NCBI RefSeq assembly: GCF_037023755.1
Contig: NZ_CP146100.1
Location: forward strand, 4,061,501 to 4,125,500
Reading direction: 5' to 3'
Source: Saccharopolyspora sp. SCSIO 74807
GTDB taxonomy: Bacteria > Actinomycetota > Actinomycetes > Mycobacteriales > Pseudonocardiaceae
DNA length: 64,000 bases
A model generated the notes under the pieces. The model made no database searches and was not told where the DNA came from. It was given only the letters and a program-made list of their open reading frames with translations. A program made the position numbers and the translations under genes. Below, in pieces: positions 1 to 64,000 of the stretch. Position 1 is the stretch's first letter; every line of letters starts with the position of its first letter.

Positions 1-862
1 CACGCTCGGACAGCGCGCCGGGCAGCAGGAACACCGGGTTGATGCTGCTCATCTCCGCGTAGACCGGGATCGGCTGCGGCCGCCGCTGCGCAGCGGCGAG
101 CAGCGCCAAACCCGCGGTGCGCGAGCCGGTGAACCCGACCGCCTGGATCCGCGGATCGCTCACCAGCGCCGTGCCCAGCTCCGGCCCGGAGCCGTAGAGC
201 AGCGAGAACGTTCCGGCGGGCAGCCCGCACGCGGACACGGCCTCGGTGATCGCCCGCCCGACGAGCTCGCAGGTGCCGGGGTGCGCGTCGTGCGCCTTCA
301 CGACCACGGGGCAGCCCGCGGCCAGCGCGGAAGCGGTGTCGCCGCCCGCGACGGAGAACGCCATCGGGAAGTTGCTCGCGCCGAACACCGCGACCGGGCC
401 GAGCGCGATCTTGCGCTGCCGGATGTCCGGGCGCGGCGCGGGGGAGCGGTCCGGCAGTCCAGGGTCCACCCGCGCGCCCTGGAAACCGCCTTCCCGCACG
501 ACCTGCGCGAACAGCCGCAGCTGCCCGGTGGTGCGGCCGCGTTCGCCGGTCACCCGGCCCATCGGCAGGCCGCTTTCGGCGTGCGCGCGCTCGGGCAGCG
601 CGTCGCCGATCGCCTCGATCTTCTCGGCGATGGTCTCCAGGAACACCGCGCGCTGCTCGAGGGTGGTGGCGCGGTAGGTGTCGAAGGCGGCTTCCGCCGC
701 GGCGCACGCGCGCTGCACCTCGGCAGGCCCGCCCCAGCCGTAGGCGGGGTCCAGCTGAGCACCCGTGCCTGGATCGACGGCGCGGATCTGCTCGCCGCCG
801 CCGGGCACCGGGTCGCCCGCGATGAGCATCCGCCCGGTGAGTTCGGTGCCGACCGTGGTCAT
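1..862 (-). CDS. aldehyde dehydrogenase, 2,5-dioxovalerate (ketoglutarate semialdehyde) type; 3' end outside window
   Basis: Encodes the first 287 residues of an NAD(P)-dependent aldehyde dehydrogenase; the C-terminal part, including the catalytic Cys region, lies beyond base 1. The visible part has the family pattern of 2,5-dioxovalerate dehydrogenases: an N-terminal [12 protein letters not shown] stretch, the [15 protein letters not shown] segment and VGFTGSR. The ATG at 862-860 is preceded by GGGAGGA on the minus strand, which sets the start. A LysR gene is divergent and an HpcH/HpaI aldolase lies beyond it; together they suggest oxidation of alpha-ketoglutarate semialdehyde at the end of a sugar-acid or hydroxyproline-type pathway (inference). 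A dispersed repeat sits just upstream of its ribosome binding site. Confidence 0.85.
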
Positions 863-894
863 GCGGTGAGTCCTCCCAAGAAGTGTTCGAACAT

Positions 895-980
895 GGTCTG
901 CGTAGCGGGTCACCTGGCGGAACCCGCCGGTGGTCCGGTCGAGTCCCGAACCGCAAGCGGCTGACGCCGCTGGTGAAACA
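895..980 (-). repeat. dispersed structured repeat, copy 1 (short form)
   Basis: Matches a second copy at 7032-7221 at both ends (GCGTAGCGGGTCA...GCGGAAC and CCGCCGGTGGTCCGG...CAAGCGGCTGACGCCGCT) but lacks the central ~100 bases of that copy. It contains a perfect hairpin AGCGGC-TGAC-GCCGCT at 956-971. Oriented so that it reads into the 5' end of the minus-strand aldehyde dehydrogenase gene, as copy 2 reads into another minus-strand gene. Confidence 0.75.
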
Positions 981-1113
981 GCTCTTGATCCGTCACGAGC
1001 GCCGACCGCGCGCAGTCGATGTCGACCCGAACACTAGATTCGGGTATTGATGCGTGTCCAACTCCCACCGCGCATCGACTCTTGCGGAATGCGCATCAGT
1101 GAGGCGGCAAGGC

Positions 1114-1989
1114 ATGTTCACGCTCAACCAGCTCGCCGGCTTCGTGGCGGTCGCCGAGGAACTGCACTACGGCCGTGCAGCGGAGCGGCTGCGGATGACC
1201 CAACCACCGCTGAGCCGCCAGATCCAGCTGCTGGAACGCGAGATCGGGGTGCGGTTGTTCGACCGCGGCGGCCGCGCGGTGCGGCTGACCCCGGCGGGCA
1301 AGGCTTTCCTGCGGGACGCGCGGCGGCTGCTGCACGAGGCGGAGAACGCGACGCTGGCGGTGCGGCGGGTTCCTGCTGGCGAGGCCGGTTCGCTGCGCAT
1401 CGGGTTCACCGCGACGTCCGCGTACGGCCTGCTCGGCGGCGTGCTGGAGACGGCCCGGGACCGGTTGCCGCACGTGGACGTGGCGTTGCGGGAGCTGGTC
1501 ACGCGCGATCAGCTCGACATGCTGTCCTCCGCAGCGCTGGACCTCGGCCTGATGCGACCGCCGATCACGCGGCCGGAACTCGACTCGCGCCGGGTGGTGA
1601 CCGAGCCGCTGCTGGCCGCGCTGCCCGCCGGTCACCCGCTGGCGAACGGTTCGGAACCGCTGAGCCCCGCTGATTTCGACGGCGCGGACGTGGTGATGTA
1701 TTCGCCGACCGAAGCGCGCTACTTCCACGAGCTGCTGGTCAGCATCTTCCGCGAGGCGCACGTGACGCCGCACTACACCCAGCACGTCAGCCAGGTGCAC
1801 ACGGTGCTGGCGCTGGTGCGCGCGGGGCTGGGGCTGGCGCTGGTGCCATCGACGGCGACGTTGCTGCGGTTCGAGGGGGTGGTGCTGCGGCCGGTGCGGC
1901 TGCCCGAGCCGGAGCCGGTGGAGCTGCACCTCGGGTGGCGGCGGGCCAACGACAACCCGGCGTTGTGGGCGTTGCTCGGGCTGCTGTGA
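1114..1989 (+). CDS. LysR-family transcriptional regulator
   Basis: A 291-residue LysR-type regulator: N-terminal winged HTH (residues ~3-60, with the typical LHYGRAAERLRMTQPPLSRQ segment) followed by a periplasmic-binding-like effector domain with the GSLRIGFT start of the first lobe. I start at ATG 1114 (MFTLNQLAGF), which aligns with the family N-terminus and has GAGG nine bases upstream; an in-frame start at 1054 would add an unrelated 20 residues. It is divergent from the aldehyde dehydrogenase at 862, the standard LysR arrangement, so that gene and perhaps the downstream aldolase are likely targets. Confidence 0.92.
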   Translation: MFTLNQLAGFVAVAEELHYGRAAERLRMTQPPLSRQIQLLEREIGVRLFDRGGRAVRLTPAGKAFLRDARRLLHEAENATLAVRRVPAGEAGSLRIGFTATSAYGLLGGVLETARDRLPHVDVALRELVTRDQLDMLSSAALDLGLMRPPITRPELDSRRVVTEPLLAALPAGHPLANGSEPLSPADFDGADVVMYSPTEARYFHELLVSIFREAHVTPHYTQHVSQVHTVLALVRAGLGLALVPSTATLLRFEGVVLRPVRLPEPEPVELHLGWRRANDNPALWALLGLL

Positions 1990-2234
1990 CCCGGGCGTTC
2001 GGCGCAGCGGCACCGCACATCGGAAAAAGTGTCCTTTGTGGACGTAATTGATGTGTCCGGCTTGCGGGTTCGAGCGCGCGGTCGTCACCGGGTGCGGACC
2101 GGCGTCCGCCGCAGGCTAGCGAAACCGACTGTCCAACTTGGACGTTAAGCTCAACCGGTTCGGAGCAGCGCCACATCCCGCGCGCCGTGCCTACAATCGG
2201 CGAGCAGCGCCGGACTCGACATGGAGGGGACCGC

Positions 2235-2999
2235 ATGGCCGCCGCAGACTTCGTGCGCAAGATCCGTTCCCGGCAGCCCGCGCTCGGCTACTGGGTGACG
2301 CTGGACGCGCCCGCGGCCGTCGAAAGGCTCGCGCTGGTCGGCTACGACTACGTCTGCCTGGACGGCCAGCACGGGCTGTTCGGCTACCAGGGGCTGCTCA
2401 ACGGGCTGATCGCGGTGCAAGCCGCGGGCGGGTCGGCCGGTGTGGCGCGGGTGGACTCGAACAACCCGACCTCGATCTGCCGTGCGCTGGACGCCGGGGC
2501 GGACGCGATCATCGTGCCGCTGGTCGACGACGCCGAGCAGGCCGCGTCGGCGGTGGCCGCGACCCGCTACCCGCCGAACGGCGTGCGCTCCTACGGACCG
2601 ATGCGCTCGGGACTGCGGATCGGGCCGAAACCGGCGGAAGCGGACGAGAGCGTGGCCGTGCTCGCCATGGTGGAGACCGCGCGGGGCTTGGCCAACGTGG
2701 AATCGATCTGCGCCACGCCCGGGCTCGACGCCGTCTACATCGGACCGGCCGACCTGTCGCTGGCCGTCGGTGCCGCGTACCCCGGTGATCCCGCGGTGCA
2801 ACGGGATTTCGACGCGGCGCTGGCCCGGATCCGCACCGCGGCCGACGCCGCGGGGATCGCGGTGGGCATGCACACCCCGGACGGCGCGACGGCCGCGCGG
2901 CGGCTGGCGGAAGGGTTCACCTTCGCCAGCGTCTCCAGCGACGTCGAGCACCTCCAGCAGGTCGCCAAGTCGCATCTGGACACGGCGTCGCGCGGCTGA
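2235..2999 (+). CDS. HpcH/HpaI aldolase/citrate lyase family protein
   Basis: A 254-residue class II (metal-dependent) aldolase of the HpcH/HpaI family, which cleaves 2-keto-3-deoxy acids to pyruvate plus an aldehyde. Seen: DGQHG near residue 45 (family D-x-E/Q-H-G), the metal-site Glu in MVETARGLAN, and YIGPADLS with the second metal ligand Asp. ATG 2235 follows GGAGGGGACCGC, an excellent ribosome binding site, so a longer in-frame start at 2187 is rejected. It lies 245 bases after the LysR gene in the same direction. With the ketoglutarate-semialdehyde-type dehydrogenase it suggests a keto-deoxy sugar acid route; the exact substrate is not readable from sequence. Confidence 0.9.
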   Translation: MAAADFVRKIRSRQPALGYWVTLDAPAAVERLALVGYDYVCLDGQHGLFGYQGLLNGLIAVQAAGGSAGVARVDSNNPTSICRALDAGADAIIVPLVDDAEQAASAVAATRYPPNGVRSYGPMRSGLRIGPKPAEADESVAVLAMVETARGLANVESICATPGLDAVYIGPADLSLAVGAAYPGDPAVQRDFDAALARIRTAADAAGIAVGMHTPDGATAARRLAEGFTFASVSSDVEHLQQVAKSHLDTASRG

Positions 3000-3008
3000 G
3001 CCCGGTGG

Positions 3009-5525
3009 TCACAGCGCCGGAGCGGTGGACTTCGGCGGTTCGGCGTCCGAATCGCCCTGCGAGCTCTCGGCGGGCTTCGGCTGCTCCGCCTGCTTCGGCT
3101 GCGTGCTCTGCTCCGCCGCTTCCGGCTGCTGGGCTGGTTTCGCCTGCTCCGTGGAGCCCGCCTTGCTACCGCCGTCCGCCTGCGCTTGCTCCGCCCCCTG
3201 CACCGGCTCTGCGGAGTCCGATGTGGACTCCGCGTCGGTGGCTGCTCCGGTCGCCACCGGCTTCGCCCGGTTCCGCTTCGGTTCGTAGCCGAGCAAGTGA
3301 TCCCGCAGCCGCAGGTGGGTGAACCGGTAGCCGCCATCCACTTTGGACAGCAAGCTGCGCTCGGCCAGCCCGCGCAGCAGCGCGTAGCGCCGCGGCGGCA
3401 GCTCGGTCAGCGCGAGCGCCCGGCCGAGCCACTCGGACACGGCGTTCTTCAAGGTGTCGAACGGGAACACGTCGCTGTGCCACACCGCGGGCGCGGACAG
3501 CCCGCCGATCAGCAGTCCCACGCCCGCCGTCAGCGCCTCCACGTCGAACGGGCGGCCCAGCAGCAGCGTCGGCAGCACGCCGACCAGCCCGGCCACCGCG
3601 ACCAGCGGTGCCGAGCTGCGCAGCAAAGCAGGCGCCGGGTGCTCGAACGTCTCGTAGTGCTCCTCGGTGAACGCCCACCACACTTCGTCACGGGCCGCGG
3701 TGGCCACACCCGCGCAGATGCCCAGCACCAGCCCGATGCCGATCGACTTGACCAGTTCCCCCGGCCCGGTCCAGAACATCAGCACCCCGACGCCGATCGT
3801 GCCGAGCAGCCCGATCGTGGCGCTGTTGCCGGGCATCCTCGACCACGACTCGACCGCACCGAGGATGACCAGGAACGACACCAGCACCACTGCGATCACG
3901 CCGACCCAATTCGGAGCGTTCGCCAGCGCGGTAGTCCACGGGGAGATCAGCCCGCTCAGCGCCAGGCTCACCACCAGCCCGAACGCATAGCCGCCCAGCG
4001 CGGTGATCCAGCCCTGCGGCACGGTCCCGACCTTGCCCGCCGGGCGCAGCCAAGGCAGCGTCGCCAGGTAGTCCATGTAGAGCACGTAGCCGACCAGCAC
4101 GAGCACTGCGATCAGCCCGGCGGCGGGACCGAGCAGCATCCCGGTCGCCAGCGTGGCACCGGTGGTCGCCCCGGCCAGCAGTCCCGGCAGCCCGCGCGCG
4201 AACACGTGCGCCACGGTGGTGGTGGGCAGGAACCGCGCCCAGGACACCAGAGTGGGCAACCGGGTGCGCGCGGTGAGGTCGTTGCACAGCGGGCTCGCCG
4301 AAACCCGTGCCAGGAACCGCAACGTGCGCAGCGCGCGATCCGGCGGATAGGGCAGCTCGGAGCCTCGGCCCGTGCTCAGCGCAGCCGAGAAGTACTCGTC
4401 GATCAGCTTGGCGCGCCGCTGCGCGTCGGTGCCGCGGACGGCGAGTTCGTTCGCCGGACGGTCCCGGAAAGCCAGCGCCACGACGTTGCACATCAGCGGC
4501 GTGTCCAGCAGTCCGCACAGCTCCGGGTCGCGGCGCAGCGCGGTGCGCACCCCGTCCAGCCGCGGGCCGCCGCGGGTGAAGTATTCGACGATCTGCCTGC
4601 GCGTCAACGGGTTGACCGTCACCGAGGTGTGCAGTTCCAGCGGCTCGGTCAGCGCTTCGTGGTGCTCGTCGCGGCAGCACACGACCAGTTCCGGGATGGG
4701 GAACTCGTCGCGCACCGCGTTGATCTCGCGGACGCAGCGCTGCCGGTAGTCGGCCGGCACCTCGTCGAGCCCGTCCAGCATCAGGGAGAGCTTGCCCTGC
4801 TCCAGCCAGATCCGGCCCAGCGACGGGTGGATCGTGTAGCGGCGTTCGATCTCGCGCAGCAGCCACTTCTGGAACTCGCCAGGGGGTGCGGGCCTGCGCT
4901 CGTCGGCGCGCCATCCGGACATCGCCCAGGAGCCGAGGTCGACGACCACCGGAATGGCCCGCCCGGTGTCGGCCGCGGCGCGGCGGGCCAGCGCCCGGGT
5001 CAGCTCCAGCAGCAGCGTCGTCTTGCCCGCACCCGGTCCGCCGAGCACGAGCATCGCGCCGTGCGCCTGGTCGAGGGTGGCGGCCAGGTCCGCGTCCGCG
5101 GGCAGTTTGCTCGGTTTGCCGTTGCCCGGTTGCAGCAGCCGGTCCGCCGGTCGGGCCATCGAAGGCGGCAGCTCGTCCAGCTCCAGTGACAGCCGCACGT
5201 GCTCCCCGAGCGAGCCCTTGAGCCGTTCGCGGGCGTAGTGCTCGGAATCGACTACCGAACGTGATCGATTCGCGGTGTTGTTCAGCCGCCGAGCGATGAG
5301 CGGTTTGTCCGAGTTGGTGGCGCGTTCCCACAGCGCCAGCGCCGCGGCGAAGACCACGAACGCGCCGGCCAGCGGCCACAGCAGGTCCGCCAGCGGCTGC
5401 AGCACGTCCGGAAGCCTGCCACCGGTACCGATGCTGATCGCGGTGGGCACCAGGACCAGCGTGATCGCGATGCCCGCGCCGAGCAGCAGCAGCGTTCGCA
5501 CGGTGCGGGTGAGCCTGTTCGGCAT
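3009..5525 (-). CDS. membrane-anchored NACHT-family NTPase
   Basis: An 838-residue STAND-type NTPase (numbering here from an in-frame ATG two codons earlier). Order: two N-terminal membrane segments (~11-33 and ~46-67), a linker, the NACHT domain with P-loop GGPGAGKTT (164-172) and Walker B LSLMLDGLDEVP (248-259), a helical region, then about eight hydrophobic segments (~430-680), and a low-complexity C-terminal tail rich in Glu, Gln, Ala, Lys and Pro (~760-840). ATG 5525 has AGGAG eight bases upstream; ATG 5531 would be too close to it. NACHT proteins in actinomycetes act in signalling or defence; no effector enzyme domain is recognisable, so the membrane domain itself may be the output. Not in an operon. 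Confidence 0.88.
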   Translation of the reverse strand: MPNRLTRTVRTLLLLGAGIAITLVLVPTAISIGTGGRLPDVLQPLADLLWPLAGAFVVFAAALALWERATNSDKPLIARRLNNTANRSRSVVDSEHYARERLKGSLGEHVRLSLELDELPPSMARPADRLLQPGNGKPSKLPADADLAATLDQAHGAMLVLGGPGAGKTTLLLELTRALARRAAADTGRAIPVVVDLGSWAMSGWRADERRPAPPGEFQKWLLREIERRYTIHPSLGRIWLEQGKLSLMLDGLDEVPADYRQRCVREINAVRDEFPIPELVVCCRDEHHEALTEPLELHTSVTVNPLTRRQIVEYFTRGGPRLDGVRTALRRDPELCGLLDTPLMCNVVALAFRDRPANELAVRGTDAQRRAKLIDEYFSAALSTGRGSELPYPPDRALRTLRFLARVSASPLCNDLTARTRLPTLVSWARFLPTTTVAHVFARGLPGLLAGATTGATLATGMLLGPAAGLIAVLVLVGYVLYMDYLATLPWLRPAGKVGTVPQGWITALGGYAFGLVVSLALSGLISPWTTALANAPNWVGVIAVVLVSFLVILGAVESWSRMPGNSATIGLLGTIGVGVLMFWTGPGELVKSIGIGLVLGICAGVATAARDEVWWAFTEEHYETFEHPAPALLRSSAPLVAVAGLVGVLPTLLLGRPFDVEALTAGVGLLIGGLSAPAVWHSDVFPFDTLKNAVSEWLGRALALTELPPRRYALLRGLAERSLLSKVDGGYRFTHLRLRDHLLGYEPKRNRAKPVATGAATDAESTSDSAEPVQGAEQAQADGGSKAGSTEQAKPAQQPEAAEQSTQPKQAEQPKPAESSQGDSDAEPPKSTAPAL

Positions 5526-6071
5526 GATCATCTCTCCTGCTGGTTCGATGGCCGCGTCCGCTTACCGACTATGGTGCGCCCGGGCACGGACTGTAAACGG
5601 TCCATTCCGGTTGGCGTGGCCGAGTGTGATCAGTGCCGCGCCGAGCGGAGCGATCTCGACGCAGGCGGGCGGCTCGTGCCGCCGGCGGCATCGGATTCGC
5701 GGCTGCGGTGAGCGGGCGAGCGGTCGGTGCGCTCCGGGCTGCAGCGAGCGCGTCCCCTCCGGCCCGAGCTATCCACAATGGACATGCAGCGGATTCGGTC
5801 CGGTGGGCGCCGCAACGCCCACCGGACCGCTGCCGGATGTCGTGCACCCCCAAGGCCGGCATCCGGCGCACCGCTGCGCGGTGCTCACCCGACCCCTCCG
5901 GTCGATCAGCAGGACTCCGGCTCGCGTCCGGCCAGCTTCCAGCGGTCACTTGAAACTGAGTTGATTCCTGCTGGTGAGCAGCCTAAAGTGTGCATCCACC
6001 CGGAGACAAGGGGATCAGCGCTTAGAGTGGTGCCAGCAGGAACAGGCCGAGGGATGCGGCCGGAGTGCCGC
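5526..6071. other. 546-base intergenic region, no gene seen
   Basis: Divergent spacer between the NACHT gene and the double-HTH gene. Short open frames on both strands lack ribosome binding sites and resemble no family. It must hold the promoters of both flanking genes, but I cannot assign boxes with confidence. Confidence 0.6.
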
Positions 6072-6710
6072 GTGGGGGTGTTCGTCGTGCCGGGCGATCA
6101 GCGCATCAGCGCGCAGCGGTTCCGGCTGCTGTGCAGGCAGCGTTCCTACACCTATCCCGAACTGGCGCGTGACCTGCGCAAGCGCGGCATCCCGGTGAGC
6201 AGGGCCGGGCTCGCGCGGCTCGGCCGCGAACCGGACCAGCCGCTGCCCTGCTACGCCGCGGAGCTCGCGCGGATCCTGAAGTCGACGGTGGGCTACCTCA
6301 CCGGGCACGAACGGCAGTTCCTCGGCAAGCGGTTCCGCGATCTGTACCGGCAGCGGGGCTGTTCGCTGGCCGTGCTGGCCGGTGAGCTCTACCGCCGCTG
6401 GCACGTGAAGGTCTCCGCGCAGTACCTCCAGCAGCTCGCCTCGTGCCGCAACACCAACCCGCGCGAAGAGATCGTCGACGGGCTCGCGGTGCTGCTGGAC
6501 ACCACCGCGGACTACCTCACCGGGTGCGAGGACGAGCGCTGCGGCCACGACCCCGCGCTGCCGCCCGCCGGGCGGGACGAGCCGGTCCCCGCCCGGCTGA
6601 TCGCCGCTCGCGGCGGGCAGGACGGTCCCTCGTCGAACGACGTGGACCGGGTGCTGCGCGCCATCGCCGAGCAGGAGCAGCGCGAGGGACCGCCGTCTCA
6701 CAACGGCTGA
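6072..6710 (+). CDS. protein with two tandem XRE-like helix-turn-helix repeats
   Basis: About 212 residues. Two copies of the same unit follow each other: FRLLCRQRSYTYPELARDLRKRG...VGYLTGHE and FRDLYRQRGCSLAVLAGELYRRW...ADYLTGCE, each a XRE-type HTH of ~70 residues ending in a YLTG motif. The tail is acidic and Pro-rich. The start is uncertain: GTG 6072 has GGAG six bases upstream; ATG 6054 is in frame but its only purine-rich tract abuts it. The 3' end overlaps the convergent ABM gene by 13 bases. Likely a DNA-binding regulator; no known target. The duplicated HTH in one chain could mimic a dimer. Confidence 0.75.
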   Translation: MGVFVVPGDQRISAQRFRLLCRQRSYTYPELARDLRKRGIPVSRAGLARLGREPDQPLPCYAAELARILKSTVGYLTGHERQFLGKRFRDLYRQRGCSLAVLAGELYRRWHVKVSAQYLQQLASCRNTNPREEIVDGLAVLLDTTADYLTGCEDERCGHDPALPPAGRDEPVPARLIAARGGQDGPSSNDVDRVLRAIAEQEQREGPPSHNG

Positions 6711-6997
6711 TCGCGCCGGACCTCCAGGTCGGTGAAGTGCGGCCCGTCCTCGCACAGCAGCGCGAACTTCTCGTGGATCGCGTTCGTGGCGGGCAGTTCC
6801 GAGTTGGCCATCGCGACCTCGCGGGACGGGAACTCCAGGATCTCCACGAACCGCGCGGGGTCGTGGTGATCCCGGCAGACCCGGGTGCGGGTGGCGGTGC
6901 GGGTGCCTTCGCTGGTGCTGATCCACTCGTCGAGCAGCTCGTCGACCTGCTCGGGGTGGTCGGTGCGGTACTCGATCAGCTGCACGAAACCGGTCAT
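6698..6997 (-). CDS. small antibiotic-biosynthesis-monooxygenase-like (dimeric alpha-beta barrel) protein
   Basis: 99 residues beginning MTGFVQLIEYRTDHPEQVDE, with the ferredoxin-like fold pattern of ABM/YdhR-type small proteins (a beta strand, a long helix, RDHHDPARFVEILEFPS, a second helix). Start ATG 6997 follows GGAAGGAAGCCGCTC. No catalytic residues can be assigned; such proteins are often small oxygenases or binding proteins. A 190-base structured repeat lies between this gene and the upstream minus-strand membrane gene, so it has its own 5' region containing that element. Confidence 0.75.
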   Translation of the reverse strand: MTGFVQLIEYRTDHPEQVDELLDEWISTSEGTRTATRTRVCRDHHDPARFVEILEFPSREVAMANSELPATNAIHEKFALLCEDGPHFTDLEVRRDQPL

Positions 6998-7031
6998 GAG
7001 CGGCTTCCTTCCTCGACGGAGTGCTTTAAAA

Positions 7032-7221
7032 GGTTTGCGTAGCGGGTCAGGTAGCGGAACCTCAGACGCCTGCTGGCTCCGGGATCTCATCCTTAAGTAG
7101 CTCCCTACTCGGCGTCTTCATAGGTCCGGGCCGCTGTCCTCGCCAGAAGACGCCTGAGAACCCGCCGGTGGTCCGGCTTAGTCCTCGACCACCGGCAAGC
7201 GGCTGACGCCGCTTATGAAAC
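7032..7221 (-). repeat. dispersed structured repeat, copy 2 (long form with ~100-base insert)
   Basis: Flanks (7032-7060 and 7162-7221) match copy 1 at 895-980. Between them is an extra segment 7061-7158 bounded by imperfect inverted ends CTCAGACGCCT / AGACGCCTGAG and a repeated AAC, and containing a perfect 9-base inverted repeat GGCGTCTTC (7111-7119) / GAAGACGCC (7146-7154). The shared hairpin AGCGGC-TGAC-GCCGCT is at 7198-7213, and the TAA stop of the upstream membrane-protein gene lies at its edge. It could be a small mobile element or a structured RNA in the leader of the 6997 gene. Confidence 0.8.
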
Positions 7222-8268
7222 ATCGCCTAGGACGGCGGCGTTGCGGTGGGCTTCGGCGACCTGCCGGAGGAACCTGATCTCCGAGGCGCGATCGTCACCG
7301 GTCGCGGACAGGTCGATCACGTGCGGCTGCGGCGGATGACCCGCGCGTTTGCGCCGCTGAGCGGTGTGCAGCCACGCGGCCACCGCAGCGGCCTCGCTCT
7401 CCGCGTGCCTGCGCACATCCGCCAGTTCCTCCGGGGTTACGTGGTTGCGCAGCGCCAGCATCGCGTCGCGGATCTCGGCGAGGCGGCGCTCCAGGCGCCA
7501 GCGCATCGGCAGCAGCGGACGTCGCAGCACGACGGTGGGCGCATCTGCGGTCAGCGAGCGCCACAGCGGGCCGAGACTGCGATGATCGCGGCCGTCCCGG
7601 ATCCGAGCGCGCACCGCGGTCTCCACCGGCAACGCCGTACCCGCCGCCAGGCACAGCGCGCTGACCCCGTCGATCGAGGCGAAACCGGCGATCCACCGGT
7701 CGTCCTCGGTGAGCAGCCACGCGATGTTCAGCAGCCACGGCAGCGCGTTCAGCGACCACCCGGCCGCCAGCAGCGGCAGTCCCCAGCGCAGCGACCAGTG
7801 ATCCGCTCGCCGCGCGCTGATCCCGCACACGGCCGCGCAGATCCCCAACGCCACCACGCTGAACAGCGACACCAGCAAGAAGTAGGCCAGCGGCAGCTCA
7901 GGAGCGTTGCCGGGTTCCGGATGCTCCGGGGAAGCGGCGGCGTAAACGGCGATCAGCACCGCGATCGTCGCCCCGGCCGAGCCGTAGACCCACCCGGCTC
8001 GGCGTCGCCGCCCGTCCGCGATGAGCAGGAAGTGCAGCGTCACCGCTGCCGTGGCGACGCTGACCAGGTGCGTGCCGAGGTAGACGTAGTACTTCCCGGC
8101 CCGGTCGGCCAAGCCGTCCTGCACCGCGCCCACGTACAACGTGGTCAGCAAGCCCAGCAGCGCGACGGCCGCCCACAACGCGCGTTGTTCGCGGTGCCGC
8201 ACGGCGCCGGGCAGCCGCAGCGCGAGCACGATCCACAGCACCGCGATGCCCGCGGTCTCCAGCGTCAT
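7213..8268 (-). CDS. integral membrane protein of the MAB_1171c/DUF6545-like type
   Basis: 351 residues: about seven hydrophobic segments in the first two thirds (starting MTLETAGIAVLWIVLALRLP), then a ~130-residue cytoplasmic tail with RLERRLAEIRDAMLAL and ELADVRRHAESEAAAVAAWL. This layout is typical of actinobacterial membrane proteins encoded next to ImmA/IrrE peptidases and HTH regulators. The start is ATG 8268 or GTG 8274; the latter overlaps the TGA of the upstream peptidase gene (GTGA). Translationally coupled to that gene, so they likely act together. Function unknown; transport has been proposed for relatives only by annotation. Confidence 0.8.
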   Translation of the reverse strand: MTLETAGIAVLWIVLALRLPGAVRHREQRALWAAVALLGLLTTLYVGAVQDGLADRAGKYYVYLGTHLVSVATAAVTLHFLLIADGRRRRAGWVYGSAGATIAVLIAVYAAASPEHPEPGNAPELPLAYFLLVSLFSVVALGICAAVCGISARRADHWSLRWGLPLLAAGWSLNALPWLLNIAWLLTEDDRWIAGFASIDGVSALCLAAGTALPVETAVRARIRDGRDHRSLGPLWRSLTADAPTVVLRRPLLPMRWRLERRLAEIRDAMLALRNHVTPEELADVRRHAESEAAAVAAWLHTAQRRKRAGHPPQPHVIDLSATGDDRASEIRFLRQVAEAHRNAAVLGDVS

Positions 8269-8270
8269 CG

Positions 8271-8801
8271 TCACCGGTCCTCGTGTTCCCGGTGGAAACC
8301 CACCGCCGACTCCAACCGGCCCAGCACGCCGCCGTGCGGCGACGGCGCGGAAGCCGTGCCGATCATCCGGCGGATGCGGGTCGCGGCCCACTCCGCCTCG
8401 CGTTCCTCCCGCGAGGTGTAGCGGATGCGGGACATCCCGCCGCGCAGCGACTCCGGATCGTCCGGATCCGGTCGCCACGTCACCGCCCGGTTGTCCTCCA
8501 GGCTCGGGCAGTCGTGGTCGAGCAGCATGTGCCCGATCTCGTGGAAGATGATCAGGTGCTGCTGGTAGCGGCTGGTGCCCGCGTCGTAGAAGAGGTGGTC
8601 GGCGGTCGCGGTGGCCCACCACATGCCGCTCGGGGTGCCCGTGTCCGAGGGGCTGAACGGGTGCAGGTGCACCGGCCGCCCGCGGCGCTCGGCGATCAGC
8701 TCGCAGAACGCGTCCATCGAGAACGGGCGCGGGAAAGCCGGATCCCGCAGCAACCGCCGCAGCGCACGCGCGCGGCCGCGACGTCCTCTCCCCGTGAACA
8801 T
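8271..8801 (-). CDS. ImmA/IrrE-family metallopeptidase
   Basis: 176 residues with the zinc-protease motif HEIGH at 87-91 within FHEIGHMLLDHD, typical of ImmA/IrrE proteins that cleave repressors. The N-terminus is Arg-rich; the C-terminal part has EEREAEWAATRIRRM, the usual helix carrying the third metal ligand (Glu). I start at ATG 8801; ATG 8873 is in frame and would overlap the end of the upstream gene by about 10 bases, so the start is not settled. Middle gene of a three-gene minus-strand operon, opposite a HTH/TPR regulator at 10155 that is a candidate substrate or partner (inference). Confidence 0.85.
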   Translation of the reverse strand: MFTGRGRRGRARALRRLLRDPAFPRPFSMDAFCELIAERRGRPVHLHPFSPSDTGTPSGMWWATATADHLFYDAGTSRYQQHLIIFHEIGHMLLDHDCPSLEDNRAVTWRPDPDDPESLRGGMSRIRYTSREEREAEWAATRIRRMIGTASAPSPHGGVLGRLESAVGFHREHEDR

Positions 8802-8863
8802 CGCGGTGAACGTACCACTGCGGTGCGCCGCCCCGGCCGGTTCGGCAACCGATTTCCTGCCGG

Positions 8864-9955
8864 TCAGCACCATCCCGCGCAGCGCGCTGCGAACTCGGCG
8901 ACCAGCGCGGGCGACACCGGGCGCAGGTCCGCTTGGGCACCCCAGGTCTCGTCGGTCAGCTCTGCCGGTTCGGCGCTGCGATCGGCCAGCGCGAGCAGCT
9001 GGGCGAACCGGGTCGCGATCGCGTGGTGACCGGCTCGGCCGGTGGTCCACTTCGTGTGCGCGTGCCGCGAGTACAACCCCACTACCTGCGGCCCGTGCCC
9101 GTCGGCGCGCTCGGTCAGCGCGGCGAGCCGGGTGCGCCCCGAGTCGGTGCCCACCACGAGCTCGGCCGAGGCGAACAGGTCCACGCACTCGGCCGCACCC
9201 GGCTCGCGGAGCACGTCGGCGGGCAGTCCGTCGAAGTCGTCCGCACCGGCGGTGTTGCGCGCGGTGATCACCGTGAACCGCCAGGGCGCTGCGACCATGC
9301 CGACCAATTCCCGGGCCACCGCTGCGAAACCGGACAGCTGGAACTCCAGGTGCCGCAGCCTGCCGGGCACGGCCACGAAAACCACGTGCCACGGTTGCGC
9401 GGCCTGCGCGGAGCGGAAGCCGGGCGCGGGTGCTGCCTCGGCGGACAGCCGCTGGCCGAGGCTCTGCTCCACCGCGAGGTACTGCCGCATCGGCAGCGCG
9501 GCATGCACCTCGACCTGCCCCGATCCGAGCCGGTCCAGCCAGGTCGGATGCTCCTGCGGATCGATCCGGAACCGCACCGGCGAGCGGGTTCCGGTGCGCA
9601 CCACGTGCGGCCCCGTGGTGTGCTCGGCCGATGCCAGCGGCACCGCGCAGCGCCGCAGCAGCTGCGCTTCCGGACCGCTGTAGTGCAGCGGCACGTCCCC
9701 GCTGACCTCGCGCAGCGCGGTCACCGCCGACAGTCCCAGCAGCAGATCACCGAGACCGCGCTGGCCGAGGTCCGCGATCCAGCCCCGGGAACGCACGATT
9801 TCCGCACAACCGGAATTCGGCCGTTCCCCCGCGAATCTGCGATATGGCAGTGTCCGGCCGAAAGGTGCCTGCTCCGCGGGAACGAGCATCCTGCCCCCGC
9901 GATGGCACCGGACGTCCTGCACCTGCCACTCGATCAGATCCTGCTGGATCGACAC
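8864..9955 (-). CDS. glycosyltransferase-9-like (heptosyltransferase fold) protein
   Basis: 363 residues. It resembles GT-B glycosyltransferases of family 9 in outline: an N-terminal domain with GLGDLLLGLSAVTALRE (family GLGDxLL) and a C-terminal domain with ELVVGTDSGRTRLAALTE (family DSGxxH-x-A, with the usual His replaced by Arg). The replaced His makes classical activity doubtful. GTG 9955 has GGAGG nine bases upstream. First gene of the operon with the ImmA-like peptidase and membrane protein. The sugar donor and acceptor cannot be inferred. Confidence 0.6.
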   Translation of the reverse strand: MSIQQDLIEWQVQDVRCHRGGRMLVPAEQAPFGRTLPYRRFAGERPNSGCAEIVRSRGWIADLGQRGLGDLLLGLSAVTALREVSGDVPLHYSGPEAQLLRRCAVPLASAEHTTGPHVVRTGTRSPVRFRIDPQEHPTWLDRLGSGQVEVHAALPMRQYLAVEQSLGQRLSAEAAPAPGFRSAQAAQPWHVVFVAVPGRLRHLEFQLSGFAAVARELVGMVAAPWRFTVITARNTAGADDFDGLPADVLREPGAAECVDLFASAELVVGTDSGRTRLAALTERADGHGPQVVGLYSRHAHTKWTTGRAGHHAIATRFAQLLALADRSAEPAELTDETWGAQADLRPVSPALVAEFAARCAGWC

Positions 9956-10154
9956 GCGCGATCACCTCCGCCGATCTCGACAATTCAGTTTGCGGCGAAC
10001 GCGCCGGACACTGCTACGACACCTCGCCCGCGCCAGTCCGACATTTGCCTGACATCGGTGTGGAACATCTCGTTCACTTCATAGGCTGTTCGCACGGCCG
10101 GACCGGCCGGAGCAATTCAGCGGACGGCATCGCCGAGGTGATCGGAGGCCGCAA

Positions 10155-11522
10155 GTGCTCGCAGCACAACCGCCCGCGCGTACCCGGCTGGAACAGGTGC
10201 TGCGGCAGCACCGCCGCACCGTGCGGGAGTTCTGCGCCGATTTCCAGGCCGCAGCCGAAGAGCTCGGGGAGCGCACCGTCGTGTCCCAGCGGCAGGCGGG
10301 GCGGTGGCTCGGCGGGCTGCTCGGCGGACTGCCGCACCCGGCGACCTGCCGGGTGCTGGAGCGGATGTTCGACGCACCCGCCGAGGAACTGTTCGGCCCA
10401 CCCCTGTCGGAACGAGCGCGGTCGCAAGAAGTGCGGCAGGAGGACGCGGTCCGGACGGCCGAGGACCGGCCTCCGGCGCAGCGCGATGCCGACCGTCCGG
10501 ACGCGTCGAACGAAAGCGAGGTCGCCATGGCGGCCGTCGAATCCGCCCGGTTCGGGCAGTTCGCCGAGCAGAGCAACATCGGCCCGCACACCGTCGAGCA
10601 GTTCCAGGCCGATGTGCACCGGATCGTCACCACCTACCCGAACCGGCCGGTGTACCCGCTGTTCGTGGAGCTGCGGGAACTCCGGGACCGGGTGTTCGAG
10701 CTGCTCGAAGGCAGGCAGCCCCCGGCGCGGACCCGGCACCTCTACCTCGTCGGCGCAGTGGTGTGCGGAGTGCTCGCCAACTCGTCGTTCGACCTGGGCG
10801 AGCTGCCTGCCGCGGAAACCCAGGCGCGCACCGCGTTCCTGTGCGCCGAGCTGGCGGGCAACGACTCGCTGCGCTCCTGGATCCGCGGCACGCAGAGCTT
10901 GATCGCCTACTGGGACGAGCGCCCGCGGGACGCGGTGGAACTCGCCGGGCAGGGCTGGGACTACGTGCCGGAGACCGGCACGCCGCGGGTGCGGCTGGCC
11001 GCGATCGAGGCCCGCGCGCACGCGCGGTTGGGTGATCAGCGCGCCGCCGAGGACGCGCTGAGTCGTGCCGACAAGGCGCGCGAGCAGGTGATCGGCGAGG
11101 ACGAACCGGGCGGTCTGATGGCGTTCCCGGTGGCCAAGCAGACCTTCTACAGCGCCTCGGCGTGGTTGTGGCTGGGCGAGCGGGCGAACCTGGAGCGCGC
11201 CGAACGCGCCGCGGTCGAGGCGGTCGAGCTCTACGGGCAGGATCCGCCGGAGCTGCGCAGGCTCGGCGAGTTGAGCCTGACCCGGCTGGACCTGGCGATC
11301 GCCCGGCTCGGCCGGGACGACCTGGATGGTGCCGCCGAGCAGGTGCAGTCCGTGCTGGAGGCGGCCGGCCAACGCCGCACCGACAGCGTGCTGCGCCGGT
11401 TGCGGCAGCTGACGAACGTGCTGCACCGGCCCAACCTGCAGAGCACCCCGCTGGCGCTGGACCTGCGCGAGCGGATCGCGTCGTTCTGCGACTCCGCGCG
11501 GACTCCCGAGCGCACGAGATGA
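10155..11522 (+). CDS. HTH/TPR-type transcriptional regulator
   Basis: 455 residues. The N-terminal ~80 residues form a degenerate XRE-like DNA-binding region (RLEQVLRQHRRTVREFCADF...VVSQRQAGRWLGG), followed by a charged linker and a long alpha-helical tetratricopeptide-like region (FDLGELPAAETQARTAFLCAELAG, AIEARAHARLGDQRAAEDALSRAD). This is the actinomycete family of large regulators often found beside small effector genes. GTG 10155 follows GGAGGCCGCAA. Divergent from the GT9-like/ImmA/membrane operon 200 bases away, so it probably controls that operon. Its last codon overlaps the start of a decayed oxidoreductase gene (ATGA). Confidence 0.85.
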   Translation: MLAAQPPARTRLEQVLRQHRRTVREFCADFQAAAEELGERTVVSQRQAGRWLGGLLGGLPHPATCRVLERMFDAPAEELFGPPLSERARSQEVRQEDAVRTAEDRPPAQRDADRPDASNESEVAMAAVESARFGQFAEQSNIGPHTVEQFQADVHRIVTTYPNRPVYPLFVELRELRDRVFELLEGRQPPARTRHLYLVGAVVCGVLANSSFDLGELPAAETQARTAFLCAELAGNDSLRSWIRGTQSLIAYWDERPRDAVELAGQGWDYVPETGTPRVRLAAIEARAHARLGDQRAAEDALSRADKAREQVIGEDEPGGLMAFPVAKQTFYSASAWLWLGERANLERAERAAVEAVELYGQDPPELRRLGELSLTRLDLAIARLGRDDLDGAAEQVQSVLEAAGQRRTDSVLRRLRQLTNVLHRPNLQSTPLALDLRERIASFCDSARTPERTR

Positions 11523-11830
11523 CCCCCGCCGAACCGAGCACCGTGGCGCTGCCGCACCCGGGCGAGATGGGTGCCGCGGTCGGCGTTCAACTGCGCAGCC
11601 GGGGGCACACCGTGCTGTGGTGCTCGCGCGCGACTACCTGCCGAGCGTCGCCGAACGCGCCTGGCAGTGGGGGCCGGAGATGCACGAGATCGCGCGGACG
11701 CTGGACGCTGAAGGGCTGCCCGCGGAGCCGGCGCGGGCCGCGTCGGCGGTGCTGGCGCGTTGGGCGGCCGAGCGGGAACTCACCGGGCTGTCCGCGGACG
11801 CCGTGCTCAGCCCGGTTGCGCGGCCGCTGA
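11519..11830 (+). pseudogene. NAD(P)-dependent oxidoreductase (6PGDH-like N-domain, DUF1932 C-domain), internally deleted
   Basis: ATG 11519 overlaps the stop of the regulator (ATGA). The first ~37 codons encode a Rossmann start, STVALPHPGEMGAAVG followed by QLRSRGHTVLWCSR, as in the NAD-binding domain of 6-phosphogluconate-dehydrogenase-like enzymes. From about 11620 a different frame encodes the usual C-terminal helices of the same enzymes: RDYLPSVAERAWQWGPEMHE and IARTLDAEGLP. The ~200 residues normally between these parts are missing, and the two parts are in different frames. A deletion with frame loss explains this. The ORF in the second frame runs on without homology after about 11830. 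Confidence 0.72.
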
Positions 11831-11922
11831 TCACGTGCTCGCCGCGCAGGAGCCATCGCGCAGTCCCCGTGCGCGGCGGGGCCGCACGCCGACCGGTTCG
11901 CCGCGACCGGCCGGCGCGGTGC

Positions 11923-12447
11923 TCACTCCGCGGCGTGCCCGCCGCCGCCCGCGCGGTTGAGCCCGGTCAGCAGACGCTGCATCACCTGCGGGTCCAGCTC
12001 GTCCGGCTCGTCGCCGAGGGCCTCGGCGGCAGGGGAGCGGCGCTTCTCCCGGCGGGGCAGCGGCACCGCCGAGGCGCTCATGCCCGACGGCAGCGCGAGC
12101 TCGCACCACCTGCGGTGCCCGCGGCCCTCCAGCGGCTCGACGCCGGTGCGGATTCCTTCGAGTTCCTTCAGCGGCGCGGGCGGCCCGCCCGCGATCTCGT
12201 CCTCGACCTCGATGACCAGGCAATCGCCGCGCAATCGCAATCGGATCGTGAGGAAACCGGGCGAGCTCTGGTCGGCCGCGGCCACGGCGGCCTCCACCAT
12301 CGTCCCGGTCGTCTGCGCGGCCTCGTCGGCCAGCGGGCGCAGCGACCACTCGCTGAGGGTGAACCGCACGAAGATGTCGGTGCAGTTCAACGCGGTGGGC
12401 AGTGCGATGAGTCGCAGGTCGTCGACCTGTGCGGTGTCGGCGTTCAC
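11923..12447 (-). CDS. HATPase-like (RsbW/anti-sigma-type) protein with atypical N-box
   Basis: 174 residues. The core CTDIFVRFTLSEWSLRPLADEA...LRLRGDCLVIEVEDEIAGGPP matches the small histidine-kinase-like ATPases abundant in actinomycetes, which act as anti-sigma kinases or partners of regulators. In those, the N-box reads like ELVTNAV; here the aligned stretch is TMVEAAV, so the conserved Asn is absent. The C-terminal ~60 residues are charged and end in GGGGHAAE. ATG 12447 follows GGAAGGAACCAG. Monocistronic. It may have lost ATP binding and work as a protein-binding module only. Confidence 0.72.
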   Translation of the reverse strand: MNADTAQVDDLRLIALPTALNCTDIFVRFTLSEWSLRPLADEAAQTTGTMVEAAVAAADQSSPGFLTIRLRLRGDCLVIEVEDEIAGGPPAPLKELEGIRTGVEPLEGRGHRRWCELALPSGMSASAVPLPRREKRRSPAAEALGDEPDELDPQVMQRLLTGLNRAGGGGHAAE

Positions 12448-12971
12448 CTGGTTCCTTCCTGTCGTGCTCCGGTGCGATCCAGGCCGTCACCCGGACTCCG
12501 TATCTTGCCAACCCGACTTTCTCTCGTGTTTGGCAGGGGTTGTTGCCGAGGGTGTCACGTCGCGGGGCCGATTGGCGAGGACTCCGGTGGTCACCGGTTG
12601 GTCACCCTTCGAGTGGAGTCCGCGGTGACCGGCTGCGACCGGGTTAGCGGGCGTTTCCTGCTGCGTTCGGGCTTCGGCCGACGTTCGCGATGGAAACTTT
12701 CCGCTTGTTGTTGTTATCGGTGCGTTTCCCGCGCGGTAAATCGACTTTCCCCGAAAGTCGCGAATTTCCCGCCGCGCATTCGTCGGTGGACCGGCGGCGG
12801 GCCCGGTGCGAACGGGCGGTCCGTTCGCGCCGGTCGCAGCGGGGCTCGGCCGTCGCGGGGGTGGCCGCGGTGATCGGCGGCGGCTGAACCGAGGAAGTGT
12901 TGCTACCGGTGAGTAAAACGATGTTCACTTCCTGCGTCCCCAGTGCTGTGGATCACGGACAGGAGATCGTC
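12448..12971. other. 524-base intergenic region, no gene seen
   Basis: Divergent spacer between the HATPase-like gene and the secreted hydrolase gene. GC drops around 12690-12780. A 65-codon open frame at 12690-12887 has no ribosome binding site and no family resemblance, so I do not call it. Confidence 0.6.
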
Positions 12972-14588
12972 GTGCGCCGCCTGCTCGTCCTCTTCGCCGC
13001 CTTGCTCGCCGTGCTGTTCCTGGCGCCGCCCGCGGGAGCCGCGCTCGCCCCGCCCGCCGGTGCCGCTCGGCCCACGGGTGCCGATGGTGCCGCGCCGGGC
13101 GTCTCGATCAGCCACCGCACGGTGCCCGGCGCCGACGGCGTCACCCTGGACGCCAAGGTGATCGAACCGGCGGGCGACGGCCCGTTCCCGCTGCTGGTGA
13201 TGCCCGCGAGCTGGGCGGTCCCGAACATCGAGTACGTCGGCGCGGCCGCGCGGCTCGCCTACGAGTCGGGTTACGTCGTGGTCACCTACACGGCCCGCGG
13301 CTTCTACGCCTCCGGCGGCGAGATCGAGGTCGGCGGACCCGAGGACCGCGCCGACGCCTCCAAGGTGATCGACTGGGCGCTGGCCAACACCGCCGCCGAC
13401 CCGGGCCGGATCGGCATGGGCGGCATCTCCTACGGCGCGGGCATCAGCGCGCTCACCGCCGCCGAAGATCCGCGGGTGCGGGCGGTGGCCTCGATGAGCG
13501 GCTGGTCCGACCTGGTCACCTCGCTGTACCCGAACCGCACGGTCAGCACCCAAGCCGTGGAGATGCTGCTGGCGATCGGGCACCCCACCGGCCGCTTCGG
13601 CGCAGACCTCCGGGCGCTCGAACGCGCCTACCGCGAGGGCCGCATCGAGCAAGCGCTGCACCTGGCCGCCGACCGCTCGCCGCTGGCCGAAACCGACGAG
13701 CTCAACAAGAACGGGACCGCGGTGCTGCTCGCCCACTCCTGGGAGGACTCGCTGTTCCCGCCGCAGCAGATGACCGAGCTCTACCGGAAGCTGACCGGGC
13801 CGAAGCGGCTGATGCTCGCGCCGGGTGATCACGCGGGTCCGGAGCTGTTCGGCGCCGCCGGGTTGCCGAACGACAGCTGGGACGCCGCGCGCCGCTGGTT
13901 CGACCACCACCTGCGCGGCGTGCCCAACGGCATCGACACCGAGAATCCCGTGCAGCTCAAGCCGGTCAGCGGGGGCAACTGGCGCGGATACCCGGACTGG
14001 GAATCGGTGACCGGAGCGGTCGACACCCGCCACCTCGGCGGCCCGGCGCCCGCGCCTGCAACCCCCGCCACTGGGACGCTCGCTCCGGACCCGCAACCGG
14101 CCTGGCAGCACCGGATCGGCACCGGGTCGCCGACGGTCGCCGACAGCGGCGCGGCGATCGTGAGCGGTGTCCTGCAGCAGTTCCAGATCCCGGTGGCGAC
14201 TTCCGTGCCGCTCGTGGACCGCCGCGCGGCCGGGGTCTGGCGGACCGAGCCCTACCCGAGCTCGGTCACCGTTTCCGGCGCGCCGAAACTGCGCACCACC
14301 GTCACGCCGGAGTCCGGCACGACTTCGCTGTTCGCCTACCTCTACGACGTGGATCCGGCAGGTGGCGGCCGCCTGATCACGCACAAGCCGATCACCTTGC
14401 GCGACGCGGAGCCCGGCGAGCCGCAGCAGGTCGACCTCGCGCTGGAGCCCGCGGTGTGGCAGTTGCCCGCGGGACACCGGCTCGTGCTGGTCGCCGACAC
14501 CGTCGATCCCCGCTATGGCGGGGAAAGCGAGCCCGGCGGGGCCGTCTCGTTCAGCGGGCCCGGACGGTTCGACGTGCCGTTGGGCTGA
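12972..14588 (+). CDS. secreted S15/CocE-type alpha/beta-hydrolase (X-Pro dipeptidyl-peptidase family)
   Basis: 538 residues from GTG 12972, which has AGGAG six bases upstream. Signal peptide: VRRLLVLFAALLAVLFL then PPAGA, with cleavage probable near residue 25. The hydrolase domain has the nucleophile elbow GGISYGAG (Ser ~153), an Asp in HSWEDSLFPP and a His in APGDHAG. The C-terminal ~170 residues form the beta-sandwich of the X-Pro dipeptidyl-peptidase C-terminal type. Such enzymes are serine peptidases, acylases or esterases (cocaine esterase is one); substrate unknown. Exported, monocistronic. Confidence 0.87.
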   Translation: MRRLLVLFAALLAVLFLAPPAGAALAPPAGAARPTGADGAAPGVSISHRTVPGADGVTLDAKVIEPAGDGPFPLLVMPASWAVPNIEYVGAAARLAYESGYVVVTYTARGFYASGGEIEVGGPEDRADASKVIDWALANTAADPGRIGMGGISYGAGISALTAAEDPRVRAVASMSGWSDLVTSLYPNRTVSTQAVEMLLAIGHPTGRFGADLRALERAYREGRIEQALHLAADRSPLAETDELNKNGTAVLLAHSWEDSLFPPQQMTELYRKLTGPKRLMLAPGDHAGPELFGAAGLPNDSWDAARRWFDHHLRGVPNGIDTENPVQLKPVSGGNWRGYPDWESVTGAVDTRHLGGPAPAPATPATGTLAPDPQPAWQHRIGTGSPTVADSGAAIVSGVLQQFQIPVATSVPLVDRRAAGVWRTEPYPSSVTVSGAPKLRTTVTPESGTTSLFAYLYDVDPAGGGRLITHKPITLRDAEPGEPQQVDLALEPAVWQLPAGHRLVLVADTVDPRYGGESEPGGAVSFSGPGRFDVPLG

Positions 14589-14727
14589 ATCGCGTGATCG
14601 CGGCACTCCGCGGCGCTGATCCCTGCGGTGCAGGCGCCGGGCGCGGAGTTCCTCGAGCGCGGACCCGGCGCCTGCGGCATCTGGTCCGCTGAGCGGACGG
14701 CGGGCTGCCCGCGGGCATCGCGACCGC

Positions 14728-14733
14728 TAACGT
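14728..14733 (+). promoter_or_regulatory. candidate -10 element for a leaderless mRNA
   Basis: TAACGT lies seven bases before ATG 14741, and no Shine-Dalgarno sequence precedes that ATG. This fits a leaderless transcript beginning at or next to the start codon, common in actinomycetes. No convincing -35 box is seen. Confidence 0.4.
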
Positions 14734-14740
14734 TTCCGGC

Positions 14741-15271
14741 ATGTCCTCGATGCCGGTCACCGAGCGCCTGCTGATCCGGGAGTGGCGACCGGACGACGTG
14801 GCGGGCGCGTTCGCCGTCTACGGCACCGCGACCGTGACCGACTGGCTGGTGCCGTCGATGCCCCGGGTCGCCGACCTGGCCGCGATGGGCCGCGTGCTCG
14901 AGCAGTGGATCGCCGAGCAGGAGCAGCTGGAACCGCCGCAGGGTCGTTGGGCGGTCGTGCACCGCGACAGCGGGGAGATCGTCGGCGGCGCCGAGCTGCG
15001 CCTGCTCCCGCCGCACCACGAGGACGTGGAGGTGGCCTGGCACCTGCGGCCGAACTGCTGGGGTCACGGTTACGCGGTGGAAGCGACCCGCGCGTTGATC
15101 CGCTGGGCGTTCGAGCACGAGGCGGTGGAGCTGTTCGCGGTGATCGACCCGACGAACGACCGCGCGCACGCCACCGCGCAGCGGATCGGCATGGACTGGG
15201 TCGGGGAGACCGGCAAGTACTACGACCGGACGCTGCACGTGTACCGCGTCCGGCCCGGCGACTTGGACTGA
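14741..15271 (+). CDS. GNAT-family N-acetyltransferase (RimJ/RimL type)
   Basis: 176 residues. Begins with the RimJ/RimL signature TERLLIREWRPDD; the acetyl-CoA-binding stretch is VEVAWHLRPNCWGHGYAVEATRAL, followed by ELFAVIDPTNDRAHATAQRIGM, all typical of GNAT enzymes acetylating N-termini or small amines. Start ATG 14741; MSSMP could also begin at the second Met. Stand-alone gene. A 16-base tandem repeat overlaps its stop codon. Confidence 0.85.
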   Translation: MSSMPVTERLLIREWRPDDVAGAFAVYGTATVTDWLVPSMPRVADLAAMGRVLEQWIAEQEQLEPPQGRWAVVHRDSGEIVGGAELRLLPPHHEDVEVAWHLRPNCWGHGYAVEATRALIRWAFEHEAVELFAVIDPTNDRAHATAQRIGMDWVGETGKYYDRTLHVYRVRPGDLD

Positions 15272-15304
15272 CGGCGACCTGGACTGAGGGCGACCTGGAC
15301 TGAC
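15257..15304 (+). repeat. three tandem 16-base units over a stop codon
   Basis: GGCGACTTGGACTGAC, GGCGACCTGGACTGAG and GGCGACCTGGACTGAC follow each other exactly. The first unit contains the last codons and TGA stop of the acetyltransferase gene. Looks like a replication-slippage duplication of the gene's 3' end. Confidence 0.85.
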
Positions 15305-15391
15305 CGGCCGCCTCACCCGATCATCGAGCCTGCCCGATCGCCGAGCTCGCCCGACCGCCAGTTGCACCGATCGTCGGCCTGGTCCGGCCGA

Positions 15392-15868
15392 TCAGCGCCG
15401 GAAGCCCTCGTAGGCCAGCGCGGTCACCGCACCGAATGCCAGGTGCGGCACCAGGTCCATCAGCCACGACTCGGCGGTCCATTCGCGCGGGTCGGTCACG
15501 CCGAGCGCCGTCATGGGAGCGGTGCTGCCCGCGTTCGCGGCAAGGCCCGCACCGATCGCCAGCAGCGGCACCGGTGTGCGCGGGCACCAGGTGCGGGCGC
15601 AGCCGTAGAGGACACCGCTGGTCACTCCGGCCGCGATGCCGAGCAGGGCGCCGATCCCGGAGCGGCGGTTGCCCGCGCTGGACTCGTCGCCGGGCAGCGG
15701 CCGGGTGTGCCGCTCGGCCTGGCGCACGGTCTGCTCCGGGCTGCTGCTCGCCGGCCGGGCGCGCAGCGCCATGTCCAGGTAGGTGACCGCGTTGAGGGCC
15801 GTGGTGCCTGCGGCGCCGGCGAGAGCGCCGCGCAGAGCGTGGTGCAAGTGGCATCCGCGGCGCCGCAT
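15392..15868 (-). CDS. small membrane protein, DUF1440-like
   Basis: 158 residues from ATG 15868, which has AGAGG seven bases upstream; an ATG 13 codons earlier is in frame but lacks a site. Hydrophobic helices near residues 10-35 (ALRGALAGAAGTTALNAVTYLDMAL), ~75-95 and ~100-125, and a C-terminal LVPHLAFGAVTALAYEGFRR segment typical of small actinobacterial membrane proteins of this class. No function known. Lies downstream of, and on the same strand as, the pyruvyltransferase locus but with its own ribosome binding site. Confidence 0.7.
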   Translation of the reverse strand: MRRRGCHLHHALRGALAGAAGTTALNAVTYLDMALRARPASSSPEQTVRQAERHTRPLPGDESSAGNRRSGIGALLGIAAGVTSGVLYGCARTWCPRTPVPLLAIGAGLAANAGSTAPMTALGVTDPREWTAESWLMDLVPHLAFGAVTALAYEGFRR

Positions 15869-15910
15869 GAACGCGCCTCTCGGAACTCGGCATCTCGATT
15901 CCGCCATGAC

Positions 15911-16129
15911 TCAGTGCTGCCCGAGCGGTTCGGCGACGAAACCGCAGTCGCGTTGCCTGCAGAGGTGCTGCTTCGCATCGATTTCGTCTGGTCGGGCTAA
16001 GAACCGAGAACTCGAACACAAGCACGCGCTGGTGCTGGCCGGTGCGATCACGACCGCGGCCACCGCGGCGGCCCGGCACTGCGCTTCTTCGCCCCGATTC
16101 CACGTGGTGCTCGCGACGGTGCTGCTCAT
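15911..16129 (-). CDS. 72-residue Cys-containing hypothetical protein coupled to the pyruvyltransferase
   Basis: ATG 16129 overlaps the TGA of the pyruvyltransferase gene (ATGA) and is preceded by GGAGGGGAC, a strong combination of ribosome binding site and translational coupling. The product has five Cys (QCRAA, ACLCS, KQHLCRQRDCG), a hydrophobic stretch AAAVAAVVIAPAST, and ends FVAEPLGQH. I recognise no family. It is either a genuine small partner of the enzyme upstream or a fortuitous frame; the spacing argues for the former. A peptide precursor role is possible but unsupported. Confidence 0.5.
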   Translation of the reverse strand: MSSTVASTTWNRGEEAQCRAAAVAAVVIAPASTSACLCSSSRFLARPDEIDAKQHLCRQRDCGFVAEPLGQH

Positions 16130-17052
16130 GTCCCCTCCGGCTGCGACGCGCGGCTGTGCAGATCGTCGAGCAGCCGCGACATCGTTTTCCGCCCGGCTGC
16201 CGGTGCTTCTGCGGCGCGAGCTTCGGCCAGCACGCGGGCCTCCGCGGTGCGGCACCACTCCCACCAGCGTTGCAGGCGCGGGTGGGCGTGTTCCGGGCCG
16301 ACGTGGACGTCCTCGGCGGACAACAGCGCAGGCCATTCCCAAGCCGTCGCCTGCGCACTGAGCTTGCCGCCACCGGCGGTGGTGTCCACCGCCAGCACCG
16401 GCACGCCGCAGGCGAGTCCGAACGCGAGACCGTGCAGGCGGGTCGTGACGACCACGTCGGACCGGTCCAGCAGCGCCGCGAACTGGTCGGGCGTCGCGCA
16501 CCTTCGGGAATCTCCGGTGTCCAGCCGGGAATCGGCGACGATCGTGGCGCAGTCGACGCCGGCGAACCAGTCCAGCAGGTGCTGGTGCACCCGCTCCTTC
16601 CGGAGGTGCGCGCCGTGCTCCCACCTGCCGGGTGCGAGCACCAGCGCCGCCACCGGCGTCCGCGCGTACGCCACACCCGCCGACAGATCGCGAATCGCCG
16701 GAGCACCGGGGAAATCGCGGGCCAGCACCGCGTGGAACCTGGTGTAGGCGGGCGAATGCGGGTCTGTCACCGAACTTCCCACGGCCACGCGGTGGCACGA
16801 GGCGTAGCGGTCGTGCAGCTGCTCGACCTGCCAGCCGTGCAGCCGCCCGCACACGAAGACCACGTCGGTGTAGTTCTGCGCCGGTGCGTCCGCCAAGGAC
16901 ATCGCCGCCGGGCGCAACATCGGGCTCCACGCCGAATCGTGCGGGATTCCCGCGGTTTCGAGTGCCGACGCGACCCGGTACATGCTCGCCACGTCACCCG
17001 CGGCGGCCTCGCCGTGCAGGAAGCTCGCCCAGCTGACGATCAGCACGCGCAC
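16126..17052 (-). CDS. polysaccharide pyruvyl transferase family protein
   Basis: 308 residues from GTG 17052, with GGGAGG five bases upstream. Features of the polysaccharide pyruvyltransferase family: N-terminal VRVLIVSWASFLHGEAAAGD, a central Rossmann-like region, and RSDVVVTTRLHGLAFGLACG, the family's conserved RLH-x-x-x-x-A segment. The reaction would be transfer of pyruvate from phosphoenolpyruvate to a sugar, or a related GT-B reaction. Divergent from a carbamoyltransferase 180 bases away and coupled to a 72-residue downstream gene. The pairing suggests decoration of a glycan or glycosylated small molecule (inference). Confidence 0.82.
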   Translation of the reverse strand: MRVLIVSWASFLHGEAAAGDVASMYRVASALETAGIPHDSAWSPMLRPAAMSLADAPAQNYTDVVFVCGRLHGWQVEQLHDRYASCHRVAVGSSVTDPHSPAYTRFHAVLARDFPGAPAIRDLSAGVAYARTPVAALVLAPGRWEHGAHLRKERVHQHLLDWFAGVDCATIVADSRLDTGDSRRCATPDQFAALLDRSDVVVTTRLHGLAFGLACGVPVLAVDTTAGGGKLSAQATAWEWPALLSAEDVHVGPEHAHPRLQRWWEWCRTAEARVLAEARAAEAPAAGRKTMSRLLDDLHSRASQPEGT

Positions 17053-17232
17053 CGGAACCTCCCGGGTGAACGCGGAAACGTGGTTCTCCGCGGGATTTCC
17101 GCGGCGGCGCCGGTTCACGCGTGCCGTCGCGCGCTCGGCCGGGGTTTGAGAGCCGCTGCGCAGGGTAGCGGAGTAGTAGCGGATTCGGGGGGATCCGTCG
17201 ATTCGCCGGAATCGACCATGCTGGAGGCGCTG

Positions 17233-18870
17233 GTGCGCATTCTCGGGATCAACGCCGTGTTCCACGACCCGGCGGCGGCGCTGGTCGTGGACGGCGAGCC
17301 GGTCGTCGCTGCCGAGGAGGAGCGGTTCACCCGGCGAAAGCACGGCAAACCACCGGTTCCGTTCGCCGCTTGGGAGCAGCCGGAGCGCTCCGCGGCGTGG
17401 TGCATCGCCGAAGCGGGCCTTCGACCGTCCGATGTGGACATAGTGGGATTCTCCTACGATCCCGGGCTCGTGCAGCACGAACTCTCCGGCCTGGATCCGG
17501 AATGGGAACACCTGCGCACCGAATTCGCCGGTCGCGCTCCGTGGTTGCTGCGCTCGGCGCTGCCCGGGCTGGACCCGGACGGAGTGCGGTTCGTGCCGCA
17601 CCACGTCGCGCACGCCGCCTCCGCCGGGCTGGCCGCGCCGTTCGGCGACTGCGCGGTGCTGACCGCGGACGGGCGCGGGGAGAGCACTTGTGGGCTGCTG
17701 GGCCAATACCGCTCGGGCCGACTGGAAGTGTTGGCCGAGCAGTCCTTGCCGGGTTCACTCGGGTTGCTCTACGAGAGCCTGACGGCGCATCTGGGCTTCC
17801 GGCGCAGCAGCGACGAGTACGACGTCATGGCGCTGGCCGGGTATGCGAAGCCGACGTACCTGCCGGATCTCACCGACCTGGTACGCGTGGGTGACGACGC
17901 GCAGATCCGGATCGACCGGCTGGACTGGTCTCGGTGGGCACCACCGCGCGAACCGGACGGGGAACTGCTCGACGAGCACGCCCAGCTCGCCGCCAGCGTG
18001 CAGACGCGGCTGGAAGAGCTGCTGCTGGAACTCGCCGGTTGGCTGCACCGCGAGACCGGGCAGCCGGAGCTGGCCGTTGCCGGTGGGGTCGCGCTGAACT
18101 GCGTGGCCAACACCAGGCTGGCCGCCGAAGGACCGTTCGACGAGGTCTGGGTGCAGCCCGCGGCCGGGGACGCCGGGACCGCGCTGGGCGCTGCGATGCA
18201 CCTGGCCGCGCAAGCCGGCGAGCGGGTGCGGCCGATGCCCGCCGCCGACCTCGGCCGCGGTTTCGGCGAGGCGGAACTGGAATCGGCGCTGCAAGCCGCG
18301 AGGTTGCCCTACGAGCGCCCGGACGACGTGGCGACGACGGCGGCGGACTCGTTGGCGCGCAACGAGATCGTGGGCTGGTTCCAGGGCCGGGCGGAGTTCG
18401 GCCCGCGCGCGCTCGGCCACCGCTCGCTGCTGGCCCATCCCGGCCACGCCGAGAACGCCGAACGGCTCAACGAGGTGAAAGGGAGTGAGCGGTTCCGCCC
18501 GGTGGCTCCGGTCGTGCTGGCCGAGCGAGCCGCGGAGATCTTCGACCGCGGCCCGGTGCCGAGCCCGTTCATGCTGTTCGTGCACGACGTGCGCAGCGAC
18601 TGGCGGCAACGGATCCCGGCGGTGGTGCACGTCGACGGCACCGCCCGCATCCAGACCGTGGACCGGGCCGACGAGCCGTTGCTCGCCCGGTTGCTGGGGG
18701 AATTCGCGGAACGGACCGGGTTGCCCACAGTGATCAACACGAGCTTCAACACCGCAGGGCGGCCGATGGTGGACTCGCCCGCGGACGCCTTGGAGTGCTT
18801 CGGTTCCTCGCCGATCGATCTGCTCGTTCTCGGGCCGTTCGTGGTGCGTCGCGCAGCGATCGCCTGGTGA
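17233..18870 (+). CDS. O-carbamoyltransferase (NodU/CmcH/TobZ family)
   Basis: 545 residues. GTG 17233 (VRILGINAVFHDPAAALV) matches the canonical family N-terminus and has GGAGG five bases upstream, so ATG 17218 is not used. The Kae1-like N-domain carries the metal-binding FVPHHVAHAASA cluster and LTADGRGE; the C-domain has GPRALGHRSLLAHP, KGSERFRPVAPVV and LPTVINTSFNTAGRPMVD. It transfers a carbamoyl group from carbamoyl phosphate via carbamoyl-AMP to a hydroxyl of a sugar or natural product. All family motifs are present. Divergent from the pyruvyltransferase; no polyketide or peptide synthetase is nearby. Confidence 0.92.
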   Translation: MRILGINAVFHDPAAALVVDGEPVVAAEEERFTRRKHGKPPVPFAAWEQPERSAAWCIAEAGLRPSDVDIVGFSYDPGLVQHELSGLDPEWEHLRTEFAGRAPWLLRSALPGLDPDGVRFVPHHVAHAASAGLAAPFGDCAVLTADGRGESTCGLLGQYRSGRLEVLAEQSLPGSLGLLYESLTAHLGFRRSSDEYDVMALAGYAKPTYLPDLTDLVRVGDDAQIRIDRLDWSRWAPPREPDGELLDEHAQLAASVQTRLEELLLELAGWLHRETGQPELAVAGGVALNCVANTRLAAEGPFDEVWVQPAAGDAGTALGAAMHLAAQAGERVRPMPAADLGRGFGEAELESALQAARLPYERPDDVATTAADSLARNEIVGWFQGRAEFGPRALGHRSLLAHPGHAENAERLNEVKGSERFRPVAPVVLAERAAEIFDRGPVPSPFMLFVHDVRSDWRQRIPAVVHVDGTARIQTVDRADEPLLARLLGEFAERTGLPTVINTSFNTAGRPMVDSPADALECFGSSPIDLLVLGPFVVRRAAIAW

Positions 18871-19149
18871 GCACGTTGGATCGCGCCGTCGTCATCCCGA
18901 CGACAGCCGGGAGAACTGCACGACGAGCCTCGCGGACGCGTGGTGGATCACAGCGGAAATGGCTTATCGGCCTGCGGCATTGATCGACGCTCGACGAGAG
19001 ATTTCCCCGCGCCTATCGCGAAGACGCCGACTTGGCGCTGCGAGTAGCCGAACACGCCCGCGCAAAACCCTTGCCACGACGGAAGGTTTGCCGCCCGAAG
19101 CGACGTGGAACACCGGTGCGGCAGAGCACGCACCCAGCAGGAGGCGACC

Positions 19150-19431
19150 ATGGCCGAGGACGTGAAGGTCCTGCAGCTCGGTGAGCACGAGTTCGCCGCG
19201 GAAGTACACGAGGGCGAGCAGACCACCGAACACCGGGTGAGCTACCCGCAGGGCGTGCTCGACGCGCTGGACATGCCCGAACCCGACGAGCAGCGCTTCG
19301 TCGTCGAATCGGTGAAGTACCTGTTGCAGCGTACGCCGTCCACCGCCCTGCCGCACGACATCGACCTCGAAGGTGTGCAGAACGAGGACCTGGATTTCCT
19401 CCCGGAACTGCGCACCCGCATGGCGAGCTGA
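19150..19431 (+). CDS. conserved-looking hypothetical protein, 93 aa
   Basis: Acidic soluble protein, MAEDVKVLQLGEHEFAAEVH at the start, with a central QRFVVESVKYLLQRTPSTAL helix and an acidic DIDLEGVQNEDLDFLPELR end. ATG 19150 has AGGAGG seven bases upstream. Stand-alone. The mix of a short beta region followed by helices resembles small actinobacterial proteins of unknown function; no role can be assigned. Confidence 0.75.
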   Translation: MAEDVKVLQLGEHEFAAEVHEGEQTTEHRVSYPQGVLDALDMPEPDEQRFVVESVKYLLQRTPSTALPHDIDLEGVQNEDLDFLPELRTRMAS

Positions 19432-19518
19432 GGATCGTCCCGCTGGGATCTTCGAGCGCGCCCGTTCGCAGGGCACGGGCCGCTCGCCTGCATCGACGGG
19501 CGAGCAGCCCGGAAACGC

Positions 19519-19764
19519 TTAGCTGAGCAATCCTCCCGCATACGCGGCGAAGAACAGCGCGACCAGTACGACCACCACGGCGATTCCCGCCAGCCACAGC
19601 CATTTCGCCGGACGCGGCTCGGCGCGCTGCGGATGCGAGACGGCGTCGGTGGCCCCGGCCTCGCCCGGCGGTGTGTCGCCGGGCGGGACCGACCCACCGG
19701 ATTCCAGCCCCGGAGTTCGCTCGGGATCCGGCCCGGGGGTCTGCGATGAGCGGTCCGCTGCCAT
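19519..19764 (-). CDS. small single-pass membrane protein, 81 aa
   Basis: Pro/Gly/Glu-rich N-terminal half, followed by one strong membrane helix WLWLAGIAVVVVLVALFFAA and a short tail AYAGGLLS. Resembles the DUF6480-type tail-anchored small proteins of actinomycetes. ATG 19764 has only a weak GGA nearby. Convergent with the 93-aa gene. Function unknown. Confidence 0.7.
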   Translation of the reverse strand: MAADRSSQTPGPDPERTPGLESGGSVPPGDTPPGEAGATDAVSHPQRAEPRPAKWLWLAGIAVVVVLVALFFAAYAGGLLS

Positions 19765-19828
19765 GTCCGTTGGTTAACCCTTCCAGCCGGCTGCGCAAAC
19801 TTGTCCGCCGACCGTCCGCGGCGGGCCG

Positions 19829-21262
19829 TCAAGCCTCACCGCGCTGCTCCTGCTGCCGCTCGGCGGCTTCCTGCTCCGAGGCGGCGGTGGGCGGAGAACC
19901 GGGCAGCTTGCGCCCCGCCGACTCGCGGGTGAAGTACACCGTCACCAGCCCGACCACGCCGGCCGCGATGAGCAGCACCGCAGGCATGATCCGCACCCCG
20001 GTCCCGGCCAGCAGCGCCTCCGCGAGCAGCGGAGTGGTGCCGCCGAACAGGGCGACCGCGATGTTGAAGCTCACCGAGACGCCGCCGTAGCGGACGTCGG
20101 TCGGGAACAGCGCGGGCAGCGCCGCCGGCATCGTGCTGCTGAAGCAGATCAACGTCAGCCCCAGGACCAGCAACCCGCCGAGCACGGCGGGCACGCTGCC
20201 CAGACCGAGCAGCAGGTACGCCGGTACCGACAGCACGATCAGCGCCACCGAGCCCGCACCGGCGATCGGCAGCCTGCCGATCTTGTCGGAGTACCTGCCC
20301 AGCACCACGATCAGCGTCATCACCAGCAACATCGCCACCAGCACCAGGGTGAGCGCCTTGGTGTGGCCGAACCCGAGCTCGGCGGTGAGGTAGGTCGGCA
20401 TGTAGGCGGTCAGCGTGTAGTTGGTGACGTTGAACGCGATGACCAGCCCGATGCACTTGAGCATCGGGCGCCAGCAGCGGGTGAACAACGTGCCCAGGCT
20501 GCGCAGCGTCGCCGCCTGCTGCGGCTGCTCGCCCTCGGAGCTCTTCTGGTAGGCGGGGGTGTCCTCCAGCTTCAGCCGCAGGTACAGCCCGACCAGTCCC
20601 AGCGGGCCTGCCACCAGGAACGGGATCCGCCAGCCCCAGGAGCTCAAGGCCCCGTCCGGCAGCGCGACACTGAGCACCGTGACGCTGCCGGCGCCCATCG
20701 AATAGCCGACCAGGGTGCCGAACTCCAGCCAGCTCGACATGAAACCGCGCCTGCGGTCCGGGGAGAACTCCGCGACGTAGGTCGTCGCCCCGCCGTACTC
20801 CCCGCCGGTGGAGAAGCCCTGCACCAGCCGCGCCAGCAGCAGGAGGATCGGCGCCCAGATCCCGATCTGGGCGTAGCCGGGCAGCAGCCCGATCGCCACC
20901 GTGCCCGCCGCCATCGTGATCATCGTGGTGGCCAGCACCTTCTGCCTGCCGATGCGATCGCCCAGCGGTCCGAAGAAGAACCCGCCCAGCGGCCGCACCA
21001 GGAATGCCACCGCGAACGTCGCGAACGTCGAAAGCAGTTGCGCGGTCGGGCTGTTCGAGGGGAAGAAGACCTGGCCGATGGTCACCGCCAGGTAGCTGTA
21101 GACGCCGAAGTCGAACCATTCCATGGTGTTGCCGATGGCGGCCGCGGCAACGGCCCGACGGGACTTCCGCTCGTCGATGACGATCGGGTCCTGGCTTCGT
21201 TTCCTGCTGGGACGCCGGAATCGGGGGATCGGCCGTCGTCCGGATCCCGTTCGCTGCGCCAC
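19829..21262 (-). CDS. MFS transporter, metabolite:H+ symporter (ProP-like) family
   Basis: 477 residues from GTG 21262 with AGGAG eight bases upstream; a start at 21325 would add 21 unrelated residues. Twelve membrane segments are expected. Family marks: IGNTMEWFDFGVYSYLA near residue 45, FLVRPLGGFFFGPLGDRIGR (the DRxGR loop), RLVQGFSTGGEYGGA and the PAYLLLGLG region. This family imports organic acids, proline/betaine or related solutes by proton symport. No catabolic genes adjoin it, so the substrate is open. Confidence 0.9.
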   Translation of the reverse strand: MAQRTGSGRRPIPRFRRPSRKRSQDPIVIDERKSRRAVAAAAIGNTMEWFDFGVYSYLAVTIGQVFFPSNSPTAQLLSTFATFAVAFLVRPLGGFFFGPLGDRIGRQKVLATTMITMAAGTVAIGLLPGYAQIGIWAPILLLLARLVQGFSTGGEYGGATTYVAEFSPDRRRGFMSSWLEFGTLVGYSMGAGSVTVLSVALPDGALSSWGWRIPFLVAGPLGLVGLYLRLKLEDTPAYQKSSEGEQPQQAATLRSLGTLFTRCWRPMLKCIGLVIAFNVTNYTLTAYMPTYLTAELGFGHTKALTLVLVAMLLVMTLIVVLGRYSDKIGRLPIAGAGSVALIVLSVPAYLLLGLGSVPAVLGGLLVLGLTLICFSSTMPAALPALFPTDVRYGGVSVSFNIAVALFGGTTPLLAEALLAGTGVRIMPAVLLIAAGVVGLVTVYFTRESAGRKLPGSPPTAASEQEAAERQQEQRGEA

Positions 21263-21493
21263 GCCCTGATCTCCTTCCGCCGGTCGCTTGGGGCCTTCCC
21301 GGGCGCGGCGGCGGTAAAACCACACCCGCGGGCTTCACTCGTGCGGCTCTTCGACGGCGGGACCGTGCGGCGCCGCGCCGTCGACGTCGCGGCGCGAACC
21401 GCGGCGGGGCCGGGACTTTCGGCCGTGGTGTCCTCGCGCGCGGCTGGCAGGATCGCTGCCGCACAGCACGCAAGGGGGAAAGGATCTTCGCCG

Positions 21494-21682
21494 ATGCAAC
21501 CGCAACCCACACCGCAGTCCGCCGACGCGCACGAGCCGACGCCGCAGGAGCGCGCGCACGCGGTGCGCGCGGTCGGCCACCACGCGCGCGACGCCGATGA
21601 GCTGCGGGAACTGCTGGACATGCTGGGGTTGGACCCGCAGGAGGGGCGCGGTAGACCTGCGGACCCGGCTTCCGCGGCGTGA
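21494..21682 (+). CDS. small hypothetical protein, 62 aa
   Basis: MQPQPTPQSADAHEPTPQER then AHAVRAVGHHARDADELRE and LLDMLGLDP: a disordered N-terminus and an amphipathic C-terminal helix, a pattern seen in many small actinomycete proteins with an ARDADELRELLDMLGL-like ending. ATG 21494 has AAAGGA about eight bases upstream. Divergent from the MFS transporter. Function unknown. Confidence 0.65.
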   Translation: MQPQPTPQSADAHEPTPQERAHAVRAVGHHARDADELRELLDMLGLDPQEGRGRPADPASAA

Positions 21683-21860
21683 GCCCGCCGGGTCCGCCCG
21701 CAGGCCCGGAGTGGCATCACGCTCCGTATTGATGAGCATGAATATAAGGGAATTCATTGACTGCGGGGATGTCCCGCCGCCAAGGTGACTGTGTCGCCGG
21801 TCACCGCGGATCGCGCGCTCCGGCCGACGCCGTTGCCCGGTGGTGGGACAGGAGGCCCGG

Positions 21861-23324
21861 ATGAGCAGCAGCGCCGCGCTCGGCGGTACCGCGCTGAAGA
21901 GCTACTCGCAGGTGTTCGTCGGTGGCCGGTGGGTCGAACCCGGCGGCACCGGCCGGTTGGAAGTCGTCTCGCCCAGCACCGAGGAAGTGCTGGCCACGGT
22001 TCCGGAAATCACCGAGTCCGATGTGGACGCTGCGGTGTCCGCGGCACGCGCGGCGTTCGATCACGGGCCGTGGCCGCGGATGACGCCCGCCGAGCGCGGC
22101 GAGGCGCTGGCGCGGGTGGGGCGCGAGGTCGCCGCCCGCTACGACGACATGGTCGCCGCCTTCACCGCCGAGATCGGCGCGCCGCTCGCGGTGAGCCGCG
22201 CTTTCCACCACAACGCGCTGCAGATGTGGGACGACGTGTCCACATTGCACACCCGTTTCGGCTTCGAGGAGGATCGGGACTGGAACGGCGGGCGGGGCAA
22301 GCTGGTGCACGAACCGGTCGGCGTGGTCGCCAGCGTCATCCCGTGGAACGGTCCCGTCGCAACCGCCTCGCTCAAGATCGGCCCGGCGCTCGCGGCCGGC
22401 TGCACGGTGGTGCTGAAACCCGCCCCGGAAGGCCCGCTGAGCACGCTGTTGCTCGCCGAGGCGCTGGAAGCGGCCGGGCTTCCGGAAGGTGTGATCAGCG
22501 TGCTCCCCGCCGGGCGCGAAGCCGGTGAGCACCTGGTGACTCACCCGGGCGTGGGCAAGGTCGCCTTCACCGGCAGCACCGCGGCCGGACGTCGCATCAT
22601 GAGCCTGTGCGGCGAGCGGGTCACCCGCGTTTCGCTGGAACTGGGCGGGAAATCCGCGGGCATCGTCGCCGACGACATCCCGGTGCAACAGGTGCTGCCC
22701 TCGCTGCTGCCCGCCGGGGTCGGGCACTCGGGGCAGGTCTGCGCGGCGCTGACCCGGATCCTCGTTCCTCGTGCGCGCCAACAGGAATTGCTGGACGCGA
22801 TGGTTCCCGCGCTGGAAGGCATGACGATCGGCGACCCGACGGACGACGGAACCGCGCTCGGTCCGTTGGCGGCCGAACGGCAGCGGGATCGGGTGGAGGA
22901 CTACATCCGCATCGGCCGCGCGGAAGGAGCGCGGCTGGTCACCGGAGGTGGCCGTCCGCCCGGTCTGGACAAGGGCTTCTACGTGCAGCCGACCGTGTTC
23001 GCAGACGTGCGCAACGACATGCGCATCGCGCGCGAGGAGATCTTCGGGCCGGTTCTGTGCGTGCTGCCGTTCGACGACATCGACGAAGCGGTCGACATCG
23101 CCAACGACTCCGACTACGGGCTCTCCGGCGCGGTTTACGCGGCCGACGGCGAGCTCGCCGAAAGCGTGGCACGGCGGGTGCGCACCGGGCAGATCTCCAT
23201 CAACGGCTGGGAAATGTGCGTCGTGCAGCCCTTCGGCGGGTTCAAGCAGTCCGGAATAGGCCGCGAAGGCAACGTTGAGGGCTTGCGCGCCTACCTGGAA
23301 CCGAAGCTCATCCAATACGCCTGA
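21861..23324 (+). CDS. NAD(P)-dependent aldehyde dehydrogenase
   Basis: 487 residues, full length for the family. Seen: VIPWNGPVATASLKIGPALA, KPAPEGPLS (cofactor Lys), FTGSTAAGRR, the general base Glu260 in SLELGGKS and catalytic Cys294 in HSGQVCAALTR, then EEIFGPVLCVLPFDD and PFGGFKQSGIGRE. ATG 21861 follows AGGAGGCCCGG. First of four same-strand genes (to 26738) with an EthD-like protein, a Baeyer-Villiger monooxygenase and an esterase; it probably oxidises the aldehyde formed after ester cleavage and alcohol oxidation. Confidence 0.92.
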   Translation: MSSSAALGGTALKSYSQVFVGGRWVEPGGTGRLEVVSPSTEEVLATVPEITESDVDAAVSAARAAFDHGPWPRMTPAERGEALARVGREVAARYDDMVAAFTAEIGAPLAVSRAFHHNALQMWDDVSTLHTRFGFEEDRDWNGGRGKLVHEPVGVVASVIPWNGPVATASLKIGPALAAGCTVVLKPAPEGPLSTLLLAEALEAAGLPEGVISVLPAGREAGEHLVTHPGVGKVAFTGSTAAGRRIMSLCGERVTRVSLELGGKSAGIVADDIPVQQVLPSLLPAGVGHSGQVCAALTRILVPRARQQELLDAMVPALEGMTIGDPTDDGTALGPLAAERQRDRVEDYIRIGRAEGARLVTGGGRPPGLDKGFYVQPTVFADVRNDMRIAREEIFGPVLCVLPFDDIDEAVDIANDSDYGLSGAVYAADGELAESVARRVRTGQISINGWEMCVVQPFGGFKQSGIGREGNVEGLRAYLEPKLIQYA

Positions 23325-23405
23325 TCCGCCGCAGCACGCCCGATCCGCGCACGAGAAGCGGAATCCGACGACGCGCGCTCGCGCGATTCCACAGGGGAGC
23401 GAACT

Positions 23406-24083
23406 GTGATCAAAACGATGGCACTGCTGACCAAGCGGCCGGACCTGTCGCTGGCCGAGTTCGACGCGCACTGGCACCGCCCGCACGGCGACCCGCTCAC
23501 CCTGGCGATCTCGATCGTCCGGCACGCGGTGCAGAACTCCCGGCTGGCAGCGGCCGACGACCTCATCGACGCGCCGTACCACGGGATTCCCGAGGTGTGG
23601 CTGGACGATCCGGGATCCGCGCTGGCGTTGCAGGACGATCCGGCCTACGCCGAGGCGGATGCGGACCAGGTGCACTTCATGGACATCCCGAAGCTGCGCT
23701 TCCTGATCACCGCCGAGTCCGCGGTGGACGGTTCGGACGGTCCCGGCGAGGCCACCGGTGTGAAGCTGGTCCGGCTGCTGCGCGCGGACGAAGGGCTGTC
23801 GGGCGACGATTTCGACCGGCGATTCGCCGACTCCGCGGACCGCGACCGCGGGCGTGCGGTCGGGGCGCTGCGGCACGTCCGTTCCCGGAGCATTCCGGAA
23901 TCCTATGTGGATGGTGCGCAACCGGAGTTCGACGCGGCGCGCGAGTTGTGGTTCCCGGATCTGGAAGCGCTGCGCGCGGCACCGGAAAAGGACGCGGACG
24001 GCTGGCGGGAGCTGATCACGCCGAGTTGTGCGGACTCGGCCAGGTCAGTGACATTCATCGCTGCCGAACGACGGCTGCGTTAG
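23406..24083 (+). CDS. EthD-domain protein (two tandem dimeric alpha-beta barrel units)
   Basis: 225 residues. The first half, MIKTMALLTKRPDLSLAEFD and HWHRPHGDPL, is a classic EthD unit; the second half restarts at VKLVRLLRADEGLSGDDFDRR with the same secondary-structure order but loses the His pair. GTG 23406 has GGGGAG seven bases upstream. EthD-like proteins accompany oxygenase pathways as enzymes or carriers. Between aldehyde dehydrogenase and monooxygenase genes, so likely part of the same pathway. Confidence 0.8.
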   Translation: MIKTMALLTKRPDLSLAEFDAHWHRPHGDPLTLAISIVRHAVQNSRLAAADDLIDAPYHGIPEVWLDDPGSALALQDDPAYAEADADQVHFMDIPKLRFLITAESAVDGSDGPGEATGVKLVRLLRADEGLSGDDFDRRFADSADRDRGRAVGALRHVRSRSIPESYVDGAQPEFDAARELWFPDLEALRAAPEKDADGWRELITPSCADSARSVTFIAAERRLR

Positions 24084-24148
24084 ATTTTTAGTTGCAGCTC
24101 CCAACGAATCCGGCTCCTTCGGTCAACAGCGTGGACGGGTGACATGCG

Positions 24149-25762
24149 ATGACGAACTCCCCTTCGACCGCTCCGGAACTCCTCGACGCCGTCGTGGTGG
24201 GCGCCGGATTCTCCGGGCTGTACATGCTCCACAAGCTGCGCGCGCAGGGGCTGTCGGTACGGGTCCTGGAAGCCGGCTCCGACGTGGGCGGGACGTGGTA
24301 CTGGAACCGCTATCCCGGCGCCCGCTGCGACGTGGAGAGCGTGGACTACTCCTACTCGTGGGACGAACAGCTGCAGCAGGAATGGGAGTGGACCGAGCGT
24401 TACCCGGCGCAACCGGAGATCCAGCGCTACCTCGCGCACGTCGCCGACCGGTTCGACCTGCGCCGCGACATCTCCTTCGACACGCGCGTGACCGCGGCGC
24501 ACTACGACGAGGACACCGCGCGGTGGACGGTGCACCGCGAAGGTCGAGACCCGTTGGTCAGCCGGTTCTGCATCATGGCCACCGGTTGTCTTTCGGTGCC
24601 GCAAACCCCGCGCCTGCCCGGTTTGGCGGAGTTCCGCGGTCCGGTGCACCACACCGGGACGTGGCCGGAGTCCGGTGTGGACTTCTCCGGTCAGCGGGTC
24701 GGTGTCGTCGGTACCGGTTCCTCCGGGATCCAAGCCATCCCGGTGCTCGCCGAGCAGGCTCGGCATCTGACGGTTTTCCAGCGCACACCCAATTTCTCCG
24801 TCCCGGCGATGAACGGGCCGCTGGATCCCGAGACGCTGCGCCAGGTCAAGGAGACGTACCCGGAACGCCGCCGCAAGGCTCGCGCCAGTCCGTCCGGTGT
24901 GGACCGCGGGGACACCGAGCAGAACGCGGTCGACGTGGACGAGCACGAGCGCAGGCAGGAGTTCGAGAACCGCTGGGGAAAGGGCGGATTCAGCCTGCTC
25001 GGTGCCTATGCCGACCTGATGCTGGACCAGCGCGCCAACGACGCGGTCGCCGGGTTCGTCCGCGACAAGATCCGCGAGGTGGTCGACGACCCGGACACCG
25101 CAGAACGCCTGCTACCGCGTGATCATCCGCTGGGCGCGAAACGGATCTGCGTGGACACCGGCTACTTCGAGACCTACAACAGGGAGGACGTGAGCCTGGT
25201 CGACCTGCTCGAAAGTCCACTGGAGACGGTGACCGCCGATGGCGTGCGCGCGGGCGGCACCGAACACGAGCTGGACGCGCTGGTGCTGGCCACCGGGTTC
25301 GACGCGATGACCGGTGCGCTCAACCGGATCGACGTGCGCGGCAGGCGAGGACAGCAACTCGCGCGGCGCTGGGACGCGGGCCCGCGCACCTACCTCGGGC
25401 TCGGGGTCGCGGGATTCCCGAACATGTTCATCCTGGCCGGGCCGGGCAGCCCGTCGGTGCTGACGAACATGGTCACCTCCATCGAGCAGCACGTGGAGTG
25501 GACCGCCCGCTGCATCGAGTACTTGGACACCAACGGCTACCGCAGCATCGAGGCCGAGGCGGAAGCCGAGCGCGAGTGGGTCGCGCACGTCAACGAGATG
25601 GCCGCGGAGACCTTGTTCCCGCGGGCGAACTCCTGGTACCTGGGTGCGAACGTTCCCGGCAAACAACGGGTTTTCATGCCCTACGTCGGTGGTCTGACGC
25701 TGTACGAGCAGAAGTGCGAGGAAGTCGCGGCCGCGGGCTACAGCGGCTTCGTCGTCAAATAG
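24149..25762 (+). CDS. Baeyer-Villiger monooxygenase (flavin-containing, CHMO-like)
   Basis: 537 residues, the length of cyclohexanone monooxygenase. FAD site VVVGAGFSGLYML (15-27) followed by GGTWYWNRYPGARCD; the Baeyer-Villiger fingerprint FRGPVHHTGTWP at 162-173; the NADPH Rossmann VGVVGTGSSG near 184-193; and LVLATGFDAMTG. It inserts one oxygen atom next to a ketone carbonyl, giving an ester or lactone, using NADPH and O2. Upstream of an esterase that could hydrolyse the product. The ATG at 24149 has only a weak purine tract upstream. Substrate (cyclic ketone, steroid or aryl ketone) not determinable. Confidence 0.93.
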   Translation: MTNSPSTAPELLDAVVVGAGFSGLYMLHKLRAQGLSVRVLEAGSDVGGTWYWNRYPGARCDVESVDYSYSWDEQLQQEWEWTERYPAQPEIQRYLAHVADRFDLRRDISFDTRVTAAHYDEDTARWTVHREGRDPLVSRFCIMATGCLSVPQTPRLPGLAEFRGPVHHTGTWPESGVDFSGQRVGVVGTGSSGIQAIPVLAEQARHLTVFQRTPNFSVPAMNGPLDPETLRQVKETYPERRRKARASPSGVDRGDTEQNAVDVDEHERRQEFENRWGKGGFSLLGAYADLMLDQRANDAVAGFVRDKIREVVDDPDTAERLLPRDHPLGAKRICVDTGYFETYNREDVSLVDLLESPLETVTADGVRAGGTEHELDALVLATGFDAMTGALNRIDVRGRRGQQLARRWDAGPRTYLGLGVAGFPNMFILAGPGSPSVLTNMVTSIEQHVEWTARCIEYLDTNGYRSIEAEAEAEREWVAHVNEMAAETLFPRANSWYLGANVPGKQRVFMPYVGGLTLYEQKCEEVAAAGYSGFVVK

Positions 25763-25802
25763 CCACCAACGCACATCCGAACGGACAAGGGGAAGCGACA
25801 AC

Positions 25803-26738
25803 ATGGCGCTGGACAAGGCGACGGCGGATTTCCTGGCCCAAATGGCCGAAACCGGTGCTGCACCGATGCACACCCTTCAGCCGCAGGAGGCGCGGGAGAT
25901 GTCCGCGGCGATGACGGACCTCAGCGGTCCCGGACCGCAACTGCACGAGGTTCGCGACACCGCGGTCTTCGCCGCGGACGGCGCGAAGATCGCGGTGCGC
26001 GTCCTGCGACCGGCCGAACGCAGTCGCGGTGTGCTGGTGTACCTGCACGGAGGCGGTTGGGTCATCGGGTCGATCGACCAGTTCGACACCCTCGGTCGCG
26101 TGCTGGCGCAGCGGACCGGGTGCACGGTCGTGCTGGTGGAATACCGGCTGGCGCCGGAGCACCGGTACCCGGTTGCGGTCGAGGATGCTTGGGCGGCGCT
26201 GCGCTGGAGCGCGCAGCACGTGGCGGAATTGACCGGTGGCGCGGGCGGTCCGCTCGTCGTGGCCGGAGACAGCGCGGGCGGCAACCTGGCGGCGGTGCTG
26301 GCCAACCGGGCGAAAACCGCCGGAGACCCCCAGATCGCCGCACAGGTCTTGGTTTACCCGGTCACCGATGCGGATCTGGACAACGCTTCCTACACCGATC
26401 CGGACAACCAGCTCATGCTCACCCGGGACACGATGGTCTGGTTCTGGGACCACTACGTGCCGGACATCGCGGCGCGCGCCGAGCCGGACGCTTCGCCGCT
26501 GCGGTGCGCGGATCTGGCGGGATCGCCTCCAGCGATCGTGCTCACCGCCGAGCACGACGTGCTGCGCGACGAAGGTGAGGCGTACGCGGAAAAGCTCCGC
26601 GCGGCGGGCGTTGCGGTGCAGTTGCGCCGGTTCTCCGGGCAGATGCACGGCTTCTTCCAGTTCGTCGGCTTCCTGCCCGGGGGCGCGACGGCCATCGACT
26701 ACGTGACCGAGCAGCTCGAACCGCACTTGAACAAGTAG
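25803..26738 (+). CDS. alpha/beta-hydrolase fold-3 esterase (hormone-sensitive lipase family)
   Basis: 311 residues. HSL-family marks: oxyanion-hole HGGGW (82-86), nucleophile GDSAGG with Ser157, Asp252 in EHDVLRDEG and His282 in MHGFF; all catalytic residues are present. ATG 25803 follows AGGGGAAGCGACAAC. Last gene of the cassette, 40 bases after the monooxygenase, so it most likely opens the ester or lactone made by that enzyme. No signal peptide: cytoplasmic. Confidence 0.93.
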   Translation: MALDKATADFLAQMAETGAAPMHTLQPQEAREMSAAMTDLSGPGPQLHEVRDTAVFAADGAKIAVRVLRPAERSRGVLVYLHGGGWVIGSIDQFDTLGRVLAQRTGCTVVLVEYRLAPEHRYPVAVEDAWAALRWSAQHVAELTGGAGGPLVVAGDSAGGNLAAVLANRAKTAGDPQIAAQVLVYPVTDADLDNASYTDPDNQLMLTRDTMVWFWDHYVPDIAARAEPDASPLRCADLAGSPPAIVLTAEHDVLRDEGEAYAEKLRAAGVAVQLRRFSGQMHGFFQFVGFLPGGATAIDYVTEQLEPHLNK

Positions 26739-26789
26739 TTCCCCCGCCGGTCCGCGAGTCCTATCCGGAGGATCGAGGCGGAAAGCCGG

Positions 26790-27452
26790 TCACTCCAGCT
26801 CGAAGTGCTGGTAGTCCTTGGGATCGTGCCACGAGCCGCCCCAAGTCCAGCCCCTGTCGGTGAACACCCGCACGGCCGGGTCGCCTGCGTGGAACATCCC
26901 GGGATCGCGCCGGGTTCGGTCCAGGTACGGCCCGGCCGTCGCCGGCTGCACCAGTCCGTCCGAGCTCACGTACGGGTTGATGAGCGTGTTGATGTCCACC
27001 GCACGGCCGTAGGCGTGGTTGGACCAGTTGCCGCTGCCGCTGATCTCGCGGCAGTTGAACGCGGACGTGTTGTTGTCCCGCATGGACAGTTCATCGTCAG
27101 CGCCCGGGTAGTGCTCGGGCGTGCGCATCCGCTCGATGGGGAACCGCATCCGGTGCAGCTCCCGGAACGCGTCGATGGTCGGCCCGACCCGGTCCTGGTG
27201 CACCACGAGCTCTCCGATGTGGTCGCGGCCGTCCATGCCGACGTGCGTGAGCGTCAGCAGCCGCAACTGTTCCGGCGGCACGGGGCACCCGGGCCGCCAG
27301 CTCGGCCCCAGCCGCTGCGCGGTCACTTCCCCCACGCCGGCGGTGAAAGCCGGTTCCGGAGGCGGCGGCTGCGTGCCGCATTGGACGGTCATCGCCGCGA
27401 CCGCCAGCGCGATGGCGCAGTCCCGGACGGAACTCCGGCGCAACCTTCCCAT
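26790..27452 (-). CDS. M15-type peptidase-like lipoprotein (D-Ala-D-Ala carboxypeptidase fold)
   Basis: 220 residues with an N-terminal signal and a Cys in AMTVQCGTQ that fits a degenerate lipobox. The catalytic region has SNHAYGRAVDINTLINPY (zinc His and Asp) and the final His in DYQHFELE, as in M15 peptidases acting on peptidoglycan peptides. ATG 27452 has GGAG five bases upstream. Convergent with the esterase gene and separate from that cassette. Extracytoplasmic, probably membrane-anchored, acting on the cell wall. Confidence 0.8.
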   Translation of the reverse strand: MGRLRRSSVRDCAIALAVAAMTVQCGTQPPPPEPAFTAGVGEVTAQRLGPSWRPGCPVPPEQLRLLTLTHVGMDGRDHIGELVVHQDRVGPTIDAFRELHRMRFPIERMRTPEHYPGADDELSMRDNNTSAFNCREISGSGNWSNHAYGRAVDINTLINPYVSSDGLVQPATAGPYLDRTRRDPGMFHAGDPAVRVFTDRGWTWGGSWHDPKDYQHFELE

Positions 27453-27795
27453 CACAGCTCCAAGAACCGGCTGTACGCGTCCCAGGTCCCAGTGTGCGCG
27501 CCACAATTCGGTCTCGCGACGCTCGCTGGTGTGATGAGCGGGGGAATTTTCGCCGGACACACCCGTTGCGTGTTGCGAGTGGACAGTCCCGGAGCGACGA
27601 TCTGCCGATGCGGAAAGCGGATCGCTGGATCCGCCGCTGCGCCTGACCCCGAATCGGCGCGCACGCGGCCGCGACCGGCGCCGGAGACCCCGAACCGGCC
27701 GCCGACCCGCTTTCCTCTTGGGGGCGGAGGTGGGGGCCGGGAAATCCGGCCCCCACCTCCGGAATCCGACCTCGAGCTGTTGAAAATCGTTGCCG
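27453..27795. other. 343-base intergenic region, contains a strong hairpin
   Basis: Lies between two minus-strand genes. The only clear structure is the hairpin at 27726-27760. A minus-strand Pro/Gly-rich open frame covering the region contains that hairpin and is judged non-coding. Confidence 0.6.
27726..27760 (-). terminator. long perfect hairpin downstream of the TetR gene
   Basis: A 15-base perfect stem GGAGGTGGGGGCCGG / CCGGCCCCCACCTCC with a five-base loop GAAAT, 36 bases past the stop of the minus-strand TetR gene. No T-tract follows on either strand, which is usual for actinomycete terminators. Confidence 0.75.
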
Positions 27796-28419
27796 TCAAG
27801 CGGGATTCTGCGGCCGCACCCGCAGCCCGTCGAACGCCACCGCGACCACCGCCTCCGCCAGCTCCTCACCGCCGGAGCCGCCCTGCGGCCGGTACCACTC
27901 GATCAACGAGTTCACCATGCCGAACAGCAGGCGGCTGGTGGTCGCCGGATCGAGCTCCGGGCGCAGCTCGCCGTCGTGCACCGCCTCCGCCACCAGGTCG
28001 GTGACGAGCTGGTCGAACTCGCGCCGCCGCGCCAGCGCCGCCCGCTCCACCTTGGTGTTGCCCCGCACGCGCAACAGCAGCGTGACGAACGGCAGCCGCT
28101 CGACCAGCACCAGCACGCTGCCGCGGACCAGGTGCTCAAGCCGCGTCAGCGCGCTGCCCGGCAGTTCGCGCGCCTGCGCGGCGGCGGCGAACAGCCCGTC
28201 CAGCGCCCGGTCCACGGCCAGCCGCAGCAGTTCCTCCTTGCTGGGCACGTGGTGATAGATCGCGGATTTGCTGATGCCGAGCTTGCGGGAGAGGTCCTCC
28301 ATGCTGGTCCCGTCGTACCCGCGTTCGTTGAACAGCTGCACCGCCACCGCCAGCAGGGACTCCAGGTCGTAGCCGGGCCTGCCGCGCTTGGCCGGGCGGG
28401 CTGGTGGTGCCGTCGTCAT
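27796..28419 (-). CDS. TetR-family transcriptional regulator
   Basis: 207 residues: an N-terminal HTH (LLAVAVQLFNERGYDGTSME, DLSRKLGISKSAIYHHVPSKEELL) and a C-terminal helical ligand domain. No Shine-Dalgarno precedes ATG 28419, but AATACT lies seven bases upstream, suggesting a leaderless mRNA. The closest catabolic neighbour is the Baeyer-Villiger cassette, one gene away, so it is a candidate repressor of it; the alkyltransferase gene is divergent. Target unproven. Confidence 0.88.
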   Translation of the reverse strand: MTTAPPARPAKRGRPGYDLESLLAVAVQLFNERGYDGTSMEDLSRKLGISKSAIYHHVPSKEELLRLAVDRALDGLFAAAAQARELPGSALTRLEHLVRGSVLVLVERLPFVTLLLRVRGNTKVERAALARRREFDQLVTDLVAEAVHDGELRPELDPATTSRLLFGMVNSLIEWYRPQGGSGGEELAEAVVAVAFDGLRVRPQNPA

Positions 28420-28609
28420 GGTCAGGAGTATTCCAGCCGGTCCTCGCCGTCCCCGGCGCCGTCGGCGGGCGCGGCCGCGCTGCGGACCGCCCAGCTCAGC
28501 GGTCAGCAGCCCGCAAGCCACACTGCGGTGGCCGGAACCGCCGCCCGGTCTCACGTTCCGGGCGCCCGAGACGTCTGCATAGTGGGGAAGCGACAGACAG
28601 GAGCCGACG

Positions 28610-29107
28610 ATGAGCACCAAGCACACGCTGATCGACTCGCCGATGGGGGAGCTGCTGCTCGTCGCGGGCGACGACGGCCTCACGGCGCTGCACTACGCCG
28701 ACGGCAGGCACGCCCCGGAAGAACTCGGCGAGCGCGGCACGACACTCGTGCTGGACGAGGCGCGCCGCCAGCTCGACGAATACTTCGCCAGAACGCGCAC
28801 CGAGTTCGACCTGCCGCTGGCCCCGCGCGGCGAGCCGTTCCAGCTGAAGGTGTGGGAGCTGCTGCGGCAAATCCCGTACGGCGCGACCCGCAGCTACGGC
28901 GAGCTGGCCCGGATGCTCGGTGACGTGAACTACGCGCAAGCCGTGGGTGCGGCCAACGGCCGCAACCCGATATCGGTGATCGTGCCGTGCCACCGCGTGA
29001 TCGGCGCGGACGGCACCCTCACCGGCTACGCGGGAGGACTGGAGCGCAAGCGCTACCTGCTGGCGTTGGAGGAACCGGCGCCTGCGGACGCGGGCAGGCT
29101 GTTCTGA
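28610..29107 (+). CDS. ogt: methylated-DNA--[protein]-cysteine S-methyltransferase
   Basis: 165 residues, the usual size. DNA-binding and active-site region: FQLKVWELLRQIPYGATRSY, ELARMLG, AVGAANGRNP and VIVPCHRVIG with the acceptor Cys, then GYAGGLERKRYLLALE. It removes O6-alkyl groups from guanine in a suicide reaction. First of three same-direction genes, followed after four bases by a sigma factor gene and then a second alkyltransferase. Confidence 0.92.
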   Translation: MSTKHTLIDSPMGELLLVAGDDGLTALHYADGRHAPEELGERGTTLVLDEARRQLDEYFARTRTEFDLPLAPRGEPFQLKVWELLRQIPYGATRSYGELARMLGDVNYAQAVGAANGRNPISVIVPCHRVIGADGTLTGYAGGLERKRYLLALEEPAPADAGRLF

Positions 29108-29111
29108 TCCG

Positions 29112-29594
29112 ATGCGGCCGTTCGAGCAGGTGGTGAGCGAGCACGGCGCGGTCGTGCTGCGGGTGTGCCGGGCCGTCCTCGGCCCTGCCGACGCCGAGGA
29201 CGCCTGGTCGGAGACGTTCCTCGCGGCGCTGCGGGCCTACCCGCGGCTGGACGCCGACGCGGACGTGCGCGCCTGGCTGGTCACGATCGCGCACCGCAAG
29301 GCCATCGACGCGCTGCGCGCGCGGGCACGGCGTCCGGTCAGCGTCGAGCACGTGCCGGAACGGCCAAGCACGCAAGGAATTCCGCGCGACCCCGACCCGG
29401 AGCTGTGGCACGCGCTGCGGGACCTGCCGGACCGGCAACGGCAGGCCGTCGCCTACCACCACCTGGCCGGGCTGCCCTACCGCGAGGTCGCCGCGATCAT
29501 CGGCGGCAACGCGGACGCCGCCCGCCGCGCCGCCGCGGACGGCATCGCGAAGCTGCGCAGCAATTACCCGGTCGCGGAAGGAGAAGCGCCATGA
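29112..29594 (+). CDS. RNA polymerase sigma factor, ECF (sigma-70) family
   Basis: 160 residues with region 2 (VLRVCRAVLGPADAEDAWSE, TFLAALRAYPRL, VRAWLVTIAHRKAIDALRAR) and region 4 (ALRDLPDRQRQAVAYHHLAG, LPYREVAAIIGGNADAARRA). No anti-sigma gene adjoins. It lies between two O6-alkylguanine transferase genes and overlaps the second by ATGA, so it probably drives a response to DNA alkylation (inference), a sigma-based counterpart to Ada control. Confidence 0.9.
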   Translation: MRPFEQVVSEHGAVVLRVCRAVLGPADAEDAWSETFLAALRAYPRLDADADVRAWLVTIAHRKAIDALRARARRPVSVEHVPERPSTQGIPRDPDPELWHALRDLPDRQRQAVAYHHLAGLPYREVAAIIGGNADAARRAAADGIAKLRSNYPVAEGEAP

Positions 29595-30184
29595 CCGCAC
29601 CGTTCGCAACACCGCCGGAGGTCCCGCAGCGGCTCCGCGCGCAGCTGGCCGCGCGAGCCGAGCGCGAAGGCGTCCTGGACATCGCCTACCGCACGCTGGA
29701 CACCCCGGTCGGGCCGCTGCTGCTCGCCGCGACCGAGCAAGGACTGCTTCGGGTCGCCTACGCGAGTGAAGGCCATGCGGCGGTGCTCGAGTCGCTGGCC
29801 GAAACCGTGAGCCCGCGGGTGCTGTCCGCGCCGCAGCGGCTGGAGGCGGCCAGCGGGCAGCTCGACGAGTACTTCGCCGGACGGCGGCGCCGGTTCGAAC
29901 TGCCGCTGGACCTGCGGCTGGCCAACGGTTTCCGGCGGGCGGTGCTCACCCACCTGCCGGAGATCGGTTACGGCGAGACGGCCAGCTACGCCCGGGTCGC
30001 CGCCGCAGCAGGCAGCCCCAAGGCGGTGCGCGCGGTCGGCACCGCCTGCGCGCGCAACCCGTTGCCGGTCGTCGTGCCGTGCCACCGGGTGGTGCGCTCG
30101 GACGGTTCGTTCGGCGGTTACCTCGGCGGGCCGGAGGCGAAGCGCTCGCTGCTGGCGTTGGAAGCGGGCTCGACCGGTTCCTGA
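29591..30184 (+). CDS. second methylated-DNA--protein-cysteine methyltransferase
   Basis: 197 residues with an N-terminal extension of ~35 residues. Active site VVVPCHRVVRSDG with acceptor Cys intact, preceded by YGETASYARVAAAAGSPKAVRAVGTACARNP and followed by GGYLGGPEAKRSLLALE. ATG 29591 overlaps the sigma factor stop (ATGA). The extension and shorter DNA-binding helix distinguish it from the first copy; it may prefer other alkyl groups or act as the sensor. The 3' end overlaps the convergent DUF2277 gene. Confidence 0.88.
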   Translation: MTAPFATPPEVPQRLRAQLAARAEREGVLDIAYRTLDTPVGPLLLAATEQGLLRVAYASEGHAAVLESLAETVSPRVLSAPQRLEAASGQLDEYFAGRRRRFELPLDLRLANGFRRAVLTHLPEIGYGETASYARVAAAAGSPKAVRAVGTACARNPLPVVVPCHRVVRSDGSFGGYLGGPEAKRSLLALEAGSTGS

Positions 30185-30408
30185 GCGGGTCGGCTTCCGC
30201 GCGAACCGCGCACTTCCAGGCTTTCCAGCAGCTCGGCGGTGGCCGCGGTGATCGTCTCGACCGCTTTGTCGAACGCCGCCGCGTTGTGCGCGGCCGGTTT
30301 GCGGAACCCGGAGACCTTCCGGACGTATTGCAGCGCTGCCGCCTGCACGTCCTGCTCGGTCAGCTGCTCGACGAACGGCGGGCGGAGAGTTCTGATGCTT
30401 CGGCACAT
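30118..30408 (-). CDS. DUF2277 family protein
   Basis: 96 residues beginning MCRSIRTLRPPFVEQLTEQD, the signature start of DUF2277, followed by VQAAALQYVRKVSGFRKPA and AFDKAVETITAATAELLESL. Its last ~22 codons overlap the convergent alkyltransferase gene by 67 bases. Function unknown; the conserved Cys-Arg start and helical body are the only marks. Confidence 0.85.
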   Translation of the reverse strand: MCRSIRTLRPPFVEQLTEQDVQAAALQYVRKVSGFRKPAAHNAAAFDKAVETITAATAELLESLEVRGSRGSRPAQEPVEPASNASSERFASGPPR

Positions 30409-30606
30409 GCTCACATCGTCCCGCCGACGACCGACACCGGCGCGTGAACTCGTTGCCTTGCGCCGAGCAACGTGCCGATCCGCCCACCAGGCGACACGCC
30501 ACCGGCTGCCGCGGTGCGGGCGGCGGCTCCGGTAAGAAGGCCCCGAGCGTCGGGCCCCGGCGATCGAGCACCACGAGCGGGATGTCGCCCCGGGAGAGGC
30601 AGGACC

Positions 30607-31896
30607 GTGCGTAGACGCATCGTGACCCTCACGGTGCTGGCCGCAGTGCTGGCCACCGTGCTGTTCGGCCTTCCGCTGGCGGTGGGCGCCGAGCGGTACT
30701 TCGCCGAAGACGCGCGTGCCGAGCTGCAGCAGGCCGCCGAGTCCGCCGCGCTCTCCGCGGCCGACGAGCTGTTCGGGCACCAGCAGCCGCTGACGCTGCC
30801 CGACGCGGGCGAGCAGACCAGGGTCGCGCTGTACTCGCCGGACGGGCGCCTCCAGGTCGGGGAGGGGCCGGCGCTCGCAGACCGTGCGGTGCGCGCGGCC
30901 GCCGGCGACGGCCGGCTGATCAACGGCTCCGACGAGGATTCGCTGGTGGTGGCGGTACCGGTGGCCGACCGGGGCAAGGTGGTCGGAGTCGTGCGCGCGG
31001 TGACCTCCGATCGCGAAGTGCTGCTGCGCACGGTGCTGACCTGGTTGACCATGGCCGGCCTGGCGCTGTTCGCGGTGCTCGTGGCCTGGCTGGTTTCGCA
31101 CGTCATCGCGGGCAAGTTGTCCCGGCCGCTGGAGGAGCTTTCCGGTGCCGCTCGACGGCTCGGCGACGGCGACTTCTCGGTGCGCCCGGCACCCGCCGGC
31201 GTGCCGGAGATCGACTCGGTCGCGACTTCGATGGGCACCACGGCGCAACGGCTGGGCCAGCTGGTCGCCCGCGAACGGGCCTTCTCCGCGAACGCCTCGC
31301 ACCAGCTGCGCACGCCGCTGGCCGGGTTGCGGCTGCAACTGGAACTCGCGCTCGACGATCCCGAGCAGGACCCCGATGCCGCGCTGCGATCGAGCGTGGA
31401 AGCCGCCGACCGGCTGGAACGCACCATCGACGATCTGCTGTTGCTGGCCAGGGCCGGTGGTCCGGTGACCGCGCCTGCGGATGTGCCGGACCTGCTCGCC
31501 GAACTGCGCGAAGGCTGGAACGGGCTGCTGACCGCGCAGGGCAGGCGGCTCGAAGTGCACGCAGGCGGCACCGTCCGGCCGAACGCTTCGGTCGCGACGC
31601 TGCGGCAGGTGCTCACCGTCCTGCTGGACAACGCCACGACGCACGGTGCGGGCACCGTGACGATGACCGCGCGAGACGCCGACGGCGCGCTCGCCATCGA
31701 CGTCGCCGACGAGGGCCGCGGCGTCCCGCCCGGCAGGGATCCGTTCGTGCAGCGCGGTGAGTCCTCGGGGCACGGCATCGGATTGGCCTTGGCGCGCGGG
31801 CTGGCGGAAGCCGCGGGCGGACGACTGCGGCTGAGCCGGGCGACGCCGCCGATGTTCACCTTGCTGCTGCCGGTGGCCGATGAGCAGCCAGGTTGA
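30607..31896 (+). CDS. sensor histidine kinase without adjacent response regulator
   Basis: 429 residues from GTG 30607 with GAGG seven bases upstream. Membrane segment ~5-27, an extracellular sensor ~30-140, a second membrane segment ~143-166, HAMP (RPLEELSGAARRLGDGDFSV), H-box ASHQLRTPLAG with His232, N-box VLLDNATTHG and G-box SSGHGIGLALARGLAEAAGG. All catalytic boxes are intact. The upstream neighbour is a convergent DUF2277 gene and the downstream one is a minus-strand ferritin-like gene, so no partner regulator is encoded beside it. Confidence 0.9.
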   Translation: MRRRIVTLTVLAAVLATVLFGLPLAVGAERYFAEDARAELQQAAESAALSAADELFGHQQPLTLPDAGEQTRVALYSPDGRLQVGEGPALADRAVRAAAGDGRLINGSDEDSLVVAVPVADRGKVVGVVRAVTSDREVLLRTVLTWLTMAGLALFAVLVAWLVSHVIAGKLSRPLEELSGAARRLGDGDFSVRPAPAGVPEIDSVATSMGTTAQRLGQLVARERAFSANASHQLRTPLAGLRLQLELALDDPEQDPDAALRSSVEAADRLERTIDDLLLLARAGGPVTAPADVPDLLAELREGWNGLLTAQGRRLEVHAGGTVRPNASVATLRQVLTVLLDNATTHGAGTVTMTARDADGALAIDVADEGRGVPPGRDPFVQRGESSGHGIGLALARGLAEAAGGRLRLSRATPPMFTLLLPVADEQPG

Positions 31897-31979
31897 TGCG
31901 TCCCGCGACCCCGAACGGCGCTACTCCGGAAGCGATCTCGCAGCAGCGGTCCGACACCTGAGCGCTGGCCCTTCCGCGT

Positions 31980-33011
31980 TCAGGAGACCGGTCGGAAATC
32001 CGGGCCGTAGGTGTAGGAACCGCCGCGGTAGGGCTGGTGCATCAACTCCTGCGCAGGCTGCTGGAGACGCCGCATCGCGGCGATGGCATCGGGCAGCGCC
32101 TGCTCGTTGCCGCTCCACGCCTGTTCGAGTTGGTCGAGGACCTCCGCGTAGGTGCGGCCGAACGCCCGCAGCGGCCGCTGCACCTCCTCCGGCAGTGGCT
32201 CCGGCCAGCCGCCGCCGGGCAGCTGGGCCATCGGGTACACGTCGACTTGCCACTCCGGGAACGGCACCTCGGCGCCCGCCCAAGCCCACTCGTCGCCCGG
32301 GCCGATCCGCACCAGCCGCCTGCCGTGCGCGAGTTCGCCGAACCGGTAGTAGTGCGCCAGCTCGTCGCCATACAGGGGGTTGGTCGCGGTGCCCTCGCCT
32401 TCTTCCTTGACCTGTTCCAGCAGGTCGATCGCCAGCTCAGTGGTGTGCACGATCGGCAGTGCGTGCCCGCCGAAGGAGATCTCGCGCTGGTTCTCCGGCC
32501 GGAACGTTCCGGTGTAGTGCCGGAAGTTCTCGATGAGGGCCTCGTAGAACAGCCCGACCGTGTCGTAGTCGCGGGCGAGCGGGTCCTCGGGGCGTTCGAT
32601 GCCCATGAAGACGTCGCCGACGGATCCCCTGGTCAGCCCCTGCAGATGCACCACCAGGCCCGGAACGATCCCGCGTGGCAGCGGCCCCGGGTAGGTCGGC
32701 GCCCGGCCGCGCAGCCGGGGCCGTCCGCCGACGGCGACCAGCAGGTTGTTCACCACCGCGAGGTGGAACATCTCGTCGAGTGCGATGTGCCGCAGCGTTT
32801 CCGCCGCCACCGCCGAGGACGGATCCTCCGGAGCCTTGATCGACCACAGGGCGCACAGGTAGGGCGGGATGGTGGACATTTCCAGCTCCACGGCGGCCTG
32901 CAATGCGCCGCGCAGCCATTCGTCGTTCCGTTCGGCGGTGGGCACGGCGAGCAGCTCGCTGATGGAGGAATCCGCGTAGGGCGGTGTCCCGGTGTCGGTA
33001 CCAGTGGTCAT
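31980..33011 (-). CDS. ferritin-like domain protein (VioB/iminophenyl-pyruvate dimer synthase type)
   Basis: 343 residues. The four-helix ferritin-like core has Glu and Glu-x-x-His pairs: AAVELEMSTIPPYLCALWSI, AAETLRHIALDEMFHLAVVN and NPLYGDELAHYYRFGELAHG, as in the domain found in VioB/RebD-type proteins. ATG 33011 has AAAGG about twelve bases upstream; the site is weak. Likely binds a di-iron or haem-like centre; stand-alone members have no proven reaction. Convergent with the histidine kinase gene. Confidence 0.82.
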   Translation of the reverse strand: MTTGTDTGTPPYADSSISELLAVPTAERNDEWLRGALQAAVELEMSTIPPYLCALWSIKAPEDPSSAVAAETLRHIALDEMFHLAVVNNLLVAVGGRPRLRGRAPTYPGPLPRGIVPGLVVHLQGLTRGSVGDVFMGIERPEDPLARDYDTVGLFYEALIENFRHYTGTFRPENQREISFGGHALPIVHTTELAIDLLEQVKEEGEGTATNPLYGDELAHYYRFGELAHGRRLVRIGPGDEWAWAGAEVPFPEWQVDVYPMAQLPGGGWPEPLPEEVQRPLRAFGRTYAEVLDQLEQAWSGNEQALPDAIAAMRRLQQPAQELMHQPYRGGSYTYGPDFRPVS

Positions 33012-33621
33012 CGGTGCTCGGACCTTTCGCGTAGTGACGCACCGCGCGCGGTTGCGGACCGAGAAGGACTGGTCCTCGGTGCCGCTTCCCGCGCAGTTCT
33101 TCCCAGTGCTGTCCGAATCGGCCGGTGAGCCGGTGGTGCTCGCCCGTCGCGGTACTGCTGCCCGGGAAGTTTCCGCGCCGCCGCTGCTCGGCGGTGAGTG
33201 CCTTTCGGCGGGTCGGTGGCGGGCCGACGGTTCGGTCAGTGCCTCCAGATTGGCCCTGACGATCATCCCCGCGCAAGGGCGAATACCGCAAAGAGTGGAT
33301 CTTCGGATCGATGCGCACTCTGAGTGCTCATTCGTCCATGTCCGAGCAATTCGACAACCGGAAATGATGAGCGGTTCGTCGCACGTCCGTGGAGTCCGGA
33401 TAATGCGTCGCGTTCGACGGTTTCCGTCCCGAGCCGCCTTGATGCGCAATTCAACAACGAATCTTCCGGCGGCGCATTTCGACCGTCACCGCGGATGTGG
33501 CGCCTTCGCCGGGGCGTCGCTGCGGCCACAACGAGCAGGTACCGGCCGTGCGATCGAGCTGGTGCGCGAGATCGGCAGGCGAGCCGAGGGACACCGTGCT
33601 CGGCCCGGATCCCGTTCCGCC
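33012..33621. other. 610-base intergenic region, no gene seen
   Basis: GC falls between about 33285 and 33480. It holds a 13-base palindrome GCACTC-T-GAGTGC at 33315-33327. The flanking genes on both sides are minus-strand, so it carries the promoter of the ferritin-like gene. No open frame has both a ribosome binding site and a family match. Confidence 0.6.
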
Positions 33622-34137
33622 TCAGCGAATCCGTTCGAGTTCGGTGGCCACCGCGACGACCTGCGCGGCCATCTTGCGAAGTTCCTCGGCATCCGCGCCG
33701 TCCTCCGCGGCGGTGCCCACGTCCTCGGCGGCGCAGCGCAACTGGAACAACCGGTCCTGCAGATCCGCGACCTCACCCGCCGAGAGCACCACCGCATCCT
33801 CCGGCAGACCGGTGCGCTGCACCGCCCCCCGGCGTTCGTAGGCCCGCTGGCGGCACGACTGCGTGCAGTACAACCGGGGCCTGCCCTGCCGTCCGGCCGA
33901 AGCGATCCGGCGGCCGCACCACGCGCAGTGCCGGTCTTGGCGTCCGGACGGACGCCGGGCGGATGGATCCTTCGCGGACAGGCTCTCCACGGCGCGTAAC
34001 GGTAACCCCGCCGGATGGCGGTCGGTCCGATGCCACGCCGGTGCGGGTTCTCCGAGATCCACGTCGTCGGGCAGAGTGGGAGCGCTGCGATCGCCCGCCC
34101 CATGGTTCGTGAAAGGACTCGAGTCCCAGTGACCCAC
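33622..34137 (-). CDS. small zinc-finger-like hypothetical protein
   Basis: Up to 171 residues. A Cys4 module CAWCGRR...LYCTQSCRQRAYERR sits in the middle, as in small actinomycete proteins with an FPG/IleRS-like finger; the C-terminal half is an acidic coiled-coil-like helix (VADLQDRLFQLRCAAEDVG). Start uncertain: GTG 34137 has AGGA four bases upstream but overlaps the divergent GDPD start by nine bases; GTG 34062 and GTG 33990 are in frame without good sites. The finger could bind nucleic acid; function unknown. Confidence 0.65.
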   Translation of the reverse strand: MGHWDSSPFTNHGAGDRSAPTLPDDVDLGEPAPAWHRTDRHPAGLPLRAVESLSAKDPSARRPSGRQDRHCAWCGRRIASAGRQGRPRLYCTQSCRQRAYERRGAVQRTGLPEDAVVLSAGEVADLQDRLFQLRCAAEDVGTAAEDGADAEELRKMAAQVVAVATELERIR

Positions 34138-34950
34138 CCGTTCCTGCACGGTCCTTGGCCACGCGCTTTCGCGCACCGGGGCTGGCACCTCGGTGATCTG
34201 GACGGCATGGAGAACTCGCTGAGCGCGTTCCGCCGCGCCGTCGCCGAGGGCTACCGCTACATCGAGACGGACGTGCACGCCACCGCCGACGAGGTCGTGG
34301 TGATCTCGCACGACCCGAGCCTGGACCGCACCACCGACGGCCGCGGCACGATCCGCAGGCTGCCGTGGTCGGCGGTCGGCGCGGCCCGCGTGGGCGGTCG
34401 CGAGCCGGTGGCGCGGCTGGACGACGTGCTGGAGGAGTTGCCCGAGGCGCTGCTCAACGTCGACGTCAAGCACGACTCCGCGGTGCGTCCGGTGCTGGAG
34501 GTGCTGCGGCGGCACGACGCCTGGAACCGCGTGTGCCTGGCCGCGTTCGACGACCGCCGGTTGCGCGAGCTGCGGCGGCTCGGTGATGAGCGGCTGCTTA
34601 CCTCGATGGGGCAGCGCACCGCCGCGACGTTGTGGAGCGCTTCGCGCTACGGCGGCTGGGGGCTGCGATCGAGGGTCGCCGGATGGGCCGCGCAGGTGCC
34701 GCCGCGGCACGGCTCGCTGCGAGTGGTGGACCCGCGGTTCGTGCGGCTGGCGCACCGCTGGGGACTGGAGGTGCACGCTTGGACGGTCGACGAGCCCGCG
34801 CGGATGCGCGAACTGCTGGATCTCGGCGTCGACGGCCTGGTCACCGACCGGCCGGAGCTGCTGCGGGACGTGCTGCGCGAACGTCTCGGCGCCGACTGGG
34901 ACGCGAGCGCCTCGACCAGGCAGCCGCGCTCCGCTCCGGATCAGCCGTGA
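34129..34950 (+). CDS. glycerophosphodiester phosphodiesterase
   Basis: 273 residues. GDPD marks: AFAHRGWHLGDLDGMENSL (His-Arg-Gly and Glu-Asn), YIETDVHATADEVVVISHDP (metal Glu/Asp and catalytic His) and LDRTTDGRG. It hydrolyses glycerophosphodiesters to glycerol-3-phosphate and an alcohol with a divalent metal; the absence of a signal peptide suggests cytoplasmic action on phospholipid deacylation products. Start GTG 34129; ATG 34102 is in frame but has no site. Divergent from the zinc-finger-like gene. Confidence 0.9.
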   Translation: MTHPFLHGPWPRAFAHRGWHLGDLDGMENSLSAFRRAVAEGYRYIETDVHATADEVVVISHDPSLDRTTDGRGTIRRLPWSAVGAARVGGREPVARLDDVLEELPEALLNVDVKHDSAVRPVLEVLRRHDAWNRVCLAAFDDRRLRELRRLGDERLLTSMGQRTAATLWSASRYGGWGLRSRVAGWAAQVPPRHGSLRVVDPRFVRLAHRWGLEVHAWTVDEPARMRELLDLGVDGLVTDRPELLRDVLRERLGADWDASASTRQPRSAPDQP

Positions 34951-35062
34951 CCTGCTGCGACGCCGTGCGCTGATCATGACCGGCGCACCGCGGGCCGAGC
35001 CTGATCGGCGGCCGATACAGTCCCCGTTACCCCCAAACGAGTGAGCACTTGGACGGAGAGGC

Positions 35063-36481
35063 ATGAGCGTGCTGGGCGGTCTCGCGCCGGACACCGCGGG
35101 CCGGCGCCGCGAGCAGCGGGGATGGTGCTGGTACGACTGGGCCAACTCGGTGTTCCCGACGTCGGTGACCACGGTGTTCCTCTCGCTGTACCTGACGGGC
35201 GTGGCAACCGAGTCCGCTACCGCCGACCTCGCCCGCAACGGCCCCGGTGCGTGCCCCGGCGGCAACTCGCTGGTGCACTGCGACGTCTCGGTGCTGGGGC
35301 TGGTGTTCCCGGCAGGTTCGCTGTGGGGCTACCTGCTGTCGGCGGCCACCGTCGTGCAGGTCCTGGTGCTGCCGATCACCGGCGCCATCGCCGACCGCAC
35401 CCGCGGCAAGCGCACCATGCTCGCCGGTTTCGCCTTCGGCGGGGCGTTGGCGACCTCCCTGCTCGGGCTGGTCGGCAGTTCGAACTGGCGGCTGGGCATC
35501 GTGCTGTTCATCGCCGCGAACATCTGCTTCGGCGCCTCGGTGGTCGTCTACTACTCGTTCCTGCCGGAGATCGCGAGCACCGAGGAGCGCGACCGGGTCT
35601 CCTCGCGTGGCTGGGCGTTCGGCTACCTCGGGGGTGGCTGCGCGCTCGGCCTGCACCTGCTGCTCTACCTCGGGCACGACGCGATCGGGCTCAGCGAGAG
35701 CGCGGCGGTTCGGTGGATCTTCGTCTCCGCCGGTGTCTGGTGGGCGGTGTTCACCCTGCTGCCGCTGGCCGCGCTGCGCGGCCGGCCGGTGCACGGCAAC
35801 GACGAGCCGACCGGCGATGAGCGCGGCGTCGCGGTGATCACCGCCGGGTTCCGGCAGCTGGCCGGGACGTTGCGCCAGGCGCGGGCGTTCCCGCTCACGC
35901 TGGCGTTCCTCGGCTCCTACATGATCTACACCGACGGCATCGCCACGGTCACCCAGGTCTCGGCCCAGTACGGTGATCTCGAGTTGCGGCTGCCGCAGGA
36001 GTCGCTGATCATCACTTTCCTGATCGTGCAGTTCATCGCGTTCATCGGCGGCGTCCTGCACGGCGTGCTGGCGAGTCGGATCGGGGCGAAGAAGACCATC
36101 CTGGTGAGCCTGGTGGTGTGGATCGTCGTGCTGGCCGCGGCCTACTTCGTGCAGTCCGGTCAGCAGTTCCAGTTCTACGGGCTGGCGGTCGGCATCGGTC
36201 TCGTGCTCGGCGGCACCAACGCGCTGTCGCGCTCGCTGTTCAGCCAGATGGTGCCGGAGGGCAAGGAGGCCGAGTATTTCTCCCTCTACGAGGTCGGTGA
36301 GCGGTCCACGTCCTGGCTCGGTCCGCTGGTCTTCGCCGGCGTCGGCCAGGCCACCGGCTCGTTCCGGCTGGCGATCGTCTCGTTGGTGGTGTTCTTCGCG
36401 GTCGGGCTCGTGCTGGTGTCGCTGGTGCCGGTGCGCCGGGCCATCGAGGCGGTCGGCAACACGGCTCCGGAACGGTTGTGA
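35063..36481 (+). CDS. MFS transporter, Atg22/UMF1-like
   Basis: 472 residues with ~12 membrane segments. The N-terminal WCWYDWANSVFPTSVTTVFL is the diagnostic start of the Atg22/UMF1 family; ADRTRGKRTMLAGF is the loop 2-3 motif and PEGKEAEYFSLYEVGERSTS the conserved late loop. ATG 35063 follows GGAGAGGC. Substrate unknown; yeast Atg22 exports amino acids from the vacuole. Stand-alone, between GDPD and rbpA. Confidence 0.9.
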   Translation: MSVLGGLAPDTAGRRREQRGWCWYDWANSVFPTSVTTVFLSLYLTGVATESATADLARNGPGACPGGNSLVHCDVSVLGLVFPAGSLWGYLLSAATVVQVLVLPITGAIADRTRGKRTMLAGFAFGGALATSLLGLVGSSNWRLGIVLFIAANICFGASVVVYYSFLPEIASTEERDRVSSRGWAFGYLGGGCALGLHLLLYLGHDAIGLSESAAVRWIFVSAGVWWAVFTLLPLAALRGRPVHGNDEPTGDERGVAVITAGFRQLAGTLRQARAFPLTLAFLGSYMIYTDGIATVTQVSAQYGDLELRLPQESLIITFLIVQFIAFIGGVLHGVLASRIGAKKTILVSLVVWIVVLAAAYFVQSGQQFQFYGLAVGIGLVLGGTNALSRSLFSQMVPEGKEAEYFSLYEVGERSTSWLGPLVFAGVGQATGSFRLAIVSLVVFFAVGLVLVSLVPVRRAIEAVGNTAPERL

Positions 36482-36931
36482 ACCGCCCCTGAACTACTCG
36501 TCAGGTTCCGCCATGTCGGTGATGCGCTCGGTTATCGTCATCGGCAACATCGGAATATGCCAGTACGGAGTGTCGCGAGCACACTGCCGAGGGGGTGGCT
36601 ACATAACGTGATCAAGGCGGCGGGGCTCGTGTCGGAGCGGCACGTGATCTCGCCCCCAATCCCTGGAACAGAGTGCTGGTTAAGTTGCCCTAAGTGATAG
36701 CTGCTCTGGCACTATCACCCGTTCAGATCGACCTCTAGGTTGCGCGAGGGATAACACGTCGCGAACGCGGCCCGATGGATCTCTAGAGGGGACGATCTCG
36801 TTGACGAGTGAATAACGTCACCGACCGCGACATGGATCCCTGCGCCGGGAACAGGCAGCGGGACGTCCGTCGTTGCACTCGGTGAGCACAACCCGTCCGG
36901 ACCTGCGCCGGGCCGAAGGAAAGGAACCGTC
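36482..36931. other. 450-base regulatory region upstream of rbpA
   Basis: No gene. It holds a SigR-type promoter at 36847-36876 and an inverted repeat GTGATAG (36694-36700) / CTATCAC (36712-36718), which could terminate the transporter transcript or bind a regulator. A lower-GC stretch runs from about 36670 to 36830. Confidence 0.65.
36847..36876 (+). promoter_or_regulatory. SigR/SigH-type promoter of rbpA
   Basis: GGGAAC (36847-36852), an 18-base spacer, then CGTTGC (36871-36876), matching the GGGAAT-N18-CGTT pattern read by the disulfide-stress sigma factor. It is 55 bases upstream of the rbpA start. rbpA of Streptomyces coelicolor is known to be in the SigR regulon, which supports the call. 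Confidence 0.7.
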
Positions 36932-37276
36932 ATGGCCGATCGCGTTCTGCGTGGCAGCCGGCTCGGAGCGGTCAGCTACGAGACCGACCGCAATCACGAC
37001 CTCGCACCGCGCCGGACGGTGCGCTATGCCTGCTCCAAGGACCACGAGTTCGAGGTGCCGTTCTCCGACGACGCCGAGATCCCGCCGACTTGGGAGTGCC
37101 GCCTGCACGGCACCGAGTCGAAGATCATCGATGGTTCGGAGCCCGAGCAGAAGAAGGCCAAACCGCCGCGCACCCACTGGGACATGCTGCTGGAGCGCCG
37201 CAGCATTCCGGAACTGGAAGAACTGCTCAACGAGCGGCTGGAAGTGCTGCGGGGTCGGCGCAGCCACTCCGCCTGA
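36932..37276 (+). CDS. rbpA: RNA polymerase-binding protein RbpA
   Basis: 114 residues, the usual length. Marks: MADRVLRGSRLGAVSYETDR (the N-terminal tail), a zinc-ribbon-like core CSKDHEFEVPF...WECRLHG, a basic linker EQKKAKPPRTHWDMLLERRS and the C-terminal sigma-interaction helix IPELEELLNERLEVLRGRR. It stabilises the RNA polymerase-sigma holoenzyme and open complex in actinobacteria. ATG 36932 has AAGGAAAGGAACC upstream. A SigR-type promoter precedes it and a strong terminator follows. Confidence 0.97.
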   Translation: MADRVLRGSRLGAVSYETDRNHDLAPRRTVRYACSKDHEFEVPFSDDAEIPPTWECRLHGTESKIIDGSEPEQKKAKPPRTHWDMLLERRSIPELEELLNERLEVLRGRRSHSA

Positions 37277-37290
37277 GCAGCACTAGCTGC

Positions 37291-37308
37291 GCCCGCGATG
37301 CCGCGGGC
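37291..37308 (+). terminator. short hairpin after rbpA
   Basis: GCCCGCG-ATGC-CGCGGGC, a seven-base stem with four-base loop 15 bases after the rbpA stop. It lacks a T-tract and may only add to the main terminator downstream. Confidence 0.45.
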
Positions 37309-37320
37309 GAGCACATCGAG

Positions 37321-37360
37321 CGCCTGGGTCAAGCCCCGTGCGGGGGTGCCCAGGCGTTTT
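37321..37360 (+). terminator. rho-independent terminator between rbpA and ppm1
   Basis: Outer stem CGCCTGGG / CCCAGGCG with an inner CCCCG / CGGGG stem, then TTTT at 37357-37360. It ends the rbpA transcript and, being nearly symmetrical, may also serve the convergent ppm1-lnt operon. Confidence 0.85.
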
Positions 37361-37395
37361 CGTGCGCTGTGCGGTCCGCGCCGCGGTGGCACCGA

Positions 37396-38184
37396 TCAGC
37401 GTTGCGGGTTGAACAGCTCGTAGAGCTGGGCGGCACGGCGGCGCACGCCCCAGCGGGTCACCCGGAGCAGGGCTTCGCGCACGATGTCGCCGCTCATCTT
37501 GGAGTCGCCGAATTCGCGGTCGCTGAAGGTGATCGGAACTTCCACGATGACGTACCCGGCTTCCACGGCGCGCAGCGTCAGGTCGACCTGGAAGCAATAG
37601 CCCTGCGAGGCGACGTCCTCCAGCGGAAGCGCGGCCAGCACGTCCCTGCGGTAGACGCGGAAGCCGGCGGTGCTGTCGTTGACCGGCACGCCCAGCGCGT
37701 GCTTCGAGTAGATGTTCGCGCCACGCGAGAGCCACTGGCGTTGCCAGGTCCAATTCAGCACGCGCCCCCCGGTGACGTAGCGGGAGCCGATCACCACGTC
37801 GGCGCCCGCCCCGTCCGCACCGAGCATCGCCAGCAGCCTGGGCAGGTCCTCCGGGGCGTGTGAGCCATCCGCGTCCATCTCCACCACGGCCGCGTAGTCG
37901 CGGTCCAGCGCCCAGTGGAAACCGGCGACGTAGGCGGCGCCGAGGCCGGACTTTCCCGCGCGGTGCAGCACGTGCACCCGCTCGTCGGAGGCCGAGAGTC
38001 GTTCGGCGAGGTCGCCGGTGCCGTCGGGGCTGCCGTCATCGACGACCAGTACGTGCGCCGTTGGCAGTGCCGCGTGCAGGCGCTGCACGATCGGCTCCAG
38101 GTTTTCCCGCTCGTTGTACGTGGGGACAACCACGAGGGTCGTGCCGGGCACTCCCTTCCCATCCGGGGCGTGCCGGTTCGTCAT
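37396..38184 (-). CDS. ppm1: polyprenol monophosphomannose synthase
   Basis: 262 residues. GT2 marks: [49 protein letters not shown] (the Asp motif binding GDP-mannose and metal), GSRYVTGG and [14 protein letters not shown]. It transfers mannose from GDP-mannose to polyprenyl phosphate, the donor for lipoglycans and protein O-mannosylation. ATG 38184 has GGAG upstream. The lnt gene ends 60 bases upstream on the same strand; in mycobacteria the two functions are fused or adjacent. Confidence 0.94.
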
Positions 38185-38244
38185 CCGCTCCTCCTCGAGG
38201 TCACGCGCGTCCCCCAGGGACCGCTCGCGTGACCGGTGTGCCAG

Positions 38245-39966
38245 TCAGTTCTCGTCGTCGCCGCGGCCCGGCCGCGCAATGTCACTGCGGCTGGGCCGCG
38301 GATCGTCACTGTGGTCGGGCGGCGCATCGTCACTGCGGCCGGGCTGCGCCTCGTCGTCGCCGCTGGGGTGCGCATCGTCACCGCCGCCGGGCTGCGCGTT
38401 GGCGCTGCGGCGGCGACGCAGGCCGGTGGCTACCAGCGCACCCGCTCCGAGCAGGGACAGAACCCACCCGGGGGCGCCGCCGAGCGAGGTCGCCATGGTG
38501 CGCTCGGTGCGCAACGGCACCTCGCCGCTGACGTTCTGCGCGGTGAACTGGCCGGTCCGGTCGGCGATCACGCCGTCGGGCCGGATGATCGCGCTGACGC
38601 CGCTGGTCGCCGGAACCACTACGGCCCGCCCGGTCTCCACCGCGCGCAACCGGGACATGGCCAGGTGGTGCCAGCTCATCTCGGAATGCCCGTACCAGGC
38701 GTTGTTCGTCGGAACCGCCAGCAGCGTGGCGCCCTGCCGTGCCGCTCCGGTGAACACGTCGTCGTAGGCCACGTCGTAGCACAGCCCCACGCCGAGCCGG
38801 ACCGGTCCGGAATCCAGCACGCCCGGCCCGGCACCGGGGACCATGTCCTGCTGGAAGCGATCCACGAACGGGCTGACCAGGCGGGCCACCGAGCGCATCG
38901 GGATGGTCTCGGCGAACGGGACGAGGTGCTGCTTGGCGTACTCCGCGCCCGCGCCGCTGCCCGGGTCGAACTGCACGATGCGGTTGCGGAACGAGCCGTC
39001 CCGATCCACCGCGAACCCGCCGGCGACGACGGGCACGCCCAGCTGGTCGGTGATCCGGCTCAGCTCGGGGTCGTAGCGGGTAGGTCCCCAGTTGCCGACC
39101 TGTTCCGGCAGCAGCACGAGATCGGGGCGGGCGACGCGCCCGGTCTGCACGTCGGCGATGAGCTGCCGGGCACCACGGATGTGGTTGTCGTGCAGCGTGT
39201 CGTCGGCGTAGAGCAGATCCAGGCCGATGTTCGGCGCGTTGCCCTGCACCAGCGCCACTCGCGCCGTCCCGGCCTGCGGCTGGGTGCCGACCGTCGGCCA
39301 CAGCGACATGCCGGCGATCACCGGCACGAGCACGGCCGCCACGGGGGCGATGAGCCGCTTGCGCGTGTCGCGTGCCCGCAGCACCAGCTCGGCCAATCCG
39401 CAGCCGACGAGCGCGACCGCGAACGTCACCAGCGCCGCTCCGCCTACCGAGGCCAGTGGCAGAAGCCCACCGGTGGGCTGGGTGAACGCGAGCCGTCCCC
39501 ACGGGAATCCACCGAACGGCAAGCTGCCGCGCAGGGACTCGGCCAGCACGAACACCGCCGCCATCCACACCGCCGAACCCGGCAGCCTGCTCACCAGCGC
39601 CATCCCGGCACCGGCGAGTCCGAAGAACGCGGCTTCCACCAGGACCACGCCCAGCCACGGCCACGGGCCGAACTGGGCACCGAGGAAGTCCTGGATCCAG
39701 CCCAGCAGCGGCAGCATGTAGGCGGCGCCGAACAGCACCCCGTGGCCGAACCCGGCGCGGCCGCGGCGACCGTGCACCGTCCCGGCGAACAGCGCGAACG
39801 CCAGCGGCGCCAGCCACCAGAGGTCTCGCGGCGGGTTCGCGGCGTAGAGGGCGATGCCGGAAGCGACCGAAACCCCCGTCCGCACCCAGCCTGCGGCGCC
39901 CGGAATGCGGAGTCGGCGGGAGTGCCCCTCGTCGCGGGTCTGCGAGGTCACCGTGGGGGCACTCAC
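38245..39966 (-). CDS. lnt: apolipoprotein N-acyltransferase
   Basis: 573 residues from GTG 39966 (27 codons inside a longer frame that starts at 40047). About seven membrane segments, then a nitrilase-like domain with the catalytic triad in LLPEQVGNW (Glu), YAKQHLVPF (Lys) and GLCYDVAYDD (Cys). It N-acylates the lipid-modified Cys of lipoproteins at the outer face of the membrane. The C-terminal ~50 residues are an Asp/Pro/Arg-rich tail built from 8-residue repeats. Upstream of ppm1 in the same operon, the standard actinobacterial pairing. Confidence 0.94.
   Translation of the reverse strand: MSAPTVTSQTRDEGHSRRLRIPGAAGWVRTGVSVASGIALYAANPPRDLWWLAPLAFALFAGTVHGRRGRAGFGHGVLFGAAYMLPLLGWIQDFLGAQFGPWPWLGVVLVEAAFFGLAGAGMALVSRLPGSAVWMAAVFVLAESLRGSLPFGGFPWGRLAFTQPTGGLLPLASVGGAALVTFAVALVGCGLAELVLRARDTRKRLIAPVAAVLVPVIAGMSLWPTVGTQPQAGTARVALVQGNAPNIGLDLLYADDTLHDNHIRGARQLIADVQTGRVARPDLVLLPEQVGNWGPTRYDPELSRITDQLGVPVVAGGFAVDRDGSFRNRIVQFDPGSGAGAEYAKQHLVPFAETIPMRSVARLVSPFVDRFQQDMVPGAGPGVLDSGPVRLGVGLCYDVAYDDVFTGAARQGATLLAVPTNNAWYGHSEMSWHHLAMSRLRAVETGRAVVVPATSGVSAIIRPDGVIADRTGQFTAQNVSGEVPLRTERTMATSLGGAPGWVLSLLGAGALVATGLRRRRSANAQPGGGDDAHPSGDDEAQPGRSDDAPPDHSDDPRPSRSDIARPGRGDDEN
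38275..38394 (-). repeat. five tandem 24-base units in the lnt 3' end
   Basis: Five in-register 24-base units (starts 38275, 38299, 38323, 38347, 38371), for example CGCATCGTCACTGCGGCCGG followed by GCTG; a sixth degenerate copy precedes. In the minus frame each encodes an 8-residue piece of the type DDAxPGRS. This makes an extended acidic tail on Lnt that may vary in length between strains. Confidence 0.9.
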
Positions 39967-40094
39967 CCGATCAACTCTCTCGGTGCTGCGGCCGGCGGAA
40001 CCGGTGGTCGGACTGTCGCGATGCGCGGCGCCGCCGGGCGCCCGCACCTGTCAAATGTACGCCGCGGCACGCTCCGCCCCGGTCGGCCGGTCAC

Positions 40095-40574
40095 TCACCC
40101 ACCTGCCGGTTCGCCGGTGAAGCGCTTGAGCACGGTCGTCGCGCGGGCGCGCCCCGGCCAGAGCACGACGCGGTAGGCGTCCTCGTCGAACGCTGCGAAC
40201 CCTTCGCTGTAGACGCGGACGCGGTAGGTACCGGCGGGCAGGTCGAACCGCGCCGCACCGCACTGGCTCTCCGAACCGCCGAGCACCAGGATCCGCCCGC
40301 TGTCGACGTCCACGCTGGTTTCCGCGACGTGATCCCAGCCGTCGAGGTCGTCGGCGGGGGCGTGCGCGCTGATCTCCACCACGACCGGCACCCGCCGGCG
40401 GCGCGCGGTCCCCACGCTGACCACCCCGTCGCGGCTGGAGATCCGGTCCCGTTGCAGGTCGTTCGCGGTGTCGTCGATACCCGCCAAGTCATAGCCCGCG
40501 TGCGAGTCGCGTACCTCGAAGCTGTTGTGACCGGCGAAAAGCGCGATCCGACGCAGATTCCCGTTCAAGTCCAC
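40095..40574 (-). CDS. hypothetical protein, 159 aa
   Basis: Soluble, mostly beta, with three regions: RIALFAGHNSFEVRDSHAGY, VPVVVEISAHAPADDLDGWD and FDLPAGTYRVRVYSEGFAAF. The last resembles the C-terminus of small actinobacterial beta-sandwich proteins of unknown role. GTG 40574 has GGGGGA about six bases upstream. It lies 128 bases upstream of lnt on the same strand. No function can be given. Confidence 0.7.
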   Translation of the reverse strand: MDLNGNLRRIALFAGHNSFEVRDSHAGYDLAGIDDTANDLQRDRISSRDGVVSVGTARRRRVPVVVEISAHAPADDLDGWDHVAETSVDVDSGRILVLGGSESQCGAARFDLPAGTYRVRVYSEGFAAFDEDAYRVVLWPGRARATTVLKRFTGEPAGG

Positions 40575-40767
40575 TTCCGGTCCCCCAGTTTCGATCTCGG
40601 CGGTGTCGATCGTGCCCCCGGCGCAGTTCTAGCAGCCATGATCGGCACCGGTGCGGGATTACACCGGGTCGCGCGACGTGCTCGCCCGAACATGACCCGT
40701 ATGCGCCACCGCAAGGACTACCGGGCAGGGTTCCGGGGTGAACGAGTGACGATCGGGAGGAACGGCG

Positions 40768-41193
40768 ATGGGTTCAAGCTGGCCGCAGGGGGCGCCCGAG
40801 GTGGGCGCCAGCGCAGAGCTCTCGCGGGAGGTCACCGACCGCGATATCGAACGGTTCACCGAAATCAGCGGGGATCGCAATCCGCTGCACTACGACGAGC
40901 AGGCCGCGGCGGCCACCAGGTTCGGCGGCATCGTGGTGCAGGGCGGGGTGACCAGCGCGATCCTCAACGCGGTCGTGGCCGAAGAACTGCCCGGCCCCGG
41001 ATCGGTGTTCCTGAACACCCGCTTCGACTTCCAGGCACCGGTGCGTCCCGGAGACCGGATCACCGGCCGGGTCGAGATCACCGAAGTCCGCGAGGACAAG
41101 CCGATCACGCACCTGGACGTGTCGGTCACCCGCGACGACGGAACGGTGGCACTGAGCGGCACCGCCGTCTGCTACACGATGCCGATGTCCTGA
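40768..41193 (+). CDS. MaoC-family hot-dog dehydratase
   Basis: 141 residues, a single hot-dog fold. The hydratase-2 motif reads SGDRNPLHYDEQAAAATRFG (catalytic Asp and His), followed by VQGGVTSAILNAVVAEELPG. (R)-specific enoyl-CoA hydratases and related thioester dehydratases have this form. ATG 40768 follows GGGAGGAACGGCG. Stand-alone, so the acyl substrate is unknown. Confidence 0.9.
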   Translation: MGSSWPQGAPEVGASAELSREVTDRDIERFTEISGDRNPLHYDEQAAAATRFGGIVVQGGVTSAILNAVVAEELPGPGSVFLNTRFDFQAPVRPGDRITGRVEITEVREDKPITHLDVSVTRDDGTVALSGTAVCYTMPMS

Positions 41194-41281
41194 GCTCGGC
41201 TGCACGCTGATGCTTTCAGCCGGGTCGGGTCAGCGGGCTGCGGGCCGCTGCCGTGCGTGCGGTGAGCGCACCGGCCGCCCG

Positions 41282-41464
41282 TTAACCGTGCGCCTCGATG
41301 GCGCCGCAGGGCGGACGTCGGCCGCTTCGCGCACGATTCGTGCTGTTCTTCGACGGGCTCGGGGCGAGCAGCGTGACGTCGTCTCGCTGATCGAACACCT
41401 CGGGCGCGAGCAGCACGCATTGTCCGGATCCGCAGCACTTGCGCTCGTCTGCGGTGACTTTCAC
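41282..41464 (-). CDS. P450-type [3Fe-4S] ferredoxin with scrambled central frame (possible pseudogene)
   Basis: 60 codons from GTG 41464, which overlaps the TetR stop (GTGA). The start VKVTADERKCCGSGQCVLLA and PEVFDQRDDVTLLAP, and the end PPCGAIEAHG, are typical of small ferredoxins serving cytochromes P450. Between them the reading frame gives SPSKNSTNRARSGRR, but the other two frames contain the expected text: EPVEEQHE in one, IVREAADV in the next. Three indels that cancel would explain this. The cluster Cys residues all survive in the intact frame, so a protein could still form. No P450 gene is in the window. Confidence 0.75.
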   Translation of the reverse strand: MKVTADERKCCGSGQCVLLAPEVFDQRDDVTLLAPSPSKNSTNRARSGRRPPCGAIEAHG

Positions 41465-42138
41465 GCGTGCTCTCCGTCGCCGGCCCGGGAACGGGGTGCG
41501 CTGACCGGAGCCAGCCACAATCCGGTGATCGCATCGATCAGCCCGGTCGCCGCCTCGTACCAGGTGGCGCGGGGAGTGGCGGTGCCCTCGTCGAGCGCGC
41601 GCTCGCGTTCGGCAGGGATGTGCACCATCAGCTGCCGGACCATGTCGAACCGCTCCGCTCGCACGTCCGCGGGCATGTCGGGCAGGCAGCGGTTCAGCCC
41701 CGCGAGGGCCCGGTGTAGCGACGGTGCGCCGAGCGACTCCTCGACCATGATCGAACGGAAGCCCGGATCGGTCATCACCTGCGCGCAGAACCGGGAGTAC
41801 CAGGCGGGCACGTCCAGGTCGGCGAGGTGTTCGGTGGTCGGGCGGACCATGCAGGCCACCCAGTCCCGGACTTCGGTGGACTCGCCCACCGACTCGACCA
41901 GGCCCAGCCGCCGCTGTTCGATGTCGTCGTTGTGCCTGCGCACGATCGCGCGCACCAGGTCCGTCTTGGTGCCGAAGTGGTAGCCCACCGCGGCGTTGTT
42001 GCCCTGCCCGGCCGCCTCGCTGACCTGGCGATTGGAAACCGCGAACAGGCCGTGTTCGGCGAACAGCCGCTCGGCCGCGGACAGGATCCGCTCCCTGGTC
42101 GCGTCGGCGCGTTCGGCACGGGCGGTCTTGCGGGTCAT
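41461..42138 (-). CDS. TetR-family transcriptional regulator
   Basis: 225 residues from ATG 42138. HTH: ATRERILSAAERLFAEHGLF and SEAAGQGNNAAVGYHFGTKTDLV, followed by a helical ligand domain (DWVACMVRPTTEHLADLDVP). Its stop overlaps the ferredoxin start, so the two are co-expressed, a pairing usual for P450 systems. In-frame starts up to 42318 would add a Pro/Arg-rich leader without a clear site. Candidate operators are the palindromes in the upstream region. Confidence 0.88.
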   Translation of the reverse strand: MTRKTARAERADATRERILSAAERLFAEHGLFAVSNRQVSEAAGQGNNAAVGYHFGTKTDLVRAIVRRHNDDIEQRRLGLVESVGESTEVRDWVACMVRPTTEHLADLDVPAWYSRFCAQVMTDPGFRSIMVEESLGAPSLHRALAGLNRCLPDMPADVRAERFDMVRQLMVHIPAERERALDEGTATPRATWYEAATGLIDAITGLWLAPVSAPRSRAGDGEHA

Positions 42139-42828
42139 GGTCACCACCGAATCGGTACTTCCTGCGATCCGCCGCCGGCAGGTCGATCGTGGCCCGCCGC
42201 CGGCAACTCCAACGATGGCAGCCGCCGCGGCGGCGCCTTGCGCGCCATCTGCGGCTCGACCACCGCTCGGTCCGGCAGGAGTGCGCGGCGGTCGCGAACT
42301 TCGGCGCGCCTTCGGCATCCGAGCTCACGACGACTCCTCCGGAGACGACTGGGGTGACCAGTTAACTCGTACCGATGTCGATAAGTCAAACGACTGATTT
42401 AATGCAATTCGGGCGTCGCCGACAGAGCCGTGAGCGAGCGTTTCCCGCACGCGCGCGTACGGACGCACGCGTACGGACACAGTCGCCCGATGAGGCTGGT
42501 GAGCGGGCGCGAAAGGACGCCGCAGCAATCGGCACGTCGTGGTGCTGGGAGAGCGCACTGGCTTGATGACGTCTTCGTGCTCCCGGGCCCGGTCGCGACG
42601 GGTGCGCGCCGATCGCCGCACGACCGGGCCCGGTTCAACGTCCGCAGTCGGGTTCGGCAAAGACCGCCGAGATCACTTCGCAGAGCGGGTCGGGAAAATC
42701 GCGAAGATCAACGGCCGATGCCGGTACTTCTGATCAACCTCCGATGGCTGGTCGATGTGTCCGGTCCGATGAGAGAGCGGGAAGTCCGGTCGCGACGCTG
42801 TGGTTTGACGACGACGCGGAGCGGCTCG
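42139..42828. other. 690-base intergenic region with candidate operators, no gene seen
   Basis: Lies between the TetR gene and the 3' end of the geosmin synthase gene, both on the minus strand. An AT-richer stretch at 42355-42410 contains AGTTAACT (42360-42367) and AGTC-AAAC-GACT (42384-42395), plausible TetR operator half-sites. I see no supported gene. Confidence 0.55.
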
Positions 42829-46566
<3,738 letters not shown>

Positions 46567-47961
46567 ATGCGCACGGGCGAGCAACGGGACGAGGCACTGC
46601 TACCGATGCAACGAGGCGGCCGCCGGCTTTGCGGCTTGCGCGCCGCGCTGACCGACGACGACCCGACGCGGGCCGATCCCGCGTTCGCCCGGCTCGTCCG
46701 GGAACTGTTCGACCCTGCCTCGGCGGGGCCGGTGGACGTGGTCGGGCTGACCGGAGTGATCACCGGACGGCCGCATCCCAACCGCGCGCGGGTGGCCTTG
46801 CTGCTCGGGTTGCTCGCCGGCGAGGACCGCGCCCGCCCGCACTTCGCCGAGCAGGTGCGCGATGCCGTCCGCGGGGATTTGGAAGCGCACCTTTCGGTGC
46901 TGTTGTCGGCCGAAACCGAGCCGGCCCTGCGCGCCGCACTGCTGCATCTGCTCGCGCACCTTCCGGAGGAACGAAGCGGCATCCTGCCCGCCGTCTGCCG
47001 GTGCGCGGACGAGGAGGACATCAGCAGGGTGCGCCGGTGCCTGACCGCGCCGAGACCGGGCGAGCCGGGCTCGGTGGCCGGGCTGGGCCGCGCGTGGCCG
47101 TCGCCGGTGCACTGGCGTCCCGCTCCCGAGCGGCCTCCGGAACGTCCGCGCGGACCCGCGGAGCTGACCGAACTGTGGCGATCGGAAACTATGGCGCTGC
47201 TCGCGTACTTGGGGGCGCGGGCCGAACACGAGATCCACCACGCGGTGGGATGGCCGGACCTCGCCGGTTTTTCGGTGCCGCTGCCCGAGACCGACGTCCG
47301 TTGCGCTTACCGCGAGTTGCTGGAGCACGACCCGATAGTGGCCGAGCACTACGAGGACGTCGTCCGACCCGCGGTGCGGAACCTGCTGGGCGGCAACTGG
47401 GAAGACTTGGTGACCACTCGGGACGAAGACGCTTACCTGCGGCGCAACCTGCGGGCCGCGCCCGGGCCGGTGCTCGATCTGGCGTGCGGCACCGGCCGCT
47501 GGACTCGGGTGCTGGCCGAGCAGTTCGGCCCGGACCGGGTGGTCGGACTGGACCTGTCCCGGGTCGCGCTCGATGCGGCCGGATCGGCGGTACCGGGCGC
47601 GCGGTTCACCGAGGGAGACGCCAGGGCGCTGCCGTTCCCGGACGGCTACCTGGGCGCGGTGAACTGCTCGGACGCGCTGCACCTGCTGCCGGACGTCGAG
47701 CAGGTCGTCGCCGAGGTCGCACGCTGCCTGCACCCGGCGGGGACGTTCACGGTGAGCAGTTTCCGATGGGCGCAGCGTCCGTTCCAACGGTGGCTGCAAC
47801 GGCGGCACGAGCAGGTTTTCGGGATCCGCTCGTTCGATCCCGCACGGCTTTCCGCGGTGCTGACCGCGGCCGGGCTGGACATCGTGGATTCCAGCGGTCC
47901 CGGCTCGTTCCTGTTCCTGACCGCCCGCAGGAGGCGCGATCCGAACAGACCGTTGCGCTGA
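46567..47961 (+). CDS. SAM-dependent methyltransferase with N-terminal helical domain
   Basis: 464 residues. The N-terminal ~200 residues are all-helical and HEAT-like (ARVALLLGLLAGEDRARPHF, AALLHLLAHLPEERSG). After a linker comes a class I methyltransferase: VLDLACGTGRWTRVLAEQ (SAM motif I), VVGLDLSRVALDAA, ARFTEGDARALPFPDG and LGAVNCSDALHLLPDVEQVV. ATG 46567 has AAGGAG eight bases upstream. It ends 190 bases before the cobalamin riboswitch, so it is transcribed separately but may belong to the same pathway. Substrate unknown. Confidence 0.87.
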   Translation: MRTGEQRDEALLPMQRGGRRLCGLRAALTDDDPTRADPAFARLVRELFDPASAGPVDVVGLTGVITGRPHPNRARVALLLGLLAGEDRARPHFAEQVRDAVRGDLEAHLSVLLSAETEPALRAALLHLLAHLPEERSGILPAVCRCADEEDISRVRRCLTAPRPGEPGSVAGLGRAWPSPVHWRPAPERPPERPRGPAELTELWRSETMALLAYLGARAEHEIHHAVGWPDLAGFSVPLPETDVRCAYRELLEHDPIVAEHYEDVVRPAVRNLLGGNWEDLVTTRDEDAYLRRNLRAAPGPVLDLACGTGRWTRVLAEQFGPDRVVGLDLSRVALDAAGSAVPGARFTEGDARALPFPDGYLGAVNCSDALHLLPDVEQVVAEVARCLHPAGTFTVSSFRWAQRPFQRWLQRRHEQVFGIRSFDPARLSAVLTAAGLDIVDSSGPGSFLFLTARRRRDPNRPLR

Positions 47962-48150
47962 TCCCGGTGGCGCACAGCCGTGGCGGTTCCGCCGCCGCGG
48001 TGCTCGTCACCTCGCAGGCACATCCGCAACGCGCTGGTCAGCGCGTTCTGCACGCGTCGTTGAAAATCGCTGCCGGAAAGTCCGGTGCGTGATCGTGCGC
48101 ACCACGGGCCTTGACAGCGCACCCGTGTGCTGCGAACTTCTCAGGCGTTC

Positions 48151-48305
48151 AGACGACGGTGCGTAGGAAGCCGGTGCGAGTCCGGCGCGGTCCCGCCACT
48201 GTGAGTGGGGAGCCGGTCTCCACCGACGCCACCGCCGGAATTCCGGTGGGAAGGCCGGAGACGCGGCGCTGATCCACGAGCCAGGACACTGGCGCCGTCG
48301 TGCGA
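48151..48305 (+). ncRNA. cobalamin (adenosylcobalamin/B12) riboswitch
   Basis: Contains the conserved core: GGAAGCCGGTGCGAGTCCGG (48166-48185), CGGTCCCGCCACTGTGA (48188-48204), and the B12 box AGCCAGGACACTGGC (48279-48293). The ends pair: ACGACGGTGC at 48153-48162 with GCGCCGTCGT at 48292-48301. Such elements repress the downstream gene when B12 is abundant. It precedes a 27-codon ORF and the DUF364-PLP-MFS genes. Confidence 0.95.
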
Positions 48306-48311
48306 GATTCG

Positions 48312-48331
48312 CTCGGGGTCGCGGAGCCCCG
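48312..48331 (+). terminator. hairpin in the riboswitch expression platform
   Basis: CTCGGGG pairs with CCCCGGAG (one bulge), just before GGAGGAGGTTTTCAG. It could act as a terminator (T4 follows within ten bases) or, as I favour, hide part of the ribosome binding site of the 27-codon ORF. Confidence 0.45.
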
Positions 48332-48345
48332 GAGGAGGTTTTCAG

Positions 48346-48429
48346 GTGCTCCTGCTCGGTGCAGCGTGCCGGTTCAGCGCTTTTCCCACCGATCACCGCG
48401 TGCGGTCTCGCGAATTCAGCTCGTCCTGA
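48346..48429 (+). CDS. 27-codon leader ORF after the riboswitch
   Basis: GTG 48346 is seven bases after GGAGGAGG, one of the best ribosome binding sites in the window. The product begins MLLLGAACRFSAFPTDHRV and ends FSSS; it has one Cys and no known family. It lies between the riboswitch and the DUF364 gene, 39 bases upstream of that gene's start. A likely role is to be the translated target of the switch, or a leader whose translation affects the genes behind it; a peptide product with its own role is possible. Confidence 0.55.
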   Translation: MLLLGAACRFSAFPTDHRVRSREFSSS

Positions 48430-48468
48430 GCTGATCCGGCCATTTCCTTTTGCAGCCCGGGGAGACAC

Positions 48469-49311
48469 GTGCCTGCTGCCGTCACGCCGAACACCTCATT
48501 CCTGGACGCAGTGGTCCAGCGCGCCCTCGACGGCGAGTTCGCCGTCGCCGCCGGAACGGACCCGTCCGAGGCGCACGCCGCCGTCGGGTTCCTGACCGTG
48601 CAGGCGGCCAAGCACACCGGCCGCAGCACGGGCTACGTCAACACCGTGGTCAGCGTCCGGGTGGGCGCCGCGGTGGGATCTTGCGCCGTCGAGCCGGGAG
48701 CGGTCGATGAGAAGGTCGTCCAGGACGCCGTGGGGCGCAGCGTCCGCGAATTGCTGGCGCACCCGGAACCTGCCGTCCGCGTGGCCGCGCTGGACGCTTA
48801 CTTGGCATTCGCCGCGCCGCACGCGACGGATCCGCGTGCGCGTCAAGTCGTGGTTCCCGCTGGGAGTTCGCTGGAGAAGTCGATGGCGCGCGCTCGCGCC
48901 GTCGCCGCGCTGACCCGGGTTCCGGACGGTGGCCGGGTCGCGGTCATCGGCGTGGTGAATTCGTTGCTCTCGGCGTTGCGGGAACGCGGTATCGACTACG
49001 TGCCCTGCGATCTCAAAGGCGGCCGGACCGAATGGGGCGAACCGGTCGTGGACGACTACGCGCGGGCGGTGGCGGACGCCGATGCCGTGGTCGCATCCGG
49101 AATGGTGCTGGGCAATGGGACTTTCGACGACATAGCCGATCGCTGCCTGCGCCGGAACCTGCCGCTGACGATGTTCGCGCAGACCGGAGCGGCCGTGCTG
49201 CGCGAACTGCTCGGCGCTCCGGTGCAGGCGTTGTCGGCGGAGCCGTATCCGTTCTTCTGGCTCACCGGTGATTCCAGCACGCTCTACAGCTACGAGGTGG
49301 GGCGGACGTGA
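48469..49311 (+). CDS. DUF364 (putative heavy-metal chelation, Rossmann-like) protein
   Basis: 280 residues from GTG 48469 (GGGGAG five bases upstream). N-terminal DUF4213-like part: STGYVNTVVSVRVGAAVGSC; then the DUF364 Rossmann-like domain RVAVIGVVNSLLSALRERGI...VADADAVVASGMVLGNGTFD and the end EPYPFFWLTGDSSTLYSYEV. Members are predicted to bind metals or a nucleotide cofactor; no reaction is proven. First of three coupled genes under a B12 riboswitch; its stop overlaps the next start (GTGA). Confidence 0.85.
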   Translation: MPAAVTPNTSFLDAVVQRALDGEFAVAAGTDPSEAHAAVGFLTVQAAKHTGRSTGYVNTVVSVRVGAAVGSCAVEPGAVDEKVVQDAVGRSVRELLAHPEPAVRVAALDAYLAFAAPHATDPRARQVVVPAGSSLEKSMARARAVAALTRVPDGGRVAVIGVVNSLLSALRERGIDYVPCDLKGGRTEWGEPVVDDYARAVADADAVVASGMVLGNGTFDDIADRCLRRNLPLTMFAQTGAAVLRELLGAPVQALSAEPYPFFWLTGDSSTLYSYEVGRT

Positions 49312-50414
49312 CCGTGACGGGAGCTCCGGTGGCCCCGAGGTGCGAGTCCGCGATCGATCTCATCGGCAACACGCCGATGCTTCGGGTGCGCACACCGATT
49401 TCGTTCGCACACCCGGGTTTTTGGGCGAAGCTGGAGGGAACGGCGCCCGGCGGCATGAAGGCCAGGGCGGCGCGCTCGATGCTTGCGGGCGCACGCAGTC
49501 GCGGCGAGCTGGCGCCTGGCGGCACCGTGGTCGAGTCCACGAGCGGCACGCTCGGCATCGGGCTGGCTTGCGTCGGCTCGGCCATGGGGCACCCGGTCGT
49601 GATCGTGGCGGACGACGAACTCGACGACATGACTCGCGCGTTGCTGCGCGCCCACGGCGTCCGGTTGGAGCTGGTGCGCGAGCCACATCCGCGCGGCGGC
49701 TGGCAGCGCGCCCGGCTGGACCGGGTGCGGGAGCTGATGCGCACGTTGCCGGATCCGTACTGGCCGGACCAGTACAACAACCCGGACAACGTCACCGGCT
49801 ACCACGAGCTCGGCCATGAGCTGCTGGATCAGCTCGGTGACGTGGACGCGGTGGTGTGCAGCGTCGGCACCGGCGGGCACAGCGCCGGAATCGCGCAGGT
49901 GCTGCGCACGCACCGACCGGACGCACGGGTCGTCGGGGTGGATGCGGCCGGTTCCACGGTCTTCGGCGACCCCGCCGCGAAACGGCTGATGCGCGGGCTG
50001 GGCAGCAGCATCCACCCGGACAACGTCGACTACGGCGTGTTCGACGAGGTGCATTGGGTGGGCGCCGCGGAGGCGGTGCACGGCTGCCGCACGCTGGCCG
50101 CGGACGCGTTCGTGACCGGTGGCTGGAGCACCGGCGCGGTCGCGCTGGTGGCGTCCTGGTGTGCGCGGGAGCTGGATTCCGACCGGGTCGCGGCGGTGTT
50201 CCCGGATGGTCCGCACCGCTACTGGCACACGATTTACGACGATGATTTCCGCGCCGAGCACGGGTTGACCGGCTCGGCGGTGGCACCGCAGGACGTGGAC
50301 TCGTCCGATGTGGACGGTCCGGTTGGATGGAGGAGGTCGCACCGAGTGGTGGATCCGTGTACCCGGCGAGCGGCACGGTCGGAGTGCCCGGTCTGCGGGC
50401 AGGAGCGGTCATGA
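49308..50414 (+). CDS. PLP-dependent enzyme of the cysteine synthase/SbnA-like family
   Basis: 368 residues. Fold type II PLP enzyme: CESAIDLIGNTPMLRVRTP, PLP Lys51 in GGMKARAARSML, the substrate loop ESTSGTLGIGLA, and the phosphate-binding GTGGHSAGI. It performs beta-replacement, typically on O-acetyl- or O-phosphoserine; SbnA-like members make diaminopropionate derivatives for metallophores. It has a C-terminal extension ending CPVCGQERS. Coupled by GTGA to DUF364 and by ATGA to the MFS gene. The true product is unknown. Confidence 0.88.
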   Translation: MTVTGAPVAPRCESAIDLIGNTPMLRVRTPISFAHPGFWAKLEGTAPGGMKARAARSMLAGARSRGELAPGGTVVESTSGTLGIGLACVGSAMGHPVVIVADDELDDMTRALLRAHGVRLELVREPHPRGGWQRARLDRVRELMRTLPDPYWPDQYNNPDNVTGYHELGHELLDQLGDVDAVVCSVGTGGHSAGIAQVLRTHRPDARVVGVDAAGSTVFGDPAAKRLMRGLGSSIHPDNVDYGVFDEVHWVGAAEAVHGCRTLAADAFVTGGWSTGAVALVASWCARELDSDRVAAVFPDGPHRYWHTIYDDDFRAEHGLTGSAVAPQDVDSSDVDGPVGWRRSHRVVDPCTRRAARSECPVCGQERS

Positions 50415-51661
50415 ACAGGGCCGCGTTCGCCAGGTTGTCCCCGGCGGCGAAGCTGCTGGTGATCAACCAGTTCGGCATCAACGTCGGCTTCTACATGCTG
50501 ATGCCGTTCCTGGCCTCGTACATGAGCGACCGGCTCGGTTACGGCGCCGCGGTGGTCGGGCTGGTGCTCGGCGTCCGCAACCTCAGCCAGCAGGGCATGT
50601 TCCTGCTCGGCGGCACGGCGGCGGACCGGCTGGGCTGCCGTCCGATGATCATCGCGGGTTGTGCGCTGCGGATCGTCTCGTTCGGCCTGTTCGCGGTGTT
50701 CACCTCGCTGCCCGGGTTGTTCGCGGCGGCGATCCTGACCGGGCTGGCCGGTGCGCTGTTCAACCCGGCGGTGCGCACCTACCTGATGCACGAGTCGGGG
50801 GAGCGCCGCGCCGAGGTCTTCGCCGTGTTCAACGTGTTCCAGCACGCGGGCACGCTGGTCGGGCCGCTGCTGGGCGCGTTGTTGCTGACGGTGGACTTCC
50901 GGCTGATCGCGCTCGTGGCGTGCGTGGCGTTCGCGGTGCTGACCGCGGCGCAGCTGTTCGTGCTGCCGCACCGGGAGGTCGAGAAGCAGCAGCAGAGCGT
51001 GCTCGGCAGCTGGCGCGAGGTCGTGCTCAACCGCCGGTTCGTGGCGTTCACGCTGTCGCTGTCGGCGTACTTCGCGCTCTACAACCAGCTGTACCTGACC
51101 TTGCCGCTGGAGGCGCAGCGCGTTTCCGGGTTCTCGCAGTCGGTCGCGGTGGTGTTCGGGATCTCCACGCTGATCGGCGTGTTCGGGCAGGTGCGGATCA
51201 CCGAGTGGTGCCGCGGGCGGTGGAGTTCGGGCCGCTCGATCGTCATCGGCTTGTGCTGCATGGGCGGCTCTTTCGTGCCGGTTTCGCTGGCTGCGCCGAT
51301 GCTGCCGGAGCACGCCGGGCCGGTGGTGGCGTTCGTGCCGGTCGTGGTGGCCACCGTGTTGTTCACGGTCGGTCAGGCGATGACGAACCCGTTCGCGATG
51401 GAACTGCTGCCGCAGTTGGGCAGCGAGCGGCTGACCGGTACCTACTACGGCTTCTACTACCTGGTCTCCAGCTTGGCCGCGGCCGGCGTGAGCTGGATGG
51501 CCGGAGCGCTGCTCGACGAGTTCGCCGCACCGGCGGGACGGTGGGTGCCGTGGCTGGCGTTGCTGCTGGTCGGTTTGGCGGGCGCCGCAGGCACCGCCGC
51601 GATGGAGCGTCGTGGGTCGCTCGCACCGGCTCGGAGCGAGGAACAGCCCGCTACGACCTGA
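50411..51661 (+). CDS. MFS exporter
   Basis: 416 residues from ATG 50411, which overlaps the PLP gene stop (ATGA) and has GGAG five bases upstream. About twelve membrane helices; drug-exporter-like marks: GLVLGVRNLSQQGMFLLGGT, ADRLGCRPMIIAG (loop 2-3) and AGALFNPAVRTYL. It most resembles small-molecule exporters rather than uptake systems. Third gene of the B12-controlled cassette, so it probably exports the product of the two enzymes. Confidence 0.9.
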   Translation: MNRAAFARLSPAAKLLVINQFGINVGFYMLMPFLASYMSDRLGYGAAVVGLVLGVRNLSQQGMFLLGGTAADRLGCRPMIIAGCALRIVSFGLFAVFTSLPGLFAAAILTGLAGALFNPAVRTYLMHESGERRAEVFAVFNVFQHAGTLVGPLLGALLLTVDFRLIALVACVAFAVLTAAQLFVLPHREVEKQQQSVLGSWREVVLNRRFVAFTLSLSAYFALYNQLYLTLPLEAQRVSGFSQSVAVVFGISTLIGVFGQVRITEWCRGRWSSGRSIVIGLCCMGGSFVPVSLAAPMLPEHAGPVVAFVPVVVATVLFTVGQAMTNPFAMELLPQLGSERLTGTYYGFYYLVSSLAAAGVSWMAGALLDEFAAPAGRWVPWLALLLVGLAGAAGTAAMERRGSLAPARSEEQPATT

Positions 51662-51790
51662 GTCCCGCTGACGACCTGAGCACTGCGCTGCTCGGCGGAC
51701 GTGCGCGGCCGATGATCGGCCGAACCGGTTCGCGTCCGCCGGGCAGCGGGTGTATGCCCGGAACGGAACCCAACATCAGGGAGGCCGGGC

Positions 51791-53185
51791 ATGACCGATC
51801 CGACGTTCTACCGCAGTCCCGCCGAAGCCATCGCGGCCCCGAGCGAACAGCTCGCCTACGTCGCGGCGTTCGACCGTTCCGGGCAGCGGCCCGACGCGAT
51901 GACGGTCGTCGACGTGAACCCGGACTCCGCCGGGTACGGCCGCGTCGTCGGTTGGACCGACATGCCGGGCAAGGGCGACGAGCTGCACCACTTCGGCTGG
52001 AACGCGTGCAGCAGCGCCCTCAAGCACGAGGGCCACGACATGGACGGGTTGTCCAGGCGGTACCTGATCGTGCCGGGCTTGCGGTCTTCGCAGCTGCACG
52101 TGCTGGACACCGCCGGTGATCCGCGCAGTCCCGTCTTGACCAAGACGGTCTCCGCCGCCGAACTGGCCGCGAAAGCCGGTTATTCCCGTCCGCACACGCT
52201 GCACTGCGGTCCGGACGGGGTGTTCATGACCTGTCTCGGCGGTTCCAACGGCTCGGACGGTCCGGGCGGCATCGCGCTGCTCGATCACGACACGTTCGAC
52301 GTGCTGCGCAAGTGGGAGACCGATCGGGGACCGCAGCACTTCGCATATGACGCCTGGTGGCACCTCAACCGGAACACCCTAGTCAGCAGCGAGTGGGGCA
52401 CGCCCTCGATGATCGAGGACGGGCTCGTGCCGGAGCAGTTGCTCGGGCACCAGTACGGTCACGCACTGCACTTCTGGAACCTGCGCACCGGCGAGCACGA
52501 GCAGCGGGTCGATCTCGGCGAGCAGCACCAGATGGTGCTGGAGCTGCGGCCCTCGCACGATCCCGAGGCGGAGTGGGGCTTCGCCGGAGTCGTGATCAGC
52601 ACCGAGGACCTGTCCGCCTCGGTGTGGCGGTGGTACCGCGAAGGCGGGCAGTGGACCGCGGACAAGGTCATCACGGTGCCGGCCGAACCGGCCGAAGCGG
52701 ATCTGCTGCCGCCCGCGCTGAAACCGTTCGGCGCGGTGCCGCCGATGATCACCGACATCGACCTGTCCGTGGACGACCGGTTCCTCTACGTCTCCTGCTG
52801 GGGGACCGGGGAACTCAAGCAGTTCGACGTCACCGACCCCGCGCTGCCGCGGGAGACCGGTTCGGTGCACCTGGGCGGAATCGTGCGCCGCCGTCCGCAC
52901 CCCGCCGCACCTGCTTCGCCGCTCTCCGGCGGTCCGCAGATGGTCGAGATCAGCCGCGACGGGCGGCGCGTTTACCTGACGAACTCGCTCTACGGTGCTT
53001 GGGACGACCAGTTCTATCCGGACGGCGTCGGTGCTTGGATGGCCAAGCTGGACGCCGACCCGGCCGGTGGACTCACGGTGGACGAGTCGTTCTTCCCGCA
53101 CGGCGAGGATTTCCGCGGCCTGCGGGTGCACCAGGTGCGCTTGCAGGGCGGCGACGCCTCTTCCGACTCCTACTGCTACCGCTGA
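51791..53185 (+). CDS. selenium-binding protein family (SBP56), methanethiol oxidase type
   Basis: 464 residues, the family length. Beta-propeller with conserved pieces DMPGKGDELHHFGWNACSS, YSRPHTLHCGPDGVFMTCLG, VSSEWGTPSMIEDGL and GGPQMVEISRDGRRVYLTNS; bacterial members oxidise methanethiol to formaldehyde, H2O2 and sulfide using copper. ATG 51791 has GGGAGG upstream. It follows the MFS gene by 130 bases in the same direction; whether it shares the riboswitch transcript is unclear. Confidence 0.92.
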   Translation: MTDPTFYRSPAEAIAAPSEQLAYVAAFDRSGQRPDAMTVVDVNPDSAGYGRVVGWTDMPGKGDELHHFGWNACSSALKHEGHDMDGLSRRYLIVPGLRSSQLHVLDTAGDPRSPVLTKTVSAAELAAKAGYSRPHTLHCGPDGVFMTCLGGSNGSDGPGGIALLDHDTFDVLRKWETDRGPQHFAYDAWWHLNRNTLVSSEWGTPSMIEDGLVPEQLLGHQYGHALHFWNLRTGEHEQRVDLGEQHQMVLELRPSHDPEAEWGFAGVVISTEDLSASVWRWYREGGQWTADKVITVPAEPAEADLLPPALKPFGAVPPMITDIDLSVDDRFLYVSCWGTGELKQFDVTDPALPRETGSVHLGGIVRRRPHPAAPASPLSGGPQMVEISRDGRRVYLTNSLYGAWDDQFYPDGVGAWMAKLDADPAGGLTVDESFFPHGEDFRGLRVHQVRLQGGDASSDSYCYR

Positions 53186-53246
53186 CCCGCGGGTTCGCCA
53201 CGAGTGAACGGACCGATCGTCCAATCTATTCGGACGAGCAGTCCGT

Positions 53247-53447
53247 TCACTCCACGTCGGTCGTGAGTGTGCTGAGGAAGTCGCGCCAGCGTTGCGGGGA
53301 GAACGAGAGCACGCCGCCGGGGCGGTCTTTGGTGTCCCGTACGCCGACCCGGTCAGCGGTCACCGCTACCTCGACGCACGAGGCGTTGGTAGTGCTGCGG
53401 CTGGACTTGCGCCAACCAGCACCGGTCAGGACGGGATCATGCTCCAT
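53247..53447 (-). CDS. DUF397 family small protein
   Basis: 66 residues with the DUF397 signature: GWRKSSRSTTNASCVEVAV, VGVRDTKDRPGGVLSF and QRWRDFLSTL. These small proteins are encoded beside XRE regulators with DUF5753 in actinomycetes and modulate them, as in the WhiJ/AbaA systems of Streptomyces. It starts four bases after the regulator's stop and is co-transcribed with it. Confidence 0.93.
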   Translation of the reverse strand: MEHDPVLTGAGWRKSSRSTTNASCVEVAVTADRVGVRDTKDRPGGVLSFSPQRWRDFLSTLTTDVE

Positions 53448-53451
53448 GTCG

Positions 53452-54315
53452 TCACCCTATCGCGCTACGAAGCTCCGCGATGAGCTCTAGCGAGGTGCTC
53501 CGGTTCAGAGCCGACCTCGTGGCTTCGCCGTGAGCGATGTCGTACTCGCGAGTCCGGATCGGGTCGACGATGAGTTCGGCGGAGGTGACCGTCTCTTGCC
53601 AGGCGAGGGCGGGTACATCACCGCTCGGGAAGTTGACGAGATGAAACGTCGACCCGCCCATCGCGTGATGTCCCGTCGCCGTGTACGGCACGACACGGAT
53701 GTCGAGGTTCTCCGGCAAGCGTTCGGCCAAATCAAGCAAGTGCTCGAGCTGCGCGGCGAGAACACCCGCTCCGCCGACCTGTTGCCGTAGCGCCGCTTCG
53801 CTCATCACTGCGACGAGATGCAGTGGGTCCGAGCCGGTCAAGCGCTGCTGGCGCAGCATCCGAACCTCAACCCGGCGGTCCACCTCTGCCAGCCGCACGT
53901 TCGGGCTGCCCGCTTGTGTGATCGCGCGTGCGTACTCCTCGGTTTGGAGCAATCCGTGGACCAGGCCGCCGTCGTAGGAGCGGACGGTCTCCGCGCCGTG
54001 CTCATAACCGAAGTAGCGCAGGAGGTCGTCGCTGAACATGGCCGAGTACCGTGCCCACCAGCCGCGCTGGTTGGCTTCCTGTCGCAGTAGGCGCAGTTGT
54101 TCCGACTCGTCGTCGGGAAGCTCGTAGAGCTTGATCAGCGCCTCAAGTCGTTCCTGGGAGAGGTTCTTCTTGCCGCGTTCCACATCGGACAGGTAGGTCG
54201 GCGCGATGGGGGCGCGCTTGCTCGCCTGCGAGCTGGTTATCCCGAGATTTTCCCGTTTCCTGCGGAGACGCAGACCCAGTGTCCAGCTTGCGACGGCAGG
54301 TGAGGTGGGTGGCAT
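53452..54315 (-). CDS. XRE-family regulator with DUF5753 (WhiJ-like)
   Basis: 287 residues. N-terminal HTH (RLRRKRENLGITSSQASKRA, APTYLSDVERGKKNLSQERL), then the DUF5753 domain (FGYEHGAETVRSYDGGLVHG LLQTEEYARAI split here for length, and ILVDPIR-like VDPIRTREYDIA). Pairs with the DUF397 gene downstream. Divergent from a small zinc-finger-like gene. Members of this family control development and secondary metabolism; its targets here are unknown. Confidence 0.93.
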   Translation of the reverse strand: MPPTSPAVASWTLGLRLRRKRENLGITSSQASKRAPIAPTYLSDVERGKKNLSQERLEALIKLYELPDDESEQLRLLRQEANQRGWWARYSAMFSDDLLRYFGYEHGAETVRSYDGGLVHGLLQTEEYARAITQAGSPNVRLAEVDRRVEVRMLRQQRLTGSDPLHLVAVMSEAALRQQVGGAGVLAAQLEHLLDLAERLPENLDIRVVPYTATGHHAMGGSTFHLVNFPSGDVPALAWQETVTSAELIVDPIRTREYDIAHGEATRSALNRSTSLELIAELRSAIG

Positions 54316-54496
54316 CGCTCTCCTTTCTCGAAGCAGTCAATCATGCCGCCCGGCCGTCACACTTTGGGTGTATCGCTCTGGTGAATTCAACGGTGAATCT
54401 CTACGTTGATCTATGGCGGCGGTTCCGGTTCAGACACCTCCCCCGACGGCCGGGGCCGCCGCCTCCTCCCGATCCCCGGACTGCGATGGAGCAGTG

Positions 54497-54838
54497 ATGA
54501 GTCATGCCGGTATGTGCTTCCCGATCGTCTACTGGCGTCCCTTCGGCGGGGCACGGCACGCGCTACCTCCGGTGTGCGTGCCGTATCCCGGCTTGGAGTG
54601 CGCGACGTTGTGCGGGATCAGCACCACGCTCGGGATGCCGGAAGCGCGCGAGTGGCTCGATCCGAGTTGCCCGGACTACGTCGCGAAAGCGCAGGCGCGT
54701 CTTGACGAGCGGCGGAAATCGTTGGGGCTCGCGGCGAACGCGGAGGCGTCGGTGGAGCCGGACAAAAGCTCCGTGCCCGCTCAGCGCGGCAGCCACTCCG
54801 GGCGGGAGGAGCCGCGCGGGACCAGGACCGTGCGGTAG
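54497..54838 (+). CDS. small zinc-finger-like protein divergent from the WhiJ-like regulator
   Basis: 113 residues from ATG 54497 (GGAG five bases upstream). The core VYWRPFGGARHALPPVCVPY followed by ECATLCGISTTLG and DPSCPDYVAKAQARLDERR resembles the small Cys/His proteins often found next to XRE/DUF397 pairs, where His, two Cys and a final Cys form a metal site. The last 58 bases overlap the convergent CoA-transferase gene. A start at 54413 is possible but lacks a site. Confidence 0.65.
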   Translation: MSHAGMCFPIVYWRPFGGARHALPPVCVPYPGLECATLCGISTTLGMPEAREWLDPSCPDYVAKAQARLDERRKSLGLAANAEASVEPDKSSVPAQRGSHSGREEPRGTRTVR

Positions 54839-56262
54839 CGGCCCGGGGTCTCGCTCATCCGGACCTGGTCGGTGACGCCCTGGTAGTGGCCCAGCGGGGT
54901 CTCGGCGGTGAACGTCTCCGGGTCGAGGTAGGCGTGCTGGGCGTCCGAATTCGCGGTGGCCGTGGCGTAATCCTTGTCGAACACGCCCATGCTCAAGATC
55001 CAGAGCGCGGCGCGGGTCAGGGAGACGTGCACGCGGTAGCTGCCGCCTTCGGTGGCTCGCCGGGACAGCGCCTCGACGACTCCGGCGGTCATCAGCCAGG
55101 ACACGATGTAGTCGTTGACCACGAGGATCGGCGGCAGCGCAGGCGTGGAACCGTCGCCTTCCAGGTGCATCATGCCGGTGAGGCTGCCCGCGGTCTGGTC
55201 GAAACCGACGCGCCCCGCCCATGGACCGCTCTCGCCGTTGAGCGTGGTCGTGGCGTGGATGATGCCCGGGCGCGCGCCGGCGGCTTCCTCCGCGGACAGG
55301 CCGATGTCGGAGAGGTAGCCGGGGCGGCGGTTGGCGTAAAAGACGTCGGCGTCGGCCAGCAGCGAGCGGATCCACCGCGAACCGTCCTCGCCGTACGGAT
55401 CGATGACGGCCGAGCGGGCCCCGACGTTGGCGGTGATGTAGGTCGTGTCGTGCTCGAGTTCGTTGGGACGCCACAGGTTCAGCACGTCCGCGCCGTGCAG
55501 CGCGAGCGCGCGCCCCACGCCGGCCCCCGCGATGACGTGGCCCATGCCGAGCGCGCGGATGCCGCTGAGCGGGTCGTCGCCACCGGTGAGCGGTTCCGGC
55601 TCGCTCTCGCCGATCTTGGTGACCTCCACCAGCGGCAGGTCGGCCAGCACCTCCCGGTAGTGCGGCTCGGCCAGCAGCTCCTCGGTGGTGCGCAGCATCG
55701 GCAGCACGGTGCCCGCCTCGACGGCCGCGTTCTCCAGTTCCAAGCCGTTCCACCGGGAGATCGCGCGCGCCACGGCGTCCGCGTCGTCCGGCACGCCCAG
55801 CAGCTTCTGCGCCGCGATCTTGATCTTCGGGTAGGGGTTCAGCGGCATCACCCACCGGCCGTCCGCGGTCGGGTAGAAGGCGAAGCCGAGCGCGTTGCTC
55901 GGATTCGCCGGGGTGGCTCCCGGATGGCCGTTCAGCAGCTCCCACTTGCGGTCGTAGAACGGGCACAGCCGGTGCGGTGCCGAGCGCAGGTCGACCTCGA
56001 TGTCCTGCCCGTTCCCGCCGCGCAGCCGCCACAGCTTGGCGATCGCCGCGGACTTCGCCGCCAGCGCGATCGCGCAACCGCCGCCGAGCCGCAGCGGGCT
56101 CGGTACCACCGGGTCCGCGCCGTGGAAGGTGAATTCGCCGCCGGTGTCGGCGGTGCTCATACCCAGTCCGGACAGGACTTCGCCGAGTTCGGCGTGCGGG
56201 TCGAAAGCGTCGGTCGCGGACGGCTCGGACACCGCCTTGGCGAGCCGGTCAGTCAGCGACAT
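54781..56262 (-). CDS. family III CoA-transferase (CaiB/BaiF)
   Basis: 493 residues. CaiB/BaiF features: an early Rossmann-like half with RGGNGQDIEVDLRSAPHRLC and a second half restarting at GMGHVIAGAGVGRALALHGA DVLNL split here, then DVFYANRRPGYLSDIGLS and GIIHATTTLNGESGPWAGRV GFDQ. Acts by moving CoA between carboxylic acids. ATG 56262 lies inside the 3' end of the AtuA-like gene (14-base overlap). Last gene of a five-gene minus-strand operon of acyl-CoA catabolism. Confidence 0.88.
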   Translation of the reverse strand: MSLTDRLAKAVSEPSATDAFDPHAELGEVLSGLGMSTADTGGEFTFHGADPVVPSPLRLGGGCAIALAAKSAAIAKLWRLRGGNGQDIEVDLRSAPHRLCPFYDRKWELLNGHPGATPANPSNALGFAFYPTADGRWVMPLNPYPKIKIAAQKLLGVPDDADAVARAISRWNGLELENAAVEAGTVLPMLRTTEELLAEPHYREVLADLPLVEVTKIGESEPEPLTGGDDPLSGIRALGMGHVIAGAGVGRALALHGADVLNLWRPNELEHDTTYITANVGARSAVIDPYGEDGSRWIRSLLADADVFYANRRPGYLSDIGLSAEEAAGARPGIIHATTTLNGESGPWAGRVGFDQTAGSLTGMMHLEGDGSTPALPPILVVNDYIVSWLMTAGVVEALSRRATEGGSYRVHVSLTRAALWILSMGVFDKDYATATANSDAQHAYLDPETFTAETPLGHYQGVTDQVRMSETPGRYRTVLVPRGSSRPEWLPR

Positions 56263-58051
56263 GGTCGTCTCCTTCTGCGGGCAGCAGGTCTCGCGGGATG
56301 GGCACGTGCTTGGCGCGCAGGTATTCGCCGACGGCCTTGCCGACCTGGTCCACGCGCAGGTTCGACGAGCCGCCGGTGCCGAGCAGGCCGCGCAGCACGA
56401 AGTGCACCGCGCGCAGCCCCGGGAACTCGTGGCGCACCACTTCGAGGTCTTTCAGTTCGGGTACCAGCCTGCGCAGTTCCGCGGTGGACAGCGTGTCGCG
56501 CAGCCACGGCCAGGCGCGTTCGTCGGGAACCCAGATGCCGACGTTGCTGTTGCCGCCCTTGTCGCCGCTGCGCGCGTGCGCCAGCACACCCAGCGGGGCT
56601 CGCCGCGCATCGATGATCTCGGGCGATCCGGTCGGTTCGGGATGCTCCGGCTGCGGCCGCACGGGCTCCGTGACGGGAACCGATACGTCCACTGTGGAGT
56701 CGTCGTCGAGCACGGCCCGGTGCGGCACTTCGGACATCGGCAGCAGCGCGGGCCAGTAGTCGATGCGCGGGCGCGGCGCCGAAGTCATGCCGCTGCCGCC
56801 GTCGTGGAAGAACCCGGGAATGCTCTGCAGGTACAGCGAGCCGAGCCGTCCGGCGGCGTCGAAGCGCTCGAGCGGTTCGCGGTCCCGCGCGGTGACCATC
56901 ACCCGCACGCCCGCGGTCGCGTCCCACTGCGTCTCCGGGTCGGCCGCCGGGCTGCCGATGCGCGTGATGTCCAGTTCGGTGATGCCCTGCGGCAGGTTCC
57001 GGGAGATCTGCGCGCGCAGCAGGTCGACCTTCTCGTCGATGTCCAGGCCCGTCACGTAGACCGTGTTCACCACCTGGTAGCCGATCTTGCCGAACACCGC
57101 GACCTTGGTGGTCGGCGGAGGCGGCGACCCGGTGGCTCCGGAAACCCGCACGCGGTCGGCGCCGTCCGGGTGCAGCCGCACCTCGTCCAGGTGCACGGTC
57201 ACGTCCGGGTTCAGGTAGCGCGGTCCCTGGATCTCGTAGACGAGTTGCGCGGTGACGGTGTCGGTGCTGACCGTCCCGCCGTCGCGGGCGTGCTTGGTGA
57301 TGACGGCGGTGCCGTCCGCGGCGACCTCGGCCACCGGGAAGCCGGGTACCAACATGTCGGGCACGCGGGTGAAACCGGAGAAGTTGCCGCCCGTGGCGTG
57401 CGGGCCGCACTCGATGATGTGCCCGGCCAGCACCGCACCGGCCAACTCGTCCCAGGCCTCGCGGCCCCAGCCGTGCCACCAGGCGGCCGGGCCCGTGGTC
57501 AGCGAGGCGTCGGTGACCCGGCCGCACACCACGATGTCCGCGCCCGCCTGCAGCGCCGCGGCGATGCCCCAGCCGCCCAGGTAGGCGTTCGCGGCCAGCG
57601 GAGAAGCGTCCCATTCGGCGAGTGCCGCGCCGCTGTCCAGGCTCTCCAGCCGATGGCCGCTGCGCTGGTACGCGGGCAGCTGCTCCAGCACGTTGTCCCC
57701 GTCGATGTGCGCGACGCGCAGCGAGACACCGTCCGAGGCGGCCAGTTCGCGCAGCTTGCTCGCCAGCGCCGCCGGGTGGAAACCGCCCGCGTTCGTGACG
57801 ACCTTGACGCCGCGTCCGGCCAGCGCGGCCAAGTGCGGGCGGATCTGGTCGACGAAGTATTCGACGTAGCCGCCGCTCGGATCGCGCTGGTAGCGCAACG
57901 ACAGCGCGGCCAGCGTGATCTCCGCGAGGTAGTCGCCGACCAGCACGTCCACCGGATCACCGGCCAACGCCTCGTCGAGGGCGGTGAACCGGTCGCCCAG
58001 ATAGCCGGAGAAGTCGCCGATGCGGACCGCGCGTTCGCTCACTGCCGACAC
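56249..58051 (-). CDS. AtuA-like (acyclic terpene utilisation, DUF1446) protein
   Basis: 600 residues. N-terminal DUF1446 region: VRIGDFSGYLGDRFTALDEA, VLVGDYLAEITLAALSL and KVVTNAGGFHPAALASKLRE; the C-terminal part APLGVLAHARSGDKGGNSNV GIWVP is the AtuA C-terminal motif with conserved SGDKG. AtuA is needed for citronellol/geranyl-CoA use in pseudomonads but its reaction is not defined. In an operon with a CoA-transferase and lactonase. Confidence 0.88.
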   Translation of the reverse strand: MSAVSERAVRIGDFSGYLGDRFTALDEALAGDPVDVLVGDYLAEITLAALSLRYQRDPSGGYVEYFVDQIRPHLAALAGRGVKVVTNAGGFHPAALASKLRELAASDGVSLRVAHIDGDNVLEQLPAYQRSGHRLESLDSGAALAEWDASPLAANAYLGGWGIAAALQAGADIVVCGRVTDASLTTGPAAWWHGWGREAWDELAGAVLAGHIIECGPHATGGNFSGFTRVPDMLVPGFPVAEVAADGTAVITKHARDGGTVSTDTVTAQLVYEIQGPRYLNPDVTVHLDEVRLHPDGADRVRVSGATGSPPPPTTKVAVFGKIGYQVVNTVYVTGLDIDEKVDLLRAQISRNLPQGITELDITRIGSPAADPETQWDATAGVRVMVTARDREPLERFDAAGRLGSLYLQSIPGFFHDGGSGMTSAPRPRIDYWPALLPMSEVPHRAVLDDDSTVDVSVPVTEPVRPQPEHPEPTGSPEIIDARRAPLGVLAHARSGDKGGNSNVGIWVPDERAWPWLRDTLSTAELRRLVPELKDLEVVRHEFPGLRAVHFVLRGLLGTGGSSNLRVDQVGKAVGEYLRAKHVPIPRDLLPAEGDDHVAD

Positions 58052-58161
58052 CTCGCTCAGGTCGCCTTTCCTTCGACGTTAGGCCGTACCGCCCGGATCG
58101 GGCTACGACCGTTCAGCGAACTCCGGCGTGATCGCAGCGGTCACGCCGGAGTCGGACCGCC

Positions 58162-59082
58162 TCACGCGGTGAAATGCATCGGCAACCCCGGGCAGTGCCA
58201 TTCGGTCGCGTACAGCAGTCCCCGGCCGGACGAGGTGATGTAGGCGGTGCGCAGGTCCGGGCCGCCGAAGCAGATGTTCGTGACGAACGGGTCGTGCTCC
58301 GGTGGGCGCACCACGTCCTTGAGCGCGCCGTCCGGGCTGATCACGCTGATCCCACCGGTGTTGATGGTGGCGACGCAGACGTTGCCCTCCGAGTCCACGG
58401 CGAGCGAGTCCAGCGGCTGGTAGCCGTCGAATCCGTGCAGCAGCGTCGCGCCGCCCGGCCCGGGTCCGTCCGAGCTGAGCACGCCCGGCGCGGTGACCTC
58501 CCAGGTCCACACCCGCCCGGGAGTGGTCTCGGCGACGTAGAGGCGGCTGCCGTCCGGGGACAATCCGACCCCGTTCGCCTGGATCATCGGGTGCACGAGC
58601 TCGTCGATGCGCGACCCGTCCGGCCGGGCGTAGAACAGCCCGCCCAGCGCCATTTCGCGGCCGCGCATCTTGCCGAGGTCGGTGAAGTAGCAGCCGCCGT
58701 GCGCGTCGAAGACGATGTCGTTCGGCCCGATCAGCGGGTCGCTGCCGGTAGTGGTGTAGACGTTGCTGACCGCGCCGTCGAAGGTGACCCGCTGCAGTCG
58801 CCCGCCGATGTAGTCGTCGGGCTGCGCACCGGGCGCGGTGATGCCGCCCATCTCGTGCCATTTGAACCCGCCGTTGTTGCACACGTAGATCGCGCCGTCC
58901 GGCCCGATCGCGGCGCCGTTAGGCCCGCCGCCGCAATCGGCGAGCACCGACACCGCGCCGGACGGGTCCACTTTGCTCAGCGTGCCGCGCTGGATCTCCA
59001 CGACCAGCACGGATCCGTCCTCCAACGCCACAGGGCCCTCGGGGAAGCGCAGTCCTTCCGCCACGGTCCGGAATGCCGGCAT
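58162..59082 (-). CDS. SMP-30/gluconolactonase family lactonase
   Basis: 306 residues, a six-bladed propeller. Metal ligands are visible: LRFPEGPVALEDGSVLVVEI (Glu), GPNDIVFDAHGGCYFTDLG (Asn), ANGVGLSPDGSRLYVAETTP (Asn) and DSLAVDSEGNVCVA (Asp). It hydrolyses lactones to hydroxy acids with a divalent metal. In the operon between the kinase and AtuA-like genes, it could supply 4- or 5-hydroxy acids to the downstream CoA steps. Confidence 0.9.
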   Translation of the reverse strand: MPAFRTVAEGLRFPEGPVALEDGSVLVVEIQRGTLSKVDPSGAVSVLADCGGGPNGAAIGPDGAIYVCNNGGFKWHEMGGITAPGAQPDDYIGGRLQRVTFDGAVSNVYTTTGSDPLIGPNDIVFDAHGGCYFTDLGKMRGREMALGGLFYARPDGSRIDELVHPMIQANGVGLSPDGSRLYVAETTPGRVWTWEVTAPGVLSSDGPGPGGATLLHGFDGYQPLDSLAVDSEGNVCVATINTGGISVISPDGALKDVVRPPEHDPFVTNICFGGPDLRTAYITSSGRGLLYATEWHCPGLPMHFTA

Positions 59083-59125
59083 GTCGGGTCTCCTCTCGTG
59101 TTCCGGCCTGTTGGATATCAGGCGA

Positions 59126-60481
59126 TCAGGACGGGTGCGACAGATAGCCAGGGTTGGCGACCAGCAGCTTGTCTGTCACGGCCGCGCGGACCGCGCTGCG
59201 CACCTTCGGATCGTCGGGATCGGCTGACCCGGCGCGCAGCGCGGTGGCCAGCGCGGACTGGTCGCGGTATCCGAGCGCGGCGAGCCGTTCGGCGTCGCGC
59301 CGCTGTTGTCCGGGGCCGAGCCGCAGTTCGCGCTCGACGGTTCCCAGCACGTTCGCCGCGACCCTGGTGTGGAATCCGGCGCGGCCCGCGACGCCGGTGA
59401 GCTCGTCGCGCAGGAACTCGCCGACCGCCTCGGTGAGTTCGGCGGCGGTCGGACGGCCGTGCAGACCGGGCTCCGGCGGTTCCTCGGGGACGTCGCCGGG
59501 TGATACCTCGCCGGGCGGGATTCCCAGCGCCAGCAACAGATCGTGCTCCTGCTCGCAGACACGCCGGCCGATCGCGGCCAGCTCCACCGAGCGGTTCGCG
59601 CCGGAAAGGTGCCGCTGCGCCATCGATCGGCAGCCGATCGCCCACCGCAGCGTGCCGTGCACCTCCCACCAGCGCACCGCATCCGGATCCGGGTACCAGC
59701 CCGCGACTTCGGCGTACCCGGCGAAGAGGTCTTCGCGGGTCCCGAATCCGCCGACCGGCAGCGCGGAGGCGAACCGCCACGCCTTCACGCACAACCAGCC
59801 CAGGTCCTCCAGCGGGTCGCCGCGGTGCACGAGCTCCCAGTCCAGCACCGCGCGCAGCCCGTCCGGGCCGACGATCAGGTTGCCGTTGCGGAAATCGCCG
59901 TGCACCAGCACGTCCCCGGCCGGTTCGGGCCGGTTGCGGTGCAGCCAGTGCAGGCCGATCTCCAGCGCGGGCAGCGGATCGCCGGAAGCGGCGTATTCGT
60001 CGAGCCCGGTGCCGAGTTCGTCGCCGCGTCCCAGCCCCCGCACCGAATCCGGCGGGATCCGGTGGATGTGCGCGGCCACCCGGCCCAGTTCGCGGGCCAT
60101 CGTGGCGCGCGCCTGCTCGTACTCGGGTTCGCGCAGCAGGCGCCGCGGGATCGTTTCGCCCTCGACGTGCTCGCTGATCAGGTAGGGAGCGTCCAGTATG
60201 GACACATCGGCGCTGTGGTCCACCAACCGCGGAACGGGAACACCGGCGCGTTCGGCCGCTGCGATCGCCGTCGCCTCCAGCGCCATGGAGTGCTCGTCCC
60301 CGGCGCCGGGCGGGTCTCTGCGCAGCACGAGCCGCCGTTCGCCGTCCCGGAACCGCGCGCGGAACGACCAGGTCTCGCGGCTCGCGCCGCCGCTGAGGCG
60401 TTCCGGCTCGGACACCTCGACCGGTTCCGCCGACACCTCGGACAACCGCTCGGCGAGCCGATCGCGCAGTTCCAGCGGCAC
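59126..60481 (-). CDS. APH/ACAD10-11-type phosphotransferase
   Basis: 451 residues from GTG 60481 (GGGAGG six bases upstream). Kinase fold: LVLRRDPPGAGDEHSMALEA, catalytic loop VLVHGDFRNGNLIV and metal motif AVLDWELVHRGDPLEDLGWL C, as in the APH-like kinase domain fused to ACAD in human ACAD10/11. It carries an extra ~110-residue C-terminal helical domain (ELTEAVGEFLRDELTGVAG). Followed 66 bases upstream by the ACAD gene, a split form of the fusion; expected to phosphorylate a 4-hydroxyacyl-CoA. Confidence 0.9.
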   Translation of the reverse strand: MPLELRDRLAERLSEVSAEPVEVSEPERLSGGASRETWSFRARFRDGERRLVLRRDPPGAGDEHSMALEATAIAAAERAGVPVPRLVDHSADVSILDAPYLISEHVEGETIPRRLLREPEYEQARATMARELGRVAAHIHRIPPDSVRGLGRGDELGTGLDEYAASGDPLPALEIGLHWLHRNRPEPAGDVLVHGDFRNGNLIVGPDGLRAVLDWELVHRGDPLEDLGWLCVKAWRFASALPVGGFGTREDLFAGYAEVAGWYPDPDAVRWWEVHGTLRWAIGCRSMAQRHLSGANRSVELAAIGRRVCEQEHDLLLALGIPPGEVSPGDVPEEPPEPGLHGRPTAAELTEAVGEFLRDELTGVAGRAGFHTRVAANVLGTVERELRLGPGQQRRDAERLAALGYRDQSALATALRAGSADPDDPKVRSAVRAAVTDKLLVANPGYLSHPS

Positions 60482-60547
60482 CCGAAACCTCCCGTGTCTT
60501 CATCAGCGGTGCGAACGTCCGCGACGACCGAACCACCGCAGCAGCGT

Positions 60548-61801
60548 CTAATGGCGGTTCGGCCCGGCGAACCCGAACAGGTAGCCCGCGACCTTGCGCA
60601 TCTGCACCTCTTCGGCGCCTTCGGTGATCCGGTAGCGGCGATGGTGCCGGTAGATGTGCTCGAACGGCTCGTGCCGCGTGTAGCCGAGACCGCCGTGCAC
60701 CTGCATCGCGCGGTCCGCGGCGTCGCAGACCAACCGGTTGGCGCGGTAGTTGCACATCGAGACCCGATCGCTGATCTCGAACGAGTCGGTGCGGTCCAGC
60801 TCCCACGCAGTGCGTTGGACCAAGTTGCGCACCAGCGCCGCCTCGGTGTGCAGCTCCACCAGCGGCCACTGCACGGCTTGTCGCTGCGCGAGCGGCTTGC
60901 CGAAGGTGACGCGCTCGCGGGCGTACTGCACGCTGCGGTCGATGCAGAACTGCGCCGCACCGACCCCGGAAGCGGCCTGCCGGATGCGGTTCTCGTGCAC
61001 GAAGTGCTGCGCGAGCGCGAGCCCGCCACCGACCTCGCCGAACACCGCCGAGCCCGGCACCCGCACGTCGCGCAGGCTCACTTCGGCGTGATCGGTGGGC
61101 ATGTTCAGCGTCCACCAGTGGAAGTCCACCGAGAACCCCGGTGCGTCGGTGGGCACGATGAACGCGGTGATGCCGCGCGCGTCGCCGCCTTCTCCGGAGG
61201 TCCGCGCGAAGATCACGTCGTGCGTGGCCGAGTGCAACCCGGAGTTGAACCGCTTGGCACCGTTGATGATCCAGTCGTCGCCGTCCGGGACCGCGGTGGT
61301 CTCCAGCCAGGTCGCGTCGCTGCCGTGATCGGGTTCGGTGAGCCCGAACGCCACCCGCTTGCGGTGCGTGATCATGCCTTCGATGAACTCGGCGCGCTGC
61401 TGCTCGGTGCCGAAGTCCAGCATCATGTGCACGAACGGGAAGTTGCCGACCACCGAGGACTCGTTCTGCAGGTCGTTGTGCAGCCCGAGTCCGCGTGCCG
61501 CGAGGTGTTCGCGGATCACCGCCATCGCCAGGTTCCCGCCGCCGCTGCCGCCGACCGACTCCGGCAGGCCGTAGCGCAGCCAGCCTGCCGCGTCGGCGCG
61601 CCGGAACATTTCGGCCAGCAGCGCTTCCCACTCGGGGTTCGGCGTGCCACCCGCTTCGACGTCGGTGCGGGCGAATTCCCTGCGGTGGTCGAAGAATCGC
61701 TCGTTGTCGTGCTGCTGCTGCAGCGGCCGGATCTCGGTGTCGATGAAGGCGTCGAGCTCGCCGAGCAGTCGCACCAGCTCGTCCGGCAGGGTGAAGTCCA
61801 T
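60548..61801 (-). CDS. acyl-CoA dehydrogenase (ACAD10/11-like)
   Basis: 417 residues. FAD and substrate marks: FGLTEPDHGSDATWLETTAV, DWIINGAKRFNSGLHSATHD, ERVTFGKPLAQRQAVQWPLV and QVHGGLGYTRHEPFEHIYRH HRRYRITEGAEE. ATG 61801 has GAGGAG four bases upstream. Paired with the APH-type kinase, it probably carries out the second step of 4-hydroxyacyl-CoA conversion (loss of phosphate and isomerisation) as in ACAD11/LvaC-type systems. First gene of the five-gene operon. Confidence 0.9.
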   Translation of the reverse strand: MDFTLPDELVRLLGELDAFIDTEIRPLQQQHDNERFFDHRREFARTDVEAGGTPNPEWEALLAEMFRRADAAGWLRYGLPESVGGSGGGNLAMAVIREHLAARGLGLHNDLQNESSVVGNFPFVHMMLDFGTEQQRAEFIEGMITHRKRVAFGLTEPDHGSDATWLETTAVPDGDDWIINGAKRFNSGLHSATHDVIFARTSGEGGDARGITAFIVPTDAPGFSVDFHWWTLNMPTDHAEVSLRDVRVPGSAVFGEVGGGLALAQHFVHENRIRQAASGVGAAQFCIDRSVQYARERVTFGKPLAQRQAVQWPLVELHTEAALVRNLVQRTAWELDRTDSFEISDRVSMCNYRANRLVCDAADRAMQVHGGLGYTRHEPFEHIYRHHRRYRITEGAEEVQMRKVAGYLFGFAGPNRH

Positions 61802-62046
61802 CGTTCTCCTCGCCTCGGCGGTCCTGCGGTCAACGAGATGGCGGCTTCCGATGTGTCGGAGGCCGGTATCGACGCCGTTGGTGGACGAATCAGCGACCAT
61901 ACGACCGCCGATGGGCGCCGACAAGAGCCGGTGCGACGACCGGCCATTGTGGACGGAAAGCGATTCGCGGTCAGTCTTGACTGCTCCCTGTGCCGGTCCT
62001 ACGGTGGCGCTACCCGGCCTGCGCGCCGCACGTGCGAGGAGGCACC

Positions 62047-62871
62047 TTGACCGATCCCGCCGGGCAGCGGGTCCGGTGCACCGTCACCGACGGCGTCGCC
62101 GACGTGCTGCTGAACCGACCGGCCAAGCTCAACGCCCTGGACCCGGCGATGTTCAGCGCCCTGGTCGAGACCGGCCTGCGGTTGCGCGCGGACCCGCGGG
62201 TGCGGGCCGTGGTCCTGCACGGCGACGGGCGCGGATTCTGCGCCGGGCTGGATTTCGAGTCGTTCAAGGCGATGAGCGGCGGCGGTGCGCCGGACCATCC
62301 CGCGGCGGAACCGATCGGGCCCGCGAAAGCACTCGGGCAGCAGGCCGTGCACGTGTGGCGGGAGCTGCCGGTACCGGTGATCGCCGCGGTGCACGGCGTG
62401 GCATTCGGCGGCGGGTTGCAGGTCGCCCTCGGCGCGGACCTCCGGGTGGTCGCCGCGGACGCCCGGCTGTCCGTCATGGAGATCAAGTGGGGTCTGATAC
62501 CGGACATGACCGGCACGCAGGTGTTGCCGGAACTCGTGGGCCGGGACGTGGCGAAGGAACTCACCTTCACCGGCCGGGAGGTCGACGGCCGGGAGGCGGT
62601 CTCGCTCGGGCTCGCCACCAAGCTCGCCGACGATCCGGCGGCGGCCGCCCGCGTTCTCGCCGCCGAGATCGCGGGCAAGAACCCGCACGCCGTGCGGCGG
62701 GCCAAGGAGCTGCTCGACGCCGCGGGGCAGGTGAGCCTCGAAGAGGGTTTCGCCGCCGAGCAACGCGCGCTGGGCGCGCTGCTCGGCACCCCCAACCAGA
62801 CCGAGGCGGTGCAGGCCGTTTTCGCCGGGCGCGCACCGGAATTCGCCGACCCGGAGGCCGCCGATGCCTGA
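62047..62871 (+). CDS. enoyl-CoA hydratase/isomerase (crotonase) family
   Basis: 274 residues from TTG 62047, which has GGAGG five bases upstream; in-frame starts further up have none. Crotonase marks: ADVLLNRPAKLNALDPAMFS, VVLHGDGRGFCAGLDFESF (oxyanion loop) and AAVHGVAFGGGLQVALGADL. It hydrates 2-enoyl-CoA. Divergent from the acyl-CoA dehydrogenase operon with 245 bases between, so probably co-regulated. Overlaps the SDR gene by eight bases. Confidence 0.9.
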   Translation: MTDPAGQRVRCTVTDGVADVLLNRPAKLNALDPAMFSALVETGLRLRADPRVRAVVLHGDGRGFCAGLDFESFKAMSGGGAPDHPAAEPIGPAKALGQQAVHVWRELPVPVIAAVHGVAFGGGLQVALGADLRVVAADARLSVMEIKWGLIPDMTGTQVLPELVGRDVAKELTFTGREVDGREAVSLGLATKLADDPAAAARVLAAEIAGKNPHAVRRAKELLDAAGQVSLEEGFAAEQRALGALLGTPNQTEAVQAVFAGRAPEFADPEAADA

Positions 62872-63634
62872 CTCGCCGTTCGACCTCAGCGGACACGTCG
62901 CGCTGGTGACCGGCGGCAACTCCGGGATCGGCCTGGCGATGGCCGATGCGCTGGCCGCGGCGGGCGCGGGCGTGTGCGTGTGGGGCACCAACGCCGAACG
63001 CAACGAAACCGCGGCTGAGCAGCTGCGCGCGCACGGCACCGACGTGCTTCCGCTGCGCTGCGACGTCTCGGACGAGGCGCAGGTCGCCGATGCGATGCGG
63101 CAACTGACCGACCACTTCGGACGGTTGGACTCGTGCTTCGCGAACGCCGGCGTCGGTGGGGCCGGGATGCGGTTCCTGGAAACGGACCTGAGCGAGTTCC
63201 ACCGCGTCACCCGCGTCAACGTCGACGGCGCGTTCCTGACCCTGCGGGCCGCGGCCGCGCAGCTGGTCGAGCAGGGCGAAGGCGGCAGCCTCGTCGGCAC
63301 CGCCAGCCTGGCCGCCGTGCAGGGGCAGCCGCGCGGGCAGGGGTACGCGGCCAGCAAGGGCGCGCTGATCTCGATGATCAAGTCGATCGCGATCGAGCTG
63401 TCCCGGCACAAGATCCGCGCGAACGCCGTGCTGCCGGGCTGGGTGAGCACGCCGATGGCCGATCCCGCGTTGCAATCGGAGCCGTTCCAGCGGCGAGTGC
63501 TGCCGCGGATGCCGGTGGGGCGCTGGGGCGAACCCGGCGATTTCGGCGCGCTCGCGGTGTATCTGGCCAGCCCGGCCAGCTCCTTCCACACGGCCGACAC
63601 GATCACCGTGGACGGCGGATACCTGGCGTTCTGA
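62864..63634 (+). CDS. short-chain dehydrogenase/reductase
   Basis: 256 residues. Classical SDR: VALVTGGNSGIGLAMADALA (TGxxxGIG), FANAGVGG (NAG), catalytic Ser in VGTASLAAVQGQ, YAASK (Tyr-x-x-x-Lys), and the C-terminal GEPGDFGALAVYLASPASSF HTADTITVDGG. Likely a 3-hydroxyacyl-CoA dehydrogenase given its coupling to the crotonase gene; cofactor preference NAD(H) is suggested by Asp-free N-terminal loop but not certain. Confidence 0.9.
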   Translation: MPDSPFDLSGHVALVTGGNSGIGLAMADALAAAGAGVCVWGTNAERNETAAEQLRAHGTDVLPLRCDVSDEAQVADAMRQLTDHFGRLDSCFANAGVGGAGMRFLETDLSEFHRVTRVNVDGAFLTLRAAAAQLVEQGEGGSLVGTASLAAVQGQPRGQGYAASKGALISMIKSIAIELSRHKIRANAVLPGWVSTPMADPALQSEPFQRRVLPRMPVGRWGEPGDFGALAVYLASPASSFHTADTITVDGGYLAF

Positions 63635-63644
63635 GCGAGCCGGA

Positions 63645-64000
63645 CTACGGCAGCGGCACCACGCGGCCCGCGGCGAGCACCAGCCGGATTTCGCGCAACG
63701 CGGCGAGATCGCTGAGCGGATCCCCTTCGACCACCAGCAGGTCCGCGGCGTAGCCGGGGGCGATGCGGCCGATCCGGTCGCCCTGGCCGATCCCGGTGGC
63801 GCTGCCCGTGGTGGCCAGTTCGATGATGCGCTCCAGCGGGAAACCGACGTGCTCGTAGAGTTCCAGCGCCTCGACGAAATCCCCGAAACCGGAGCGGTGG
63901 CTGACTCCGGCGTCCGTTCCGGTGATCAGCGGCACGCCGAGGTCATCCATCCAGCGCAACCGCTGCACCACGTTGCGGGCACTTGCCGGGCCGATGACCT
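63645..64000 (-). CDS. amidohydrolase-family protein, 5' end outside window
   Basis: The C-terminal ~118 residues. DDLGVPLITGTDAGVSHRSG contains the metal Asp of amidohydrolases, and GIGQGDRIGRIAPGYAADLL VVEGDPLSDL is the conserved C-terminal beta-sandwich. Such imidazolonepropionase-like enzymes hydrolyse cyclic amides, lactams or related bonds. Convergent with the SDR gene. The coding frame continues past 64000 on the minus strand. Confidence 0.88.
   Translation of the reverse strand, partial: VIGPASARNVVQRLRWMDDLGVPLITGTDAGVSHRSGFGDFVEALELYEHVGFPLERIIELATTGSATGIGQGDRIGRIAPGYAADLLVVEGDPLSDLAALREIRLVLAAGRVVPLP

Follow-up and report, generated by a model that had tools for sequence, protein, structure and literature searches.

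Organization of the locus

The window, that is, the whole 64 kb stretch of DNA that was analysed, contains a cobalamin riboswitch followed by three genes, which together we call the cassette. Its features are the following:

48140-48313, + strand: cobalamin riboswitch aptamer, RF00174 (cmscan 85.1 bits, E 1.5e-19, full model 1-189)
48315-48338, + strand: expression platform, a GGGGTCGCGGAGCCCC hairpin and then an 8-nt Shine-Dalgarno sequence, GGAGGAGG; variants are kept across loci
48346-48429, + strand: putative upstream ORF of 27 codons with a GTG start, 3' of the platform (predicted)
48469-49311, + strand: DUF364 (PF04016) protein, 280 aa, a proposed chelator-building enzyme (Pfam and AF2 model)
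49308-50414, + strand: SbnA-like fold-type II PLP enzyme, 368 aa, a proposed beta-replacement enzyme that would join amino acids (PF00291, TIGR03945)
50411-51661, + strand: MFS transporter, 416 aa, a proposed chelator exporter (PF07690, 134 bits)

The initial annotation had described a cobalamin riboswitch ahead of three genes for a DUF364 protein, an SbnA-like PLP enzyme and an MFS protein, joined by GTGA and ATGA overlaps, and we could confirm this description. The aptamer clears the gathering threshold of 31.5 bits and is the sole Rfam match above gathering in the entire window. The GTGA overlap of the DUF364 and PLP genes lies at 49308-49311 and the ATGA overlap of the PLP and MFS genes at 50411-50414; the latter overlap measures 4 nt in all 20 family loci compared. 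The MFS protein scored 157 bits with the MdtH model, under its cut-off of 469.

The DUF364 protein scored 22.3 bits with PF04016 (E 1.1e-4), just under the cut-off of 23. Its AlphaFold (AF2) model has a pLDDT of 90.5 and the fold of the solved members, with an enolase-N-like and a Rossmann-like domain. Since the six best PDB matches of this model are all chains of 3l5o and 3npg, the two DUF364 proteins with solved structures (E values of 1.1e-8 to 4.4e-7 and TM-scores of 0.53-0.59 when normalised by query length), we regard membership in DUF364 as settled on the strength of the predicted structure. According to the portion of the source that we consulted, DUF364 had previously been linked to metal uptake through genome context (PMC2954201).

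Distribution of the cassette and its relatives

We refer to the B12-riboswitch cassette (DUF364-PLP-MFS) as class A and to sister cassettes with the same core and without a riboswitch as class B. Of 200 family genomes, at least 21 have the order riboswitch-DUF364-PLP-MFS; this number is a lower bound, as the DUF364 places were classified by context only in part. A count of riboswitches at such triads, which the initial annotation had proposed, gave RF00174 upstream in 21/21 of these genomes. A scan of named genomes, in which 80 of 290 confirmed relatives were examined, yielded 14 class A loci. Eleven of them belong to genomes already among the 21 and three are new (L134, L135 and L138), again with the riboswitch upstream of the cassette. 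The DUF364 gene was present in all 20 class A loci. Three neighbouring genes were considered as cassette parts and rejected: a methyltransferase-domain gene upstream (46525-47961) and a terpene cyclase, each matched in only 4/20 class A loci, and an SBP56 gene downstream (51791-53185), matched in only 3/20.

Triads without a B12 link had been named beforehand as evidence against the proposed function. Such relatives exist, but they differ from class A. The class B cassettes of Streptomyces and Rhodococcus (riboswitch in 0/66) carry genes for extra enzymes (ATP-grasp, enolase-superfamily and methyltransferase) and share a Zur-like (zinc) box. The genome from which the window was taken also carries such a Zur-box sister cassette (L038). 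The 65 upstream regions from which the Zur-like motif was built, namely that of L038 and those of 64 of the 66 named class B loci, were also the ones on which it was scored, and one of them, L201, scored far lower than the rest. A count of Zur-consensus sites (at least 12 of 15 letters), which is independent of the built motif and was set against single-base shuffles on one strand, found no such site in 20/20 class A loci.

The PLP enzyme

The PLP protein scored 185 bits with PF00291, 172.9 bits with CysKM and 253.6 bits with TIGR03945, whose equivalog cut-off is 349.95. TIGR03945 was matched by 16/16 members of the sequence set A2 (best E 6.5e-80). The best PDB sequence match is SbnA (155 bits); a cysteine synthase structure (147) and CmnB (141) are also matched. 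K47, R132, Y152 and S185 of SbnA are the PLP lysine and the residues that bind O-phosphoserine. The first three are retained as K51, R136 and Y156, and S185 is replaced by G187; all four positions are invariant in 16 aligned class A sequences. Because of the replacement of S185, the substrate may differ from that of SbnA.

In the phylogenetic tree, the PLP enzymes of all three cassette classes (A, B and C) group in a separate clade in the SbnA neighbourhood (support 100/98), with long deep branches. The CBS-like (L211) and CysM-like (L216) enzymes of the same genome fall outside this clade. Placement among ordinary cysteine synthases, which the initial annotation had seen as speaking against its reading, is thus not what the tree gives: it puts the enzyme with those of the sister cassettes. 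We therefore rejected ordinary cysteine synthase identity, as tree and profile scores both set the protein apart from the CysM-like and CBS enzymes of the genome.

A co-regulated importer

The initial annotation had overlooked an importer. A NikA/CntA-type binding protein scoring above 680 bits occurs in 21/21 cassette genomes and in 0/179 other genomes of the family. In 13 of the 21, the binding protein, two permeases and an ATPase directly follow the MFS gene in the same operon. In the remaining eight, among them the genome of the window, the importer lies elsewhere, with its own RF00174 upstream in 8/8. In the window's genome, the binding protein (PF00496, SBP_bac_5, 225 bits) and two permeases (PF00528, BPD_transp_1) are located about 1.57 Mb away behind a second riboswitch that is built in the same way. 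We consider the case for a chelator system much stronger because the importer is under the same riboswitch control.

The importer set was complete at 13/13 operonic and 2/8 split loci. In the window's genus, none of the six genomes showed a homologue of the importer ATPase within the 16 kb around the split importer, so that here the driving ATPase would have to come from elsewhere. The ATPase of L067 is nearest to the NikE (323 bits), CntF (296), CntD (294) and NikD (281) models, all below their cut-offs, and the best model for the binding protein of L078 is NikA-type (102 bits, below cut-off). In fact, the PLP enzyme, binding protein, ATPase and MFS protein each stay below the curated cut-offs of named families. 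Twelve of the 200 genomes have the importer only, at 520-650 bits, and for this reason the importer may accept other ligands as well. An apparent MFS-SBP fusion in L070 and L139 was rejected upon inspection: the C-terminus of the MFS protein there has lost its reading register, which looks like the effect of a frameshift. In L133 (S. spinosa), where the cassette occurs together with its importer, the two genes lie in different frames.

The riboswitch leader

The expression platform is found, identical or with one or two bases changed, at 20/20 class A loci of the family and at 14/14 from the named genomes, 11 of which are genomes already counted. Within the same limits of variation, it occurs at 8/8 leaders of split importers and at 0/66 class B loci. 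Within the window's genome, the platform is absent from the five other riboswitch leaders, which precede nrdAB, metE, cobN, cobaltochelatase/cobO/cobB genes and an importer of the FecCD type. In all 15 leaders examined, an upstream ORF is predicted that is 19-38 codons long and has an 8-nt Shine-Dalgarno sequence; the encoded peptide is not conserved. In the importer leader of the window's genome, the upstream ORF overlaps the start of the binding protein gene as GTGA. The predicted fold of the leader is no more stable than that of shuffled sequences (z -0.18).

A regular expression for the aptamer recovered 4 of 20 known cases, and Rfam and an aptamer model (R1) were used instead. R1 was made from 26 sequences, mostly from the 21 genomes, with one site included twice (L001 = L084).

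Cobalt supply in cassette genomes

Cobalt is scarce, and organisms that make B12 must acquire it. CobN is encoded in 21/21 cassette genomes. The cobalt transporters CbiM, NicO and CbtA are jointly missing from 12/21 cassette genomes and 21/179 others, and the window's genus, represented by six genomes, yielded none of them. At least one is present in the other nine cassette genomes, and two (G025 and G112) have all three. Fisher tests of the cassette against the transporters ignore kinship; for NicO alone, such a test shows no difference (8/21 vs 73/179, p 1.0). NicO was counted at a best E below 1e-20 (81 genomes; 111 at E 1e-3, 99 over the cut-off), and all 12 transporter-less cassette genomes lack a match even at E 1e-3. 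Within genera, the picture for CbtA is mixed: it is present in 0/2 genomes with the cassette vs 5/5 without it in g34, and in 2/6 vs 0/4 in g26. Thirteen B12-synthesising species in which no cobalt transporter was found are mentioned in the part of an earlier survey available to us (PMC2667541).

A possible cobalt metallophore system

We think it probable that the cassette belongs to a B12-repressed cobalt metallophore system, in which a small chelator would be made, exported and reimported. The initial annotation had suggested such a chelator, made and exported at low B12, perhaps for cobalt. The B12 linkage and the PLP tree support this suggestion, in which the chelator, the metal and the repression stay presumptive.

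From the sequence, we infer that B12 represses the cassette through an OFF-switch action of the riboswitch. When adenosylcobalamin is scarce, the riboswitch would leave the strong ribosome-binding site and the upstream ORF of the leader open, and the operon would be expressed. The SbnA-like enzyme could then couple an activated serine (probably O-phosphoserine) with an amino acid to give a small aminopolycarboxylate, which the DUF364 protein may finish or condense. The MFS protein would export this chelator, and the NikA/CntA-type ABC importer would recover its cobalt complex for CobN-dependent B12 synthesis.

It is possible, if unlikely, that this is a metallophore system whose main metal is nickel, zinc or several metals and which uses the B12 level as a proxy. 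The nearest importer models are those of nickel and staphylopine uptake, the sister cassette carries a zinc-type regulator box, and opine zincophores bind several metals, as stated in the part of the source we consulted (PMC7438024). However, the class A loci all have the B12 aptamer, a Zur-consensus site was found in none of the 20 scored, and cobalt is the only metal on which B12 reports. Since the Zur-box cassette L038 is already present in the window's genome, a second zinc system under B12 control would make little sense.

We give a still smaller chance to a secreted molecule that handles a corrinoid or a precursor, for example one carrying cobinamide or a lower-ligand base, rather than free cobalt. 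A B12 riboswitch, and an importer under the same control, would suit such a role. But the genome has a separate FecCD-type importer under its own riboswitch, for which BtuC is one of the named matches but not the top one, and the cassette importer is of the SBP_bac_5/NikA type and not of the Peripla_BP_2 type. To our knowledge, SbnA-like chemistry also has no place in corrinoid synthesis.

Ordinary sulfur metabolism, with a cysteine synthase-type enzyme and an amino-acid exporter expressed alongside metE at low B12, would fit the PF00291 fold, the match to a cysteine synthase structure and the riboswitch of metE, but it is very improbable given the separation from the CysM-like and CBS enzymes and the Zur-like box of the sister cassettes, and it leaves DUF364 and the co-regulated importer unexplained.

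Returning to a cobalt chelator, we lean towards the broader view that this would be the first dedicated cobaltophore: the SbnA-like enzyme and the DUF364 protein may make a new class of aminopolycarboxylate, exported and reimported for cobalt, within an extensive superfamily of actinobacterial metallophores in which the sister branch is zinc-controlled, and this would be the first function for DUF364. A literature search, mostly without subscription papers and preprints, found among the matches listed no combination of DUF364 with a cobalamin riboswitch, no cobalamin riboswitch with a metallophore and no cobaltophore, in agreement with the earlier statement that no system of this make-up has been described. 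If the proposal is true, a B12-controlled cobalt chelator that is secreted and recaptured would fill the transporter gap of B12 makers and could explain how the genus manages in its six genomes, where CbiM, NicO and CbtA were not found. DUF364 would gain a function, and the B12-controlled and Zur-box cassettes in one genome would form a pair for studying how metallophores gain metal specificity.

Comparison with known systems

In the Cnt system, CntKLM are the synthesis enzymes, CntE is the exporter and CntABCDF the importer. Staphylopine and the opine-like zincophores resemble the cassette in that synthesis genes, an MFS exporter and a NikA/Opp-type ABC importer stand together, as far as the consulted part of the source describes them (PMC7438024). 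The similarity extends to the importer ATPase, which is nearest to the NikE, CntF and CntD models. In contrast to these systems, the cassette has DUF364 and an SbnA-like PLP enzyme, and a B12 riboswitch replaces the metal-sensing repressors. The opine dehydrogenase CntM (PF10100) was matched in 0/21 cassette genomes, and no control genome gave a match either.

Of the proteins with solved structures, SbnA, from the SbnA/SbnB pathway to the 2,3-diaminopropionate of staphyloferrin B, and CmnB are two of those nearest in sequence to the PLP enzyme, which keeps K51, R136 and Y156. It differs in scoring under the TIGR03945 cut-off (254 vs 350) and in having G187 at the position of S185, and no SbnB partner was recognised in the operon, where no profile search was made for one.

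[S,S]-EDDS, the zincophore of Amycolatopsis japonicum (aes genes), is an aminopolycarboxylate. Like the proposed product, it is a metal chelator of an actinomycete, and it was found through Zur sites, according to the parts of the reports at hand (PMC6103462, PMC13379591); it is tied to zinc and Zur, whereas the cassette is tied to B12.

The cobalt transporters of B12 makers (CbiMNQO, CbtAB and NicO/NiCoT) likewise tie cobalt supply to B12, as described in the portion consulted (PMC2667541), and CbtA lies just 3' of a riboswitch in G112. These transporters import ions, whereas the cassette looks like a make-export-reimport set with biosynthetic enzymes. Finally, the B12 riboswitches of mycobacterial metE and ppe2 also have a short upstream ORF in addition to their aptamer, judging from the part of the report available (PMC11260477); unlike them, the cassette and its importer have their own, nearly invariant platform of hairpin and Shine-Dalgarno sequence.

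Organization of the cassette

The cassette is encoded in a 6.69 Mb genome (G000) and consists of the following features, given in window coordinates.

48140-48313, +, cobalamin riboswitch RF00174 (Rfam, full model, 85.1 bits)
48469-49311, +, DUF364 gene (Pfam, 22.3 bits)
49308-50414, +, SbnA-like PLP enzyme gene (TIGR03945, 253.6 bits)
50411-51661, +, MFS transporter gene, overlapping the PLP gene

The initial annotation had described a clear cobalamin riboswitch followed by a DUF364 gene and two further genes joined by GTGA and ATGA overlaps, and this description holds. The riboswitch is the only match above Rfam gathering in the 64 kb window, and the overlaps are located at 49308-49311 (DUF364/PLP, GTGA) and 50411-50414 (PLP/MFS, ATGA). 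The Pfam score of the DUF364 protein is slightly under the cut-off, yet the label holds because 3l5o and 3npg, the two solved DUF364 proteins, are the best structural matches (E 1.1e-8 to 4.4e-7) of an AlphaFold model (pLDDT 90.5) built on 37 aligned sequences. The nearest DUF364 protein among the matches listed with names is that of Saccharopolyspora sp. HNM0986 (99% identity).

The cassette is flanked by genes for a methyltransferase-domain protein (46525-47961) and an SBP56 (selenium-binding/methanethiol oxidase-like) protein (51791-53185), which adjoin it in just 4 and 3 of 20 loci of its type, respectively. Further upstream, a two-domain terpene cyclase (42829-45081, minus strand) scores 1116 bits with the family 2 encapsulin cargo model (cut-off 1200); in a scan of five nearby ORFs (within 35063-42147), no encapsulin model matched.

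Distribution of DUF364 loci

A DUF364 protein search of 200 family genomes gave matches in 81, and the fetched loci were sorted by context into three kinds. Class A is the riboswitch-DUF364-PLP-MFS arrangement of the window, found in at least 21 of the 200 genomes. The riboswitch count proposed in the initial annotation came out uniformly: RF00174 is present upstream of the class A cassette in 21/21. Class B comprises an ATP-grasp protein, DUF364, PLP enzyme, enolase-superfamily protein, MFS protein, methyltransferase and importer. In class C, DUF364 is accompanied by a more distant PLP enzyme (30–34% identity to that of the window); in both loci read in detail (L047, 694-7846; L054, 2630-10327) an MFS protein is encoded along with a FecCD-type importer, and in L054 also a GHMP kinase and a methyltransferase. 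A scan of 29 class B and C loci, 20 of them about 11 kb long and the remainder with 1.5 kb flanks, detected no cobalamin riboswitch.

A larger search of 84,980 species genomes yielded 290 relatives, of which 80 named loci were kept (14 class A, 66 class B). Class A hosts were Saccharopolyspora, Saccharomonospora, Prauserella, Actinopolyspora and one Pseudonocardiaceae MAG; class B was found chiefly in Streptomyces, but also in Rhodococcus and one Saccharothrix. Eleven of the 14 class A loci were counted as genomes already among the 21, and three (L134, L135, L138) were new, for a total of 24 separate class A genomes. A riboswitch model built largely from family sequences matched directly upstream of all 14 class A cassettes and of none of the 66 class B operons; its only further match (L158, E 0.07) is over 6 kb upstream of a class B operon. 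Within the genomes sampled, class A seems confined to this lineage, since an MFS search of 394 genomes of the wider class gave scores above 380 bits from the window's own protein alone.

A co-occurring importer

G000 carries seven B12 riboswitches, preceding the cassette, nrdAB, metE, cobN, cobaltochelatase/cobO/cobB genes, a FecCD-type importer and an SBP_bac_5 ABC importer. For the FecCD-type importer, the top-scoring models are the putative F420-0 and Eit siderophore types; BtuC ranks next for its permease. The other importer (L078, P0004) has an SBP_bac_5 binding protein (SBP) and two permeases. Searching the 200 genomes with this SBP gave 21 matches above 680 bits, precisely the 21 class A genomes. 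The three genes of the initial annotation stand as stated, but an importer had been missed.

In 13 of the 21 genomes the SBP gene directly follows the MFS gene, and two permeases and an ATPase come after it in 13/13. The full order is riboswitch-DUF364-PLP-MFS-SBP-permease-permease-ATPase, with the Pfam domains confirmed in one such locus (L067). The remaining eight (six genomes of the window's genus, G129 and G185) have a split importer, preceded in every case by its own RF00174; in G000 it is about 1.57 Mb from the cassette. An ATPase gene follows the split importer in G129 and G185. In the window's genus the ATPase must be borrowed or encoded elsewhere, since no homologue was found within the 16 kb fetched in any of the six genomes (L078, L258-L262); in G000, the next gene encodes a carbonic anhydrase. 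The best NCBIfam models were of NikA type for the SBP and of NikE, CntF, CntD and NikD type for the L067 ATPase, every score being under cut-off.

Twelve further family genomes have the importer without a class A cassette (SBP 520–650 bits; L105-L113, L116-L127). RF00174 was present upstream in seven of the nine scanned (38–84 bits) and absent from two. These genomes may take up chelators produced by other bacteria.

A shared leader

Directly 3' of the aptamer, class A leaders contain GGGGTCGCGGAGCCCC and then GGAGGAGG, with small changes at most. This platform, a hairpin plus an 8-nt Shine-Dalgarno sequence (48315-48338), is present in the window, in 20/20 family class A loci, in 14/14 named class A loci (11 from the same genomes) and in 8/8 split importer leaders. 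It is absent from the 66 class B loci, from the leaders of the remaining five riboswitches in G000 and from the importer-only leaders compared. A platform private to cassette and importer suggests that a leader was duplicated as the operon broke in two, or that events ran the other way.

An upstream ORF of 19–38 codons lies 3' of the platform in all 15 cassette leaders examined, and in the importer leader of G000 its end overlaps the SBP start as GTGA. The combination of hairpin, strong Shine-Dalgarno sequence and upstream ORF spans 48315-48429 in the window and is also seen in L001, L086, L087, L091 and L092. In M. tuberculosis, upstream ORFs are reported to modulate control by the B12 riboswitches of metE and ppe2 (PMC11260477). 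MFE folding of the leader against shuffles was uninformative (z -0.18). It is well supported that cassette and importer form one unit controlled by B12 switches.

A sister cassette with a Zur-like box

Upstream of class B operons we noticed a palindrome-like site with the consensus TGACAATGAAAAtGATTATCGaTA. It scored 29–52 bits in 64 of the 65 regions from which the motif itself had been built and 9 in the last, compared with a best of 6 in 1,300 shuffled regions. By our count it agrees in 13 of 15 specified letters with the published actinobacterial Zur-box taaTGaNAANNNTTNtCANta (PMC5472717). Requiring at least 12 of these 15 letters, we found sites in five of the 11 family class B loci, with none in the other six, and in 4 of 10 class C loci; the 20 class A loci gave none, nor did 1.16 Mb of single-base-shuffled sequence. 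The class B operon, with its NikA-type importer SBP and Zur-like box, is widespread in Streptomyces and Rhodococcus (L143-L186, L188-L209) and is a candidate for an undescribed zincophore family.

G000 also harbors a class B cassette (L038, 747-7020, minus strand), 55–59% identical to that of the window in DUF364 and PLP, with a site fitting the published Zur consensus some 37 nt upstream of its first gene. Two versions of one core thus coexist in this genome, one behind a zinc-type box and the other under B12 switches.

Cobalt supply and the likely metal

CobN is present in 21/21 class A genomes, so that cobalt insertion into corrins is to be expected of them. No CbiM, NicO or CbtA cobalt transporter turned up in any of the six genomes from the window's genus. 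Across the 200 genomes, the whole trio is missing in 12/21 with the class A cassette versus 21/179 without it (Fisher p 6e-6, kinship ignored here and in the following comparisons). Individually, CbtA is present in 3/21 versus 123/179 (p 2e-6), CbiM in 6/21 versus 101/179 (p 0.02) and NicO in 8/21 versus 73/179 (p 1.0). Within genera the pattern for CbtA is mixed (with versus without cassette: g34, 0/2 and 5/5; g26, 2/6 and 0/4; g39, 0/5 and 1/5). The system does not simply stand in for the known transporters, because nine of the 21 cassette genomes keep at least one family, and G025 and G112 all three.

The unit is very probably a metallophore system, since it combines biosynthesis, an exporter and a NikA/CntA-type importer and has a sister set with a Zur-like box. 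Cobalt is the likely metal, given control by B12, the presence of CobN and the transporters that are missing. Of the initial proposal, the link to B12 is borne out by the 21/21 riboswitches, and a small chelator for cobalt is the best explanation of the unit, at a reasonable rather than a high likelihood.

Comparison with known systems

A role of DUF364 in heavy-metal uptake has been proposed from structure and genome context (PMC2954201). The literature searched contained no paper joining DUF364 or a metallophore with a cobalamin riboswitch and none using the cobaltophore terms looked for, and wider searches gave no such system among the matches listed, in keeping with the initial annotation, which knew of no described system of this make-up.

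The PLP enzyme matches SbnA (155 bits) better than a cysteine synthase (147) or CmnB (141) among solved sequences, and scores 253.6 bits with TIGR03945 versus 172.9 with CysKM. In a tree of 59 enzymes, with several long deep branches whose joins are uncertain, the class A, B and C enzymes form a single clade (100/98); SbnA enzymes over the TIGR03945 cut-off occupy other clades nearby. The CBS-like (L211) and CysM-like (L216) enzymes of G000 fall outside the clade of the three classes. Of the earlier label "cysteine-synthase/SbnA-like", the second half is retained and a grouping with the CysM-like enzyme is not; a placement among ordinary cysteine synthases, named there as a refutation, was not what the tree gave. 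Four more SbnA-type enzymes above the cut-off are encoded in G000 (C1 921534, 926402, 5090496, 5765540).

In SbnA, the PLP lysine and O-phosphoserine-binding residues are K47, R132, Y152 and S185. The first three correspond to K51, R136 and Y156 here, invariant across the 16 class A sequences aligned; the S185 position is G187. The last 30 codons in these 16 sequences encode W.R...DPC, mostly followed by C.VC; in L038, the single class B enzyme in the comparison, the tail reads W.R and DPA. Possibly, this C-terminal tail binds metal.

SbnA couples O-phosphoserine with glutamate, and a second enzyme, SbnB, then frees diaminopropionate. The class A operon appears to differ from this pathway, in that no SbnB-like gene was recognised among its genes. 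For this reason, the secreted chelator would most likely be either the aminopolycarboxylate that an SbnA-type condensation yields or a derivative of it modified by DUF364.
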